This document shows positions 1-64,000 of a stretch of DNA of 64,000 nucleotides, one piece after another; within the stretch, counting starts at the first letter, position 1, and every line of letters starts with the position of its first letter. The DNA comes from Catellatospora methionotrophica (lineage in GTDB: Bacteria; Actinomycetota; Actinomycetes; Mycobacteriales; Micromonosporaceae), in the NCBI RefSeq assembly GCF_011297335.1, contig NZ_JAAOTJ010000001.1, positions 1,364,001-1,428,000 of the forward strand. Direction: 5' to 3'. A program made the translations under genes and the position numbers. The notes below the pieces were generated by a model. That model was not told where the DNA came from and did no database searches. It worked only from the letters and a program-made list of their open reading frames with translations.

Positions 1-209
1 AGGTGCTGCGCCAGGTCGCCGCCCACGTGCGGCCCGACGGTCCGGTGGTGGTCGGCTTCGGCACCGGACGCGGCTACGACCCGGCCGACTTCGACGCCCA
101 CGCCGCCGAGGCCGGGCTGCTCGTCGAGCACCGCTTCGCGACGTGGGACCTGCGGCCATGGCACCCGGACGCCGACTTCGCGGTCACCATCCTGCGCCGC
201 CCGGCCTGA
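1..209 (+). CDS. C-terminal fragment of a SAM-dependent methyltransferase
   Basis: Only the last 68 or so residues are present; the gene begins before the window and reads in frame from base 3 to a TGA at 207-209. The fragment has the usual end of a class I methyltransferase: a 'VRPDG' loop followed by a hydrophobic strand, a 'DFDAHAAEAGL' helix, a 'WDLRPW' segment and a final 'FAVTILRR' strand, as in small-molecule methyltransferases of actinomycetes. The SAM-binding glycine loop is outside the window, so the substrate cannot be judged. It converges on kdpD, with a strong palindrome (229-291) between them. Confidence 0.6.
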   Translation, partial: VLRQVAAHVRPDGPVVVGFGTGRGYDPADFDAHAAEAGLLVEHRFATWDLRPWHPDADFAVTILRRPA

Positions 210-228
210 CCCCGCCGCCGACGGTTCG

Positions 229-291
229 AGATCGCTGTTTCGGGTCAGAACCTGGGTTCTGACCGCAGCTTCCGACCCGAAACAGCGATCT
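229..291. repeat. Nested palindromic repeat, family A copy 1, possible bidirectional terminator
   Basis: Two perfect 18-base arms (229-246 and 274-291) flank a second perfect 10-base hairpin (243-252 with 255-264), so two alternative folds compete. It lies between the converging methyltransferase and kdpD genes. A diverged copy with the same 'ggtcagaacctg' and 'gaaacagcgatc' blocks is at 9147-9217, which makes it a dispersed element rather than a one-off terminator. Confidence 0.75.
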
Positions 292-369
292 TCGCCCGCC
301 GCGCAAGGTCAAACCGGCGGACGCGCCCGGTTTGCGGGCGGCGGGCGTTCGGCTCGCGTCGCGTCAGGG

Positions 370-3012
370 CTATTCGGGGACCTCGCCGTCGGTTTGCGGA
401 GCCGGGTCAGGACGGTGGAGCCCTTCGGTGAAGGCTCGGTCGGCGGCTGCCGCCTCTGCCGCGGTCAGGCCCGCCGGTGGCGGCACGGCGGGGAGGTTGA
501 GCACCATGGTCAGGCCGCCGCCGGGTGTCGTCTCGGGTAGCAGGGTGCCGCCCATCGCCTCGACCAGGCCGCGGGACAGGGCCAGCCCCAGCCCGACGCC
601 GGTGTCGTTGTCGCGGTCGCCGAGCCGCTGGAACGGCAGGAACACCTGGTCGCGCTGCTCTTCCGGGATACCCGGTCCGTGGTCGACGACGCGCAGTTCG
701 ACCACGTCGCCGTGCTCGCTCGCGGTGACCAGCGGCGGGCGGTCCGGCGGGCTGAACCGCAGCGCGTTGCTGACGACGTTGACCAGCACCCGCTGGAGCA
801 GGCCCGGATCGGCGCGTACCGCCGACAGGTCGTCCGGGATGCGCACCCGGACCTCGCGGCCGGGCGCGCCGAGCTCGTCGAGCGCCGTCGGCACCGCCTC
901 GTCCAGCCACATGTCGACCGCGGCGACGCCCAATGCCCCCGCCTGCAGGCGGCTCATGTCCAGCAGGTTCGCGACCAGCCGGGACAGCCGGTCCAGCGAC
1001 TCGGCGGCGGTGGCCAGCAGCTCACGCCGGTCCTCGTCGCTGAACGCCACGTCCTCGCTGCGCAGGCCCTCCACCGCGGCGGCGGCCGAGGCCAGCGGCG
1101 TACGCAGATCGTGGCTGACGGCGGCGAGCAGCGCCGTACGCATGCGGTCGGCCTCGGCCAGCGGCTTGGCCCGCGCGGCTTCCACGGTCAGCCGCTGCTG
1201 GCGCAGCGCGAGCGCGGCCTGGGCCGCGAACGCCTCGATGACGCGCCGGTCGGCGGCCGCCGGGGCGGGACCGCGCAGTACCAGCGTGACCTGGTCGTCC
1301 ACGGCCACCACGGTGTCGCCCTGCGACGGGCTGAAGCAGGGCTGGCCGCCGACGGTCGCGGCGACCAGCCACGCGCCGGGGTCGCCCTGGCAGTCGGGGC
1401 CGGGTGGGTCGTCGCCCCGGCGTTCCAGCACCGTGACCGAGTCGAGCTGGAACGTCTCCCGCAGGTTCTCCAGCAGCGCCTGCAACGGGCTCGTGCCGCG
1501 CAGCACGCTGCCCGCGACGGTGGCCAGGGTGCTCGCGTCGGCCGAGGCGCGGGCGGCCTCGCGGGTACGCCGGGCGGCCAGGTCCACCACCGCGCTGACC
1601 GCGACGCCGACCAGGATGAACACGGCCAGCGCGAGCACGTTCTCGCGCTCGGCGATGGTGAAGTTGCGCAGCGGTGGGGTGAAGAAGTAGTTCAGCAGCA
1701 CCGAACCCGCGACCGCGGCCAGCAGCGCGGGCCACAGCCCGCCGACCAGAGCCACTACGACGACCATGGCCAGGAACAGCAGGATGTCGCTGGCCAGCGA
1801 CAGTTCCGCGCCCAGGGTCTGCAGCACGACCGTCAGCAGCGGCAGGCCGAGCACGGCGAGTGCGAAGCCGCTCAGCCGGCGCGCCGGGGACAGGGCCGAG
1901 GCGCCGCCGCCGAGCAGCGGCCGCTGTCCGCGTCCGATCCGTTCGTGCGGGACCAGGTGTACGTCGATCGCGCCGGACAGGGCCGTGGTGGTCACCCCGA
2001 CGCCGGGCGACAGGATCTGCGCCAGCCGACCGCGGCGGCTCGCGCCGAGCACGAGTTGCGTGGCGTTGGCGCCGCGGGCGAAGTCGAGCAGCGCCTGCGG
2101 CACGTCGGCTCCCGCGACCTGGTGGTAGGTGCCGCCGAGGCTCTCCACCAGCATCCGCTGCTTGGCCAGCAGTGCGGGGTCGGCTCCGGCGAGCCCGTCG
2201 GAGCGGGCTACGTGCAGGGCCAGCAGTTCGGCTCCCTTGCTGCGGCCGGCGATCCGGGCGGCCCGGCGGATCAGGGTCTCGCCCTCCGGGCCGCCGGTGA
2301 CCGCGACGACGACCCGCTCGCGGGTCTCCCACTGCTTGGCGATGCCGTGGTCGGCGCGGTAGCGGTCGAGCTGCTCGTCGACCTTGTCGGCCAGCCAGAG
2401 CAGGGCCAGTTCACGCAGCGCGGTGAGGTTGCCGATCCGGAAGTAGTTGCCGAGCGCGGCGTCGATCTTGTCGGAGTGGTAGACGTTGCCGTGCGCCATG
2501 CGCCGCCGCAGCGCCTCGGGGGTCATGTCGACCAGCTCGACCTGGTCGGCCTGGCGGACGACCTGGTCGGGTACGGTCTCGCGCTGCACGATGCCGGTGA
2601 TCTGCTCGACGACGTCGTTGAGCGACTCCAGGTGCTGGATGTTGACCGTCGACAGCACCGTGATGCCCGCGTCGAGCAGTTCCTGGACGTCCTGCCAGCG
2701 CTTGGCGTTGCGGCTGCCGGGCACGTTGGTGTGCGCCAGCTCGTCGACGACGGCGACCTGCGGAGCGCGGGCCAGTACGGCGTCGACGTCCATCTCGGTG
2801 AACGTGGTGCCCCGGTAGTCGATCGTGCGGCGGGGCACGGTTTCGAGGCCGTCGAGCATGTCGGCGGTGTGCTGGCGGCCGTGGGTCTCGACGAAGCCGA
2901 TGACGATGTCGGTGCCCCGGCCGTGGCGGCGCTGTGCCTCCTCCAGTACGGCGTAGGTCTTGCCGACGCCCGGCGCGGCGCCCAGGTAGATGCGCAGCTG
3001 TCCCCGTGCCAT
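370..3012 (-). CDS. kdpD: Osmosensitive K+ channel sensor histidine kinase KdpD
   Basis: Membrane sensor kinase that phosphorylates KdpE when potassium is limiting. The 880-residue protein has the full family layout. The N-terminal KdpD domain carries Walker A 'GAAPGVGKT' (about residues 11-19) and 'VDELAHTNVPGSRN'. A universal-stress-protein domain follows (about 230-350), then four DUF4118 membrane helices (about 385-480), a GAF-like region (about 500-620), a HisKA dimerisation helix 'AVSHDLRTPLAS' with the phospho-acceptor His near 632, and an HATPase domain with 'NVVSNALRF' (near 746) and 'DHGPGIPEE'. The ATG follows the kdpE stop by 7 bases, so the pair is cotranscribed. Length and domain order match KdpD of other actinobacteria. 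Confidence 0.96.
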   Translation of the reverse strand: MARGQLRIYLGAAPGVGKTYAVLEEAQRRHGRGTDIVIGFVETHGRQHTADMLDGLETVPRRTIDYRGTTFTEMDVDAVLARAPQVAVVDELAHTNVPGSRNAKRWQDVQELLDAGITVLSTVNIQHLESLNDVVEQITGIVQRETVPDQVVRQADQVELVDMTPEALRRRMAHGNVYHSDKIDAALGNYFRIGNLTALRELALLWLADKVDEQLDRYRADHGIAKQWETRERVVVAVTGGPEGETLIRRAARIAGRSKGAELLALHVARSDGLAGADPALLAKQRMLVESLGGTYHQVAGADVPQALLDFARGANATQLVLGASRRGRLAQILSPGVGVTTTALSGAIDVHLVPHERIGRGQRPLLGGGASALSPARRLSGFALAVLGLPLLTVVLQTLGAELSLASDILLFLAMVVVVALVGGLWPALLAAVAGSVLLNYFFTPPLRNFTIAERENVLALAVFILVGVAVSAVVDLAARRTREAARASADASTLATVAGSVLRGTSPLQALLENLRETFQLDSVTVLERRGDDPPGPDCQGDPGAWLVAATVGGQPCFSPSQGDTVVAVDDQVTLVLRGPAPAAADRRVIEAFAAQAALALRQQRLTVEAARAKPLAEADRMRTALLAAVSHDLRTPLASAAAAVEGLRSEDVAFSDEDRRELLATAAESLDRLSRLVANLLDMSRLQAGALGVAAVDMWLDEAVPTALDELGAPGREVRVRIPDDLSAVRADPGLLQRVLVNVVSNALRFSPPDRPPLVTASEHGDVVELRVVDHGPGIPEEQRDQVFLPFQRLGDRDNDTGVGLGLALSRGLVEAMGGTLLPETTPGGGLTMVLNLPAVPPPAGLTAAEAAAADRAFTEGLHRPDPAPQTDGEVPE

Positions 3013-3019
3013 CAGCGGA

Positions 3020-3727
3020 TCATCCTCCGTGGGCCGGTGCGTCGTGGGGGACGAACCGGTAGCCCATGCCCGGCTCGGTGAGCAGCTGCCGGGGGTGGGC
3101 CGCGTCGTCTTCGAGTTTGCGCCGCAGCTGGGCCATGTACTGGCGCAGGTAGTTGGTCTCGGTGGCGTACTGCGGTCCCCAGATCTCCTGCAGCAGCTGC
3201 CGCTGGCTGACCAGCTTGCCGGGGTTGCGCACCAGCGCGCTGAGCAGGTGCCACTCGGTGGGGGTCAGCCGCACGTCGCCGTCGCCGCTGACCGGGCGCA
3301 CCTGGTGGTTGCCGACGTCCACGGTGTACCGGCCGACGCGTACCGTGCTCTGCGCTTCGGGCGCGGCCGCGTGCCTGCGGGTCACCGCCCGGATCCGGGC
3401 CAGCAGCTCCTCGACCCCGAACGGCTTGGTGACGTAGTCGTCGGCGCCCGCGTCGAGCGCGTGCACCTTGTCCTCGCTGCCGGTACGCCCCGACAGCACG
3501 ATGATCGGCGCGGCCGACCAGCCGCGCAGGCCCCGGATCACCTCGACGCCGTCCATGTCGGGCAGCCCCAGGTCGAGCACGACCACGTCGGGGTGCGTCG
3601 CGCCCGCGACCCGCAGCGCTCCCGCGCCGTCGGCGGCGAGTTCGATGTCGTAGCCGCGGGCCTTGAGGTTGATGCGCAGCGCGCGCAGGATCTGCGGCTC
3701 GTCGTCCACGATCAGGATCTTCGTCAT
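3020..3727 (-). CDS. kdpE: Response regulator KdpE (OmpR/PhoB family)
   Basis: DNA-binding response regulator that activates the kdpFABC operon when phosphorylated by KdpD. The 235-residue protein has an N-terminal receiver with the acidic pair D8-D9, phospho-acceptor D52 in 'VVVLDLGLPDMDG' and the conserved Lys in 'VTKPFG'. A winged-helix DNA-binding domain follows ('RLTPTEWHLLSALVRNPGK', 'ETNYLRQYMAQLRRKLE', 'GMGYRF'). It lies directly upstream of kdpD and downstream of kdpC, separated from kdpC by a gap containing a perfect hairpin. That hairpin may reduce read-through from the pump genes into the regulator genes. Confidence 0.96.
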   Translation of the reverse strand: MTKILIVDDEPQILRALRINLKARGYDIELAADGAGALRVAGATHPDVVVLDLGLPDMDGVEVIRGLRGWSAAPIIVLSGRTGSEDKVHALDAGADDYVTKPFGVEELLARIRAVTRRHAAAPEAQSTVRVGRYTVDVGNHQVRPVSGDGDVRLTPTEWHLLSALVRNPGKLVSQRQLLQEIWGPQYATETNYLRQYMAQLRRKLEDDAAHPRQLLTEPGMGYRFVPHDAPAHGG

Positions 3728-3837
3728 GCCCCGGTCTCCTCCCCCGCCACGAGCGGCGGCGTCGTGCTCGGGCCACCGGGGGGCGCCTCCCGGATCAGCG
3801 TACCGTCCATGATCTCCCTCGATCCTCGTGCCGGGCG

Positions 3838-3897
3838 AGGCAAAGGAAGGGCACCTTCCACAACGTACGGCGATGGGAAGGTGCCCTTCCTTTGCCT
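3838..3897. repeat. Perfect 22-bp inverted repeat (family B copy 1) overlapping the kdpC stop
   Basis: Arms 3838-3859 and 3876-3897 are perfect reverse complements built around 'ggaagggcacctt'. The right arm overlaps the kdpC stop codon (3896-3898). It could act as a terminator or mRNA-stabilising hairpin between kdpC and kdpE. Related copies at 9075-9123 and 9241-9286, sharing part of the loop ('gcgatgggaaggtgcccttcc'), show it belongs to a dispersed family. Confidence 0.8.
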
Positions 3898-4777
3898 ACA
3901 GGCGGTCCAGCGCCAGGTTCAGGGCGAGGACGTTGACGGCCGGTTCGCCCATGAAGCCGAGGGCGCGGCCGGTGGTGTGCTCGGCGATCAGGGCGTTGAC
4001 CTTCTCGGTGGTCAGGCTGCGGGCCTTCGCGACGCGGGCAGCCTGGAGCTGCGCGTAGTCGACGCTGATGTGCGGGTCGAGGGAGCTGCCGCTGGCGGTG
4101 ACCGCGTCGGCGGGCACGGCCGACCGTTCGGGGGCGCTGCCGCGAATCGGGACCAGCACGCCCTTGCCGTAGTCCTCGCCGAACCTGCCGCATTCGACGT
4201 TCACGCCCTGGTAGGAGGTGATGAACGGGGTGGCCGGGCAGGCCTGGTTGACGCTGACGGCGCGGGTGACCCTGCCGGACAGTCCGTCGGTGTAGAAGAC
4301 CCGCAGGACCGCGCCGACGCCGTCGGCGGTGCAGTACGGGCGGGCCCCGGAGACGCCTTCCAGCTCGCCGACGGCCTTGCTGCGCGCGCAGACCTGCGTG
4401 AGCAGGGCCTGGCTGCTGCCGTCGCCCTCTTCGGAGGCGGGGTCCAGGGCGGGGTCGCCGAGGGTGTCCTCGATGCTCTCCGGGCCGAGGTTGGAGGCGG
4501 CGGTGGCGTCGGGGTCGTAGCCGGAGGCCGACGGGCGGCTCTGGAAGTACTTCGGCACCGGGTTGCCGTCGGCGTCGGTGAACGACTGGCCGAGCAGCGC
4601 GCTGCCCACGGGCTTGCCGTCCACCTCGACCAGCGAGCCGTTCGCCTGGTCACGAAGGCCGGGGAGCTGGGCCACGCCGGTGATGACCAGCGGGTAGATC
4701 AGGCCCAGCAGCACGGTGAACAGGACCAGCGCGCGTACGGCGGCGAGGTGCTGGGAGATCCAACGAGGAGTGCGCAT
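3896..4777 (-). CDS. kdpC: K+-transporting ATPase subunit C (KdpC)
   Basis: Single-span membrane subunit that stabilises the KdpFABC complex and aids ATP binding by KdpB. The ATG at 4777 overlaps the kdpB stop by one base (TGATG) and gives 293 residues beginning '[20 protein letters not shown]'. One N-terminal membrane helix (about residues 12-35) is followed by the conserved 'GSALLGQSF', 'YFQSRPSASGYDP' and 'SGSSLDPHISVDYAQLQAARVA' blocks. The reading frame continues open upstream inside kdpB; that extension (start 4867) is rejected. It is longer than proteobacterial KdpC (about 190 residues) because of an insert between residues 100 and 200, with several Cys residues, as in other actinobacteria. 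Confidence 0.93.
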   Translation of the reverse strand: MRTPRWISQHLAAVRALVLFTVLLGLIYPLVITGVAQLPGLRDQANGSLVEVDGKPVGSALLGQSFTDADGNPVPKYFQSRPSASGYDPDATAASNLGPESIEDTLGDPALDPASEEGDGSSQALLTQVCARSKAVGELEGVSGARPYCTADGVGAVLRVFYTDGLSGRVTRAVSVNQACPATPFITSYQGVNVECGRFGEDYGKGVLVPIRGSAPERSAVPADAVTASGSSLDPHISVDYAQLQAARVAKARSLTTEKVNALIAEHTTGRALGFMGEPAVNVLALNLALDRL

Positions 4778-6930
4778 CACGAGATCCCTGGAATGAGCGA
4801 GATGATCATGTCGATGAGTTTGATGCCGATGAAGGGCGCGATGATGCCGCCGAGGCCGTAGATCCACAGGTTGCGGGTCAGCAGCTTGCTCGCGCTGGAC
4901 GGCGTGTAGCGCACGCCGCGCAGCGACAGCGGGATCAGCGCGATGATGATCAGCGCGTTGAAGACGACCGCGGCCAGGATCGCCGACTCCGGGCTGGACA
5001 GCCGCATGATGTTCAGCTTGTCCAGGCTCGGGTACACCACCGCGAACATCGCCGGGATGATCGCGAAGTACTTCGCGATGTCGTTGGCGATGGAGAACGT
5101 GGTCAGCGCGCCCCGGGTGATCAGCAACTGCTTGCCGATCTCGACGATCTCGATCAGCTTGGTCGGGTCGCTGTCGAGGTCGACCATGTTGCCGGCCTCC
5201 TTGGCGGCCGACGTGCCGGTGTTCATGGCCACGCCGACGTCGGCCTGGGCCAGGGCCGGGGCGTCGTTGGTGCCGTCGCCGGTCATCGCGACCAGGCGGC
5301 CGCCCTCCTGCTCCTTGCGGATCAGGGCGAGCTTGTCCTCCGGCGTCGCCTCGGCCAGGAAGTCGTCGACCCCGGCCTCGTCGGCGATCGCCTTGGCGGT
5401 CAGCGGGTTGTCACCCGTGATCATCACGGTGCGGATGCCCATCCGGCGCATCTCGTCGAAGCGCTCCCGCATACCGGACTTGACGACGTCCTTGAGGTGG
5501 ATGACGCCGAGCGCGCGGGCCGCCTGGCCGGGGACCAGCTCGGCCACCACCAGCGGCGTGCCGCCCTGCCCGGAGATGGCGTCCACGGCCGGGCCGACGT
5601 CGTCGGACGGGTGCCCGCCGTTGTCGCGCACCCACTTCATGACCGCCGACGACGCGCCCTTGCGGACCTGCCGCGTGCCGCCGCCCTCGGTCAGGTCGAC
5701 CCCGGACATCCGGGTCTGGGCGGTGAACGGGATGAACACCGCGTGCGGCATGACGCCCTCCTCGCGGGCGCGCAGTCCGTACTGCTCCTTGGCGAGCACC
5801 ACGATCGAGCGGCCCTCGGGGGTCTCGTCGGCGAGGCTGGACAGCTGCGCCGCGTCGGCGAGCGCCTGCTCGGACACGCCTTCGGCGGGCAGGAACCGCC
5901 ACGCCTGGCGGTTGCCCAGGGTGATCGTGCCGGTCTTGTCCAGCAGCAGCGTGTTGACGTCACCGGCCGCCTCGACGGCCCGGCCGCTCATCGCGAGCAC
6001 GTTGCGCTGCACGAGGCGGTCCATGCCGGCGATGCCGATCGCGGACAGCAGCGCCCCGATGGTGGTCGGGATGAGGCAGACCAGCAGCGAGACGAGCACG
6101 ATGCCGCTGATGCCGTCCGGCCCGAACGACGCCGTGTCGGGGGCCGCGCCCTGCCAGTTCTTGGCGTAGATCGCCATCGGCTGCAGGGTGACCACGGCCA
6201 GCAGGAAGATGATCGTCAGCGCGGCCAGCAGGATGTTGAGCGCGATCTCGTTGGGCGTCTTCTGCCGGTTGGCACCCTCGACCAGGGCGATCATCCGGTC
6301 GATGAAGCTCTCCCCCGGCTTCTGGGTGATCTTCACGACGATCCGGTCGGACAGCACCTTCGTGCCGCCGGTCACCGCGCTGCGGTCGCCGCCGGACTCG
6401 CGGATGACCGGGGCCGACTCGCCGGTGATCGCCGACTCGTCGACGCTGGCGATGCCCTCGACGACGTCGCCGTCGCCGGGGATCACCTGGCCCGCCTCGA
6501 CGACCACCAGGTCGCCCTGGGACAGCGCCGACGCCGCCACCGGCTCCTCGCGGTACTGCGCGGCGGTCGCGCCCTCGGACCAGCCGGTCAGGCGGCGGGC
6601 CATGGTGTCCTTCTTGGCGGTACGCAGTGTCGCCGCCTGTGCCTTGCCCCGGCCCTCGGCCACGGCCTCGGCCAGGTTGGCGAAGACCACGGTCAGCCAC
6701 AGCCAGACGGTGATCGCCCAGGAGAACCAGGACGGCTGCGTGATCGCCAGCAGGGTGGTGAACACCGCGCCGACCTCGACGATCAGCATGACCGGGTTGC
6801 GCCACAGTGTCGCCGGGTTGAGCTTGCGCAGGGCGTCGGGCAGCGACTTCCACAGCTGCCGCGGGTCGAGCAGCCCACCGCCGACCTTCCGCGACCGCGC
6901 CGCGGGGGTTGCCACTGTTGTGACAGTCAT
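4777..6930 (-). CDS. kdpB: K+-transporting P-type ATPase subunit B (KdpB)
   Basis: Catalytic P-type ATPase subunit of the potassium pump. The 717-residue sequence shows the phosphorylation site '[11 protein letters not shown]' with Asp near residue 331, the actuator loop '[12 protein letters not shown]', the hinge motifs '[14 protein letters not shown]' and '[18 protein letters not shown]', and the membrane segments expected of the family, including the '[14 protein letters not shown]' helix. Length is close to the family norm of about 680-700. It lies 31 bases after kdpA and overlaps kdpC by one base, consistent with translational coupling and fixed subunit stoichiometry. Confidence 0.97.
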
Positions 6931-6961
6931 TTCAGTTCCTTGTCTATTGCTGCGGCCGGGC

Positions 6962-8632
6962 TCACAGGCCCTCGGCCAGCGGGCCGAGCGCCAGTGCGGG
7001 CAGGAAGGTCAGGGCGATCAGGACCACGACGACGCCGACGACCATGCCGATGAACAGCGGCCGGTGCGTGGGCAGCGTTCCCGTCGACGCCGGGACCGGC
7101 TTCTGCCGGGCCAGCGAACCGGCCAGGCCGAGCACGAAGATGATCGGCAGGAAGCGCCCGAGCAGCATGGCCAGGCCGAGCGCGGTGTCCCACCACGGCG
7201 TGTTGACCGTGATGCCCGCGAAGGCCGAGCCGTTGTTGTTGGCCGCCGACGTGAACGCGTACACGACCTCGGAGAAGCCGTGCGGGCCCACGTTGAGCTG
7301 CGTCTTCCAGTTGCCCGTGGCCATCGCCGCGGCGACGCCGATCAGCACCAGCGCCGGGGTGGTCAGGAAGTACATCGACGCGAACTTGATCTCGCGAGCG
7401 CCGATCTTCTTGCCCAGGTACTCCGGGGTGCGGCCGACCATGAGACCGGCGACGAACACGGTGATCACCGCGATGATCAGCATGCCGTACAGGCCCGCGC
7501 CGACCCCGCCGGGCGCGACCTCGCCGAGCATCATGTTGATGATCGGCATCATGCCGCCGAGCGCGGTGTACGAGTCGTGGAACGAGTTCACCGCACCCGT
7601 GGAGGTGAGCGTCGTGGCCGCGGCGAAGGTCGCCGAGTCGGATACGCCGAAGCGGATCTCCTTACCCTCCATCGCGGCGCCCACGGCCTGCGGGACCGTG
7701 CCCGCACCGCCGAGCTCGAACACGTTGGTCAGGGCGATGCTGCCGATGGCCAGGATCGCCATGACGGCCAGGATCGCGTAGCCCTGCCGGTTGTCGCCGA
7801 CCATCCGGCCGAACACGCGCGGCAGTGCGAACGGAATGCAGAAGATCAGGAAGATCTCCAGCCAGTTCGTCCACGTGGTCGGGTTCTCGAACGGGTGCGC
7901 GGAGTTGACGTTGTAGAAGCCACCGCCGTTGGTGCCCAGTTCCTTGATCACTTCTTGGGAGGCCACCGGCCCGCCGGTGACGTGCTGTTGCGCACCGGTC
8001 AGCGTGGTCAGCATGGTGCCGTCACCCAGGTTCTGCACCACCCCGCCGATGATCAGCAGAATCGCTCCGATCACCGCGATCGGCAGCAGGATGCGCAGCG
8101 TGATCCGGGTCAGGTCGACCCAGAAGTTGCCCAGCTGCTCACTCTTGCGCCGGGCGAAACCCCGCACGAGTGCCACCGCCACCGCGATGCCCACCGCCGC
8201 GGAGACGAAGTTCTGCACCGCCAGACCGGCCATCTGCACGAAGTGGGTCATCGTCGACTCACCGGAGTAGGCCTGCCAGTTGGTGTTGGCCACGAAGCTG
8301 ACGGCCGTATTCCAGGCAAGATGCGGGAAGACCCGCTCGTCGATCGAGGTCGCGAAGTCCGGGACCTTGAACACCAGGTCCTGCAGGCGCAGGAAGGCGT
8401 ACAGGAACAGCAGCGAGATCAGCGAGAACGCCAGGACGCTGCGGGCGTACACGCCCCAGGACTGCTCAGCGTGGGGGTCGACGCCCAGCACCTTGTAGAC
8501 GCCCCGCTCGACGCGGCCGTGCCGGTCCGCGGCGACCACGCGGAACATGTAGTCACCGAGGTAGCGGTACGCGACCGCCAGCGCGGCGAGGAGCGAGAGG
8601 ATGAACAGCACTCCCGCGGTTGTCGTGCTCAT
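6962..8632 (-). CDS. kdpA: K+-transporting ATPase subunit A (KdpA), ion channel subunit
   Basis: Potassium-selective channel subunit related to the K+ channel/transporter superfamily. The ATG at 8632 gives 556 residues, very close to the 557 of E. coli KdpA, beginning '[20 protein letters not shown]'. About ten hydrophobic segments are visible, together with selectivity-filter loops such as '[20 protein letters not shown]' and '[11 protein letters not shown]'. The same frame is open back to 9094, but the upstream part is low-complexity and runs through kdpF in the wrong frame, so the longer start is rejected. It follows kdpF by 23 bases. Confidence 0.96.
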
Positions 8633-8655
8633 CTGAGGACAGCTCTCTTCGATCG

Positions 8656-8742
8656 TCAGAACTTCTCGGGGAACAGCAGGGCGAAGACCAGGAAGACCGC
8701 CAGCACGCAGGCGATCACCAAGCCGATCAGGTTGGCGGTCAC
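8656..8742 (-). CDS. kdpF: K+-transporting ATPase subunit F (KdpF)
   Basis: A 28-residue single-helix membrane peptide that stabilises the KdpABC complex. It begins with GTG at 8742 and reads '[20 protein letters not shown]' followed by the conserved ending 'ALLFPEKF'. This pattern (IIGL..., LLFPERF) is diagnostic for KdpF. The GTG overlaps the TGA of the preceding 27-residue ORF (GTGA), so the two are translationally coupled. kdpA follows after 23 bases. Confidence 0.9.
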
Positions 8743-8822
8743 AGTCGCTCGACTCCTCGTACGACGAGGGCGAGGACTGCGAACAGACCCACCGTGAGCA
8801 GCACGTAAGCCAGGTCAGCCAC
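8739..8822 (-). CDS. 27-residue membrane peptide leading the kdp operon
   Basis: A short ORF starting with GTG at 8822 behind an excellent ribosome binding site (AAAGGAGG, centred about 10 bases upstream). The peptide is a single hydrophobic helix beginning '[20 protein letters not shown]' and ending 'VRGVERL'. It overlaps kdpF by four bases. Similar peptides occur ahead of kdpF in other actinobacteria from memory, but I know of no assigned function. It may be a second small pump subunit or a translational starter for kdpF. Confidence 0.7.
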
Positions 8823-9025
8823 CGTCTGCCTCCTTTATCAGTGTGTTGTATTCGGGTGTTTGACCGTATTGTCGGCTTCCGCCGTGCGGCCGGAAGCGGA
8901 ACGGCCCAATCCAAACCCCGAAAACAGCTCACGAGCGGCTTCTTGACGCCATCACTACGACCGGCCCCGCTTTCTTGACGCGCCCCTGACAACCGTGTGA
9001 CCCGCACCGCTCCGCACCGCCTAGC

Positions 9026-9073
9026 TCGGCTCGGCTCCGTTCGGCTCGGCTCCGTTCGGCTCGGCTCGGCTCG
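9026..9073. repeat. Tandem 15-bp repeat built from TCGGC pentamers
   Basis: The unit tcggctcggctccgt occurs twice in full (9026-9040 and 9041-9055) and is followed by a run of further tcggc pentamers to 9073. The repeat directly abuts a family B palindrome starting at 9075. It looks like a slippage-prone minisatellite; no function is evident. Confidence 0.8.
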
Positions 9074-9074
9074 A

Positions 9075-9123
9075 AGGAAGGGCACCTTCACCACGCCCAG
9101 GCGTAGATGAAGGTGCCCTTCCT
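9075..9123. repeat. Inverted repeat, family B copy 2
   Basis: Perfect 16-base arms at 9075-9090 and 9108-9123 with the 'aggaagggcacctt' core also found at 3838-3897. It sits in the kdp/oxidase intergenic region. Confidence 0.8.
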
Positions 9124-9146
9124 AACCGCCGACTGGGCGCCTCGCC

Positions 9147-9217
9147 GCGATGATCGCCGTTTGTGGTCAGAACCTGCTGTTGGACCTCACCTTTTGACAC
9201 GAAACAGCGATCATCGC
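9147..9217. repeat. Inverted repeat, family A copy 2
   Basis: Arms 9147-9162 and 9202-9217 match over 16 bases with one mismatch. The interior retains 'ggtcagaacctg' as in the copy at 229-291, but the inner second hairpin has decayed. It is sandwiched between two family B copies. Confidence 0.7.
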
Positions 9218-9240
9218 CGCAGCCGACGCCGGGCCCGTCA

Positions 9241-9286
9241 GGAAACGCACCTTCCTCGACACGTAGCGATGGGAAGGTGCCCTTCC
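9241..9286. repeat. Inverted repeat, family B copy 3
   Basis: Arms 9241-9255 and 9272-9286 match with two mismatches. The right arm and part of the loop ('gcgatgggaaggtgcccttcc') resemble the copy overlapping kdpC. Confidence 0.7.
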
Positions 9287-9403
9287 TTCGCACAGGAGCG
9301 GGGCGGGCAGGGCGGGGTGTGCACCGACGCGTGTGGATTTCGCCGCGAACGGAGACAAGGGGAAGGAGTTATACTTAGGTTTGTTTCGAGTAGGCTGGCC
9401 GCC

Positions 9404-10918
9404 ATGCCGGATGCGCTGATCCTGGGACCTGACGACCCCGCGTACGCCACGGTGGTGCGCGGGATCAACCGGCGTTTCGTCGGGGAACCGAACCGGGTGC
9501 ACCGGGTGACCGGCACGGAGCAGGTCGTCGCCGCCGTGGCCGAGGCGGTGCGCGACGGACGGCGGCTCGCGGTGCGCGGCGGCGGCCACTGCTACGAGGG
9601 GTTCGTCGCCGATCCCGAGGTCGACGTCCTGATCGACATGTCGGGGCTGGACGCGGTCGGCTGGGACGAGACGCGGCAGGCGTACGCCGTCGGGGCCGGG
9701 GCCGGCCTGGGGGCCGTGTACAAGGCGCTGTTCAAGAACTGGGGTGTCACCATCCCCGGCGGCTCCTGCCACAGCGTGGGCGTCGGCGGGCACTTCACCG
9801 GCGGCGGGTACGGCGTGCTGTCGCGGCGACACGGCCTGACCGTCGACCACCTGTACGCGGTCGAGGTGGTCGTCGTCGGCGAAGACGGGCAGGTCAGGGC
9901 GGTGGTGGCGACCCGCGACCCGGCCGACCCGCACCACGACCTGTGGTGGGCGCACACCGGCGGCGGGGGCGGCACCTTCGGCGTGGTCACCCGCTTCTGG
10001 CTGCGCTCCCCCGGCGGCGGCCCCGACCCGGCGACCGCGCTGCCCACTCCCCCGGCCGAGGTCTGGCTACACGCCGTGACCTGGCCCTGGGCGAGCCTCG
10101 ACCGGGACGGCTTCGACCGCCTGCTGACCAACTTCGGCGACTGGCACGAACGGCACGCCACCGCGGCGGACCCGTACGCGGGACTCGCCGCCGCCCTGCT
10201 CGTGCAGGCCCGGGCCGCCGACGGGATCAGCCTGCGCACCACGATGGACGCGACCGCGCCCGACACCGAGGGACTGCTGCGCGCCTTCGTCGCCGAGATC
10301 GGGGCGGGGGTCGGCGCGGCCGGGCCGATGACGCAGGACAGCGGCAAGGTGGCCGCGCCGCCCGACGCGACCGCGCCGCGCAAGCTGCGCTGGCTGTGGG
10401 CCAACCAGCTCGCCGCAGGCAGTGACCTGGAGCGGCGGGCCAAGTACAAGTCGGCGTTCCTGCGGCGCGGGTTCACCGCGCGGCAGCGGGCCGCGATCTG
10501 GGCGTCGCTGGACCATCCCCACACCGACGCGGTGCTGCAGCTCGACTCGTTCGGCGGGGCGATCAACGAGGTCGCCGCGGAGGCGACGGCGTACCCGCAC
10601 CGGGACAGCGTGCTCAAAGCCCAGTGGCAGGTGTACTGGACCGACCCGGCCGACGACGACCGGCACCTGGCCTGGATCCGGCAGGCCTACCGCGCCGTGT
10701 TCGCCGACCGGGGCGGCGTGCCGGTGGCCGATGATCAGCTCGACGGCTGCTACGTCAACTATCCCGACGTCGACCTGTCCGACCCGGGCTGGAACACCTC
10801 CGGCACTCCGTGGACGGAGCTGTACTTCGGCCTTAACTACGCTCGATTGCAGCAGGTGAAAGCCCGGTGGGATCCGACGGACACGTTCCGCCACGCGCAG
10901 TCCGTGCGCCTGCCCTGA
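9404..10918 (+). CDS. FAD-linked oxidase of the berberine-bridge-enzyme family
   Basis: Oxidoreductase of the PP-loop FAD-binding type 4 family with a C-terminal BBE domain, usually oxidising alcohols, sugars or natural-product scaffolds with oxygen as acceptor. Starting at ATG 9404 the protein has 504 residues; the frame is open further upstream through the repeats, which is not credible coding. 'RGGGHCYEGF' supplies His62 and 'GGSCHSVGVGGHFTGGGYG' supplies Cys122, the two residues expected for bicovalent flavin attachment. The C-terminal 'CYVNYPDVDL' and 'YGLNYARLQQVKARWDPTDTF'-like ending (here 'FGLNYARLQQVKARWDP') is the BBE domain. No signal peptide is seen. A convergent terminator follows at 10904-10940. 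Substrate unknown. Confidence 0.88.
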   Translation: MPDALILGPDDPAYATVVRGINRRFVGEPNRVHRVTGTEQVVAAVAEAVRDGRRLAVRGGGHCYEGFVADPEVDVLIDMSGLDAVGWDETRQAYAVGAGAGLGAVYKALFKNWGVTIPGGSCHSVGVGGHFTGGGYGVLSRRHGLTVDHLYAVEVVVVGEDGQVRAVVATRDPADPHHDLWWAHTGGGGGTFGVVTRFWLRSPGGGPDPATALPTPPAEVWLHAVTWPWASLDRDGFDRLLTNFGDWHERHATAADPYAGLAAALLVQARAADGISLRTTMDATAPDTEGLLRAFVAEIGAGVGAAGPMTQDSGKVAAPPDATAPRKLRWLWANQLAAGSDLERRAKYKSAFLRRGFTARQRAAIWASLDHPHTDAVLQLDSFGGAINEVAAEATAYPHRDSVLKAQWQVYWTDPADDDRHLAWIRQAYRAVFADRGGVPVADDQLDGCYVNYPDVDLSDPGWNTSGTPWTELYFGLNYARLQQVKARWDPTDTFRHAQSVRLP

Positions 10919-10940
10919 CCGTACGGCCGGGCAGGCGCAC
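10904..10940. terminator. Terminator-like hairpin between convergent genes
   Basis: Perfect 12-base arms 10904-10915 and 10929-10940. The left arm is the end of the flavin oxidase gene and the right arm ends 5 bases before the stop of the leftward 315-residue gene. A GC-rich stem without a T-run is typical of actinobacterial terminators. Confidence 0.65.
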
Positions 10941-10945
10941 GAGCC

Positions 10946-11893
10946 CTACTTCAGCTTCGCCTTCAGCCTGTCGATCAGCGCCTGCTGGAACTTGTCGTAC
11001 TCGTTCAGGTCGAACGGCCAGCGCCACAGTTCGAGCTGGATGCCCTGCTTGGAGATACGCATCGCCTGGTTGGTCGACATCTCCTTGGGCGCGAACCCGA
11101 TGAACTGGGTGAAGTAGCCCTTCATCTCCGACAGCCGCTGGGTGGCGTCCTTCGTCCCGACGACCGCCGACCCGCCGGTGCGGGCCCCGACCGGGACCGG
11201 TTCCAGCAGCATCTTGTCCGGCGCGAAGTGCCGCCCGTCGATCGTCAGGCCGTGCGCCTTGGCCCGTACGTAGTCCCACAGGTGCTGGCCGACCGGAAGG
11301 TCCTTGAGCCGGGTCAGATCGTCGATGTTCGAGATCGACTTCGATTCGAAGACGGCCATCACCCAGACCCGGCCGTCGGGGTGCACCGAGATCAGCATGA
11401 GGTCGCCGAGCTGCTTGCCCTGCCCGTCGACGACCGCGCTGACCAGCTGCACCTTGCCCCACTTCTTCGCCATCCCCTCCGAGGCCCGCAGCCGCACCTT
11501 GTCCATGGCCTTCTTCAGGTCGTCCAGGTCCGGCATCGAGCGGGCCAGCCGCTCCACGATCAGGCCGCGCAGCGACTGCGAACTCATCTCACCCCGGTTC
11601 ATCGCCAGGGACACGATGTCGGCGAAGTCGGCCTTCTCCACGCCGGTGAGGATGGACGGGAAACGGGACAGGAAACGCTCGTAGAGTTTGAGCGCCTCGG
11701 CCACGACCGCGCCCTCGATCAGCAGCGCGGCGCGCTCGAAGTCGCGCAACGCCGCGGCGGCGATCGCCTTCGGGGCGGCCCGGATCTCGTACCGGGCCAC
11801 CTCCTTGCCGAAGATCTGCAGGCTGAGCCACTTCGCCTTCTTGGCGAACTTCGTGCCGTGCCCGAGCCGGATCAGTGCCACGACCTTGCTCAC
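10946..11893 (-). CDS. Unrecognised 315-residue protein with PD-(D/E)XK-like motif
   Basis: Third gene of a coupled three-gene set. The GTG at 11893 overlaps the TGA of the 219-residue gene (GTGA), which is why the longer upstream frame (to 12064) is rejected. The N-terminal half is basic and helical ('GTKFAKKAKWLSLQIFGKEV'). The centre contains 'GDLMLISVHPDG' followed after about 19 residues by 'FESKS', the spacing of D...ExK nuclease active sites. The C-terminus ends in 'RLKAKLK'. No signal peptide or membrane helix is seen. I do not recognise the family; a nuclease-like effector is possible but unproven. Confidence 0.6.
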   Translation of the reverse strand: MSKVVALIRLGHGTKFAKKAKWLSLQIFGKEVARYEIRAAPKAIAAAALRDFERAALLIEGAVVAEALKLYERFLSRFPSILTGVEKADFADIVSLAMNRGEMSSQSLRGLIVERLARSMPDLDDLKKAMDKVRLRASEGMAKKWGKVQLVSAVVDGQGKQLGDLMLISVHPDGRVWVMAVFESKSISNIDDLTRLKDLPVGQHLWDYVRAKAHGLTIDGRHFAPDKMLLEPVPVGARTGGSAVVGTKDATQRLSEMKGYFTQFIGFAPKEMSTNQAMRISKQGIQLELWRWPFDLNEYDKFQQALIDRLKAKLK

Positions 11894-12549
11894 GGCGTCG
11901 CCTCCGTCTCCTCGTAGGACACTTCCAGCGCCTCGCCGAGGGCGAAGCTGTCCGGCTCGCAGAACGCCCGGATCAGCTCCAGCGCGATCCGGCCGATCAG
12001 GCGGCCCAGGTGGCGGCCGGACGCGACGGCGTCCGGTGCGGTGCGCACCTGCTCCGACCACCACTCCAGGCTGGCCCGGCCGATCATGGTGGCGATGTCC
12101 TCGGCGTCGGGGATCAGGTCCCGCAGCGCCTTCGCCGCCTCGATCGGCCCGACCTGGTCCAGCCAGCGGAACACCGAGCCCATGCGCTGCATCGCGCGCA
12201 GCTGCTCCAGCTCGGCCTTGACCTTCGGCGACAGGCCCTGCGGGTCGTCCTCGACGATCGGCCGGACGAAGAACTCGGCCAGGCTCACCGTGACTCCGAC
12301 GCCGACCAGCCTGAACAGTGCCTCCAGGTCACGTTTCCACTCGGTGCAGCCCTCCAGGAAACCGTCGGCGAAGCCGTCCACGAACCCGGCCGTGGCCGGG
12401 ATCGGATACGTGGGAGCGGTGACCATCCGCAGGTACGCCGCCCCGTCGCCCCCTGCCGTGGACGGCACCTGGGCCTTCACCGCCTGGATCAGGCCCGTGC
12501 TCAGCGCCGCCTGGTCGGCGGCGCTGAGCTGTCCGGACAGGCCTGTCAC
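11890..12549 (-). CDS. Unrecognised 219-residue protein, middle gene of the coupled trio
   Basis: The protein starts 'MTGLSGQLSAADQAALSTGL' and overlaps both neighbours by four bases. It is mainly alpha-helical and acidic, with a short hydrophobic stretch near residues 80-95 ('LFRLVGVGVTVSLAEFF') and a 'GASLEWWSEQVRTAP'-like aromatic segment (here 'RASLEWWSEQ'). It has no signal peptide and no motif I can assign. The coupling implies it acts together with the 819- and 315-residue proteins, for example as an adaptor, chaperone or immunity protein. Confidence 0.6.
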   Translation of the reverse strand: MTGLSGQLSAADQAALSTGLIQAVKAQVPSTAGGDGAAYLRMVTAPTYPIPATAGFVDGFADGFLEGCTEWKRDLEALFRLVGVGVTVSLAEFFVRPIVEDDPQGLSPKVKAELEQLRAMQRMGSVFRWLDQVGPIEAAKALRDLIPDAEDIATMIGRASLEWWSEQVRTAPDAVASGRHLGRLIGRIALELIRAFCEPDSFALGEALEVSYEETEATP

Positions 12550-15005
12550 GGCCGCGGCTCGGTCAGGTGCACCGCCACGTCCACCGACGTCAGGCCACTG
12601 GAGGCGACGGCCTCACCGACCTTGCCCTGCGCCAGCAGCACCGCCGACGAGGCGGCCGTACGGTCGGCCGCGCCCTGTGCCACGGCCTCGGTGAACGGGT
12701 CCGCCGCGGTGGTCCCGGCGAGCGTCACCTCGGTGTGTACGCCGTCGGTCGGCAGGTCCTCCGACCAGGTGCCCAGGCAGACGTGCTGCTGCACCACCTC
12801 CGGGCACGGGTTGCCCGGCGTCAGCACGACCTCGTTCGGGCCGCCGAGGTTGGTGTTGCGCCAGTCGGTCAGCTCCTTGAGCACCTTGCCGACCAGGTCC
12901 TCGATGCCCGACGGGCCGGTCGCCTGCTGCGAGCGCAGGAAGATCCAGCGCAGCGCGATCTCCTCGTAGCCGGTGCGCACCGGCAGGAACAGCCGCGCCC
13001 AGGACGCGTTGACGAAGTCCCCGGCCGGGCGGGCCGGGTCGCGCAGGCTGCCGTCGCCGCTCCAGGTGCCCGAGTAGGTGCGGGCCGCGGCCAGCTCCCA
13101 GTCGAAGACCTGCTCCCATACGTCCAGCTCGGCGATCTCGTCGCGGGCGTCGGCGGGGAACATGGCGTTGATGAAGCGGCGCATCAGTTCCTGCGCCGGG
13201 TTCAGGCTCGCCCGGTGCGCGATCCGCCAGGCCTCGAACTCGGCCAGCGCGACCGACTCGGCGATGGCGACCTTCCCGGCCCGCTGCGCGATCAGGGTGG
13301 CGCACTGGGCCTCCCACGCCGCCGCCGCCTCGGCCTGGGCCTGGCCGAGCGACGTGGCGTCCGGGATGACCCGGGCCGACAGCGACACCCAGATCTGCGA
13401 CGAACCGGTGAGCCGCCAGCCCGCACCACAGTGGATGATCTGGAAGATGGTGCGGTCGCCCGCCGAGTTCATCACCTCCCAGGGGTCGCCGACGGTGTGC
13501 ACGCCGAATCCGCGCGGCGCACCGGTCAGCGTCGAACGCAGGCTGCCCTGCAGCGTCGCGATGTCGCCGTCCCACTTCATGCCGCGCGGCACGTTGATCG
13601 GCAGGGTGTAGTCGGCGCTCATGTCGCTGCCCGGCCAGCCGCCCCACTGGGTCAGCTCGCTCAGCGGCGGATCGAGCCCGACCAGCCGCGCGCCGGGCAC
13701 CTCGCCGACGTTCGGCTGCGCCGGCAGCACCGCGGCGGGGATCGAGTCCCGCGCCGCCTTGAGCATCTGCTCCCGCATCGCGGTCTCGGCGGCGTAGAAG
13801 TCCCCGGCCGGGTCCCGGACGAACGGCGTCCAGCACAACCGGACCCCGAACCGCTCGTGGGAGAACCGGATCCGCTGGAGCACCTTGTAGAAGTGCAGGT
13901 CGATCGGGGTGAACTGGTTGGGGTTGCGGATCGTGCGGCGGGCCGCCCGCTCGAACCGGTCCGACTCCGACACCCGGAACACGGTCTTGTGCACGTCACG
14001 CAGCTTCGCCACGTTCTTGCTGGTCCGGGCGGCGACCTCCTTGACCGAGTCGGTCCGGGTGTCGTTGTCGGCCTCTGTGGTCGTGTCCGACACCCCGCCG
14101 TTGACCTGCGCCTTGATGCCGTACTCGAAACCGACCGTGCCGCCCGCGTTGAAGCCGTCGGTCCGGGTCGTCGTCAGCGAACCCGCGATCACTTCGGCGT
14201 GGTCGATGGTCGACGACGACGACGTCTCGCTCTCCTTGTTGCCCTCGGTCTCGCTGCTCGACTCCGAGAACACGTCGCGCTGCACGAACGAGCGCTGCTC
14301 CAGCACCACCTCCTCGGCGGGGGCCAGGCCCATGGTGTGCAGGTGCTCGCCGACCACGAACCCCGCCGGGCGCAGCCGGGTGCGGTCCAGGAACAGCAGG
14401 CCGATCTCCGACCGGGCCAGGTCCAGCAGCACCTGCTCCGGCGTACGGTCCAGCACCGTGCCGGTGATGGTCCCGTCGCCCTTGGGCGGCATGTGCGTGC
14501 TGGGGTGCCCGCCGGTCCCACCGCCGGTGCTCCCGCCGCCCGTGCCGCCGCCACCCGGGTTGCCGCCGCCCGGGTCGCCGCCGGTGCCCCCGCCCGGACC
14601 GACGATGATCGGCGCGGTGCCCCTGCGCAGCAGGTTCGCCAGTCTGAGCAGCGAACTGGGCGGCGCGGCCGCCTCCTCCGGGTCGACGCCGGGCACGCCG
14701 TGCGCGAGGCGCATCCGCATGGTCGCCTCACCCACCGCGCCCTCCGCGCGCTGGGGCACCGAGGCCGAGGCGGAGATCGTCTTGCCGGAGCCGCCGTGCC
14801 ACTCGGCCCATTCGGCGGTGGCCTCGCCGGTGAGGCCGGCCGCCTTGGCCAGGTACACCCACTGCGCGCGGGTCAGGACGGGGCGGCCGTTGCTGCCGGT
14901 GTTGCTCAGGGCGGCGTAGCGGTAGGAATACACGAAGCGGTCCCCGGAACCGGGCGCCCCCTGCAGTGCCTCCACCGGCACGCCGAATGTCACACGCTGT
15001 GTCAT
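12546..15005 (-). CDS. Unrecognised 819-residue protein with glycine-rich hinge
   Basis: First and largest gene of the trio. The start 'MTQRVTFGVPVEALQGAPGS' lacks a signal peptide. A folded N-terminal part (about 1-135) is joined by a Gly/Pro-rich hinge (about 138-175) to a long region containing a Ser/Glu-rich segment ('FSESSSETEGNKESETSSSS', about 247-266), beta-rich sequence, and then 'IDLHFYKVLQRIRFSHERFG'. The C-terminal third is helical ('AQAEAAAAWEAQCATLIAQR') and ends in a beta-rich tail. The size, hinge and lack of a secretion signal resemble structural or delivered effector proteins, but no family is recognised. The divergent neighbour is a 202-residue orphan. Confidence 0.65.
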   Translation of the reverse strand: MTQRVTFGVPVEALQGAPGSGDRFVYSYRYAALSNTGSNGRPVLTRAQWVYLAKAAGLTGEATAEWAEWHGGSGKTISASASVPQRAEGAVGEATMRMRLAHGVPGVDPEEAAAPPSSLLRLANLLRRGTAPIIVGPGGGTGGDPGGGNPGGGGTGGGSTGGGTGGHPSTHMPPKGDGTITGTVLDRTPEQVLLDLARSEIGLLFLDRTRLRPAGFVVGEHLHTMGLAPAEEVVLEQRSFVQRDVFSESSSETEGNKESETSSSSTIDHAEVIAGSLTTTRTDGFNAGGTVGFEYGIKAQVNGGVSDTTTEADNDTRTDSVKEVAARTSKNVAKLRDVHKTVFRVSESDRFERAARRTIRNPNQFTPIDLHFYKVLQRIRFSHERFGVRLCWTPFVRDPAGDFYAAETAMREQMLKAARDSIPAAVLPAQPNVGEVPGARLVGLDPPLSELTQWGGWPGSDMSADYTLPINVPRGMKWDGDIATLQGSLRSTLTGAPRGFGVHTVGDPWEVMNSAGDRTIFQIIHCGAGWRLTGSSQIWVSLSARVIPDATSLGQAQAEAAAAWEAQCATLIAQRAGKVAIAESVALAEFEAWRIAHRASLNPAQELMRRFINAMFPADARDEIAELDVWEQVFDWELAAARTYSGTWSGDGSLRDPARPAGDFVNASWARLFLPVRTGYEEIALRWIFLRSQQATGPSGIEDLVGKVLKELTDWRNTNLGGPNEVVLTPGNPCPEVVQQHVCLGTWSEDLPTDGVHTEVTLAGTTAADPFTEAVAQGAADRTAASSAVLLAQGKVGEAVASSGLTSVDVAVHLTEPRP

Positions 15006-15226
15006 GGCTGGAGTCTGGACCGCACGCCCTCGCGTAGCCGTTGACGGTCGTGATTCCGACGGTCCGCCCCAGCGCCGTCTGTCATCGCATGACCGCAGCT
15101 CAGAGCCTTGTTTCAGCCGCGCGGTCAGTCCAGTGTGGCCGGACGGCGTAGTCGGTGGCGGCCCGGGCGCAGGGAAGATCGAAACCCCAGGTCAGGGTGT
15201 CGGGGCGCTCGTGTTCAATGGCGGGC

Positions 15227-15835
15227 ATGGCACTGACCGTCGGCCCCTCGTTCACCGTTGCCGGATACCTGACGACGGCCCCGCCCGACTTCGACACCGA
15301 GTGCGAGGCGACGCTGTACGCCGCCGACTCCCTGGTGGGTCATGCCGCGTTCTGGCGCGCCTACCTGACCGGTCCGCTGGGCGCGGACCGGGCTGCCGAC
15401 CATGCCTTGCCGGTCGGCGCGGCCGAGCGGAACGAGATGGACGCCGTGCTCGACGACCCGGAGCGCTGGCCCGCCGTGCCGGTGCGCCTGGCCGGTGACG
15501 ACCGGATGTGGATCGTGTACCGCAACTTCGAGAGCGACGCGGGACTCGACTTCGTACGGGTGAGCCCGGATCGTCCGGTGCAGGTCCACGACCTCGCACA
15601 GGACTGCGGCTCCTCATCGATGACCTGGGCGGATTTGCTGGCGCTGGCGGAAGTCCCCGACGAGCGGCTGAGCTGGGCGCAGCGCTTCGTCCTGCTGCTG
15701 CCGCTGCTGGAGCCGCAGGAGTTGCCGGACGACGCGGGCGCGGTCATCGACCGAGCGCTGGACGGGATAGGCGCCGCGAACCGGGCCGCCGTGGTCGCCG
15801 AACTACTCGATGCGCTGGATTGGCAAACCCACTGA
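15227..15835 (+). CDS. Hypothetical 202-residue protein
   Basis: The protein begins 'MALTVGPSFTVAGYLTTAPP'; a second in-frame ATG nine bases upstream (15218) is equally possible. It is acidic, with 'DDRMWIVYRNFESDAGLDFV' and a leucine-rich C-terminal helical part ('AQRFVLLLPLLEPQELPDDA'). It resembles small standalone actinobacterial proteins of unknown role, perhaps immunity-like (SMI1/KNR4-type) in character, but I cannot assign a family. It is divergent from the 819-residue gene and its 3' end overlaps the convergent dimethylformamidase-like gene by 33 bases. Confidence 0.6.
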   Translation: MALTVGPSFTVAGYLTTAPPDFDTECEATLYAADSLVGHAAFWRAYLTGPLGADRAADHALPVGAAERNEMDAVLDDPERWPAVPVRLAGDDRMWIVYRNFESDAGLDFVRVSPDRPVQVHDLAQDCGSSSMTWADLLALAEVPDERLSWAQRFVLLLPLLEPQELPDDAGAVIDRALDGIGAANRAAVVAELLDALDWQTH

Positions 15836-17686
15836 GCTGCTGATCGACGCCGTCGCCGGACGGCGGCGCAGGGTCTCGCCCCCGGCGACCAGCCAGCCTG
15901 CCGCGCCGGTGAGCGACCGCACGTCAGCGGCCGGGCCGAGGTCCGTCCACGGGAACGGGCCGTCCACGGGTGGGCGGGACAGCAGCCGGTCGGCGGTCGC
16001 GGCGAACAGAGTGCTGCTCAGGCCGGTCAGTGCGACGACGCCGTCGGCGGGGCCGATCTGCTGCCACGTACCGGTCCCGTCGGCCAGGGACGCCGCCGTC
16101 CGGGTCCACAGCGTGCCGTCGGCGACCGCGTAGAACGTGGCGTTGACGCAGGCCAGCGCCAGCGTCCCGGCGGGCGCGTCGCCGAGCACCGACCACAGGC
16201 TCCGTTCGGGCACCGGGTCGCGGTACACGATCCAGCCGTCGCGGGTCACCCCGATCAACCCCAACGGCATGCCGCGGTACGCCTCCCGCGGTGAGCCGAG
16301 CGCGACCAGGTCCGGAGCGGTGTCGATCTCGCGCCATGCCAGGTTCTGCCCGCACAGCTCGCGTACCCGCAGCACGCCCCGCGCCGCCGCGAACAGCAGG
16401 CCCTCGCAGGCCGCCAGCACCGCGTCCGGCACCGCCGGGCCGATCAGTTCGAAGTCGACGGGCGTGGAGCCGCTGAGCCGGTCGAACACGTTGCGGGTGA
16501 TCCGGTCCACGACCGGGTCGCCGAGCGCGCTGCCCCAGTTGACCGTCGCGGCGGTGAACACGGTGCCCTGGCCGAGCCGGTGTACGCCCATGGTCGCGTG
16601 GCCGCCCTGCCCGTAGTGCCGCCAGTGGCGCAGGTCGGCGGTGGCCAGGATGACGAAGTCGGGTGGGGTGCCGTCCCGGCCGGTGACCCGGGGCACCCCG
16701 TCGACCTCGGTGAAGTCGGCGGCGTCGGTCTCGTAGCCGAGCGCGCCCCGGCCGAACGCGTCGCCGTCGCGCAGGCCGGTGCCCGCGAACACCCAGTGGT
16801 CGGCGAAGCGGGCGCGGTAGGACTCCTCGCGCATCTTCGGCATGTGCTCGCCCCAGGTGCCCGCGCCACGCCGGTAGCTGACGCCGGTCAGGGCGTTCTC
16901 GGGCCGGTTGACGGGCGCGCTGGACCATTCGACGGTGACCCGCGACGGGTCGACGGCGGTCATCGGGTCGGTGACGGCCTCGCGGTGGCAGACCATGGTG
17001 CGGCCGCCGTCCTCCAGGCGGATCTGCCACCAGCAGGTGTTCGCCGCGAAGATCGCCAGGTTGCCGCCGCGGCGCACGTACGCCTCGACGTGGTCGCGCA
17101 TCTCCCAGGTCCAGTACTCGTCGTGCCCGTTGACGACGAGCATCCGGTGCCGGTCCAGCAGTGCGGGCTGGTCGTGCAGGTCCAGGTTGGCGCAGTACGC
17201 GACGCGCAGGCCGCTGCCCGAAAGCCAGCGCAGCAGCCCGTGCTCCCATTCCTGCGGCGGCGGGCCGCCACCGGGCCGGTCGAAGCTGACCCGGGCGGCC
17301 CTGGTCGGCTCCTCGGCGTAGTAGAGGCTCTCACCGGGCTCGCCCGAGCGGTTGTAGGCCTGCCAGGTCAGGAACGGCACGGACACGAGCACGTCGGCGT
17401 CGCCGGTGCCGCGTACGACGAAGTGCGCGTCGGCGTCGGGGCTGTCTGCGGTCGCGGAGGTGCCGTCGGCGCGGAACGCGGCCCGGTACAGCGAGCTGGG
17501 CCAGTGCTCGGGCACGTCGAGGGACCAGTGCGGGCCGTCGACGCTGTCACTGGCCATGATCTGGCCGGTCGGCACGTCCACGACGGTGACGTGCCCGGCC
17601 GGGTGGCCGCCGTCGGCACCGACCACGAACGCGAGCGTCTTGCCGGGGTCGACGGCGCAGGCTTCGGCGTACGCGGTGAGTCTCAC
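15803..17686 (-). CDS. N,N-dimethylformamidase large-subunit-like protein with propeller-like tail
   Basis: The last gene of the NRPS operon, 627 residues, with a GTG start overlapping the preceding stop (GTGA). The N-terminal two-thirds matches the C-terminal domain of the DMFase large subunit: 'FLTWQAYNRSGEPGESLYY', 'MLVVNGHDEYWTWEMRDHVE', 'RRGGNLAIFAANTCWWQIR' and later 'GQGTVFTAATVNWGSALGDP'. This region forms a glutamine-amidotransferase-like fold. The last 200 or so residues show repeating 'WREI...', 'WQQIGPADGV', 'WTDLGPAADV' units like a tachylectin-type beta-propeller. DMFase hydrolyses a formamide bond, so a role in amide cleavage or formation on the peptide product is conceivable. 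That role is an inference from the family and operon position. Confidence 0.75.
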   Translation of the reverse strand: MRLTAYAEACAVDPGKTLAFVVGADGGHPAGHVTVVDVPTGQIMASDSVDGPHWSLDVPEHWPSSLYRAAFRADGTSATADSPDADAHFVVRGTGDADVLVSVPFLTWQAYNRSGEPGESLYYAEEPTRAARVSFDRPGGGPPPQEWEHGLLRWLSGSGLRVAYCANLDLHDQPALLDRHRMLVVNGHDEYWTWEMRDHVEAYVRRGGNLAIFAANTCWWQIRLEDGGRTMVCHREAVTDPMTAVDPSRVTVEWSSAPVNRPENALTGVSYRRGAGTWGEHMPKMREESYRARFADHWVFAGTGLRDGDAFGRGALGYETDAADFTEVDGVPRVTGRDGTPPDFVILATADLRHWRHYGQGGHATMGVHRLGQGTVFTAATVNWGSALGDPVVDRITRNVFDRLSGSTPVDFELIGPAVPDAVLAACEGLLFAAARGVLRVRELCGQNLAWREIDTAPDLVALGSPREAYRGMPLGLIGVTRDGWIVYRDPVPERSLWSVLGDAPAGTLALACVNATFYAVADGTLWTRTAASLADGTGTWQQIGPADGVVALTGLSSTLFAATADRLLSRPPVDGPFPWTDLGPAADVRSLTGAAGWLVAGGETLRRRPATASISSSVGLPIQRIE

Positions 17687-19068
17687 GCCGCGACCACCGC
17701 CGACCGGAGGCGGGCCAGCGGCGCGGGACCGTCCACGGCCGACACGACCAGGTCTTCCAGTGCCCGCACGAACGCCTCGAGCCGCGCGGGCGGCAGGTAG
17801 CGGGTGTCGCCGGTGACCTGGTAGGTCAGCGCGGGACCGTCGGCGGTGACGTGGGCGCAGAACCGGCAGGCGACCTGCGGCTGCGGCGGCGCCCAGGTGA
17901 ACACGGTGTCAGCTCGCGCGGCGTGGACCTGCTCGGCCGTGGGCGGGGTGCCCGGCGGCAGGTCGACCAGGCGCATGTCGTTGAAGCAGCACATCGGGTG
18001 CACGGTCGTGCCGCGCTCGGCGCTGACGGCGGCCAGGGCCTCGTCCAGCGCGGCCTGGTCGTAGCTGCCGGAACGGTACGCCCGCAGGCTCTCCCGCCAT
18101 GCGGGGCGCAGCAGGCCGGCGAAGTCGTCGGCGGCCGTGTCCAGGGTGAACAGGCCCTCCTGGGACAGGGTCGCGACCAGGTCGCGGCGGGACGGGTCGA
18201 AGCGGTTGCCGACGATGGTCAGCACGGCGGCCCGGTCCCCGCCGCCGTCCGCGGCGACCAGCGCCGCCGTCGCGGCCAGCAGCACCGACGAAACGCTCGT
18301 CCGGTGCCGGGCGGCGAGCGCGGCCGTGGCCAGCCCCAGGGCGGGCGAGGTGAGCCGCCCGACCCACCAGCGCACGGGCTGCGGTTCGGCGCGCGCGGTG
18401 GTGAACATGCTGGGCGGCAGGGCCCGGTAAGTGTCGGCCCAGGTGCCGATCACGGCGTCGCTGCGGGCGCGACCGGCGGCCGACATCTCCTCGGTGGCGA
18501 CGGCGAGCGGGTCGCCGGGCGGTGGCCCGGTGCGGCCCAGCAGGGCCAGCCGCACGTCACGCAGCAGGATGTCGGCCCCGTGACCGTCGGTCGCCAGATG
18601 GCACAGCGCCAGCACGACCCGGGCCACGGATCCCCCGACCAGCACCAGCCCCGCACGCACCGGCGCTTCGTTTTCGTAACCGAACGCGGTTCCGGCCAGT
18701 TCCGTGGCGAGGATGTCGGCAGCCCGATCCGCTTCGGCGTCGTCGACCGCCGTCACGGTGCGCACGGCGACACCGACCTCGGCAAGGATCTCCTGGTGGG
18801 CTGGCCCGCCGGGGGCGAGCGGACCGATCTTCGGGGCCGCGACGATGCGGGTGCGCAGCGTCGGGTGGCGGCTCAGGGCGGCACCGAGGCGGGTTGACGC
18901 GTCGGCGACGGGCAGTGGGCGGCAGCGGTCGGGCGGGGTGAGTACGCGGGTCAGGTTGAAGTAGTGGTCGTTCGGGGCGGTCCGGCCGATCGCCGCCCAG
19001 ATGGCGTGCTGGCCCCAGGTCAGCGGCGCGGCCGCGACCGGCGTTCCGCGTACGGCGACCCGGTGCAT
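17683..19068 (-). CDS. Free-standing NRPS condensation-domain protein
   Basis: A 461-residue chloramphenicol-acetyltransferase-like protein. The motif 'LALCHLATDGHG' corresponds to HHxxxDG with the first His replaced by Cys and the second, catalytic His and the Asp-Gly kept. A C-terminal 'DFAG' bridge region and a 'GNRFDPSRRDLVATLSQEGL' floor-loop-like segment are also visible. Stand-alone condensation enzymes transfer a carrier-bound acyl or aminoacyl group to an amine or alcohol acceptor. It starts one base into the stop of the carrier-protein gene, so that carrier protein is its likely donor partner. Confidence 0.82.
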   Translation of the reverse strand: MHRVAVRGTPVAAAPLTWGQHAIWAAIGRTAPNDHYFNLTRVLTPPDRCRPLPVADASTRLGAALSRHPTLRTRIVAAPKIGPLAPGGPAHQEILAEVGVAVRTVTAVDDAEADRAADILATELAGTAFGYENEAPVRAGLVLVGGSVARVVLALCHLATDGHGADILLRDVRLALLGRTGPPPGDPLAVATEEMSAAGRARSDAVIGTWADTYRALPPSMFTTARAEPQPVRWWVGRLTSPALGLATAALAARHRTSVSSVLLAATAALVAADGGGDRAAVLTIVGNRFDPSRRDLVATLSQEGLFTLDTAADDFAGLLRPAWRESLRAYRSGSYDQAALDEALAAVSAERGTTVHPMCCFNDMRLVDLPPGTPPTAEQVHAARADTVFTWAPPQPQVACRFCAHVTADGPALTYQVTGDTRYLPPARLEAFVRALEDLVVSAVDGPAPLARLRSAVVAA

Positions 19069-19319
19069 CAGATGCCCTGCTCGCGCAGATGGGCGGCCAG
19101 GCTGGCGACGGTGTCCATGAACGACACGTCGTCGTCGAGGTCGAGCGCGACGCCGTAGCCGCGCTCGACGGCGTGGATCAGCCTCAGGAACCCGAGCGAG
19201 GTCAGGCCGAGCAGGCCCAGCGACTCCTGCTCGGCGAGCGCGTCGGCGGCGGTGATGCCGCCCTCGCTGGCCTGGGCGACCAGCGCGGCGAGGTCGGCTT
19301 CGAGGGTGGCGGCGGTCAT
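19068..19319 (-). CDS. Free-standing peptidyl/acyl carrier protein
   Basis: An 83-residue acidic four-helix carrier protein starting 'MTAATLEADLAALVAQASEG'. The phosphopantetheine attachment serine is in 'LLGLTSLGFLRLIHAVE' (the usual DSL Asp is Thr here), and the C-terminus 'VSFMDTVASLAAHLREQG' matches helix IV. The ATG overlaps the stop of the NRPS gene (ATGA) and its own stop overlaps the condensation protein start. It probably holds the acyl or aryl group activated by the ligase at 22474-24000. Confidence 0.88.
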   Translation of the reverse strand: MTAATLEADLAALVAQASEGGITAADALAEQESLGLLGLTSLGFLRLIHAVERGYGVALDLDDDVSFMDTVASLAAHLREQGI

Positions 19320-22300
19320 GACGGCTCCTCGCGCAGTTCTGCGATCGAGTCGGCGATGCCCTCGACCGTCGGGGTGTCGAAGAAGACGTCGAAGGGCACC
19401 TCGACGCCGTACGCCTCCCGGATGCGCGCCGTGATCTGCATGATCGTCAGCGAGTGCCCGCCGAGGTCGAACAGCGTGTCGTCGGGCGCGATGTCCTCGA
19501 TCCGCAGCACCTCCCGCCAGATCGCGGTGACGCCCGAGATCAGGTCGTCGGCCTCCACACCGGACGGCACGGGATCGGCAGCGGCATCGTGGCCGCTCAG
19601 CGGCGCGGTGGCGCAGGCCCCGTCGAGGGCGGACAGGTCGGCGACCCCGTCGTGCAGGTCCTCGACGGGCTCGCCGAGCAGCGCGTCCGCACCGGACGGG
19701 TCGTCGGCGAGTCCCGGCGGTTCGGGCAGCGCCTTGCGGTCGAGTTTGCCGTTGGGGGTCAGCGGCAGCCGGTCCAGCCACACGTACTGGCCGGGCATCA
19801 TGTAGCGGGGCAGGCTGCCCGCGAGGTGACGGCGGATCTCCGCGACCTCGCCCGCGCCGACCAGGTACGCCACCAGCGTGCAGCCGCGTACCGCGACGGC
19901 GGCCTGGCCGACGCCGGGTGCGCCGAGCAGGGTCTGCTCGATCTCGCCCAGCTCGATGCGGTGTCCACGCAGTTTGATCTGGTCGTCGACCCGGCCCAGG
20001 AACTCGACCTGCCCGTCGGCGGCCAGCCGCACCAGGTCCCCGGTGCGGTAGAGCCGCCGCCCGGCCACGTCGACGAAACGCTCGGCGGTCAGCTCGGGCC
20101 GGTCGCGGTAGCCGCGGGCCAGGCCCGCGCCGCCGATGCACAGCTCGCCGGGCACGCCGGGCGGCAGCGGGCACAGCACCTCGTCGAGCACGTGCAGGGT
20201 GGTGTTCGCCAGCGGGCCGCCGATGGTGACGCGCTGCGCGTCGGCGGGGATCTCGGCGGCCGTGGACCAGATCGTGGTCTCGGTCGGGCCGTACACGTTG
20301 ACGAGCCGGTCGGTGCGGGCCCGCAGGCGCTGGGCCAGCGGCAGCGGCAGCGGCTCGCCGCCGCACAGGGCGGTGATCGGCGCACCGGCGAAGCCCGCGT
20401 CGAGCAGCATCCGCCAGGTCGACGGCGTGGCCTGCACGTGGGTGACACCGCTGTCGCGGATGAGCCGGTCCAGGGCCGCGCCCTCGCGGGTCGCCGCGTC
20501 GGACGCGACGACGACGGTCGCACCGGTGGTCAGCGGCAGGAACAGCTCCAGGCCGCTGATGTCGAACGACAGCGAGGTCAGGTTGAGCCAGCGGTGCTCC
20601 GGCCGCGCGCCCAGCAGCTCGGCGAACGCGGCGACCAGGTTGGCCAGCGCCGCGTGTCCGATCTCGACGCCCTTGGGGCGGCCGGTCGACCCGGACGTGT
20701 AGATGGCGTACGCGAGCGCGTCGGGGTCGCCGGTGGTGGCCGGGGCCGTGACGGGCTCGTCGGCGAACGCGGCCAGGCCGTCCAGCGCCAGCACGTCCAG
20801 CGGCCCGCCGGTGTGCCCGAGGATCACCTTCGCGCCCGCGTCGGCGGCGATGAACTCCAGGCGCGCCACCGGGTACGCCGGGTCCAGCGGCAGGTATGCC
20901 GCACCGGCGGCGAGGATGCCGAGCACCCCGGCGACGAGTTCGGTGCCGCGCCGGGGGCACAGGCCGACCAGGTCGCCGTCGGCGACGCCCCGCGAGCGCA
21001 GCCCGTTGCCGATGCGGTGCGCCGCGTCGACGAGCTGCCGGTAGGTCAGCTCGCTGTCCGGACCGGCCACGGCGAGGGCGTCGGGGGTACGGGCGGCCTG
21101 GTCGCGTACGAGGTCGAGCACGGTCGCGGCGCTGCGCGGCCGGGCGGTGGCGTTGCCCGCGGCCAGCTCGGCGTGCTCGGCGGCGGTGAGCAGGGGCAGG
21201 TCGCCGAGCGGGGTGTCCGGCCGGGCCAGGGCTCCGGCGAGCAGGGTGCGCAGGTGACCGGCTACGCGGTCGGCGGTCGGGGCGTGCCGGGCGGGCACGT
21301 GCACGGAGCCGGTGAGGCCGTCGGCGGAGTCGACCAGGTGCAGGTGCAGCGCGGTGCGGACCACGGGCGGGGTGAGCAGCCAGTCCACCTTCGCGGCGGC
21401 GTCGGTGCGGCGGCGGTAGCTGATCGACACCGGGGCGAACGCGAGCCGGGGCGGCAGGCCGGGCAGGGCGCGGCCGAGGGGGACCTCGCGGTGGGCGTAC
21501 ACGGCGCGGGCCTCGGCGCGTACGGCGCGGGCGTGCTCGGCCCAGGTGCGGGCCAGGTCTGCGGCGATGGTGACGGGCAGCTCGTTGACCCACATGCCGA
21601 TCTCGCCGGACAGCTCCGGGGTGCGGGTGGTCAGGTCGACGGCGACCGAGGTGCCGGCGTTGCCGTAGCGGGCCAGCACGGCGTGTACGGCGGCCAGCAC
21701 CAGTTCGAACCGGGTCAGGCCCAGCGCGTCGGCGGATGCGGTGAGCGCGGTGTCGAGGTCGCGGCCGAGCGTGAACGGCACGCGCACGTCGGGTTCGGCG
21801 GCGGTGGGCGTGCCGGTCGCGTACGGCAGCACGACGTCGTCGGCGGGTGCCGGACGTGCCGACCAGAACTCGCGCGCGGCCGGGGTGGCCTGCGCGATCC
21901 GCGCCGCCTGGGCGCGGGCCGCGTCGCCGAGCGCGGTCAGCGAACCCGACGGCAGCGGGCGGCCCTCGTACGCTGCGAGCAGGTCCGCGACCAGTACATC
22001 CTTCGACGCCCCGTCGAAGACCAGATGGTGCGCGACGACGAGCACTGCCGTGCGGCCCTCGGCGTGCAGCGCCACGCACCGGGCCAGCGGCCCGGTGGCC
22101 AGGTCGAACGGCCGGGCCAGCTCCGCGGCGACGGCCTCCGTGAGCCCGTCGGCCTCGGTGAGCCCGTCGGCGGGACGGGACCCGGCGTCACCCGCCGCGG
22201 TGCGGTCTGCCCCGGTGACCTCGCGGTACACCACGGGCGCGGGCGGCACGGCCCGCAGCAGGGGTTCGCCGTCGGCGTCGGACACCGCTACGGCCAGCGC

Positions 22301-22477
22301 CGGGTGCCTGGCGACCACCTCGGCCCAGGCGCGTTCCAGCCGCTGCGGGTCGGGCGCGCCGGGCAGGGTCACCGCGACCGCCAGCCGGTATGCCGGTCCG
22401 GTGTCACCGACCTGTTCGGTGAACCAGATGCCCTGCTGGGCGAGGGTGACGGGTACGCCGTCGAGTGCCTGGGTCAT
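19316..22477 (-). CDS. NRPS module C-A-T, predicted glycine-activating
   Basis: A 1053-residue single-module synthetase. The condensation domain (about 5-430) has an intact 'AHHLVFDGASKD' motif near residue 148. The adenylation domain (about 460-960) has 'YTSGSTGRPKGVEIGH', 'YGPTETTIW', 'YRTGD' and the final 'NGKLDRK' lysine. The carrier domain has 'FDLGGHSLTIMQ' with its serine near 1005. Reading the specificity pocket by eye from 'SFDISGLELF', 'HVQATPSTW', 'ALCGGEP' and 'VNVYGPTETTIW' gives D-I-L-Q-L-G-V-I-W-K, one step from the published glycine code DILQLGLIWK. There is no epimerase or thioesterase. The ATG at 22477 overlaps the ligase stop; the longer frame to 22939 is rejected. Confidence 0.92.
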   Translation of the reverse strand: MTQALDGVPVTLAQQGIWFTEQVGDTGPAYRLAVAVTLPGAPDPQRLERAWAEVVARHPALAVAVSDADGEPLLRAVPPAPVVYREVTGADRTAAGDAGSRPADGLTEADGLTEAVAAELARPFDLATGPLARCVALHAEGRTAVLVVAHHLVFDGASKDVLVADLLAAYEGRPLPSGSLTALGDAARAQAARIAQATPAAREFWSARPAPADDVVLPYATGTPTAAEPDVRVPFTLGRDLDTALTASADALGLTRFELVLAAVHAVLARYGNAGTSVAVDLTTRTPELSGEIGMWVNELPVTIAADLARTWAEHARAVRAEARAVYAHREVPLGRALPGLPPRLAFAPVSISYRRRTDAAAKVDWLLTPPVVRTALHLHLVDSADGLTGSVHVPARHAPTADRVAGHLRTLLAGALARPDTPLGDLPLLTAAEHAELAAGNATARPRSAATVLDLVRDQAARTPDALAVAGPDSELTYRQLVDAAHRIGNGLRSRGVADGDLVGLCPRRGTELVAGVLGILAAGAAYLPLDPAYPVARLEFIAADAGAKVILGHTGGPLDVLALDGLAAFADEPVTAPATTGDPDALAYAIYTSGSTGRPKGVEIGHAALANLVAAFAELLGARPEHRWLNLTSLSFDISGLELFLPLTTGATVVVASDAATREGAALDRLIRDSGVTHVQATPSTWRMLLDAGFAGAPITALCGGEPLPLPLAQRLRARTDRLVNVYGPTETTIWSTAAEIPADAQRVTIGGPLANTTLHVLDEVLCPLPPGVPGELCIGGAGLARGYRDRPELTAERFVDVAGRRLYRTGDLVRLAADGQVEFLGRVDDQIKLRGHRIELGEIEQTLLGAPGVGQAAVAVRGCTLVAYLVGAGEVAEIRRHLAGSLPRYMMPGQYVWLDRLPLTPNGKLDRKALPEPPGLADDPSGADALLGEPVEDLHDGVADLSALDGACATAPLSGHDAAADPVPSGVEADDLISGVTAIWREVLRIEDIAPDDTLFDLGGHSLTIMQITARIREAYGVEVPFDVFFDTPTVEGIADSIAELREEPS

Positions 22478-23996
22478 GGGGTCCCCTCCTGGCCGGGCCG
22501 GTCGAACAACGCCCGGAGCTGGTGCTTGACGACTTTGCCCCCGGCGTTGCGGGGTAGTGCGGTGACGTGGGCGAGGCGGCTGGGCTGCTCGTGCGCGGCC
22601 AGCCGGGTGGCGAGGAAGGCGCGTACCTCGGCCAGGGTCAGCGGCCGGTCGGCCACCAGGACCGCGGCGGGCACCCTGCCGAGTACGGGGTCGGGCAGCC
22701 CCAGCACGGCCACGTCGGCGATGTCGGGGTGCTCGTGCAGCGCGGCCTCGACGGCGACCGTCGACACCTTGTCCGCGCCGCTCTTGATGACGTCGCTCTC
22801 CCGGTCGGCGAGGTACAGGTAACCGTCGGCGTCGAGGCGGCCGACGTCGCCCATCCGGGTCCAGCCGTCGCGGAACACCGACCGGGTCGCGTCGGGATCG
22901 TCGTGGTAGGACCGGGCGGTCCCCGCCGCACGCAGCCACACCTCGCCGACCGTGTCGGGCGGGCAGGGCGTGCCGTCGGGGGTGAGGATGCGCAGCTCGC
23001 CGCCGCCGGTGGCCTTGCCGAGCGCGCCGGGCCGGTCGGGGTGGAAGACCATGCTGGTCTGCGTCGGCGCGGCCTCGGTCGAGGTGTAGTAGTTGACGAT
23101 GGTCGCCTGCGGCAGCGCGGCGGCCAGCCCGGCCGCGATCGCGGGCGGCAGCGCGGCGGCGGTGGAGCCGAACAGCTTCACGCAGGACGTGTCGTGCTCG
23201 GCCAGCGCGCCGGAGTGCAGCAGCTCGATCGCCATCGCGGGCACCACGAACACGCTGCCGACCTGGTGCGTGGTGATGAGCCGGGCGAAGTGCGCGGCGG
23301 CGAACCGGGCCGTGGCCAGCATGCCGGCGTGCGCGTCGAGGGCGTTGAGCAGCATCGTCTGCCCGGCGTTGGTGCCGATCGGGAACGCGTGCAGGAACTG
23401 CTTCGAGTGGGCGAGCCTGCGCAGCGGCGGGTCGACGCGGCAGCCGTGGGTGAGGTTGGCGTGTACGGCGGTGACGCCCTTGGGGCGGCCGGTGGTGCCG
23501 GAGGTGTAGAGGATCTGTGCCGGGTCGGCCGGGCCGGGGCCGGGCAGCGGCTCGGCGTCGGGCAGCCCGGCGACCGTCGCCGGGTCCCAGACCAGCGGGA
23601 TCGGCACGGCGGGCAGCACCGCGTCGGCGCCGTGCAGCACCGCGGCAGCGCCGCTGTGCCGCAGCATGAAGTCCAGTTCGGCGGCGGCGTTGCGGGTCGA
23701 CAGCGGCACCGCGACGGCCCCGGCCGCGAGCACGCCGGTGTACGCCGTCGCGTAGGCGATCCAGTCACGGGCCCCGTACACCAGCGCGACCCGGTCGCCG
23801 GGTCTGATCCCCGCCGCCCGCAGCCCGGCCGCGACGGCCTGGGTGCGCCGCTGCCACGTGGCGAGGTCGAGCGTGCCCGAGCCCTGCGTGACCGCGACGT
23901 GTTCGGGCTGCCTGACGGCTCGCGCCGCCAGCAACTGCGGCACGGTCAGCGCGACCCGTCCGGCGGCGCGGGCGGCACGGGCGGCCGCGAGGGCGG

Positions 23997-24000
<4 letters not shown>
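22474..24000 (-). CDS. AMP-dependent acyl/aryl-CoA-type ligase
   Basis: A 508-residue ANL-superfamily enzyme that adenylates a carboxylic acid. Motifs are 'ILYTSGTTGRPKGVTAVHAN', 'NYYTSTEAAPTQ', 'GWTRMGDVGRLDADGYLYL', 'ADRESDVIKSGADKVSTVAV' and the C-terminal lysine in 'NAGGKVVKHQL'. No carrier domain is attached, so it probably loads either CoA or the free carrier protein encoded two genes downstream. The pocket residues do not let me name the substrate; medium-chain fatty or aromatic acids are typical. The ATG at 24000 overlaps the stop of the NRPS-MFS gene. Confidence 0.88.
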
Positions 24001-29518
<5,518 letters not shown>

Positions 29519-29522
<4 letters not shown>

Positions 29523-32500
29523 GGTGCTCCCTGCCCGGCGGCCGCGAGCTGTGCCGCGGCCTCCTCCTCGGTGAGCCGGTCGATCTCGGCGATGAGCGCC
29601 TCCTCGACGGCGGTGGCGAACCCGGCAACGGTCGGCCGGTCGAACAGCGCCCGGATGGGCAGGTCCAGGTCGATCGCGGCCCGCAGCCGGGCGATGACGC
29701 GGGTGGCCAGCAGCGAGTGGCCGCCCAGGGCGAAGAAGTCGTCGCCCGCGCCGACCTTGTCCACCGGCAGCAGCTCGGTGAAGATCCCGGCGACCAGGGA
29801 CTCGGCGTCGGTACGCGGCGCGACGTAGTCGGCGTGCGCCTGCTCGCCGACGGTGACCGGAGGCAGCGCCCGCAGGTCGACCTTGCCGTTGCGGGTCAGC
29901 GGCAGCTCGGACAGCACCACGATGACACTCGGCACGAGCAGCGCGGGCAGCCGCGTCGCCGCGTAGGTCCGCACCGCGTCCCCGCCCGCCGTGCCGGTGA
30001 CGTAACCGACCAGGGTGTCCCCCACCGCCGTCACCACGGCCTGCCCGACGTGCGGGTGTCCGGTGAGGACGGCCTCGACCTCGCCCGGCTCGACGCGTAC
30101 GCCCCGGACCTTGAGCTGCCGGTCGACCCGGCCCAGGAATTCCAGGGCGCCTTCGCCGCGCAGCAGCCGGACCCGGTCACCGGTGCGGTACATCAGACCC
30201 GGCCCGTACGGGTCGGGGACGAAACGCTCGGCGGTGAGGTCGGGCTGGCCCAGGTAGCCGTCGGCGAGCCCGGCTCCGGCCAGGCACAGTTCACCGGCCG
30301 CGCCGGGCGGCACGAGGCGTCCGGCCGCGTCGAGCACGTAGGCGCGTACCCCGGCCAGCGGGCGGCCGATCGGCGGGCGGCGGTCCGTGTCGGCGGGGCC
30401 GAGGTCGGTGGCGGTCGCGATGATCGTCGCCTCGGTGGGGCCGTACGTGTTGACCAGCCGGACGCGGTCGCCGTGCAGGTCGCGCCAGGTGGCGACGGCG
30501 GTGGCGTCGACCTGCTCGCCGCCGAGGATGACCAGCCGCAGCGCGGCGGGCCAGGCGGGCACGACGTCCAGCAGCGCCTGCCAGTAGGCGGTCGGCAGGT
30601 CGAGGACGGTGATCGCCGGGTCGGCGGCCAGCAGCTCGGGCAGCGACTGCGGGCCGTCGGGCAGCAGCACGAGGGTGCCGCCGGTGGCCAGGGTCGGCCA
30701 GATCTCCTCGGCGTGCGTGTCGAACCCGATGCCCGCGAACTGCACCACGCGGTCGGCGGCGGTCAGCGCGTAGGCGTCGGCCATCCAGGCGGTGCGGTCG
30801 TCGAGGGCTTGGCGGCCGACGAGCACGGCTTTCGGCGTACCCGTCGATCCGGAGGTGAAGAGCACGTAGGCGGAGCCGGGGGCGGCGGCCGGGACGGACG
30901 TGCCCGGCCCGACGCCCGACGGGGTGAGCACCGCGGCGAGCCCGGCCCGCGCGGTCATCTCCGCCCGGCGGGCGTCCGGCAGCTGCGGATCGAGTGGCAC
31001 GTAACCGGCCCCGGACCGCCACACCGCCAGCAGCGACGCGACCAGCTCCGACCCACGTGGCACGCTGACCCCGACCAGCCCGCCAGGCGTCACACCCGCG
31101 ATACGCAACGCGTCGGCCAGCTCCCCCGAGCGCGCCCACAGGTCCTGGTAGGAGACCCGCTCCCCCGCGCAGACCAGTGCGGCGGCGTCCGGGGTGGACG
31201 CGACGGCGCGCGCGATCCGCGCGAGCAGCGGTTCGGCGGGCGGCAGGTCCGGGCCGGTGGCCAGGCGCAGCAGCTCGTCGCGGGTCGCGTCGTCGACCAG
31301 GGGCAGGTCGCGTACCCGCAGATCGGGATCGGCTAGCACCGCGTGCAGCAGCGCGGTGAACCGGTCCGCCAGCGCGTGCGCGGTCGCCCCGTCGAACAGA
31401 TCACTGTTGTACGTCAGCACCACGTCCAGCGCGTCCGTGCTGGTCTGCACGTCCATCGCGACATCGGTCTTCACGTGCGGCGCGCCCGCGTCGAAGGCCT
31501 CCGCCGCCAGGCCGCCGAAGCCCTCGGTCGCCGTGGCGGAGATGTTCATCGTGGTGTGCAGGGTGAAAGTCGCCTGGAACAGCGCGTTGCGGCTCAGGTC
31601 GCGGGGCAGGTGCAGCCGCGCGGTCAGGTCCTCGAACGGGATGTCCGGATGCGCGAACGCCTCCATGAACGACCTGCGCGTGCGCAGCACCAGGTCCCGG
31701 AACGAAACGTCGCCGGACAGGTCGGCGCGCAGCACGAGCATGCCGCTGAAGTAGCCGAACACCGCCTCCAGCGCGACGTCGTCGCGGCCCGCGACCGGGG
31801 TGCCGACGGTGAGGTCGTCCTGCCCGGCGAACTGCGCGAGGGTCAGCTCGTACAGCGTCACCAGCAGCATGAACGGGGTGCAGCGCAGTTGCCGGGCGGC
31901 GGCCTGCACGGCCTGCTGGATCTCGCCGGGGAACTCGCGCAGGACCACGCCGCCGTTCGAGGTGCGCACCGGCGGGCGGGGGCGGTCCAGCGGAAGGTCG
32001 AGGGTCGGCGGGTCGGCGAGCACGCCGGTCCAGAAGTCGAGCGACGAGGTGTCGGCGGCGCGGCGGGCACGGGCGTGGTCGAGGTGGCGCACCGCGGGCG
32101 GGGTCGGCGCGATGCCCCGGTAGGACTCGGTGACCTGCCGGTAGAGCAGGTTCATCGACCAGCCGTCGCCGACGATGTGGTGCACGACCATGCTCAGCAC
32201 GTGCTCGTCGCCGGCCAGCCGGAACAGGCCGACCCGGATCAGGTGGCCGTGGGCGAGGTCGAACGGCCGGGCCAGCAGCTCCGCGACGCGTACCCGGGCG
32301 GCGGCCTGCGGGTCGGGGTCGCCGGTCAGGTCGGCGTACTCGATCGGGGTCGGCCGGGGTTCCTGGATCTGCTGGTACGGCACGCCGTCGTGGTCGCCGA
32401 AGCGGGTGCGCAGGCTCTCGTGGCGGCGGGTCGCGTCGTCGAACGCCCGCGTCAGCAGCTCACGGTCCAGCTCACCGCGCAGGCGGCTGGTCGTCGAGAT

Positions 32501-32590
32501 GTGGTACGCGGCGTCGCCGGGGTCGAGCCGGTCCAGGAACCACAGTCGCTCCTGAGCCGCCGTCAGCGGGCCTTGATCGGGCTCGGGCAT
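29519..32590 (-). CDS. NRPS module C-A-T, first gene of the operon
   Basis: A 1023-residue single module from ATG 32590 (the open frame to 32707 has no initiation signal). The condensation domain has 'VVHHIVGDGWSMNLLYR' near residue 138. The adenylation domain (about 450-900) has 'FTSGSTGTPKAVLVGR', 'NTYGPTEATI', 'YRTGD' and 'RNGKVDLR'. The carrier domain has 'FALGGHSLLATR' (Ser near 956). The pocket read from 'GFDTHAEEIW', 'VLDLPTAYW', 'VILGGEQ' and 'NTYGPTEATII' is D-T-E-D-I-G-T-I-I-K. Two acidic residues suggest a basic or diamino acid, but I do not match it to a named code. Because the module starts with a condensation domain, chain initiation must come from an acyl group, plausibly delivered by the ligase and free carrier protein. 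Confidence 0.92.
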
Positions 32591-32604
32591 GCGCTTTCTC
32601 CCGC

Positions 32605-32660
32605 CGTCCGAATGCGATTGATTCGGACGCCACCGTAAAGTGCATTTCCGTAATTGGCAA
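32605..32660 (-). promoter_or_regulatory. Candidate NRPS operon promoter and leader hairpin
   Basis: On the minus strand a TTGCCA box (32660-32655) and a TACGGT box (32637-32632) are separated by exactly 17 bases, a credible sigma-70 promoter ending about 40 bases before the NRPS start. Immediately downstream is a perfect 9-base inverted repeat (32605-32613 with 32621-32629, loop of 7) lying just ahead of the GGGAGAAAG ribosome binding region. It could be an operator or an mRNA structure. The local sequence is AT-richer than its surroundings. Confidence 0.6.
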
Positions 32661-32761
32661 GACTCTTTACTGTGACGTATCGACGGCCGTGGCCTGCTAA
32701 TAGACACACCTCAACCCATTACCGCCCCCGGCCTGCAAAACGGCCCCACCAACCGACAGCA

Positions 32762-32777
32762 TGCCGGTTTACCGGCA
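32762..32777 (-). terminator. Short hairpin after the GH3 gene
   Basis: Perfect 7-base arms (32762-32768, 32771-32777) with a two-base loop, starting 6 bases after the GH3 stop. It is a plausible weak terminator separating the GH3 gene from the NRPS promoter region. Confidence 0.45.
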
Positions 32778-32782
32778 GAGGG

Positions 32783-34261
32783 TCAGCTCTGTCCCGTGAG
32801 GAGTTCGGCGGCGGCGGTCGCGCAGGCGCGGGTGCCGCCGTGGGTGACCACGTAGGTCGCGCCCACCGGGGCGGGCTCGGGCATGCCCAGCTCGACGACG
32901 ACCGCGTCCGGCCGGGCGGCCAGTAGCGCGGCACGCGCCGCCACCGCCCACGGGTGGTGCCGCACGTCGCGTCCCACCACGACAAGCGGACGCGCGGCAG
33001 CGGCCGCCAGCGCCCCGTCCAGCCACGACGGATCGGCGTCGGCGGTCACCCGCTCGGCGGTCGTCGCGGCCCACCGGGCGGCGAGCGGCGCGGCCACGCC
33101 CCACGGCATGGCCTGGTCGACCGCGATACCGGTCGGGGTGTCCAGCTCGACCACGTGCGGCGGCCCGGCCAGCGGCAGAGCGGCCCCGGTCATCCGCACG
33201 GCGCGCCGGGCCGCCCGCAGTCCCGCCTCGGGAGCGCGCGGCACGGTCGCCGACGACGCGATCCGCTGCCAGGTCGCCAGTTCACGGACCCGCGCGGCGG
33301 CCTCGGCCAGCCGCTGCTCGGTGAGCGCGCCCTCGCGTACGGCGGTGACGATGGAGTTGCGCAGCAGCCCGACGATGCCCTCGTTCTTGTACTCGCCGCC
33401 GACGCAGATCGCGTCCGCGCCCGCGGCCAGCGCCCGTACGGCGGCCCCGCCGACACCCCACTGCTTGGCCACCGCCGCCATCTCGATGCCGTCGGTGACG
33501 ATCAGCCCGTCGAAGCCCAGCTCCTCACGCAGCAGGCCGGTGAGCAGCGCCGGGCTGAGCGTGGCGGGCAGTTCGGGGTCGTACGCCGCCACCAGCAGGT
33601 GCCCGGTCATCACCGCGCGCACCCCGGCCCGGATCGCGGCGGCGAAGGGCGGCAACGCGACCGCGGCCAGCTCCTCGCGGGACGAGTGGACGCGGGCGGC
33701 GTCGTAGTGGGAGTCCTCGACCGTGTCGCCGTGGCCGGGGAAGTGTTTGGCGCAGGCGGCGACCCCAGCCGACTGCAGGCCGCGTACCCAGGCCGCGCTG
33801 TGCCGGGCGACCAGTGCCGGGTCCGCGCCGAAGGACCGTACGCCGATGACGACGTTCTCGGGGCGGGAGTTGACGTCGACGGTCGGCGCGTAGTTGAGGG
33901 TGATGCCGACGGCGGCCAGGTCCGCGCCGATGTCGCGGGCCACGGTCTCGGTGAGCGGGATGTCGTCGACCGCGCCGAGGGCCAGGTTGCCGGGTCGGTC
34001 GCTGCCGGTGCGCGCGTCGAGCCGGGTGACGTCGCCGGCCTCCTCGTCGACGGCGATGACGACGTCCGGGTTCTCCGCGCGCAGCTGCGCGGTGAGCGCG
34101 GCGACCTGCGCCCGGTCGGTGATGTTGCGGGAGTACAGCGCGAGCCCGCCCAGTCCCCGGCCGAGGCGTCTGCGTACCCAGTCGGGCGCGTCGGTGCCGA
34201 CGAATCCGGGCTGCAGCACGGTGTCGGCCAGCAGGGCCAGGTCGGTGTCGAGCTGCGTCAT
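32783..34261 (-). CDS. Glycoside hydrolase family 3 (NagZ-like beta-N-acetylhexosaminidase)
   Basis: A 492-residue retaining glycosidase, likely acting on beta-N-acetylglucosaminides from cell-wall turnover. 'IAVDEEAGDVTRL' and 'RSFGADPALVARHSAAWVRG' define the GH3 barrel, 'CAKHFPGHGDTVEDSHYD' is the conserved loop with the catalytic His, and 'GLIVTDGIEMAA' supplies the nucleophile Asp near residue 257. No signal peptide is visible, so the enzyme is probably cytoplasmic, as NagZ is. The C-terminal 150 residues form a second smaller domain, as in many actinobacterial members. It is monocistronic: a hairpin follows, and 211 bases separate it from the PASTA gene upstream. Confidence 0.88.
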   Translation of the reverse strand: MTQLDTDLALLADTVLQPGFVGTDAPDWVRRRLGRGLGGLALYSRNITDRAQVAALTAQLRAENPDVVIAVDEEAGDVTRLDARTGSDRPGNLALGAVDDIPLTETVARDIGADLAAVGITLNYAPTVDVNSRPENVVIGVRSFGADPALVARHSAAWVRGLQSAGVAACAKHFPGHGDTVEDSHYDAARVHSSREELAAVALPPFAAAIRAGVRAVMTGHLLVAAYDPELPATLSPALLTGLLREELGFDGLIVTDGIEMAAVAKQWGVGGAAVRALAAGADAICVGGEYKNEGIVGLLRNSIVTAVREGALTEQRLAEAAARVRELATWQRIASSATVPRAPEAGLRAARRAVRMTGAALPLAGPPHVVELDTPTGIAVDQAMPWGVAAPLAARWAATTAERVTADADPSWLDGALAAAAARPLVVVGRDVRHHPWAVAARAALLAARPDAVVVELGMPEPAPVGATYVVTHGGTRACATAAAELLTGQS

Positions 34262-34404
34262 GTCGCTCCCCTTCGCTCACCAAACGCTTGCGCGGTGCTC
34301 GTTCACGCGCATTGCGGACGGCGAAGCGTCAGTTGTGCGCACGACAACGCGGGAGCGTACCGGCCGGGGCCCGAAAACCCAATGGCCTCCTCCAGCGGAC
34401 GCTC

Positions 34405-34432
34405 GTTGCGGGACGCTCGCGCGTCCCGCAAC
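34405..34432. repeat. 12-bp inverted repeat, family C copy 1
   Basis: Perfect arms 34405-34416 and 34421-34432 around a 4-base loop, preceded by 'gctc'. The core 'cgggacgc...gcgtcccg' recurs at 43352-43387. It lies between the PASTA gene stop and the GH3 start and may serve as a terminator for the former. Confidence 0.7.
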
Positions 34433-34472
34433 AGGCACCGGCGGCCGGCGCGCTCACCGCGCCGAATGAGGT

Positions 34473-36431
34473 CTAGCGGCGCTCGCACCTGAGCACGACG
34501 CGCTGCCCCGGCTGGAGCGGGAAGCCCGCGTTCGGGAACTGCCGCTCCACCCGGTACTGGTTCTTGTCGCCGCGTACGCCCCGGATCTCCACCCGCAGGC
34601 CCATCCCGGCGAGGTGGTTCTCGGCGTCGCCGCAGCCCCAGTTGCGCAGCTCGGGCATGACGGTGCCCTGGGCGTTCTTGCTCACCTGCAGCTTGACCAC
34701 GGTGCCGCGCTCGACGCCGGTGCCCAGCACCGGTTCCTGCTTGACCACCGTCTCGAAGGGCTTGTCCGCGTCGACCTGCTCGACCTCGACCCGCAGGCCC
34801 AGCTCCTCCAGGATCTTCCTGGCCTCGGCCAGCGGCTTGCCCTCGACCGACGGCACGGTCACCGGGGCACGGCCCTTGCTGAGCACCACCTTGACCTGGG
34901 CACCCACCTCGACCTCCGCACCCGCCTTGGGCAGGGTCTCCAGCACCGAGCCCTTCGGGACCAGGTCGCTGTACTTCTCGGCGAGCTTCACCGGCTTCAG
35001 CTTCAAGGGTTCGGCCTGCAGGTCGGCGACGGCCTGGTCCCACGGCTTGCCGGACACGTCGGGCACCGTGTAGCGCTCCGGACCGGCCGACAGGGTCAGC
35101 GTCACCGTGCCGCCGCTGACCACGTCCGCACCGGCGGCCGGGTCCTGGACCAGCACCACGTCCTTGGGCACGTCCTCGCGGAACTGCGCCTTGGCGTAGG
35201 TGAACTCCAGGCCCGCGCCGCGCAGGGTCGCCTCGGCCTCCTGTTTGGTCAGGTTCACCAGCTGCGGCGTGGTGTCGTAACGGCCGAACGCGAGGTAGTA
35301 GCCGCCGACCAGGACCAGCAGCACCAGCGCGACCGCGCCCGCCAGCAGCCCCATCCGGCCCCGCGGGTCGCCCATCAGCCGCGCGTACTGCTGCCTGCCC
35401 TGCTCCAGCAGGCCCGTCGTCGCCGAGGCGGCCGTCATGGTGCGGGTACGCGGTTCGGCGGGCTCGTCGTGCAGCCGGGCCCAGGACGGGCGGTCCGCGG
35501 GCTGCACCTGGCTGACGACCATGGTCTCCTGCGCCACCTGGCGCATCCGGGTGGTCGCGTCGGCGAGGCCGTGGCGGGCCGACTGCACCGCGGACAGCAT
35601 CGCGCCCGCGTCCATGAACCGGGCGGCCGGGGCGCGGCGGGTGGCGGACGCCACGAGGTCGTCGAGCACCGGCGGCCCGGCGGCCAGCTGCGACGGGGCC
35701 GGCACGTCGCGCTCGACGTGCTGCCAGGCCACCTCGACGGGGCGCTCGCCGTGGTACGGCGCGCGACCGGTGAGCAGTTCGAACAGGACGATCCCGGTGC
35801 TGTACACGTCACCGCGCGCGTCGACGCGCCCGTCGGACACGAACTCCGGCGCGACGTACGCCGCGGTGATCGACGGCTCCGCCCCGCCCGCCTCGACGGC
35901 GTCGGCCAGCCCCAGGTCGGTCACCTTGATCACGGCTTCGGTCAGGTCGTGGCCGCCACCGGGGGCCTCGGCGACCATGATGTTCTCCGGCTTGACGCTG
36001 CGGTGCACCAGCCCGATGCGGTGCGCAGCGGCCAGCGCGGCCAGGACCTGTTCGGTCACCGCCAGTGCCTCCGCCGGGCTGAGCCGCCCGCGCTCGGCGA
36101 GCACGTCGCGCAGCGTGCGCCCACGGACGAACTCGGTCACCAGATACGGCAGGCCGTCATGCTGGCCCTGGCCGTAGAAGGCGGCCACGTTCGGGTGCGT
36201 CAGCCGGGCCAGCCCGGTCGCCGCCTCGGCGAACCGCTCGGCGTCGAACGGTGCGGCCTGACCTCGGCGCGGCTGCGGCGGGTGCACGACCTTGAGCGCG
36301 ACGGTGCGGCCCAGGCGCTCGTCCACGGCGGCGTGGACCGTCGCCATGGCTGTCTGGGCGACGACCGCGCGGATACGCAAGCGCCCGTCGACGAGCGTGC
36401 CGAGCAGCGGTCCGGCGAGCTGAGCGTCCAT
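34473..36431 (-). CDS. PASTA-domain Ser/Thr kinase-like receptor, probable pseudokinase
   Basis: A 652-residue membrane protein with an N-terminal PknB/PknL-type kinase fold (about 10-280), a juxtamembrane linker, one membrane helix (about 357-380, 'LLAGAVALVLLVLVGGYYLA') and four extracellular PASTA repeats that bind peptidoglycan fragments in the family. The ATP lysine is present ('VALKVVHPP') and the metal Asp appears in 'KVTDLGLADAV'. The glycine loop is degenerate ('VVAQTAMATVHAAVD'), and the catalytic HRD reads His-Arg-Ser at residue 145 ('LVHRSVKPENIMV'). Loss of that Asp suggests a pseudokinase sensor or a scaffold. It is monocistronic, with a family C palindrome downstream. Confidence 0.9.
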   Translation of the reverse strand: MDAQLAGPLLGTLVDGRLRIRAVVAQTAMATVHAAVDERLGRTVALKVVHPPQPRRGQAAPFDAERFAEAATGLARLTHPNVAAFYGQGQHDGLPYLVTEFVRGRTLRDVLAERGRLSPAEALAVTEQVLAALAAAHRIGLVHRSVKPENIMVAEAPGGGHDLTEAVIKVTDLGLADAVEAGGAEPSITAAYVAPEFVSDGRVDARGDVYSTGIVLFELLTGRAPYHGERPVEVAWQHVERDVPAPSQLAAGPPVLDDLVASATRRAPAARFMDAGAMLSAVQSARHGLADATTRMRQVAQETMVVSQVQPADRPSWARLHDEPAEPRTRTMTAASATTGLLEQGRQQYARLMGDPRGRMGLLAGAVALVLLVLVGGYYLAFGRYDTTPQLVNLTKQEAEATLRGAGLEFTYAKAQFREDVPKDVVLVQDPAAGADVVSGGTVTLTLSAGPERYTVPDVSGKPWDQAVADLQAEPLKLKPVKLAEKYSDLVPKGSVLETLPKAGAEVEVGAQVKVVLSKGRAPVTVPSVEGKPLAEARKILEELGLRVEVEQVDADKPFETVVKQEPVLGTGVERGTVVKLQVSKNAQGTVMPELRNWGCGDAENHLAGMGLRVEIRGVRGDKNQYRVERQFPNAGFPLQPGQRVVLRCERR

Positions 36432-36533
36432 GGCAGCGCAGTCTAGGGCAGTCGCCGCCGTTGTGGCTCTCCTGCTGCCGTGATGGGCGGCGACCTGCGG
36501 TTATCCACGAACCGCAGGCCCGCCGGGAGGGGC

Positions 36534-36638
36534 ATGCCCAGCCGCGCCGCTGTGGTCTGGCTCTCAGCGGCGGTTCGCCGACATCTGTTGCCGATCATCG
36601 GTGGCAGGCGTAACGTCGTCGGCGATGTGAGCCACTGA
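36534..36638 (+). CDS. Candidate leader peptide upstream of the ABC-F gene
   Basis: A 34-codon ORF beginning 'MPSRAAVVWLSAAVRRHLLP' and ending 'GDVSH', preceded immediately by a GGGAGGGG ribosome binding site. It sits in the 277-base leader of the ABC-F gene. An in-frame ATG also occurs at 36483. Its ribosome-binding region (36518-36527) is perfectly complementary to 36669-36678, part of a downstream terminator-like stem. This is the arrangement expected for ribosome-mediated attenuation, where drug-stalled ribosomes alter leader folding. Coding is inferred; the peptide itself matches nothing I know. Confidence 0.55.
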   Translation: MPSRAAVVWLSAAVRRHLLPIIGGRRNVVGDVSH

Positions 36639-36641
36639 CAC

Positions 36642-36692
36642 CTTCCCGCGCCCGCGACCGAGGCCCTGCCCGGCGGGCGGAAGCGTCTTTTT
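36642..36692 (+). terminator. Leader terminator (attenuator) before the ABC-F gene
   Basis: A GC-rich stem forms between 36642-36655 and 36673-36683 (a bulge of about three bases) and is followed by 'gtcttttt', a real T-run, unusual in this GC-rich genome, ending 17 bases before the ABC-F ATG. Bases 36669-36678 can instead pair perfectly with 36518-36527, giving a competing fold. Confidence 0.6.
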
Positions 36693-36708
36693 CGTCAGTA
36701 GGTGCACC

Positions 36709-38316
<1,608 letters not shown>

Positions 38317-38404
38317 CCCGCTCCAGCAGATCCTCTGTGCCCAGGAACGCCAGGCTGCGCGGTCCCCGGCCCGCGCCGTGGCCGGTGGACCGACGGTTAA
38401 CGAC

Positions 38405-38438
38405 GACCGGCGCGGGAGCGGCGGCTCCCGCGCCGGTC
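38405..38438. terminator. Bidirectional terminator between ABC-F and esterase genes
   Basis: Perfect 15-base arms (38405-38419, 38424-38438) with a 4-base loop. It lies 3 bases after the convergent esterase stop and 89 bases after the ABC-F stop. Confidence 0.75.
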
Positions 38439-38441
38439 AGC

Positions 38442-39701
38442 TCAGCCCTCGACGTCGCGCAGGAACAGGATGCCGTCGCTGTCGGCCAGGTGGGCCGGGT
38501 CGCGCGGGAAGTAGCCGTGGTCGTCGGTGTTGTCGGCGCGCCGCACCGGCTCCAGCCCCGTGTCGTCCAGCGCGGCCGCCAGACGGCGGCCGTCGAGCAG
38601 GCGGCGCTCGCCGGGCAGGGTCGACAGGACGCCCTCGACCGTGTCCGCTGCGGGCGCGCCCAGGCCGCGCGGACGCAGGCTGCCGATCGCGGTCGCCACG
38701 AAGGCGTACCGGTCGCCGAGGCCGTCGGCGGCGATGGCACCCGCGGGCCACCACGTCAGCGATTGGCCCAGCTGGGCCACCTCCCAACGGCCCTGCTCAC
38801 GCTGCAGGTGGGCGTTGTGCGCGAACACCAGCACCGGACCGCGATCGGCCTCCCGTTCCGCGATGGCCAGCAGGTTCTCGGCCATCATCGCGTCGCGCTG
38901 GATCATGAGCCGGGCATATCGCCACGGCGACGCCGCCGCCATGACCGCGTGGTAGCGCAGCAGCCCCGCGGCGGTGCGCCCGTGCAGCCGCGCCAGCCAC
39001 CGGTCGTCGTCGGACGTCATCGCGCGCAGCCGTGGCGTCTGCGCCGTGGCCAGGGCGAGCAGGTCGTCGGCGAGCAGCCGCAGCCGCACCGCCGACGCCG
39101 TCGCGCCGACCGATCTCTGCGGTTCCATGGCCGCCGCCGGATCGGTCCACCGCTCGTCGTCACCGGCGAGCTCGTCGATCAGAGCCGCGTCGTCCGGGAG
39201 CAGGCTCGGCTCCACGCAGGCCGCGAGGTGGTCGCGCAGCGCGGTCAGCGGCCGGCGCGGGCTGGCGGCGTACATCATCTCCGTCGGGGCGTCGAAGCCG
39301 AAGAAGCGCAGCCGGTCGTCCTCGGGGCGGCCCTGGTTGTATTCCCGCATCCAGGCGACCAGTTCCCGGTTGCCGGCGAACGCCCCCCAGCCGTGGCTGA
39401 CGCCGTGGGCCATCACGTCGTCGAGCGAACCCGCGCCGCCCGCGACGTACGCGTCGACGGCCAGTCCGGCCAGGCAGTCGCTCTCCAGCGCGACGGACCG
39501 GAACCCCTCGTGCTCCACCAGGTGGCGCAGCAGTTCGTTGCGCAGCCGCAGGAACAGGTCCACGCCGTGCAGCGGCTCGCCGAGGCCCAGCAGCGACGGC
39601 CGGGCGGGCAGGGTGGCGAGCAGCCGCGACATCGCGGGCCCCGGACCGGTCGCGTCGTCGAACGCCCAGCCGGTGTCGGACAGGGCGGCAGTGGTGGTCA
39701 T
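38442..39701 (-). CDS. Erythromycin esterase family protein
   Basis: A 419-residue protein of the EreA/EreB-like superfamily, metal-independent hydrolases that open macrolide lactones in the proven resistance members. Conserved blocks are 'LLGLGEPLHGVDLFLRLRNE', 'HEGFRSVALESD' (catalytic Glu region), 'REYNQGRPEDDRLRFFGFDA' and 'VLVFAHNAHLQRE' (His motif). No signal peptide is seen. Actinomycete homologues have varied and mostly untested substrates, so macrolide hydrolysis is only a hypothesis. It is divergent from a MerR-type regulator, with the shared promoter region carrying a regulator-like dyad. Confidence 0.85.
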   Translation of the reverse strand: MTTTAALSDTGWAFDDATGPGPAMSRLLATLPARPSLLGLGEPLHGVDLFLRLRNELLRHLVEHEGFRSVALESDCLAGLAVDAYVAGGAGSLDDVMAHGVSHGWGAFAGNRELVAWMREYNQGRPEDDRLRFFGFDAPTEMMYAASPRRPLTALRDHLAACVEPSLLPDDAALIDELAGDDERWTDPAAAMEPQRSVGATASAVRLRLLADDLLALATAQTPRLRAMTSDDDRWLARLHGRTAAGLLRYHAVMAAASPWRYARLMIQRDAMMAENLLAIAEREADRGPVLVFAHNAHLQREQGRWEVAQLGQSLTWWPAGAIAADGLGDRYAFVATAIGSLRPRGLGAPAADTVEGVLSTLPGERRLLDGRRLAAALDDTGLEPVRRADNTDDHGYFPRDPAHLADSDGILFLRDVEG

Positions 39702-39730
39702 CAGGTCTGATCCTCTCGACGAGTTCTACC

Positions 39731-39761
39731 TTGAACCCTATCGTTGAATCAACGGTGTAAA
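39731..39761 (+). promoter_or_regulatory. MerR-type promoter/operator between esterase and regulator genes
   Basis: A TTGAAC box (39731-39736) and a TGTAAA box (39756-39761) are spaced by 19 bases, the over-long spacing typical of MerR-controlled promoters. A perfect 13-base palindrome, CGTTGAATCAACG (39742-39754), sits between them. It faces the MerR gene and could also control the divergent esterase. A further palindrome, gcgctcgcgagcgc, lies at 39777-39790. Confidence 0.6.
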
Positions 39762-39817
39762 CTTTCTCCGCACTGAGCGCTCGCGAGCGCCTGAAACCCT
39801 CAAACATCGGGTACACC

Positions 39818-40537
39818 ATGAGCGAAGCGCGGCTGCGGCCCGTAGACCTGGCGCGCGGGCAGGGGCTGTCCACGCAGGCCGTCCGCAACTACGAGGAGGC
39901 GGGCATCCTCCCGCCGGCGGCGCGCACCCCGACCGGCTACCGCGTCTACACGCCGCTGCACGCCCGCGCGCTGCGTACGTTCGCCGCGCTGGCCCCCGGG
40001 CACGGCCACCAGACCGCGACGGCGATCATGCGGGCCGTCAACGAGGACGCGCTCGACGACGCCCTCGCGCTGATCGACGACAGCCACCGGCAACTGCGCA
40101 CCGACCGGCACACCCTCACCGCGGTCGAACACGCGCTGCGCGACCTGGCCGCGACCGCGCCGGTCACGCACCGTACCGCCGACACGTTCGTCGGGCCGCT
40201 GGCCCGGCAACTGGGCGTACGCCCCGCGACCCTGCGCAAGTGGGAACGCGCCGGAGTGGTCCGCCCCCGGCGCGATCCGGCGACCGGCTACCGCGTCTAC
40301 ACCCCCGCCGACGTACGCGACGCCCGGCTGGCGCACCAGTTGCGGCGCGGCGGATACCTGCTGGAGCAGATCGCTCTCGTGCTCGACCAGGTGCGGGCCG
40401 CCGGTGGCGTCGCCCCGCTCGACGCGATGCTGCACGACTGGCGCGAACGGCTCGCCTGGCGCGGCCGCGCGATGCTGACCGGAGCCGCCGAACTCGACGC
40501 CTACCTGCGCGAACGCGACGCGTCACCGGCGGCCTGA
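39818..40537 (+). CDS. MerR-family regulator with two DNA-binding domains
   Basis: A 239-residue regulator containing two complete winged-helix MerR headpieces. The first is at the N-terminus ('LSTQAVRNYEEAGILPPAAR', 'GYRVYTPLHARALRTF'), the second near residues 125-185 ('GVRPATLRKWERAGVVRPRR', 'GYRVYTPADVRDARLAHQLR'). A helical linker lies between them. This tandem layout is that of TioE-like regulators found beside actinomycete resistance genes. It is divergent from the erythromycin-esterase gene, with a 13-base dyad in a 19-base-spaced promoter between them, so autoregulation and control of the esterase are likely. Confidence 0.88.
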   Translation: MSEARLRPVDLARGQGLSTQAVRNYEEAGILPPAARTPTGYRVYTPLHARALRTFAALAPGHGHQTATAIMRAVNEDALDDALALIDDSHRQLRTDRHTLTAVEHALRDLAATAPVTHRTADTFVGPLARQLGVRPATLRKWERAGVVRPRRDPATGYRVYTPADVRDARLAHQLRRGGYLLEQIALVLDQVRAAGGVAPLDAMLHDWRERLAWRGRAMLTGAAELDAYLRERDASPAA

Positions 40538-40550
40538 GGGCCGGCCGGGG

Positions 40551-41267
40551 TCAGCGGTTCACCTCGGCGGCGGGCAGCGGTTCCACCACCGCGTTCTCGC
40601 CGGGCACGGCGGTCTGTCTGATCAGGAACTGCGCCGACCCCGCGGGCCGTTCGCGGAAGTGCCGGAACGCCATCGGCACGCCCCGGGCGACGGACAGCTC
40701 GGCGCTGTCCATGACCTGCATGTGTACGTGCGGCTGGGTCGAGTTGCCGGAGTTGCCGCAGGTCGCGAGCTGCTGCCCCGTCGTCACCCGGTCACCGGCG
40801 GCGACCCGCAGGGACCCCGCCCGCAGGTGTACCAGCGCCACGAACGCCCCGCCCCGCGCCAGCTCGACGATCACATGGTTGCCGGCGATGGCCGCGACCC
40901 CCTGCCGCAGCCGCCCCGCCTGGCCGAGCATGTACGGCACCAGCGCGAGCTGCGACCGGCGCGCCGCATGGTCGGGCTCGCCGTCGTGCGCCGCCACGAC
41001 GACGCCGTCGGCGGGCGACAGGATCGGGCGGCCGAACGAGAAGAACCGGTCCGGGGGCTCGCTCGCCAGCAACGTCCGCCAGTCCCGGTGACCGGCGGTG
41101 CGGCCCTGCTCGTCGACGCCGACGAAGTCGATGGCGTACCGCTCCCCCATCAGGTCCGTGCCGTGGCTCGGCACCCTGCGGGCCGGACTGTTCCTGGCCA
41201 GCCACCACCCGGTGAACGGCAGCGCGAGGACGACCTCCCGTGGTGAACCCTGCGACCCCTGCCCCAT
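40551..41267 (-). CDS. M23-family (LytM-like) metallopeptidase
   Basis: A 238-residue protein from ATG 41267 (the longer open frame to 41522 runs antisense into the Lnt-like gene). Motifs are 'SHGTDLMGERYAIDFVG', 'ILSPADGVVVAAHDGEPD', 'GNHVIVELARGGAFVALVHL', 'QLATCGNSGNSTQPHVHMQV' with the HxH pair, and a C-terminal beta tail. Zinc peptidases of this family cut peptidoglycan cross-links or regulate morphogenesis. No clear signal peptide is seen at the chosen start, so it could be cytoplasmic or the start could be misjudged. It lies 11 bases after the Lnt-like gene in the same direction. Confidence 0.78.
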   Translation of the reverse strand: MGQGSQGSPREVVLALPFTGWWLARNSPARRVPSHGTDLMGERYAIDFVGVDEQGRTAGHRDWRTLLASEPPDRFFSFGRPILSPADGVVVAAHDGEPDHAARRSQLALVPYMLGQAGRLRQGVAAIAGNHVIVELARGGAFVALVHLRAGSLRVAAGDRVTTGQQLATCGNSGNSTQPHVHMQVMDSAELSVARGVPMAFRHFRERPAGSAQFLIRQTAVPGENAVVEPLPAAEVNR

Positions 41268-41277
41268 GGCCCCCACC

Positions 41278-42729
41278 CTAGGCGGGCCGCGCCAGACGCA
41301 GCCGGAGCACGCAGACCGCCACGAACACCAGGCACAGCCACGCGAACCAGTCACCGAACCTGGCGTACGGCGTGCCGCCCGACCCGGACCGCACCAGCGC
41401 CACCGCACTGGTGACCCCCGCGCCGGTGGCCTCGTCGGCGACCAGCCGGCCACGGGAGTCGGCGGCGACCAGCCGCCCGTGCCCCGCCGACCGGACCACG
41501 GCGAACCCGTTCTCCACGCCACGGACCACGGCGATCCGGCTGTGCAGCAGCCCGTCGCGACCGAAGTCGAGCGCGGGCACCAGCAGCACCGACGTTCCCT
41601 GCCCGCCGTATCGCCTGCCCAGTTCGGGATGGTCCAGGTCCTTGCAGATCGCCAGGCCGACGGGTGAACCGGGCAGCCACACCAGCCGGTCCCCGGCGGT
41701 CATGTGGTCCTCCCACCCGGTGACCAGATGCTGCTTGTCGTACCGCACCGCGCCCGTGCCGTCGTACGCCATCGCGATGTTGTGCACTCCGGCCCGGTCC
41801 TTCAGGGTGAGGCCGATGACGATGGTGATCCGGCTGCGCACGGCCACGGCGCTGATCCGGGCGCCGAGGTCGGCGAGTTCCGGCTCGGTCACTTTGAACA
41901 CCTTCTCCGGCAGCACCAGCACCGCCGCCCCCGCCGTCGCGGCCTGGTCGAGGTAGCTCGCCAGGACCCGCTGCGCCTCCGGCGTCGCGATCGGCAAGGA
42001 GTCCTCGGACTGTCGCACGTCGGCCAGAGCGACTGTCGTGCTCGGACCCGTGGGCGGGTCCTGCAGGCGCAGCAGCCCGTATCCGGCGGTGCCCCCGGCC
42101 AGGACGGCTGCCGTCGCGAGCAGGCGGATCCACGCCGCACGGTCGGCCAGCGCCGTCGCCGCGAGGGCGGGCAGTGCCAGGAGCAGGAAGCCGACGCCCC
42201 AGATCCCGGTCAGGGAGCTGATCTGGATCACCGGCAGCAGCTCGGCCTGGGTGTAGCCGATGGCGGAGAACGAGCCACCCGGCGAGAACAGCGACACCAG
42301 ATACTCGGCGCCGGCCCACGCGGCCGGTGCGGCGAGCGCGGCCAGAACCGGCCTGCTCTGCCGCAGCAGCGCCCGCCACAGCGCGACGGCCCCGGCGAAG
42401 GCGAACGCCTGCAGCAGGAGGAAGCCCGTCACCACGACCGGCGGGACTTCCAGGGTCCCGGTGTAGTACGTCCACATGTTCGCGCCGCCGGCAGCCCAGG
42501 CGAGGAACGCGGCCCCGGCCGCGGCCCGGCCGGGGATCCGCCCCGCGACGGCGAGCACCGGCAGCGGGGCGAGCCAGGTCAGCCAGGGGATCGGGGTGAG
42601 TCCGGTGCCGAACCACACCAGTGCGGCCGACGCCACGACGGCGAGCGCGACCAGCCCGGTCGGCGAGCGCCGTTCCTGTTCAGGGGCGTCCTCGGCGCGC
42701 GGTGGCGCGACCTCAAGCTCGGTTGCCAT
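41278..42729 (-). CDS. Membrane-anchored nitrilase-superfamily protein (apolipoprotein N-acyltransferase-like)
   Basis: A 483-residue protein with six or so N-terminal membrane segments (about 30-215) followed by a carbon-nitrogen hydrolase domain, the Lnt architecture. The catalytic triad is visible as Glu in 'VLVLPEKVFKV', Lys in 'VRYDKQHLV' and Cys in 'GLAICKDLDHPELGRRY'. Lnt transfers an acyl chain to the N-terminal cysteine of lipoproteins, but the membrane and substrate regions here are diverged, so substrate is open. The ATG at 42729 overlaps the end of the TetR gene by 17 bases, implying regulation with it. A second in-frame start at 42765 is possible. Confidence 0.82.
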   Translation of the reverse strand: MATELEVAPPRAEDAPEQERRSPTGLVALAVVASAALVWFGTGLTPIPWLTWLAPLPVLAVAGRIPGRAAAGAAFLAWAAGGANMWTYYTGTLEVPPVVVTGFLLLQAFAFAGAVALWRALLRQSRPVLAALAAPAAWAGAEYLVSLFSPGGSFSAIGYTQAELLPVIQISSLTGIWGVGFLLLALPALAATALADRAAWIRLLATAAVLAGGTAGYGLLRLQDPPTGPSTTVALADVRQSEDSLPIATPEAQRVLASYLDQAATAGAAVLVLPEKVFKVTEPELADLGARISAVAVRSRITIVIGLTLKDRAGVHNIAMAYDGTGAVRYDKQHLVTGWEDHMTAGDRLVWLPGSPVGLAICKDLDHPELGRRYGGQGTSVLLVPALDFGRDGLLHSRIAVVRGVENGFAVVRSAGHGRLVAADSRGRLVADEATGAGVTSAVALVRSGSGGTPYARFGDWFAWLCLVFVAVCVLRLRLARPA

Positions 42730-43288
42730 CGAGCACCTTCCCGACGAGTTGGTGTACCAGGGCACGAAAATCCGGCTCCGGCAGGTCGATCCGGCTGCCC
42801 CGGAACAGCTGGACCAGGCCGTGGATCAGCGCGGCGACCGTCAGCGCCAGCGGCCATACGTCCTGGTCGCGCAGCGCGCCCTGCCTGATGCCGGTGGTCA
42901 GCGCGGCGGCGACGAGGTTCATCGACGGCGAACCGCCCGCCCGGAAGTCGTCCGGCCAGCGCCGCGCGCCGTCGCGCGGATCGGTGAACACGAAGTCGTA
43001 CAGGTGGGGCTGGCCGAGGGCGAAGTCGAGATGGTCGTCCAGCAGCTCGGTCACGCGCGTGTCGAAGTCGGCGGCGGCCGGGCGGGCGGCCCAGCGCTGC
43101 GCGATCTCGGCGAAGCTGGCGTCCGCGATGGTCGACAGCAGCGCCTCGCGGTTGGCGAAGTGCCGGTAGATGGTCATCGGGGTGACCCCGGCCGCCGTGG
43201 CCACCCGCCGCATGCTCACCGCGGCAGCCCCTTCGGCGAGCAGGATCTCGCGGGCGATGCCCACCAGCCGTTCTGCGGTCGCGCTCAT
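42713..43288 (-). CDS. TetR-family repressor
   Basis: A 191-residue regulator starting 'MSATAERLVGIAREILLAEG'. The helix-turn-helix is 'VSMRRVATAAGVTPMTIYRH' followed by 'FANREALLSTIADASF', and the ligand-binding helices follow. The start codon directly abuts a 34-base palindrome (43289-43322) that contains a -10-like box at the right place for a leaderless transcript. The repressor would therefore block its own promoter and that of the overlapping downstream membrane nitrilase. Confidence 0.9.
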   Translation of the reverse strand: MSATAERLVGIAREILLAEGAAAVSMRRVATAAGVTPMTIYRHFANREALLSTIADASFAEIAQRWAARPAAADFDTRVTELLDDHLDFALGQPHLYDFVFTDPRDGARRWPDDFRAGGSPSMNLVAAALTTGIRQGALRDQDVWPLALTVAALIHGLVQLFRGSRIDLPEPDFRALVHQLVGKVLDGNRA

Positions 43289-43322
43289 GTCTACACCGTA
43301 GACCTAAGTCTACGGTGTAGAC
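43289..43322 (-). promoter_or_regulatory. TetR operator and leaderless promoter
   Basis: Two perfect 15-base inverted arms (43289-43303 and 43308-43322) with a CTAA spacer; each arm is itself nearly palindromic (GTCTAC..GTAGAC), so two repressor dimers may bind. On the minus strand a TACGGT box occupies positions -12 to -7 relative to the A of the tetR ATG, and a TTGTCT box lies 18 bases further up. Transcription would start at or next to the start codon, giving a leaderless mRNA. Confidence 0.75.
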
Positions 43323-43351
43323 AAGCCGCGAAGGTATCAGCGTTTTCGCGT

Positions 43352-43387
43352 GCTCGTTTCGGGACGCCACAGCGTCCCGAAACGAGC
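43352..43387. repeat. 16-bp inverted repeat, family C copy 2
   Basis: Perfect arms 43352-43367 and 43372-43387 around a 4-base loop. The core 'cgggacgc...gcgtcccg' matches the element at 34405-34432. It lies in the 248-base gap between the TetR gene and the leftward 256-residue gene and may terminate the latter. Confidence 0.75.
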
Positions 43388-43536
43388 GGCCGCCCACACA
43401 CATATGCTCCGGAGCGGGACTGTCGGCTATGGCGGAAGGGGCTCCACCCCCGAGGACGCCCCGCCGACCCGGGAACTGACCAGCCATGACGTGCCCGCCT
43501 GCCCCCGTGGCGACGGGCACGTCACAGCGGCAGCGG

Positions 43537-44307
43537 TTATCCGGTGGTGGCGGCGGTGGTGATCGACCAGCCGTCGGCGAAGGTCGTGCCGGAGACGGGG
43601 CGGGCCGAGATCACGCAGCGCTGCTCGTCGGGCCAGAACCAGCCCGCCGAGCGGGCGAGCGCCTGCCAGCCGTCCAGCTCGCTGTCCAGGGCCGAGCCGT
43701 AGACGGCCAGGCCGAGGCGTCGCCAGACCTCGTAGTAGGCGATCCAGTGCGCCTCCTGCTGGCCGTACCAGCAGACGGGGCCGGGTGTGCCGAGCAGCCG
43801 CTTGCCGGGCAGGTAGAAGCCCTGGGCGAGCGAGGTGTAGAGGGCGTCGCGGACGTGGCGGCGCACGATGTCGACGAACGGGACGCCGTACGCCACGGCC
43901 GCTTCCGCGGAGAGCTCGGGCCAGGGCCGGTCCTTGTCGCGTTTGGGCGGCTTGGGGTCGAACAGCGGCGTCTCGATCCGGTCGTCCATCGCCCCGCGCA
44001 TCCTGGCCAGGGATGTGGCCAGGTCACTGGCCAGCGGAGGACGGCGGCCGGGCGGCGGCTGGGTGACCCAGGTGTGCAGGTCCTGCAGCGTCGGCAGGTG
44101 CTGGACCAGCGGCTGGGCTTCGCGGGGAGAGCGGACCCACACGAACTCGGGCCGGGGGCGGCCGATACGCCGGTACAGCGCGGTGACGGCCTGTTCGGCG
44201 GCTGCCTCGCCGGTCGGTCCGCAGGCGGTGCCGTGGCCGAGCCATTCGTCGCGGACGGCGGCTGCCTGCTGCCAGGAGGCGGCACGTTCGTGCCGCGGGG
44301 CGGTCAT
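43537..44307 (-). CDS. Orphan 256-residue protein, possibly DUF6745-like
   Basis: The protein begins 'MTAPRHERAASWQQAAAVRD' (the longer frame to 44412 runs through the terminator of the next gene). Conserved-looking aromatic blocks are 'PEFVWVRSPREAQPLV', 'WYGQQEAHWIAYYEVWRRLG' and 'ARSAGWFWPDEQRCVISARP'. The last one resembles the 'GWWWP...CVVSERP' ending I associate with DUF6745 proteins, whose function is unknown. That family assignment is from memory and tentative. No signal peptide or membrane segment is seen. It is monocistronic. Confidence 0.6.
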   Translation of the reverse strand: MTAPRHERAASWQQAAAVRDEWLGHGTACGPTGEAAAEQAVTALYRRIGRPRPEFVWVRSPREAQPLVQHLPTLQDLHTWVTQPPPGRRPPLASDLATSLARMRGAMDDRIETPLFDPKPPKRDKDRPWPELSAEAAVAYGVPFVDIVRRHVRDALYTSLAQGFYLPGKRLLGTPGPVCWYGQQEAHWIAYYEVWRRLGLAVYGSALDSELDGWQALARSAGWFWPDEQRCVISARPVSGTTFADGWSITTAATTG

Positions 44308-44391
44308 ACCGCGAGGGCGCGCACGCCCTTTCGTACAGAGGAGATCATGGCGCTCATGATCGCACCGGTCGCGTTGTCGTGCAACGGATAT

Positions 44392-44427
44392 GAGCGGCGG
44401 GCCGTCCGGCATGACGGCCCGCCGCTC
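44392..44427 (-). terminator. Terminator of the ThuA-lectin gene
   Basis: Perfect 15-base arms (44392-44406, 44413-44427) with a 6-base loop, 6 bases after the stop of the leftward ThuA gene. Confidence 0.8.
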
Positions 44428-44433
44428 AGCCTG

Positions 44434-46530
44434 TTACGGCAGGGTCCACTTCTGGTTGGCCGCACCGGCGGTGCACGTCCACAGGTGGACGACGGTGCTG
44501 TCGGCGGAGTTGTTGCCCGACACGTCCAGGCACTTGCCCGACTGCGGGTTGCGCAGGGTCTGGTCCGAGGACTGGTAGGTCCAGTTCTGGGCGCCGGAGC
44601 CGTTGCAGGTCCACAGCTGGATCTTGGCACCGTTGGTGCTGCTGCCGCCGGAGATGTCCAGGCACTTGCCCAGGGCGCGCAGGGTCTGCCCGTTCTGGGT
44701 CCAGGTCTGGGCCGTGGAGCTGTTGCAGGTGTAGATCTGGATCTGCGTGCCGTCGGCGGTGCCGCTGCCGCGCACGTCCAGGCACTTGCCGGCCAGGCCC
44801 TTGATCGGCCCGGTGCCCGGCGTGGCGGTCTTCACGAAGGTGAAGTCGTCGACGTCGAACAGGCCGGTGCCGGTCCCGGTGAACGTCAGGTACACGTTCT
44901 GGTTGCCCGAGGGCACCCCGGTCAGCGTGGTCTGCACGTTGGCGTACGTGCTCCAGCTGCCCGTGTTGGGCACCGCGACGGTGCCGAGGATCGGCCCGGT
45001 GGTGGAACCGGTGCGCACCTGGATGCCGCCGCCCGCGCCGCCGGACACGACGCGCGCCCGGAAGGTGGTCGCGCCGCCGACGTTCACGCCGTTGTACGCC
45101 GCCCAGTCGCCCGGCTCGATGTAGCCCAGGGTCTGGCCGTTGTTCGCGCCCGCCTTGGTGAACGCCTGCACGCCGCTCTGGCTGCTGAACGACTCCGCCT
45201 GCACGGTGACGTCACCGGTCGGCGGGGTGCCCAGCTCCTTGACGCGGATGTTGCGGAACTGGGCGGTGTCGCCCGCGCCGTGATTCTGGATGCCGATGTG
45301 ACCGGCCAGGCTGCGGACCGGGTTGGTGTTGGTGAAGTCGTTGACCAGCACGCCGTTGAGGTAGATGCGCAGGCGCTCGCCCTCGACCAGCAGCTCGTAG
45401 GTGTTCCACTCGCCTGCTGCGTTGAGCGCCGCGTCCCGGGCCGCGATGTTGGCGGACTGGAACGTGTAGACGGATCCGGTGGTGCGGTCGGCCGCGTCGG
45501 TGGCGTCGATCTGGATCTCGTAGCCGTTGTTGACCGCCGACCACGGGTCGGTCGACGGCGGGAAGCCGATGAACACGCCCGAGTTCGAGTCGCCGGTGAG
45601 CTTCCAGTCCAGCTTCAGCGAGTACGAGGTGAACTGCTTGGCGCTGTACCAGTACAGGCCCATGCCGCCGACCGTGGTCAGCGTCGCGTCGGAGTTGGTG
45701 AGGCTGCCCGGTCCGGCCTGCGACCAGCCCGTGGTCGAGCCGTTGAAGATCGGCGTGTAACCGGTCTCGGGGCGGCAGTCGGCCTTGCTGCGACCGGCCG
45801 CGTAGCGGATGCCGCCGAGCAGGTGGTTGCGGAAGTTCGCCTCGCCGTAGGAAGCCTGGGTGTGGCCGCCACCGGTGTAGAACGAGCGGCCGCCGTCGTA
45901 CGCCTTGCACCAGGCGTGCGGGTGGTCGGCGCCCATGCCGCCGCCGCTGTACGAGGACTCGTCCAGGGTGGCCAGCACCTTCGCGGTGGACCGGGCGTTG
46001 GTCTGGTAGTTGTACCACTCGTCGGTGCGGGTCCAGGTCTGCGGCAGGTGCCCGGTCGCGGCGTGACCGCGGTCCTCGACCTTGACATTGGCCTGCTGGA
46101 TGGCCGGGTGCGAGGCGAACCACGCGCCGACCAGGTTGCCGTACCAGGGCCAGGAGTACTCGGTGTCGGACGCGGCGTGCACGCCGACATAGCCCTTGCC
46201 GGAGCGGATGTAGTTCTCGAACGCCGTCTGCTGCGTGGCGTCGAGCACGTCACCGGTGGTGTTGAGGAAGACCACGGCCTCGTACTGGGCGAGGTTGCCC
46301 GCGTTGAACTGGGCCGCGTCCTCGGTGGCGGTGACGGTGAAGTTGTTCGCCGCGCCCAGGTCACGGATGGCCTGGGTGCCCACGGCGATGGAGTCGTGCC
46401 GGAAACCGGCGGTCTTGGAGAAGACCAGCACGTCGTAGGGGGCGTCGGCGGCCACGGCCGGGGCGGCGGTCATGGCCACCACGGTCAGCGCGGCAGCTGC
46501 CAGGCCGAGCGCGGGTCGGAGGATTCGCAC
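44434..46530 (-). CDS. Secreted ThuA / DUF1080 protein with CBM6-like and ricin-lectin tail
   Basis: A 698-residue exported protein. A signal peptide ('LGLAAAALTVVAMTAAPAVA') is followed by a ThuA domain (about 32-240: 'YDVLVFSKTAGFRHDSI', 'YVGVHAASDTEYSWPWYG', 'GGGHTQASYGEANFRNHLLG'). Next come a DUF1080/3-keto-disaccharide-hydrolase-like domain (about 255-430), a CBM6-like domain (about 440-570, 'VQAESFSSQSGVQAF') and a ricin-type beta-trefoil with three 'KCLDV...Q.W' repeats. ThuA and DUF1080 proteins act in 3-keto-sugar metabolism. The tail is almost the same as in the upstream dehydrogenase, so the two probably bind the same polysaccharide and work together. Confidence 0.88.
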   Translation of the reverse strand: MRILRPALGLAAAALTVVAMTAAPAVAADAPYDVLVFSKTAGFRHDSIAVGTQAIRDLGAANNFTVTATEDAAQFNAGNLAQYEAVVFLNTTGDVLDATQQTAFENYIRSGKGYVGVHAASDTEYSWPWYGNLVGAWFASHPAIQQANVKVEDRGHAATGHLPQTWTRTDEWYNYQTNARSTAKVLATLDESSYSGGGMGADHPHAWCKAYDGGRSFYTGGGHTQASYGEANFRNHLLGGIRYAAGRSKADCRPETGYTPIFNGSTTGWSQAGPGSLTNSDATLTTVGGMGLYWYSAKQFTSYSLKLDWKLTGDSNSGVFIGFPPSTDPWSAVNNGYEIQIDATDAADRTTGSVYTFQSANIAARDAALNAAGEWNTYELLVEGERLRIYLNGVLVNDFTNTNPVRSLAGHIGIQNHGAGDTAQFRNIRVKELGTPPTGDVTVQAESFSSQSGVQAFTKAGANNGQTLGYIEPGDWAAYNGVNVGGATTFRARVVSGGAGGGIQVRTGSTTGPILGTVAVPNTGSWSTYANVQTTLTGVPSGNQNVYLTFTGTGTGLFDVDDFTFVKTATPGTGPIKGLAGKCLDVRGSGTADGTQIQIYTCNSSTAQTWTQNGQTLRALGKCLDISGGSSTNGAKIQLWTCNGSGAQNWTYQSSDQTLRNPQSGKCLDVSGNNSADSTVVHLWTCTAGAANQKWTLP

Positions 46531-46557
46531 GGTGGTGCTCCTTTCACGGACGGAGAC

Positions 46558-46589
46558 GGTCCGGGCGGGCGGGGCTGCCCGCCCGGACC
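46558..46589 (-). terminator. Hairpin between the two lectin-tailed genes
   Basis: Perfect 13-base arms (46558-46570, 46577-46589) and a 6-base loop, 7 bases after the stop of the sugar-dehydrogenase gene and 27 bases before the ThuA start. It would terminate or attenuate read-through between the genes. Confidence 0.75.
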
Positions 46590-46596
46590 TGGTCGA

Positions 46597-49434
46597 TCAG
46601 GGCAGGGTCCACTTCTGGTTCGCGGCGTTCGCGGTGCACGTCCACAGGTGGACGATGGTGCTGTCGGCGGAGCTGTTACCGGACACGTCCAGGCACTTGG
46701 CCGACTGCGGGTTGCGCAGCGTCTGGTCGGAGGCCTGGTAGGTCCAGTTCTGCGCGGCGGAGCCGTTGCAGGTGTACAGCTGGATCTTGGTGCCGTCGGC
46801 GGTGCCGCCACCGGCGATGTCCAGGCACTTGCCGAACGCCCGCAGGGTCTGGCCGTTGCGGGTCCAGGTCTGCGAACCGGTGCCGTTGCAGGTGTAGATC
46901 TGGATCTGCGTGCCGTCGGCCGTCGCGCCGCTGCGCACGTCCAGGCACTTGCCCGCCAGGCCCTTGACCGGGCCGACGCCCGCGGCCGTGGTGAACGTGA
47001 ACGAGTCCAGGTCGAACAGCGCCCCGGTGCCGCCGCTGAAGGTCAGGAACAGCGGCGAGGTGGTGTTCGGCGGGTTCGTGATGGTGCCGGTCACCGTCGC
47101 GAACGTCTCCCAGCCGCCGGTCACCGGAACGGTGGCCGAGCCGAGCACGGTGCCGGTGGCCGACCCGGCGCGGATCTGCAGCGTGCCGCCGACGCCACCC
47201 GAGGACACCCGGGCGGTGAAGCCGGTCGCGTTGCTCAGCCGGTACGGCGTGAACGAGATCCAGTCCCCGTTGTTGATGTCACCGACGGTCTTGCCGCCCT
47301 CGGCGGTCGTCTTGGTGAACGTGTTGATGCCCGACGAGGTGCCGAAGTGCTCGGCCTGCCGGTGCCGGGGCTGCAGCGTGTGCTGCGTGTGCGTGGTCAG
47401 GCCCTGGTTGTCGGTGTACTCCGCGTCGAAGATCGCGAAGATGTTCGCCGCGTCGTCGTGCTCACCGTCGACCGGGATGGTGATGGTGCCCGAGCAGCCG
47501 TTCTTCGAGGTGATCTGGTGTCCGTGCTGGTCGTGGCCGAGCACGTAGGTCAGCTTGACCCGCGCGCAGTCGATCGTGCCGTCACCGGCGTCGGTGACCG
47601 TCAGCGAGTAGCTGACCGTGTCCCCGAAGGCGAACAGCTGGCCGTTGCCGGGGCTGTTGATGGTCACCGCGGGCGGCGTGTTGCCGACCGTGATGACCTC
47701 AGAGTCGCCGCCGGTCGCGCCCTGCGGGTCGCGCACCGTGAGGGTCGCGGTGTAGGTGCCGTTGGCGGTGTAGGTCTTGCTCGGGTTGGCCGCCGTGGAG
47801 GTCGTGCCGTCGCCGAAGGCCCACGAGTAGGTCAGCGCGCCACCCTCCGGGTCCGAGGAGCCGGCCGAGGAGAACTGCACCGTCAGCGGGGCCGCACCTG
47901 AGGTGGGGGTGGCGGACGCGTTGGCGATCGGGGCCCGGTTGCCGCTGCCGATGTACTCGAAGCGGTACAGCGCCGAGTTGGCGTCGCCGTTGAAGTAGCC
48001 GGTGCCGTAGTCGAGCACGTACAGCGCGCCGTCGGGGCCGAACGCCGAGTCCATGACCTGCTTGCCGACCCACGGGAACGAGTCGATCGTGCCCCGCGAG
48101 CCGTCGGCGTTGACGTGGATCGGCTTGATCCAGCCGCGGCCGAACTCGGTGGCGAAGAACTGCCCGTCCATGTCCTGCGGGAACTTCACGGCCGAGGTCG
48201 ACGAGGCGTTGTACCGGTAGACCGGGCCTCCCATCGGGGACTCGGAGCCGCCGCCGAACTCGCTCGGGGTGCCGCTGTCGCCGCCGTACTTGATCCAGGC
48301 CGCGCGGGCCGGGGGCAGCGTGGACAGGCCGGTGTTGCGGAACGAGTTGTTCGTCGGCCCGCTGGCGCAGTTGTACTTCGGGCCGGTGGACGCGGTCGCG
48401 AAGTTCCACTCGTTGTAGATCTCGGTGCTGGTGTTCGCGCCGGTGCAGTACGGCCAGCCGTAGTTGCCCGCCGAGGTGATCCGGTTGAACTCGACCTGCC
48501 CGCTGGGGCCGCGGTTGGCGTTGGTGGTGCCCGCGTCCGGACCGTAGTCGCCGACGTACACGACGCCGGTAGCCTTGTCGACGCTCATCCGGAACGGGTT
48601 GCGGAAGCCCATCGCGTAGATCTCGGACCGGGTCTGGGCGGTGCCCGGCGCGAACAGGTTGCCCGACGGGATCGAGTAGCTGCCGTTCGCGTTGACCTTG
48701 ATGCGCAGGATCTTGCCGCGCAGGTCGTTGGTGTTGCCCGCGGAACGCTGCGCGTCGTAGGCCGGGTTGCGGTCGGTGCGCTCGTCGAGCGGCGAGTAGC
48801 CGTCGGAGGAGAACGGGTTCGAGTCGTCGCCGGTGGACAGGTACAGGTTGCCCGCGGCGTCGAAGTCGATGTCACCGCCGACGTGGCAGCACAGGCCCCG
48901 GTCGGCGGGCACGTCCAGCACGTTGACCTGGCTGGACATGTTCACCGTGAAGTCGGCGTTGAGGGTGAACCGGGCCAGCCGGTTGACGCCCTGCCACTGG
49001 GTCCAGCTGGTGCCGGTCGCGGGGGCGTCCCCGGTCGGGGTCGACAGCGGCGGGGCGAAGTAGAGGTAGATGTAGCGGTTGCTGGCGAAGCCAGGGTCGA
49101 CGCCGACGCCCTGCAGGCCCTCCTCGTCGTGCTGGTACACCGGGATGGTGCCGACGACGGAGGTGGTCCCGGCCGCCGAGGTGCGGCGCAGGGTGCCGTT
49201 GCGGGCGGTGTGCAGCACCGACAGGTCCGGCAGTACGGCCAGCGACATCGGCTCGCCCATCTCGGCGACGCCGCGGGCCATCTCGACCTGCTGGAACTTG
49301 CTCGGGTCGATGGTGTGCGCGGCCGCCGGGGCGGCGGTGGTGGCCACGGCCGCCAGGGCCGGTCCGGTCATCAACAGTGCGGCCGCGGCCGCACGCCAGA
49401 GCGTCATGTGTCTACGTGGGTGTCTAGTGGACAT
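46597..49434 (-). CDS. Secreted PQQ-type sugar dehydrogenase with PKD, CBM6-like and ricin-lectin domains
   Basis: A 945-residue exported protein from ATG 49434, with signal peptide ('AAAAALLMTGPALAAVATTA'). The six-bladed glucose/sorbosone-dehydrogenase propeller spans about 45-500 ('HDEEGLQGVGVDPGF', 'CCHVGGDIDFDAAGNLYLST', 'SEIYAMGFRNPFRMSVDKA', 'GVVYVGDYGPD', 'GGPVYRY'). A PKD domain ('VQFSSAGSSDPEGGALTYSW'), an Ig-like segment, a CBM6-like domain and a three-repeat ricin lectin tail follow. Such enzymes oxidise sugars, giving substrates that 3-keto-sugar enzymes like the neighbour could process. Upstream lie phased ACTTTC-type sites that may be operators. Confidence 0.88.
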   Translation of the reverse strand: MSTRHPRRHMTLWRAAAAALLMTGPALAAVATTAAPAAAHTIDPSKFQQVEMARGVAEMGEPMSLAVLPDLSVLHTARNGTLRRTSAAGTTSVVGTIPVYQHDEEGLQGVGVDPGFASNRYIYLYFAPPLSTPTGDAPATGTSWTQWQGVNRLARFTLNADFTVNMSSQVNVLDVPADRGLCCHVGGDIDFDAAGNLYLSTGDDSNPFSSDGYSPLDERTDRNPAYDAQRSAGNTNDLRGKILRIKVNANGSYSIPSGNLFAPGTAQTRSEIYAMGFRNPFRMSVDKATGVVYVGDYGPDAGTTNANRGPSGQVEFNRITSAGNYGWPYCTGANTSTEIYNEWNFATASTGPKYNCASGPTNNSFRNTGLSTLPPARAAWIKYGGDSGTPSEFGGGSESPMGGPVYRYNASSTSAVKFPQDMDGQFFATEFGRGWIKPIHVNADGSRGTIDSFPWVGKQVMDSAFGPDGALYVLDYGTGYFNGDANSALYRFEYIGSGNRAPIANASATPTSGAAPLTVQFSSAGSSDPEGGALTYSWAFGDGTTSTAANPSKTYTANGTYTATLTVRDPQGATGGDSEVITVGNTPPAVTINSPGNGQLFAFGDTVSYSLTVTDAGDGTIDCARVKLTYVLGHDQHGHQITSKNGCSGTITIPVDGEHDDAANIFAIFDAEYTDNQGLTTHTQHTLQPRHRQAEHFGTSSGINTFTKTTAEGGKTVGDINNGDWISFTPYRLSNATGFTARVSSGGVGGTLQIRAGSATGTVLGSATVPVTGGWETFATVTGTITNPPNTTSPLFLTFSGGTGALFDLDSFTFTTAAGVGPVKGLAGKCLDVRSGATADGTQIQIYTCNGTGSQTWTRNGQTLRAFGKCLDIAGGGTADGTKIQLYTCNGSAAQNWTYQASDQTLRNPQSAKCLDVSGNSSADSTIVHLWTCTANAANQKWTLP

Positions 49435-49593
49435 TGCCGTCCAACCCTTCCTGACTGGGGGTATGCCAGGCAGGGCGCGCGCCGACGCGCCTGATGCCGG
49501 GGTGGGCCAGGGGTAACCGCGCCGCCGGTTACATAGATGAAACAAGGTGGAGCTGTGACGGACACACTAGGGACTTTTCATCAACGTGTCCAT

Positions 49594-49639
49594 ACTTTCG
49601 GATGTCTCAACGGAAAGTAACGACGCCACGATCGAAAGT
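49594..49639. promoter_or_regulatory. Phased ACTTTC/GAAAGT sites upstream of the sugar dehydrogenase
   Basis: ACTTTC at 49594-49599 is inverted relative to GAAAGT at 49613-49618 and 49634-49639. The two direct copies start 21 bases apart, two helical turns. The group lies in the divergent region between the dehydrogenase gene and the 172-residue gene and could be a regulator binding site. Confidence 0.4.
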
Positions 49640-49700
49640 GGACCAGACTCCCTGGTCGCGAACCGGTTTCAGCGACCGGCGGCAGCGGGTATCGAGCGGC

Positions 49701-50219
49701 ATGAACCGCAACCTGATCCGGGCCCTGCTGTACGCCTGGGAACGGCCCGAGTTCCGCACCGGCCTGCAGCACCTGATCGACCTCGACCAGGTGACCGCAC
49801 TGCTGGCCGCACTGTCCACCGAGGACCGCGACCACGAGCAGGAACGCCGTGCGATGGACCTGCTGCGTTCCGCGCTGGACTCCCCCGAGATCCGCCGCGC
49901 GGTGCTCCTGCTGGTCGAGTCCGACGACATCCGCCTCCAGCTCGCCGCGGCGGTCGCCGAGGGCCTGCCCGACCGCCCGGCCCTGGCCGTCGCCGTCGCC
50001 TCCGCCCTCAACGACCCCCGCGTACGCGCCCAGCTGCACGCCGCGCTGGACACCCCCAAGGTCCGCGAGCTGCTGCTGCAGGCGGCCGAGGACGGCGCCG
50101 AGAACCGTCGCCTGTCCCTGGCCCGCCAGGTGCTCGTGCTGCTCGCACGGCACCGCACCGCGCGCCGTCTGGCCTGGTCGCTGCACCGCCACGGCCTGCT
50201 GCGCGCGCTGCGCGAATGA
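49701..50219 (+). CDS. Hypothetical helical-repeat protein, 172 residues
   Basis: From ATG 49701 the protein begins 'MNRNLIRALLYAWERPEFRT' and is almost wholly alpha-helical. Repeating units such as 'RAVLLLVESDDIRLQLAAAV' and 'ALNDPRVRAQLHAALDTPKV' resemble armadillo/HEAT-like 'D.P.VR..L..AL' repeats. The frame is open further upstream, but that part covers the putative operator sites and is not credible. It has no signal peptide or catalytic motif, and its function is unknown. It converges on the membrane protein gene, with 3 bases between stops. Confidence 0.65.
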   Translation: MNRNLIRALLYAWERPEFRTGLQHLIDLDQVTALLAALSTEDRDHEQERRAMDLLRSALDSPEIRRAVLLLVESDDIRLQLAAAVAEGLPDRPALAVAVASALNDPRVRAQLHAALDTPKVRELLLQAAEDGAENRRLSLARQVLVLLARHRTARRLAWSLHRHGLLRALRE

Positions 50220-50222
50220 CAC

Positions 50223-51149
50223 TCAGCGGTACGGCATCTTCGGGAACCAGCCGTAGCCGAACATGGCGGGCAGGCGCACGTCCCAGTAGACGACGGTGAA
50301 CACGCCCAGGGCGATGAGCAGCGCGCCGGTCACCGCCGCGGTGCGCGCCGGGCTGGCCGTCAGCCAGCGTACGAACCCGCCCCTGGTCGCTACCACCAGC
50401 AGCGCGAACAGCGCCGCCACCAGCACGATGTTGCCCAGCGACTGCAGCACGAACGCGCCCGCGCCGTACAGCGGGTTGCCGGTGTCGACGGCCCAGTGGA
50501 ACAGCTTGTTGAACAGCGGGTACGGCCGACCGACCAGGAAGCCGCCGACCAGCGCGCCCAGCGTCACCACCCGCGCGGCGGGCCGGTGGGCGAACGGGTC
50601 GCGCAGCACCCCGAGCGCGGCCAGGCCGAGGTAGACGAAGGCCAGCCCGATGACGCCGAATGCGACCATCGACTGGATCAGGCGCACCGGCAGCCCGCCG
50701 ACGACCTCGGTCGACAGCTGCGGGAGGCGGTCGCCGAGCAGCACGCCGACGAAGCCGTACGTGGCCGACACGGCGACCATGCCCAGGGTGAGCCAGCCGA
50801 CCGGGCGCAGCAGGCCGCGCAGCCCGGCCCGGGTGGCCCCACCGGCCTGGGTCATCGGCCCGACCGAGGCGGCCATGGCGATGTTGCAGGCGGTGAAGGT
50901 GCCCGCCAGCCCCGACACGAACGCGAACACCAGCCCGGCGACGGTGCCGCCGATCGCGGTCGCCTTGGCGTCGTGGCCGAGCAGGGTGTTCGCGACGTTG
51001 TCGCCGATGACGTGGTCGACGAACTCGTAGGACCAGAGCACGGCCAGCGCCACGCCGGCCAGCACGCTGACGACGATCAGGCCGGTTCGCGAGCGGGGCG
51101 GCTCGGCTGCGGAGGGCACGGCACGGGAGGTTTGTTCAGTCATGGACAT
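50223..51149 (-). CDS. Polytopic membrane protein, CcdA/LysE-like in character
   Basis: A 308-residue integral membrane protein with about seven hydrophobic segments. 'FVSGLAGTFTACNIAMAASV' is a glycine-rich helix with a single Cys, reminiscent of the CcdA/DsbD transmembrane fold but without a Pro-Cys-Pro motif. 'GFLVGRPYPLFNKLFHWAVD' is a conserved-looking loop. A role in electron or small-molecule transport is possible but not shown. The start is uncertain: ATG 51149, ATG 51143 and a TTG at 51176 are in frame, and none has a good ribosome binding site. Confidence 0.65.
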   Translation of the reverse strand: MSMTEQTSRAVPSAAEPPRSRTGLIVVSVLAGVALAVLWSYEFVDHVIGDNVANTLLGHDAKATAIGGTVAGLVFAFVSGLAGTFTACNIAMAASVGPMTQAGGATRAGLRGLLRPVGWLTLGMVAVSATYGFVGVLLGDRLPQLSTEVVGGLPVRLIQSMVAFGVIGLAFVYLGLAALGVLRDPFAHRPAARVVTLGALVGGFLVGRPYPLFNKLFHWAVDTGNPLYGAGAFVLQSLGNIVLVAALFALLVVATRGGFVRWLTASPARTAAVTGALLIALGVFTVVYWDVRLPAMFGYGWFPKMPYR

Positions 51150-51355
51150 GAATGGATTCTTGGTGTCCAGCCGCAAAAATGTCTTCTTCCATAGTGCGCA
51201 GTAGCAGCGGGAGCGGATCCGGGCGTAGCTCCGCGGGAGAGGGGCGGGCTCGGGATACGCGATCTTCTTGTGATGTTCACCGCTCGGGCGCGACGTGTCC
51301 TGCGCGTACCGGCCGCGTTAGGCCGCTTGGACCACGCCCGAGAGGAAGAGTATTC

Positions 51356-52153
51356 ATGCTGCTCGCGAACAAGAACGCCGTCGTCTACGGCGGCGGCGGA
51401 GCCATCGGCGGCGCCGTGGCCCGTGCCTTCGCCCAGGAGGGCGCGACCGTGTACCTGGCCGGGCGCACCCGGTCGAAGCTGGAGGCCGTCGCCGAGGCGA
51501 TCCGGGCCGACGGCGGGGCCGCCGAGGTCGCCGAGGTCGACGCGCTGGACGAGCAGGCGGTCGGCGACCACGCCGACCTGATGGCCAAGGCCGCGGGCTC
51601 GATCGACATCGCGCTCAACGCCGTCGGCATCATGCACGTGCAGGGCACGCCGCTGGCGGAGCTGTCGCTGGAGGACTTCCTGCACCCGATCACCGCCTAC
51701 ACCCGGGCGCAGTTCGTGACGGCGAAGGCCGTGTCACGGCACATGACCAGGCAGGGCTCCGGGGTGATCCTGTCGCTGTCGACGCCCGGCTCGAAGCTGC
51801 CCGGACCGGGCTTCCTCGGGTTCGGGGTGACCTGCGCGGCGATCGAGGCGACGTCCCGGCTGCTGGCCGGTGAACTGGGCGGCAGCGGCGTACGCGTGGT
51901 GTGCCTGCGCCCCGACGCCGTGCCGCAGGCGATCGCGGCCGGGTCGTACAGCCGCGACGTGTTCGAGCCGATCGCCGCGCGGGCCGGGGTGCCGCTGGAC
52001 GACATGCTCGCCGGGGCGGCGGGAAACACGCTGCTCAAGCGCCTGCCGACGCTGGACGACGTGGCCAACATGGCGGTGTTCCTGGCGTCGGACCGGGCGG
52101 CCGCGGTCACCGGCACCGTCGCGAACATGACCTGCGGCTCGCTGGTCGACTGA
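51356..52153 (+). CDS. Short-chain dehydrogenase/reductase-like protein lacking the Tyr-Lys pair
   Basis: A 265-residue Rossmann protein preceded by a GAGGAAGAG ribosome binding site. The nucleotide-binding loop is 'VVYGGGGAIGGAVARAF', the 'LAGRTRSKLEAV' strand favours NADP(H), and 'ALNAVGIMHV' replaces NNAG. Where YxxxK is expected the sequence reads 'FLGFGVTCAAIEATSRLLAG', so neither the catalytic Tyr nor Lys is present at its usual place; 'VILSLSTPGS' retains the Ser region. It may be a non-catalytic homologue or use another mechanism. It sits at the left border of the tailoring region and converges on the epoxide hydrolase. Confidence 0.85.
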   Translation: MLLANKNAVVYGGGGAIGGAVARAFAQEGATVYLAGRTRSKLEAVAEAIRADGGAAEVAEVDALDEQAVGDHADLMAKAAGSIDIALNAVGIMHVQGTPLAELSLEDFLHPITAYTRAQFVTAKAVSRHMTRQGSGVILSLSTPGSKLPGPGFLGFGVTCAAIEATSRLLAGELGGSGVRVVCLRPDAVPQAIAAGSYSRDVFEPIAARAGVPLDDMLAGAAGNTLLKRLPTLDDVANMAVFLASDRAAAVTGTVANMTCGSLVD

Positions 52154-52159
52154 ACGGCA

Positions 52160-52203
52160 CGCGCGGGTGGGCCGGCTCATGCGGAGCCTGGCCCACCCGC
52201 GCG
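52160..52203. terminator. Bidirectional terminator between SDR and epoxide hydrolase genes
   Basis: Perfect 14-base arms (52160-52173 and 52190-52203) with a 16-base loop, between the converging stops. Confidence 0.75.
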
Positions 52204-52209
52204 TCCGCG

Positions 52210-53382
52210 TCAGGAGGCCGCGAACTCCGGCCGCAGGGACCGGTAGAACAGCCGCACGTCGTGGGTGAACAGGTCCGGCTCCTCCATGGCGAAGAAGTGG
52301 CTGCCCCGGTCGTACTCGGCCCAGTGGCTGATGGTCGGCAGATCGCGCTCGGCGAAACGGCGCACCGGCGGGGTGACGTCGGGCTTGGCGACCGCGACGC
52401 CGATCGGCACCGTCATCACGTCGCGCGGGCCGGGCATGAACCAGCGGCGCAGGTAGGTGCCGGAGTCGTAGTACAGCTGCGCCGAGGACCCGGCGGTGCC
52501 GGTGAGCCAGTAGAACATCACGTTGGTGAGCAGCAGGTCCCGGTCGATGGCGTCCTCGGGCGCGCCGTTCGAGTCGGTCCACTCCTTGAACTTCTCCATG
52601 ATCCAGGCGAGCTGGCCGACCGGTGAGTCGTGCAGGCCGTACGCGACGGTCAGCGGCCGGGTGCCCTGGACCTGGGCGTAGCCGGACAGCTCGGCGTGGT
52701 AGCGGGCGAGCCGCCCGATCCGGATGCGGTCGGTGGCCGACAGCCCGGCCAGCTCCGCCGGGTCGCCCGACGGCGGGGTCAGCAGCAGGTTGACGTGTAC
52801 GCCGGTGACCTGGCGGGGGGCGATACGGCCCATCTCCAGCGAGATGAACGAGCCCCAGTCACCGCCCTGCACGCCGTACTCCTCGTAGCCCAGGCGGCTC
52901 ATCAGCTCGACCCAGGCGCGGGCGACCCGCGGGATGTCCCAGCCGGTCTGGGCCAGCGGGCCGGAGAAGCCGTGGCCGGGGATCGACGGGATGATCAGGT
53001 GGAACGCGTCGGCGGCGTCGCCGCCGTGGGCGACCGGGTCGGTCAGCGGGCCGATGGCGTCCAGGAACTCCACGATCGAGCCGGGCCAGCCGTGGGTCAG
53101 CACCAGCGGCATCGCGTCGGGCTCGGGCGAGCGCACGTGCATGAAGTGCACGTTGGCCCCGTCGATGCGGGTGATGAACTGCGCGTACTGGTTGATCCGT
53201 TCCTCGGCCTTGCGCCAGTCGTAGGTGGTGTGCCAGTACTCGGCGAGGTCCTTGAGGTAGTCCAGCGGGATGCCGCGGCTCCAGCCCACGCCCGCCGGTT
53301 CGGACGGCCACCGGGTCTGCGCGATCCGCTGGCGCAGCGTGTCCAGCTCGGCCTGCGGGATGTCGATACGGAACGGGTACAT
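52210..53382 (-). CDS. Epoxide hydrolase of the EHN / SgcF-NcsF2 type
   Basis: A 390-residue alpha/beta hydrolase with the N-terminal EHN lid domain ('[20 protein letters not shown]'). The oxyanion motif is '[12 protein letters not shown]', the nucleophile Asp lies in '[16 protein letters not shown]', and the His region is '[16 protein letters not shown]'. Enzymes with this exact layout open vicinal-diol precursors in the enediyne pathways of C-1027, neocarzinostatin and kedarcidin; others are general epoxide hydrolases. Here a flavin epoxidase-like gene lies 5 kb away. It follows the flavin monooxygenase gene by 15 bases in the same direction. Confidence 0.88.
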
Positions 53383-53397
53383 CGCCCTGCCTCTCGC

Positions 53398-54582
53398 TCA
53401 GATGAAGGGGGTGTTGGGCGCCAGGTCGCACAGCACGCGGCCGTACACCTCGGCGGTGGTGTTCGGGTGCATCAGGGCGTGCAGGTTCATGGTCTGCACG
53501 TCGCGTTCGATGCGCTGCATCGGCACCGTGCTGAACACCGACGAGCCGCCGCTGGCCGTGTTGAGGATGTCGACGGCCGACTTGACCAGCTGGAAGGCGC
53601 GGCCGGTGCTGGCGCGGGTGCGGACCCGCTCCTCGATCGTCCAGGTGTCGCCGCTGGCGTCCTTGCCGTCGAGCAGGTCGGCGATGCGCCGGGCGTGGAA
53701 GTCGGCCTCGTCGATGAGCAGGCTCGCCTGGGCCAGCTGCAGGTGCGTCAGCGGGGCGTGGCGCTGGCTCTCGTAGTCCGTGTAGGTGATCTTCCGGCCG
53801 GGCAGGCGCTCCAGGAAGTTGTCCATCGCCGAGCGGGCGATGCCGACCGCGCTGCCGACGAAGGAGGCGCACCCGACCGGCATCAGCGGCGCGCGGAAGA
53901 CCGGCGAGGCGGCGTTGAGCTGCGAGGCGTACTGCTCCTGCAGCACCAGCGGCACGGGCAGCACCCGGGCGGCGGGCACGAACACGTCGTTGGCGACCGT
54001 GGTGACGCTGCCGGTGCCGCGCAGGCCGGCGGTGCGCCAGTCGTCCTGGATCTCCAGGTCGGCCATCGGCACCATGGCCAGCACCGGCATCTGCTGCACG
54101 CCGTCGGGCGCGGGCGCCATCGCGACGATGACCTGCCACTGGCTGTGCAGCGCGCCGCTGACGAAGTGCCAGCTGCCGTTGACGACGTAGCCGCCGTTGC
54201 GGGGCTCGGCGACCGCGGTGGGGCTGAGCACGCCGCACACCCGTACGTCGGGGGTGGCGAAGACCTCGTCCTGGACCTCGTCGGCGAACATGCACGCCAT
54301 CCAGGTGCAGGTGAACCAGACGCCGACGTTCCAGGCCGTGGAGGACTCGCCCTGGCCGACGGCCGCGCCGACCGCGACCATGGTCGCCGCGTCGCTCTCC
54401 AGGCCGCCGTAGCGGGCCGGGACCCGCATCCGGAACACCCCGGCGTCGGCCAGCGCCTCGATCGACTCGGGGTGCAGACGGCGGTTCTCCTCGGTCCACA
54501 AAGCGTGCGCGCGCAGCAGTGGCTGCAGCCGCGTGACGCGTTCGACCAGCTCGTTACGTGGTGGTGCGGCAGTGATCGACAC
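53398..54582 (-). CDS. Acyl-CoA-dehydrogenase-fold flavin monooxygenase, paralogue 1
   Basis: A 394-residue group-D flavin-dependent monooxygenase (DszC/HpaB-like fold). 'ADAGVFRMRVPARYGGLESD', 'VNGSWHFVSGALHSQWQVIV', 'LRGTGSVTTVANDVFVPAAR' and 'GRVLCDLAPNTPFI' at the end are typical. It lacks the acyl-CoA-dehydrogenase catalytic Glu context, so it more likely uses reduced FMN or FAD from a separate reductase to hydroxylate an aromatic or polyketide substrate. It is clearly paralogous to the gene at 59703-60878. No flavin reductase is seen in the window. Confidence 0.85.
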   Translation of the reverse strand: MSITAAPPRNELVERVTRLQPLLRAHALWTEENRRLHPESIEALADAGVFRMRVPARYGGLESDAATMVAVGAAVGQGESSTAWNVGVWFTCTWMACMFADEVQDEVFATPDVRVCGVLSPTAVAEPRNGGYVVNGSWHFVSGALHSQWQVIVAMAPAPDGVQQMPVLAMVPMADLEIQDDWRTAGLRGTGSVTTVANDVFVPAARVLPVPLVLQEQYASQLNAASPVFRAPLMPVGCASFVGSAVGIARSAMDNFLERLPGRKITYTDYESQRHAPLTHLQLAQASLLIDEADFHARRIADLLDGKDASGDTWTIEERVRTRASTGRAFQLVKSAVDILNTASGGSSVFSTVPMQRIERDVQTMNLHALMHPNTTAEVYGRVLCDLAPNTPFI

Positions 54583-54626
54583 CTGTCTCCTCCTAGAGCG
54601 TCAGCGGCCTGGGCCAGACATGAGAA

Positions 54627-54648
54627 TGCCGCCCGCGAGCGGGCGGCA
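54627..54648 (-). terminator. Hairpin downstream of the exporter gene
   Basis: Nine-base arms (54627-54635, 54640-54648) with a CGAG loop, 59 bases after the exporter stop and 44 bases before the monooxygenase start. An outer 8-base inverted pair, cctagagc (54592-54599) and gctctagg (54662-54669), brackets it. Confidence 0.6.
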
Positions 54649-54707
54649 CATCTCTTAAATTGCTCTAGGTCGATGTTCCGTTAAGCCGTGCGGTGTGCCT
54701 GCCGGGC

Positions 54708-56189
54708 TCACTCCCCCGCCTGGGCGTGCACCGGCGCGCCGGTACGCGGTGCGGGCACGTCCTCGGCGGCGGGCGCGGCCGGGGACGCGGCGGGGCGGTT
54801 GGCGCGCAGCAGCAGCGCCACGGCCAGGCCGAGCACCGCGAACACGACGCAGGCGATGAACGCGGCCCGGAAGCCGTCGTTGATCGCGACCGTGCCGGTG
54901 GCCGCACCGGTCACCGAGGCCGCGACGGTGGAGCAGATGGCCACGCCGAGCGCGCCGCCGATCTGGAAGCCCGCGCTGTTGATGCCGGAGGCCAGGCCCG
55001 CCTCGTCGGCGGCGACGCCGGTCTGCGAGGCGATGGTGGCGGCGACGTAGCAGCCGCCCAGGCCCGGCCCGAACACCAGCAGCGGGATCAGGATGTCGCC
55101 GAGGTAGCTGCCGTCCGGCGAGATCCGCGACAGCAGCAGGCAGCCGATGCCCAGCAGCGTCATCGCCCCGGCCGCGACGGGCTTGAAGCCGACCCGGGTC
55201 ACCAGCGCCTGCCCGACGGCCGAGCCGAAGACCGTCATCACGGTCATGACGGCCATGCCCAGGCCGAAGATCAGGGCGCTGTAGCCGAGGACCTGCTGGG
55301 CGTACAGCGACACGAGCAGGCCCATCCCGAAACCGATCATGCCCAGCAGCAGCATCACGATGTTGCCGCCGACCAGGGTGCCGTTGCGGAAGATGCGCAG
55401 CGGGACCAGCGGCGCGGCCGAGCGCGTCTCCACCCAGGCGAAGATCGCGAACACCACGATCGACGCGGCGATCAGGCCCAGGGTCTGCGCGCTGAGCCAG
55501 CCGGCGTCAGGTGCCTCGACCACGGCGTAGACGAGCAGCACCAGGGCGAGCGTGACGGTGATGGCCCCCGCGATGTCGAAGGCGTTGCGGCGCTCGCCCC
55601 TGCTCTCGCGCAGCAGCACCGGGCCGAGGCCGAGCAGGATCAGCGCGATCGGCACGTTCAGGAAGAAGATCCACTCCCAGCCGAGCAGGTCGTTGATCGG
55701 GCCGCCGACCAGCAGCGCGGCGGTCGCGCCGAAGCCCGCGATGCCGGACCAGATGCCCAGGGCCTTGTTGCGCTCGCTACCCTCGTCGAACGTGGTGACC
55801 AGGATCGACAGCGCGGTCGGGGCCATCACGGCGGCGGAGGCGCCCTGGAGCGTACGGGCCGCGATCAGGACCTCGCCCGTCCACGCCAGCCCGCACAGCA
55901 CCGAGGCGAGCAGGAACATGGTGGTGCCGATGAAGAACATCCGGCGGCGGCCGAGCAGGTCGGCCATGCGGCCGCCGAGCATCAGGAGGCCGCCGAAGGT
56001 GAGCAGGTAGGCGCTGAGCACCCACTGCTCGCTGCCAGAGGTGAAGCCGAGGTCCTGCTCGATGGACGGGATGGCCAGCAGCACGATCTGCGCGTCGAGG
56101 TTCACGACGAACATGGCCACGCACAGCAAGGCCAGGGCTTTCCAGCGCCGCGGATCGGGCACGGCGCGGTCGGGCTCGGACGAGCTCAT
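54708..56189 (-). CDS. DHA2-family MFS drug/natural-product exporter
   Basis: A 493-residue transporter with 14 predicted membrane segments (EmrB/QacA type, 14-TMS). 'FVVNLDAQIVLLAIPSIEQD' carries the DHA2 motif D1 region, 'YLLTFGGLLMLGGRMADLLG' and 'GRRRMFFIGTTMFLLASVLC' motif A, and 'GPINDLLGWEWIFFLNVPI' motif C. A strong AAAGGAG site precedes the ATG. Members of this group export antibiotics in producing strains, including enediynes (for example SgcB). It is divergently arranged with an HxlR regulator, with a palindrome overlapping both promoters, which is a usual ligand-induced efflux circuit. Confidence 0.9.
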   Translation of the reverse strand: MSSSEPDRAVPDPRRWKALALLCVAMFVVNLDAQIVLLAIPSIEQDLGFTSGSEQWVLSAYLLTFGGLLMLGGRMADLLGRRRMFFIGTTMFLLASVLCGLAWTGEVLIAARTLQGASAAVMAPTALSILVTTFDEGSERNKALGIWSGIAGFGATAALLVGGPINDLLGWEWIFFLNVPIALILLGLGPVLLRESRGERRNAFDIAGAITVTLALVLLVYAVVEAPDAGWLSAQTLGLIAASIVVFAIFAWVETRSAAPLVPLRIFRNGTLVGGNIVMLLLGMIGFGMGLLVSLYAQQVLGYSALIFGLGMAVMTVMTVFGSAVGQALVTRVGFKPVAAGAMTLLGIGCLLLSRISPDGSYLGDILIPLLVFGPGLGGCYVAATIASQTGVAADEAGLASGINSAGFQIGGALGVAICSTVAASVTGAATGTVAINDGFRAAFIACVVFAVLGLAVALLLRANRPAASPAAPAAEDVPAPRTGAPVHAQAGE

Positions 56190-56271
56190 GGTGATCTCCT
56201 TTGGCGACGGTCACCGGGCGACCGGCGGACGTGGCAGTGGGCGCGCGGTCTCCAGGCAGGCTTGCAGCCAT

Positions 56272-56308
56272 GGTTGTCTATGACAACCGGCCAGGGGGAA
56301 TCTATAAT
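56272..56308 (+). promoter_or_regulatory. Divergent promoter and HxlR operator
   Basis: On the plus strand ATGACA (56280-56285) and TATAAT (56303-56308) are separated by 17 bases, a near-perfect sigma-70 promoter for the hxlR-type gene. The -35 box is inside a perfect palindrome, GGTTGTC-TAT-GACAACC (56272-56288). On the opposite strand TTGTTT and TATAGA boxes with a 16-base spacer (between 56302 and 56330) can serve the exporter. A half-site, acaacc, recurs at 56325-56330. Confidence 0.7.
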
Positions 56309-56375
56309 CATCTAGTAGTAAAAAACAACCAATGAGGTCGGGCAAGCCATCGAACGCGGGATACCATGGGCGCTC

Positions 56376-57062
56376 ATGGGAACCAGACGCAGCTATCACG
56401 ACGCGTGCGGCGCGGCACGCGCCCTGGACGTGGTCGGTGAGCGCTGGGCGCTGCTGGTGGTCCGCGAGCTGCTGCTCGGCCCGAAGCGGTTCACCGACCT
56501 GCGCCACGGCCTGCCCGCCGTCAGCGCGAACATCCTGGCCCAGCGCCTGACCGAGCTGGAGGACGCCGGGGTCGTCGGCCGCCGCCGCCTGCCGCCGCCC
56601 GCGGCCTCGGCGGTGTACGAGCTGACCGCCTGGGGCGCCGAGCTGGAGGAGATCATCCTGAAGCTGGGCGCATGGGGTGCCCGCTCGCCGCTGCCCGATC
56701 CGAACGCGACGCTGAGCGTCGACTCGCTGATCCTGTCGTTCCGGACGCTGTTCCAGCCCGCCCGCAGCGCGGGCCTGCACGCCGACGTGCAGCTCGACTT
56801 CGCCGACGACCTGTTCCACGCCGTGGTCGACGACGGCACGCTGCGGATCGGCCGCGGGCAGGCCACCACCGCCCAGTCCACGATCTGCACCACCCCGGAC
56901 GTCCTGGCCGGGGTGGTGTACCAGCAGCACAGCCTGCCCGACGCGATGCGCGACGGCAGCGTGCGGATAACCGGGGACCAGCGGATGGGCAGGCGCTTCA
57001 TGACCTTGTTCGCACTGCCCATCCCGGCCCCCACCGCCGCGGAGCTCAGCGCCGGCCGGTGA
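56376..57062 (+). CDS. HxlR-family regulator with C-terminal SCP2-like domain
   Basis: A 228-residue protein. The N-terminal HxlR winged helix is clear: 'ACGAARALDVVGERWALLVV', 'RELLLGPKRFTDLRHGLPAV', 'SANILAQRLTELEDAGVVGR'. The C-terminal 110 residues ('ADVQLDFADDLFHAVVDDGT', 'DQRMGRRFMTLFALP') look like a sterol-carrier (SCP2)-type ligand-binding fold, known in some actinobacterial HxlR proteins. It probably senses a hydrophobic metabolite and controls the divergent exporter through the palindrome at 56272-56288. Its 3' end overlaps the convergent P450 gene by 17 bases. Confidence 0.88.
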   Translation: MGTRRSYHDACGAARALDVVGERWALLVVRELLLGPKRFTDLRHGLPAVSANILAQRLTELEDAGVVGRRRLPPPAASAVYELTAWGAELEEIILKLGAWGARSPLPDPNATLSVDSLILSFRTLFQPARSAGLHADVQLDFADDLFHAVVDDGTLRIGRGQATTAQSTICTTPDVLAGVVYQQHSLPDAMRDGSVRITGDQRMGRRFMTLFALPIPAPTAAELSAGR

Positions 57063-58275
57063 GCCGGACCGGCAGCTCCTTGCGGCCGTTCATGATGAAG
57101 GTGCCCTGCGGCTCGACCGCGTCGGACGCGACGGCCAGCTCCAGATCCGGGAACCGCTCGAACAGCGCGGGCAGCGCCAGCTCCATCTCCAGCATGGCCA
57201 GCGGCGCGCCGATGCAGCGGTAGAGCCCGTGACCGAACGACAGGTGCGACTTGTCGGCCCGCTCGGGGTCGAACCGCGCCGCCGTCGGGCCGTGCTTGAC
57301 CGGGTCGCGCCCGATCCCGGCGAACCCGATCAGCACCGGGTCACCCTTGGGGATGACGGTGTCGCCTACCTTCACGTCCTCGACCGGGAAGCGGAACGGC
57401 AGGTGCGCCACCGGCGCCTCGACCCGCAGCGTCTCCTCGATCACCTGTGCCCAGCTGACCGCGCCCGACCGGGCGCGGGCCAGCTGCTCCGGCTGCGACA
57501 GCAGCACGTGCGCCGCGTTGACGATCAGGTTCATCACCGGCTCGGTCCCGGTCGCCAGCAGCAGGAACAGCGTGCCGACCAGCTCCGAGTCGGACAGCCT
57601 GCCGCCGTCCTCCTCCTGGGCGGCCAGCAGGTCGGTGGTCAGGTCGTCGCCGGGCGAGCGGCGCTTGTCCGCGACGAAGCCGTGCATCATGGTGTGCCAC
57701 TGCTCGATGTTCTCGGCGACCTCCTCGGGGGTCAGCGTCGTGTCGACGTTGAGCTCGCCGCCGCGCAGCATCGCGGCGCGCTGGTGCGCCGGGACGCCGA
57801 ACAGGTCGCAGATGACCCGGGACGGGAACGGGTGCGCGAACCGGGCCTTGAGGTCGATCACCTCGCCCGCCGGGACCTGCGCCAGCTCGTCGAGCAGGGT
57901 CTGCGCGACCGCCTCGACCTTGGACCGCATCGCCTCGACCCGCCGCATGGTGAACGCCTTGGCGGTCAGCCGCCGCAGCCGCGAGTGGTCGGGGCCGTAC
58001 GCCGTGGTCATGTTGTCCATCAGCGCCCAGCCGATGAGCGGGAAGTCCTGGCCGATCTCGCCGTTGGCGAACGCGGTCCAGTGCTTGCGCGGGTCCTTGG
58101 AGAAGCGGCTGTCGGCCAGCGCCTGCAGGGCCTCGTCGTAGCCCACGATGGACCAGGCGAGCACGTCGCCGGGCAAGACCACCTGGGACACGGGTCCGTT
58201 GGCGCGGATGCGCGCCGCCTCGGCGTGCACGTCCGCGCCGGTGCGGTCGATGTGGTACGGGCAGGTCGGTTCCAT
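57046..58275 (-). CDS. Cytochrome P450 (class I bacterial type)
   Basis: A 409-residue soluble P450 that needs external ferredoxin and reductase. The heme loop is 'LSFGHGLYRCIGAPLAMLEM' with the proximal Cys near 353; the usual His before Cys-2 is Tyr. The ExxR helix reads 'VIEETLRVEAPV'. The I-helix is 'LFLLLATGTEPVMNLIVNAA', which lacks the common (A/G)GxxT acid-alcohol pair and has Thr-Glu instead, so oxygen activation may differ. A GGAGG ribosome binding site precedes the ATG. It follows the FAD enzyme gene by 18 bases and is probably a tailoring hydroxylase or epoxidase of the same pathway. Confidence 0.9.
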   Translation of the reverse strand: MEPTCPYHIDRTGADVHAEAARIRANGPVSQVVLPGDVLAWSIVGYDEALQALADSRFSKDPRKHWTAFANGEIGQDFPLIGWALMDNMTTAYGPDHSRLRRLTAKAFTMRRVEAMRSKVEAVAQTLLDELAQVPAGEVIDLKARFAHPFPSRVICDLFGVPAHQRAAMLRGGELNVDTTLTPEEVAENIEQWHTMMHGFVADKRRSPGDDLTTDLLAAQEEDGGRLSDSELVGTLFLLLATGTEPVMNLIVNAAHVLLSQPEQLARARSGAVSWAQVIEETLRVEAPVAHLPFRFPVEDVKVGDTVIPKGDPVLIGFAGIGRDPVKHGPTAARFDPERADKSHLSFGHGLYRCIGAPLAMLEMELALPALFERFPDLELAVASDAVEPQGTFIMNGRKELPVRLTGRR

Positions 58276-58293
58276 GGATACCTCCGATCGGTC

Positions 58294-59676
58294 TTAAGCG
58301 GACGGGTCCAGGACGGCGGCCGGCGCCTGCGGGCCCGGCTGCTCCCTACGGCCCGAGTGGCGCAGCACCTTGAGCACCGTGCTGGGGCGGAACAGCCGCT
58401 GCGGCGGGTCGATGAGCCCCGCCGTGCGGAAGAAGGCATTGGTGACCTCGCCGTCGTGCACGGCGGCGGCCTGCACCCTGGCCATGTAGGCGTTGGCGAC
58501 GCGGGTCTTGAGCGAGCGGCGTCCGGGCACCTCGGGGTAGCCCAGGTCCGCGCCCGCCGACACCTCCCACGGCGCGTCGATGTCGCGGGAGATGTCGGCG
58601 AAGAACTCCACCGCCCGCGGCTCGTGGCCGCGTTCCAGGTGCCTGCGCAGGGTCAGCGACTCCAGCGCCGCCACCGTCATGCCCTGGCCGTAGACCGGAT
58701 TGAAGCTGCACACCGCGTCGCCCATCACCAGATACCCCTGCGGGAACCTGGTCAGCCGGTCGTAGCGCTTGCGCACGCTGGCCGGGAACCCGAACATGAT
58801 CGGCTGGTCGACGGGTTCGGCGTCGCGGATCGCGGCGTACACCTCGGGAACCGGCAGCGACCGGGCGAAGGCGAGGAAGCCCTCCTGGTCGGTCGGCGGG
58901 TGATCGCCGAGCACGCCGGTCAGCGACAGCTCGACCCGGTTGTCGTCGCCGGGCAGGCGGTAGAAGAACCCGCCGCGCGGGTGCGACGGCGTCGCGACCG
59001 GGATGATCGCGATGTCGTCGCCGAACGGGTCGCTCTGCAGCTGGAAGTGCTGCGTCGTGTACGCCAGACCAATCTTGACCTTGTCCTCGCCGGGCCGGTC
59101 GTAGCCGTGCTCGGCCAGCCACGGCGGGGTCCGCGAGCCGCGCCCGGTGACGTCGATGACCAGGTCGGTGTCGATCACCTCGTCGGTGAAGGCGTCGTGC
59201 GCCCGCACCCGGGCCCCGGTCACCCGGGAGTCGTCGGCGGAGAACACCAGCCCCAGCACGTCGTGCCGCTCCCGCAGCACCACGTTCGGGATCTTCAGCA
59301 CCCGCTCGCGCAGGTGGAACTCCAGCACCGGCCGGGTCGCGGGCACCGAGACCAGCCCCGACACGGCCTTGCGCAGCTGCCGGCCGTTGAAGTACCAGCG
59401 GATGTCCTCGTTGACGTCGCCGGGCACCACGCCCGCCACCCGCAGCTCCTCTGTCAGACCGGGAAAGTGCTGCTCGAAGATCTGCTGGCCGCGGGCGATG
59501 AGCCCGTGCGCGTGCCCGCCGTGCGGCACGCCCCGCCGGGTCTGCCGGACGCCGCGCACCTCGTCGCGCTCGACCATCACCACCTCGCGGTAGTGCTCCG
59601 ACAGCACCCGGGCCGCGAGCAGCGCTGCCATGCTGCCGCCCAGCAGCAGCACCCGATCACCTATCAGCTTGCCCAT
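58294..59676 (-). CDS. FAD-dependent epoxidase/monooxygenase-like enzyme
   Basis: A 460-residue flavoprotein. A dinucleotide-binding strand 'VLLLGGSMAALLAARVLSEH' (GGSMAA rather than GxGxxG), 'RRGVPHGGHAHGLIARGQQI' and the second FAD motif 'GYLVMGDAVCSFNPVYGQGM' place it near flavin epoxidases such as MonCI and Lsd18, and squalene-epoxidase-like monooxygenases. These epoxidise isolated double bonds. Pairing with the epoxide hydrolase at 52210-53382 would convert an alkene to a diol. A GGGAGG site precedes the ATG. It lies 26 bases after the flavin monooxygenase gene, in an operon with the P450. Confidence 0.82.
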   Translation of the reverse strand: MGKLIGDRVLLLGGSMAALLAARVLSEHYREVVMVERDEVRGVRQTRRGVPHGGHAHGLIARGQQIFEQHFPGLTEELRVAGVVPGDVNEDIRWYFNGRQLRKAVSGLVSVPATRPVLEFHLRERVLKIPNVVLRERHDVLGLVFSADDSRVTGARVRAHDAFTDEVIDTDLVIDVTGRGSRTPPWLAEHGYDRPGEDKVKIGLAYTTQHFQLQSDPFGDDIAIIPVATPSHPRGGFFYRLPGDDNRVELSLTGVLGDHPPTDQEGFLAFARSLPVPEVYAAIRDAEPVDQPIMFGFPASVRKRYDRLTRFPQGYLVMGDAVCSFNPVYGQGMTVAALESLTLRRHLERGHEPRAVEFFADISRDIDAPWEVSAGADLGYPEVPGRRSLKTRVANAYMARVQAAAVHDGEVTNAFFRTAGLIDPPQRLFRPSTVLKVLRHSGRREQPGPQAPAAVLDPSA

Positions 59677-59702
59677 CGTCGGCCTCCCGGTCCGCCAGGA
59701 GG

Positions 59703-60878
59703 TCAGATGTAGAGGGTGTTGGGTTCGAGGCCGGCCAGGATGCGGCCGTACAGCTCGTAGTTGGTGTCCGGGTGAAGGATCGCGTGCAGGCTCAGCGCCT
59801 CGATGTCGCGGGCGATGCGCTGCAGGGACACCCCGTTGTAGATCGACGACGCGCCGCTGGCCGACTTGAGCGTGTCGATGGAGCCCTTCGCGAGCTCGAC
59901 CATGCGGCCCAGGTCGGCCCGGACCCGCGCCCGCTCCTCCAGCGTCCAGGCCTGTCCGGCCCGGCTCTTGGCGTCCAGGGTCGACGCGGCCCGGTCGGCG
60001 TGGAACTCGGCCTCGTCGAGCTTCAGGACGGCCTCGGCGACCTGCAGGTGGGTCAGCGGCGCCTCGCGCTGGCTCTCGTACGCCGTGTAGGTGATCTTCC
60101 GGCTGGGCAGCCGCTCGAAGAACGCCTCCTTGGCCGCCTGCGCCAGGCCCAGCACGGTGCCCGCGGTGGTGGTGGCCGCGGTGAGCAGCATCGGCGTCCG
60201 GTAGACCGCACTGTCGGCGTTGGCCTTGGACGCGTAGATCTCGTGCAGGACCGGGCCCATCGGCAGCAGGCGGTGCGCCGGGATGAACAGCTCCCGCGCC
60301 GCCGTGGTGACACTGCCGGTGCCGCGCAGGCCGCTGGTGTGCCAGTCGTCGATGATCTGCAGCTCCGAGGTCGGGGCCAGCGCCATCACCGGGGCCATCT
60401 GCCCGTCGGGCATCGGCGCGACAACGATCAGGGAGTTCCAGTCGCTCTGCAGCGCGCCGGTGTTGAACTGCCAGCGGCCGTTGACGACCAGGCCGCCGTC
60501 GGCGGGGGTGCCCATGCCACCGGGGCTGAGCAGGCCGCAGACGCGGGCGTCGGGGTTGGCGAAGACCTCGTCCTGGGCCTCGTCCGGGAACAGGCCGACC
60601 AGCCAGGAGCAGATGCTCCAGACCGACAGGGTCCAGGCGGCGGAGCCGTCACCGCGGCCGACCTGGGTGATGACCTCCTTGACGGTGCTCAGGTCGGCCT
60701 CGTGGCCGCCGTAGCGCTGCGGGGCGCGCATCCGCAGCAGGCCCGCCGTACCGAAAGCCTCGATGATCTCGTCGTGCAGGCGGCGGTTCTCCTCCGACCA
60801 GGCGGCGTGCTTGGCGATGAGCGGGGCGATCTCCGCGGCGCGGGCGACGAGATCCTCGCGCGAAGTGGTGGTGTCCAT
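59703..60878 (-). CDS. Acyl-CoA-dehydrogenase-fold flavin monooxygenase, paralogue 2
   Basis: A 391-residue enzyme from ATG 60878. It is strongly similar along its length to the product of 53398-54582: 'WSEENRRLHDEIIEAFGTAG' against 'WTEENRRLHPESIEALADAG', the shared 'LRGTGSVTT' and 'RKITYT' motifs, and the ending 'YGRILAGLEPNTLYI'. It is likely an FMNH2/FADH2-dependent hydroxylase using a diffusible reduced flavin. First gene of a short operon with the FAD enzyme and P450. The 174 bases upstream hold no promoter I can place; a 12-base palindrome, accgccggcggt, ends at the stop of the preceding gene. Confidence 0.85.
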   Translation of the reverse strand: MDTTTSREDLVARAAEIAPLIAKHAAWSEENRRLHDEIIEAFGTAGLLRMRAPQRYGGHEADLSTVKEVITQVGRGDGSAAWTLSVWSICSWLVGLFPDEAQDEVFANPDARVCGLLSPGGMGTPADGGLVVNGRWQFNTGALQSDWNSLIVVAPMPDGQMAPVMALAPTSELQIIDDWHTSGLRGTGSVTTAARELFIPAHRLLPMGPVLHEIYASKANADSAVYRTPMLLTAATTTAGTVLGLAQAAKEAFFERLPSRKITYTAYESQREAPLTHLQVAEAVLKLDEAEFHADRAASTLDAKSRAGQAWTLEERARVRADLGRMVELAKGSIDTLKSASGASSIYNGVSLQRIARDIEALSLHAILHPDTNYELYGRILAGLEPNTLYI

Positions 60879-61052
60879 GACTGGTGTCCTCCCAGGGCTG
60901 GTCAGCCGCGCATCCATCGACGCTCGGCGCTATAAGACCCTGGCATCCGGCGGTCGTCCGCCGCATCTTCCTAAGTGCTTTGTCTAGGGGCTGACATGCG
61001 CGTTCGTACCGCGGGCGGCCGCGTCGGGCCGTCCGCTGCGCACCGCCGGCGG

Positions 61053-61919
61053 TCAGGACGGCAGGTGCATCGTGCGCTCGAACGCCGGCAGCAGCCACGG
61101 GCGGCGGCCGCCCAGGCGCACCTTGCCGGTCAGCGCCGCGCGGGCCTTGCTCACCCGCCCGAACAGCATCAGATTCAGCGTCGGCGGGTCGAAGGCCAGC
61201 CGCACGTCGGCCCGCGGGTCGGGGTCCTCGACCGTCACCGCCCCGTCGGTGAGCACGAGCATCGCCGGAGTGGTGTACGGCGAGCGGAAGTCCACGGCGA
61301 TGCGGCCGGGCCGCACCGGCGCGCCGTGATCGAGCAGCGCGCCGTAGCCGCCACGGGTGACCCCGAGCAGGAACAGGTCGAAGAACTGGCCCGCCAGCAG
61401 CGGGTCCATCGGCCACGGGGTGCGGGTCGCGCGGGCGATGTCCCAGCCGTGCACCACCAGCTCGTTGATCATGTGGGCGACCAGGCCCGCGATCGTCAGC
61501 CGGGAGCCGCCCAGCCAGCCGACCTGCTCGGACGGGTCGCGGGTGGCGGCGGCCGCGACCAGCTCGTCGGCGTACCAGCGCAGCTGCTCGCACAGCACCG
61601 GCACGTCGCGGCCCGTGAAGTGCGCCAGCACCGCGTGGTTGGTGTCGGCGACGGTGTCCACGTTGGTCGCCGCGACCAGATCAAGCGCGCCCGGCATGTG
61701 CGCGTCCAGGTCGGTGCGCCCGACCAGGACCGCGTCCAGCAGCATCAGGCTGACCAGGTGCGCGACCGTGTCGGCGATGGTCCAGTCGGCGGTCACCCTG
61801 GTCTGCGGCGGATGCGCCGAGGCCAGCGCGATGAGGCGGTCGGTGACCTGCGGCAGCGCGCGGCTGACCAGGTCCCAGGCGGCGGGGTCGACGGGCACGA
61901 TCGGCATGCCCTCCAGCAT
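61053..61919 (-). CDS. Maleylpyruvate-isomerase-family (DinB-like, mycothiol-dependent) protein
   Basis: A 288-residue protein (ATG 61919; an inner ATG at 61907 is possible; the frame open to 62837 is a shadow of the next gene). The N-terminal DinB/MDMPI helical bundle shows 'VTADWTIADTVAHLVSLMLL' and 'LTIAGLVAHMINELVVHGWD' with metal-ligand-like His residues. The C-terminal part ('DVRLAFDPPTLNLMLFGRVS') is the SCP2-like domain common in this group. Family members use mycothiol or metals for isomerisation or conjugation reactions. In this setting it may protect against or modify a reactive intermediate, but that is inference. Confidence 0.8.
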   Translation of the reverse strand: MLEGMPIVPVDPAAWDLVSRALPQVTDRLIALASAHPPQTRVTADWTIADTVAHLVSLMLLDAVLVGRTDLDAHMPGALDLVAATNVDTVADTNHAVLAHFTGRDVPVLCEQLRWYADELVAAAATRDPSEQVGWLGGSRLTIAGLVAHMINELVVHGWDIARATRTPWPMDPLLAGQFFDLFLLGVTRGGYGALLDHGAPVRPGRIAVDFRSPYTTPAMLVLTDGAVTVEDPDPRADVRLAFDPPTLNLMLFGRVSKARAALTGKVRLGGRRPWLLPAFERTMHLPS

Positions 61920-62035
61920 GGGCGGGGGCGCGGCGGGCCCGCATACGCTGGATTGCTCAGTTGCGCGCGAACGGCGGTGGCGCGGAACCCCCAGGCCCGC
62001 ACCACCGCCGCCGCCACCGCTCGGGTGAGGTCGGG

Positions 62036-63058
62036 TCAGCCCGTCGTCGCCGCGGCGGCCGGGACGGCCGGCTTGCCGCGCTCGCGGAACCACTTCATCC
62101 ACCAGTACATGCCGCGGGCGAGGCAGACGAGCGTCACGGCGAAGAACAGGGTGTAGACGATGTTGAACTGCATCAGCACGCCGTACACGATCGCGACGCT
62201 GGAGCCGAACATGAACTGCCACTTGAACGGGCCGGGTGTGGTGCCCGGGTCCGTGATCATGTAGTTGGTGAACAGCACGAACGCCACCCCGGTCATCGGC
62301 GCCAACGCCGCCCACAGCGCGACGTCCCAGACGAAGTGCCGGATCAGTGCCTGGATCACGAACGCGCCCATCCAGCCCATGATCAGGCCGACCTTCTTGG
62401 TCAGCATCGCGTTGAGCACCGTGCCCGCCGTGATGATGATGAGCGGCACCATGATCCGGATGACGTCGGGCACGTTCTCCGTGAAGTGGTACGGCGGCGC
62501 GACGTTGACCCAGGCGAACGCGAGCAGCGTGATGGTGATGCCGAAGTTCGACGGGTTCATGAAGTGCCGCATCCGGCCGTTGATCGGCGCCTGCAGCACG
62601 TACTTCTGCCCCACGGCCACCACCACCGCGAAGGCGATGGGCCAGAACAGGTCGTTGGCGTACAGCAGCATGTTCGCCGCCAGCGCCGTGATGTGGGTGG
62701 GCAGCAGGAACGTGTACAGGCCCCAGACGCCGTTGCCCCGGTACCCGACCGGGCGCTTCTGCGCCCACGCCTGGATGCGCTCGCTGACCAGCTCGGTGCT
62801 GTAACCGACGGCCAGGGCCAGGAACGGCCAGGCCCACGGCTGCTCGAAACCGAGCACGGTGTAGCCGAGGATGTTGAAGATGGACATGGAGATGGCGAAG
62901 TTGCGCAGGGCCTTGTAGCGGGGATCGGCGTTGTCGACCCGGGGGGCCTTGGCCACCGTGGGCATCGTGGTCGCGGGCGTGGCCGCCGGGCGGGCGGCGG
63001 TGGTCACCGGTTTCTTGATGGTGATCGCCGGTGTGGTCACTCTCTCGGCGTGCGTCAT
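62036..63058 (-). CDS. UnbU-like membrane protein (NQR2/RnfD-related)
   Basis: A 340-residue polytopic protein with a Thr/Ala/Pro-rich cytoplasmic N-terminus (about 1-45) and eight or nine membrane helices. 'NGVWGLYTFLLPTHITALAA', 'RMRHFMNPSNFGITITLLAF' and 'FVLFTNYMITDPGTTPGPFK' are conserved with RnfD/NqrB-type proteins; the 'DPGTTP' loop corresponds to the flavin-attachment region. UnbU proteins of this kind are among the accessory genes next to enediyne polyketide synthases. The ATG overlaps the UnbV stop (ATGA), so they are translated together. The biochemical role of UnbU is not established. Confidence 0.82.
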   Translation of the reverse strand: MTHAERVTTPAITIKKPVTTAARPAATPATTMPTVAKAPRVDNADPRYKALRNFAISMSIFNILGYTVLGFEQPWAWPFLALAVGYSTELVSERIQAWAQKRPVGYRGNGVWGLYTFLLPTHITALAANMLLYANDLFWPIAFAVVVAVGQKYVLQAPINGRMRHFMNPSNFGITITLLAFAWVNVAPPYHFTENVPDVIRIMVPLIIITAGTVLNAMLTKKVGLIMGWMGAFVIQALIRHFVWDVALWAALAPMTGVAFVLFTNYMITDPGTTPGPFKWQFMFGSSVAIVYGVLMQFNIVYTLFFAVTLVCLARGMYWWMKWFRERGKPAVPAAAATTG

Positions 63059-64000
63059 CGCGCCGCCACCTCCTGTGCCTTGTCGGTGAGGGTGAGGTCG
63101 TGCCAGCCGGCGGCCAGGTCCAGGCGGCTGCTGTGCGGGTTGCCGTTGAGGTCGCGCCAGCTCAGCTCGACCGACACCGGCTTACCGCCGGCGTTGCCGA
63201 GCCCGAAGAAGACCTCGAAGCTGCGCTTGCCGGAGTGGCCGCCGCCGCCGTCGAGCTGTGCCACGTGGGTGGCCCCGTCGGCGGTGGTCAGCTTCGCCAC
63301 GGCCCCGTAGGCGGGCGTGCCGGGAGCCCCGGCGCCGGTCGTCGGGCGGTACAGGCGCAGGCCCAGGTAGTCGCCGCGCTTGGTGGTGTCGTTGCGGAAG
63401 AACTGCGGCGCGCCCCACTGCCGGGCGATCATCAGATCCTGGTCGCCGTCGTTGTCGACGTCGGCCACGGCGATGCCGCGCGACGGGGTGGGGTCACCCA
63501 GCCCGAGGTCGTCGGCGAGGTTGACGAACTTCTCGCTGCCGTCCTCGCGGACCCAGAAGCCGATCGGCTGGCTGCCGGAGATGTCGTCGCCGGGCATCGC
63601 CTTGGGCCACATGTCCGGCTCCTGCAGCAGCAGGTCGTTGGTCATCGCCAGTTCCTGCAGCCAGTTGAATCGGTTGATGGTGCCCTTGACGAAGCCGCAG
63701 GCCTGCACGACGGCGAGCCGGCCGCTGTTGTCGAAGTCGGCCATCTTGGCGTCCCAGCCCCAGCCGACCCAGGCCATGTTCATCGCGGAGGCCTTGTTCA
63801 CGAACGGCGCGTCGCCGCGCGACATGCGGGCCCTGGCGTCGGCGGCGTCAGCGGCGTCGTTGCGCCACACCATGTTGCTCTCTTCCAGGCCCCACTCGGC
63901 GGTGATGTTGCTGACGAACATGTCGAAACGGCCGGTGCTCGCCAGGTCGCCGAACTCGATCGACATGCCCTTGAACGAGTCGTGGCCCAGGACCAGCGAC
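63055..64000 (-). CDS. UnbV-like CRTAC1/ASPIC protein, 5' end beyond the window
   Basis: The C-terminal 314 or so residues of a larger FG-GAP/ASPIC-UnbV protein; the frame stays open to the window edge, so the start is missing. 'DNSGRLAVVQACGFV' and 'GIAVADVDNDGDQDLMIARQ' are integrin-like calcium-binding repeats. 'GDYLGLRLYRP', 'AYGAVAKLTTADGATHVAQL', 'GGGGHSGKRSFEVFFGLGNA' and 'VELSWRDLNG' form the ASPIC/UnbV domain. Proteins of this type are usually secreted and accompany UnbU in enediyne loci, though CRTAC1 proteins also occur elsewhere. Its stop overlaps the unbU-like start. Confidence 0.85.
   Translation of the reverse strand, partial: SLVLGHDSFKGMSIEFGDLASTGRFDMFVSNITAEWGLEESNMVWRNDAADAADARARMSRGDAPFVNKASAMNMAWVGWGWDAKMADFDNSGRLAVVQACGFVKGTINRFNWLQELAMTNDLLLQEPDMWPKAMPGDDISGSQPIGFWVREDGSEKFVNLADDLGLGDPTPSRGIAVADVDNDGDQDLMIARQWGAPQFFRNDTTKRGDYLGLRLYRPTTGAGAPGTPAYGAVAKLTTADGATHVAQLDGGGGHSGKRSFEVFFGLGNAGGKPVSVELSWRDLNGNPHSSRLDLAAGWHDLTLTDKAQEVAAR

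Follow-up and report, generated by a model that had tools for sequence, protein, structure and literature searches.

A complete-looking candidate gene cluster for a nine-membered enediyne in Catellatospora methionotrophica

Introduction

Enediynes are DNA-cutting antitumour antibiotics. The right end of the window (the whole stretch of 64,000 nucleotides analysed here, from Catellatospora methionotrophica) carries an UnbU-UnbV gene pair next to putative oxygenases, and a sequence-only reading took this region for the edge of a probable enediyne cluster. Is there such a cluster, of which type would it be, and which genes belong to it? Structurally known enediynes numbered 11 in 2016, with four more in aromatised form (PMC5181780, excerpt).

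Results

Positions above 64000 continue the numbering of the window on the same contig. Under the sequence-only reading, a KS-AT-KR-DH polyketide synthase with thioesterase and UnbL genes should lie no more than about 40 kb to the right; we found all of them at 69692-78122, the enediyne polyketide synthase (PKSE) beginning 6.1 kb beyond the window end. The core genes, with UnbU, UnbV and the orphan g50, are as follows.

62036..63058, minus strand: UnbU (E5-type) membrane protein, 340 aa, predicted RnfD/NqrB fold
63055-65007, minus strand: UnbV (E4-type) FG-GAP/ASPIC protein, 650 aa (PF07593 UnbV_ASPIC 9.6e-10, FG-GAP_3 6.9e-19)
69692-70141: E10 hotdog thioesterase, adjoining the PKSE (PDB 4i4j 252 bits, CalE7 220 bits)
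70138-75897: PKSE, with KS, AT, KR and DH by Pfam
75987-76958: DUF1702 (UnbL-type) gene
77148-78122: second DUF1702 (UnbL-type) gene
78571-79149: orphan protein g50, without a match in Pfam, NCBIfam or PDB

The domain order of the PKSE was KS-AT-ACP-KR-DH, with an ACP matching CalE8 (2l9f, E=2.8e-23); its PPTase-like C-terminal 220 aa gave no PDB match at E<=1 and were partly conserved over 81 rows. With DUF1702 (PF08012, 1.5e-129), UnbV (PF07593) and UnbU, the E3-E5 part of the enediyne cassette is present. Homologues of E6-E9 and E11 of the C-1027-type cluster were also found, the E6-type flavin reductase having its best PDB matches in 4r82/4hx6, and a SgcJ/EcaC family model was matched at 121.5 bits (cut-off 34). 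The E-gene names, those of E3-E5 included, are presumed ones based on gene order and checked against the C-1027-type locus. Taken together, the right end of the window is very probably one flank of a complete-looking nine-membered enediyne gene cluster of about 44.6 kb, which runs past the window's right end on one contig. Alternatively, the cluster may be decayed or silent and make nothing. Against this, the core genes form long, uninterrupted reading frames whose codon-position bias is strong, and the PKSE ketosynthase motif VDGACSSS is intact and conserved across 81 aligned rows; we therefore regard decay or silence as improbable.

The presence of the core cassette does not by itself settle the ring size, as E3/E4/E5/E/E10 is common to nine- and ten-membered enediyne clusters, whereas the E2 gene marks nine-membered cores (PMC5181780, excerpt). 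The second DUF1702 gene fell into a starred clade of 16 rows with the second copy of the C-1027 strains, and is thus of E2 type, while the single DUF1702 copy of a calicheamicin-type cluster (genome G245) lay outside this clade. That cluster has the PKSE, thioesterase, UnbU, UnbV and one DUF1702 in common with ours, and its UnbUV pair lies directly before the PKSE; homologues of E2 and E6-E9 were undetected in the 30 kb fetched around its CalE7-like thioesterase (98% identical). A third DUF1702 gene did not turn up in the scan of the cluster genes, in which the ten-membered marker R3 had no named reference. Given an E2-clade gene, and counterparts of E6-E9 and E11 just as in the C-1027-type cluster, we hold a cluster of ten-membered (calicheamicin- or dynemicin-type) kind to be very unlikely, even though the shared cassette would suit it.

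The nine-membered reading is also in line with the C-1027-type cluster of Streptomyces globisporus, where homologues of E2-E11 were all found, together with those of the EHN hydrolase (58%), the MonCI-like epoxidase (59%), the SgcJ-type protein (58%) and one XiaF-like monooxygenase (that at 59703..60878, 58%). Along its whole length the PKSE shares 65% identity with that of Streptomyces sp. CB02366, a strain shown to make C-1027 (PMC5181780, excerpt). Unlike C-1027, the Catellatospora cluster has no apoprotein, and its UnbUV pair is of the other of two lineages and lies downstream of the PKSE. PF00960 (neocarzinostatin-type apoprotein) was not found in the cluster; its one match in the Catellatospora genome is a membrane-anchored-looking protein on contig C15, and the same search was positive in both C-1027-type strains. 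As the scan of the cluster genes showed none for an apoprotein, a sugar, an NRPS or a benzoxazolinate, the predicted product is probably a small enediyne without a chromoprotein to hold it. Further peripheral genes may lie elsewhere in the genome.

Among relatives, the uncharacterised PKSE locus of Catellatospora vulcania has a collinear core (PKSE 78%, UnbU 79%, UnbV 75%), with homologues of the epoxidase, the hydrolase and one monooxygenase on the opposite side of the core (49-60%). In the PKSE loci of Salinispora (S. mooreana, S. pacifica) the core genes are arranged much alike, UnbUV again lying downstream (UnbU 70-74%), and the peripheral sets differ.

Within the window, the left flank comprises the following genes.

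50223..51119, minus strand: g29, multi-helix membrane protein, proposed left edge of the cluster
51356..52153, plus strand: short-chain dehydrogenase, SDR (Pfam adh_short_C2 1.3e-35)
52210..53382, minus strand: EHN-type epoxide hydrolase, SgcF/NcsF2-like (Pfam EHN PF06441, E=1.9e-41)
53398..54501, minus strand: FADH2-dependent monooxygenase, XiaF/HsaA type (PDB 5lvu XiaF 1.4e-45)
54708..56189, minus strand: MFS exporter, DHA2/EmrB-like (Pfam MFS_1 5.4e-48)
56430..57062, plus strand: HxlR-type regulator with SCP2-like C-terminus (Pfam HxlR 5.1e-21)
57046..58275, minus strand: cytochrome P450 (Pfam p450 6.1e-27)
58294..59676, minus strand: MonCI/Lsd18-like flavin epoxidase (PDB MonCI 8e-53, Lsd18 4.4e-52)
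59703..60878, minus strand: second FADH2 monooxygenase, XiaF/HsaA type (PDB XiaF 9.1e-53)
61053..61919, minus strand: MDMPI-like (DinB-fold) protein with SCP2-like C-terminus (Pfam MDMPI_N 7.1e-6)

All gene classes named in the sequence-only reading (UnbU-UnbV, EHN hydrolase, exporter, P450, flavin oxygenases) were present. Its flavin oxygenases turned out to be the two XiaF/HsaA-type monooxygenases and the MonCI/Lsd18-like epoxidase, and its isomerase-family protein the one at 61053..61919, with a mycothiol maleylpyruvate isomerase N-domain and homologues over half its length in five of the 80 PKSE loci compared (the best 80 of 230 relatives). The proposed likeness of the hydrolase to SgcF/NcsF2 agreed with its PDB matches (5f4z, 537 bits; 4i19, 498 bits). 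The DHA2 exporter is indeed an MFS transporter, for which DHA2/EmrB models came closest but scored below the curated cut-off (efflux_EmrB, 199 bits against 230). For the monooxygenase at 53398..54501 an alternative start is possible at 54582, and its NCBIfam HsaA match was below cut-off. Homologues of the MonCI-like epoxidase (58-59%) lie about 12 kb from the apoprotein genes of both C-1027-type strains. This epoxidase is not specific to the cluster: of 20 genomes searched, 19 gave matches, several of them near a PKSE and two in C-1027-type strains; four further relatives are found in the same Catellatospora genome.

The cluster proposed by that reading was borne out. Its left edge is better put at about 50223, since g29, encoded there, is matched by homologues in 23 of 80 PKSE loci (best 80 of 230 relatives), in 21 over half its length and with identity up to 77%. 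No match for g29 was obtained above cut-off in Pfam or in NCBIfam, nor for its predicted fold (pLDDT 79.8, a fair model) in the PDB at E<=0.001. Membership of the SDR is unsure, since the same best 80 of 230 gave one weak homologue only (28%).

We then considered UnbU and UnbV, whose genes overlap by 4 bases, the latter being cut by the window end (63055..64000 inside). Both had homologues over more than half of the query in 72 of 80 PKSE loci (best 80 of 230 relatives), so that their presence beside a PKSE is more than chance. It had been cautioned that UnbUV-type pairs also occur outside enediyne genomes, and the gene order had been called unusual. In Micromonosporaceae the caution fails: of 150 genomes, the 48 in which UnbU was found are also the 48 with the PKSE ketosynthase. 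Nor is the gene order unusual for the family, as 17 of the 72 UnbU-bearing loci have UnbUV downstream of the PKSE. ASPIC/FG-GAP proteins are widespread, and the RnfD/NqrB fold predicted for UnbU would also suit a redox system that has nothing to do with enediynes and is near a PKS by accident; given this co-occurrence, and an UnbV family match found once in the Catellatospora genome and in none of 14 control genomes, we consider such a system extremely improbable.

The predicted fold of UnbU resembles RnfD/NqrB subunits at about 9-13% identity, with no RnfD family match in Pfam even at E<=10 and no RnfC/G/E/A/B-type partner genes among the cluster genes scanned. No SGAT, the motif whose threonine holds the covalent FMN in RnfD/NqrB, was read in the UnbU sequence, with equivalent positions unmapped. 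The N-terminus of UnbV reads as signal- or anchor-like. It is probable that the two proteins function together in a single complex at the membrane, in which an RnfD/NqrB-like membrane protein would be joined by an exported beta-propeller partner. In quick, unrooted trees with SH-aLRT support only, covering the 72 loci with UnbU and the Catellatospora cluster (the PKSE tree omits the eight loci that lack UnbU), the two proteins form two deep lineages that move together and do not follow the PKSE tree, which may be new. Four changes of the lineage label were firmly forced on the PKSE tree, the sole gene tree to do so; label changes (in brackets, those forced by starred branches) were 4 (2) for E3, 10 (1) for the thioesterase, 6 (1) for E6, 3 (2) for E7 and 2 (1) for E9. 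A link between lineage and apoprotein was dropped, as one member of the 'downstream' lineage, L067, comes from a genome with an apoprotein-type gene that probably sits on the PKSE contig.

At the far edge of the cluster lies a block of a flavin oxidoreductase, a nitroreductase-family enzyme, a YbdK/GCS2 ligase and an M20 peptidase, often accompanied by an AhpD-like protein and sometimes by g29 and g50. One gene call there was corrected.

90942-91595, strand opposite to the g61 call: nitroreductase-family protein of the block, the real gene in place of the spurious 67-aa g61 (90973-91176)

In other genomes the block is usually away from the PKSE, in C. vulcania on another contig; the 89 kb C-1027-type contig has no homologue of its flavin, ligase and peptidase genes, nor of the SDR and the other XiaF-like gene. 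Of 354 genomes, 65 had the ligase; an enediyne thioesterase was present in 62 of these 65, as against 144 of the 354 overall, an association uncorrected for phylogeny. The count scored five candidates per genome and missed G112, whose ligase copy aligns in two pieces; PKSE-negative Streptosporangiaceae were outside the test. Inside Catellatospora the association was 6/6 versus 0/5, the four genes stood together in 17 of 17 fetched contexts versus none of three exceptions, and in ten genomes the ligase lay about 13 kb from the thioesterase. Related bacteria seem to keep the block mainly when enediyne-capable, often far from the main cluster, which may be new. Common lineage history only, with a block unrelated to enediynes, would account for several observations: the Fisher test of the ligase-thioesterase association ignores phylogeny, 82 of the 144 thioesterase-positive genomes had no ligase match, the marker oxidoreductase was found in 0 of 14 Streptomyces enediyne genomes tested, and 45 of the 62 ligase genes were not shown within 60 kb of the thioesterase (26 lay beyond that distance on its contig, 18 were on a different contig and one had no listed position). 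Set against the association and the conserved four-gene context, we give this explanation not quite an even chance. To a similar degree, and as tentatively, we propose that the block is a conserved accessory locus of many Micromonosporaceae enediyne producers, usually outside the cluster, for self-protection or late maturation. No clear exclusion between block and apoprotein emerged, the genomes of L031 and L048 having both a short PF00960 gene and the block oxidoreductase.

Discussion

By analogy with other enediynes, the PKSE and thioesterase would make a linear polyene, which the E proteins would convert to a nine-membered enediyne core. The MonCI-like epoxidase may set an epoxide from which the EHN hydrolase would form a diol. 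Oxidation of the core or periphery may fall to two P450s and to two FADH2 monooxygenases fed by the E6-type flavin reductase, and two MFS pumps would export the product. Given the predicted RnfD-like fold of UnbU and its co-inheritance with UnbV, the idea of a membrane redox complex can be tested.

Enediynes are pursued as antibody-drug payloads, and the cluster adds a candidate of nine-membered type that looks complete and has no apoprotein gene. With a glutamate-cysteine-ligase-like YbdK/GCS2 ligase and a glutamate-carboxypeptidase-like M20 enzyme, the far-edge block would act via redox or glutamyl/thiol chemistry, and in the Catellatospora genome the whole of it would have been drawn into the cluster. 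As an accessory locus usually outside the cluster, it would therefore be missed by neighbourhood-based mining. If the block is truly tied to enediynes, self-protection or maturation genes would exist in these bacteria that are invisible to cluster-based mining.

The enediyne-type cluster of the Catellatospora methionotrophica genome (8.39 Mb, 56 contigs) continues past the window's right end, and a polyketide synthase of the enediyne type (PKSE) lies beyond 64 kb, where the sequence-only reading had placed it if it existed. The window is C1:1364001-1428000, and the sequence was followed as far as C1:1505000.

Genes of the cluster and its outlying block (window numbering continued past 64,000)
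50223-51119, -, membrane protein
51356-52153, +, SDR
52210-53382, -, EHN epoxide hydrolase
53398-54501, -, XiaF/HsaA-type monooxygenase (first)
54708-56189, -, MFS
56430-57062, +, HxlR regulator
57046-58275, -, P450
58294-59676, -, MonCI/Lsd18-like epoxidase
59703-60878, -, XiaF-type monooxygenase (second)
61053-61919, -, MDMPI-like protein
62036-63058, -, UnbU
63055-65007, -, UnbV, running past the window end
65357-65962, -, MerR
66789-67601, +, AraC
67786-69147, -, P450, E7-type
69144-69689, -, flavin reductase, E6-type
69692-70141, -, thioesterase, E10
70138-75897, -, PKSE, 1919 aa
75987-76958, -, DUF1702 (first)
77148-78122, -, DUF1702 (second)
78197-78571, -, small protein
78571-79149, -, orphan protein, 192 aa
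79286-80362, -, CMD-domain protein (first)
80681-81250, +, DUF5987, E8-type
81247-82884, +, GMC oxidoreductase, E9-type
82965-84038, +, CMD-domain protein (second)
84035-85648, +, DHA2 MFS, scoring above the EmrB model cut-off
85733-86533, +, MDMPI, E11-type
86670-87092, -, SgcJ/EcaC-family protein (121.5 bits, cut-off 34)
87351-88376, +, NAD-epimerase-like
88410-89216, -, SDR
89400-90968, +, block flavin oxidoreductase
90942-91595, -, block nitroreductase-family protein
91656-92795, -, block YbdK/GCS2 ligase
92911-94023, -, block M20 peptidase
94278-94829, +, block AhpD-like

The E-numbers are presumptive, being assigned largely from gene order. The membrane protein at 50223-51119 and the orphan at 78571-79149 matched no known family; both have relatives even at loci with divergent PKSEs (L099, and L100 or L101; PKSE identity 42-43%). 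Four more MonCI-like epoxidase genes lie elsewhere in the genome (contigs C6, C33 and C7, and C1:712678; 35-50% identity). Left of the cluster, two large adjacent carbohydrate-related proteins (44434-49371) carry ThuA, ketodisaccharide hydrolase, CBM6 and ricin B lectin domains, and glucose/sorbosone dehydrogenase, PKD, CBM6 and ricin B lectin domains, respectively; this pair looks like a separate system. An erythromycin-esterase family protein (38442-39701) and a protein with two MerR-type DNA-binding stretches (39818-40537) were also observed.

According to PMC5181780, E3/E4/E5/E/E10 are common to all enediynes, E2 or R3 marks nine- or ten-membered cores, and Streptomyces sp. CB02366 gives C-1027. 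In a 44-row DUF1702 tree, the cluster's second copy grouped with those of CB02366 and S. globisporus in a supported (SH-aLRT) clade of 16 rows. The S. globisporus locus carries homologues of E2-E11, the EHN hydrolase, the epoxidase, the SgcJ-type protein and one XiaF-type monooxygenase, and also an apoprotein gene. Genome G245 encodes a thioesterase with 98% identity to CalE7, and the 30 kb fetched from it held homologues of E3, E4, E5, PKSE and thioesterase only. Because of the DUF1702 grouping with C-1027 strains and the E2-E11 match to S. globisporus, the cluster is, as judged from sequence, of the nine-membered enediyne type.

Family scans of the cluster genes, one monooxygenase being covered by NCBIfam only, found no glycosyltransferase, NRPS domain, anthranilate-synthase-like family or aminomutase family. 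The sole match in the genome to PF00960, the neocarzinostatin-type apoprotein, is on another contig (C15:107255-107545), in a protein whose C-terminus resembles a surface or membrane anchor. From these findings we infer that the product would be a small enediyne without a chromoprotein, to which genes elsewhere could add groups. Enediyne-type PKS clusters described from Phytohabitans in PMC7692728 are relatives of this cluster. Literature searches, largely outside subscription journals, found papers that mention enediynes together with Catellatospora, only unrelated ones for enediynes with cysteine ligase, and none for enediynes with RnfD; such absence is weak evidence.

We compared the best 80 of 230 PKSE loci. 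UnbU and UnbV were both present in 72; the other eight lacked UnbU, some of them stopping at contig ends. UnbU ended 63-327 bp before the PKSE in 55 of the 72 and lay 3.3-8.7 kb after it in 17, as it does in C. methionotrophica. Among 150 evenly drawn Micromonosporaceae genomes, the 48 with a UnbU match at E<=1e-10 were also the 48 with a match to the PKSE ketosynthase at E<=1e-100. The unrooted UnbU tree (the 72 loci with UnbU among L014-L093 plus C. methionotrophica, as for UnbV and PKSE; SH-aLRT support only) split into 21 and 52 rows, the smaller side made up of C. methionotrophica, the 17 loci where UnbU comes after the PKSE, and three loci of Actinomadura. The UnbV tree reproduced this split with one change, whereas the PKSE tree, built from these 73 rows too, required four, all forced by supported branches; shuffling gave a mean of about 18. 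The remaining gene trees were less decisive. On these counts, the pair mostly tracks host lineage, with a few apparent exchanges of the two genes together. Two UnbUV pairs at most about 20 kb apart (L105, L106) lie in genome G081, one directly before a PKSE and the other of the 'downstream' type.

The outlying block (89400-94829) was first noticed beside UnbV in two genomes (L103, L104), with 70-81% identity, compared with just 56-57% for the PKSE. Its ligase (E<=1e-100) occurs in 65 of 354 Micromonosporaceae genomes and the enediyne thioesterase (E<=1e-25) in 144; 62 of the 65 have both (Fisher p = 5e-25, relatedness uncorrected). Within Catellatospora, the ligase is in 6/6 thioesterase-positive and 0/5 thioesterase-negative genomes. 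The three exceptions are the weakest ligase matches (51-53%). Twenty contexts were fetched, comprising these three, where the ligase stands by itself, and 17 of the 62 (L134-L150). Oxidoreductase, nitroreductase, ligase and M20 genes stood together in 17/17, with two of the four incomplete in L146; 11 of the 17 also had the AhpD-like gene, and three had the 50223-51119 membrane protein and the 192-aa orphan. Of the 61 ligase genes placed among the 62, 17 lie within 60 kb of a thioesterase, 26 farther off on the same contig and 18 on a different contig. In other genomes the block mostly sits apart from the PKSE. None of the five genomes whose thioesterase is 86-98% identical to CalE7 gave a ligase match.

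With 412 bits against a cut-off of 332, the ligase matches the NCBIfam glutamate-cysteine ligase PRK13517.1-1. The M20 enzyme comes near glutamate-carboxypeptidase-type models but under cut-off, the oxidoreductase weakly resembles a bacillithiol disulfide reductase model, and the nitroreductase-family protein is weakly BluB-like. These matches suggest possible glutamyl or thiol chemistry, which may serve self-protection or maturation. Against this, 82 of the 144 thioesterase-positive genomes gave no ligase match. Also against such a role, in 50 PKSE-positive genomes from named loci the oxidoreductase (identity at least 61%) occurred in 0/14 Streptomyces; it was found in 20/20 Streptosporangiaceae, 3/7 Micromonosporaceae, 1/8 Actinomadura and 0/1 Lentzea, and five more genomes had 47-49% matches only.

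Since thioesterase matches reach 144 of 354 genomes, enediyne capacity looks very common in the Micromonosporaceae.
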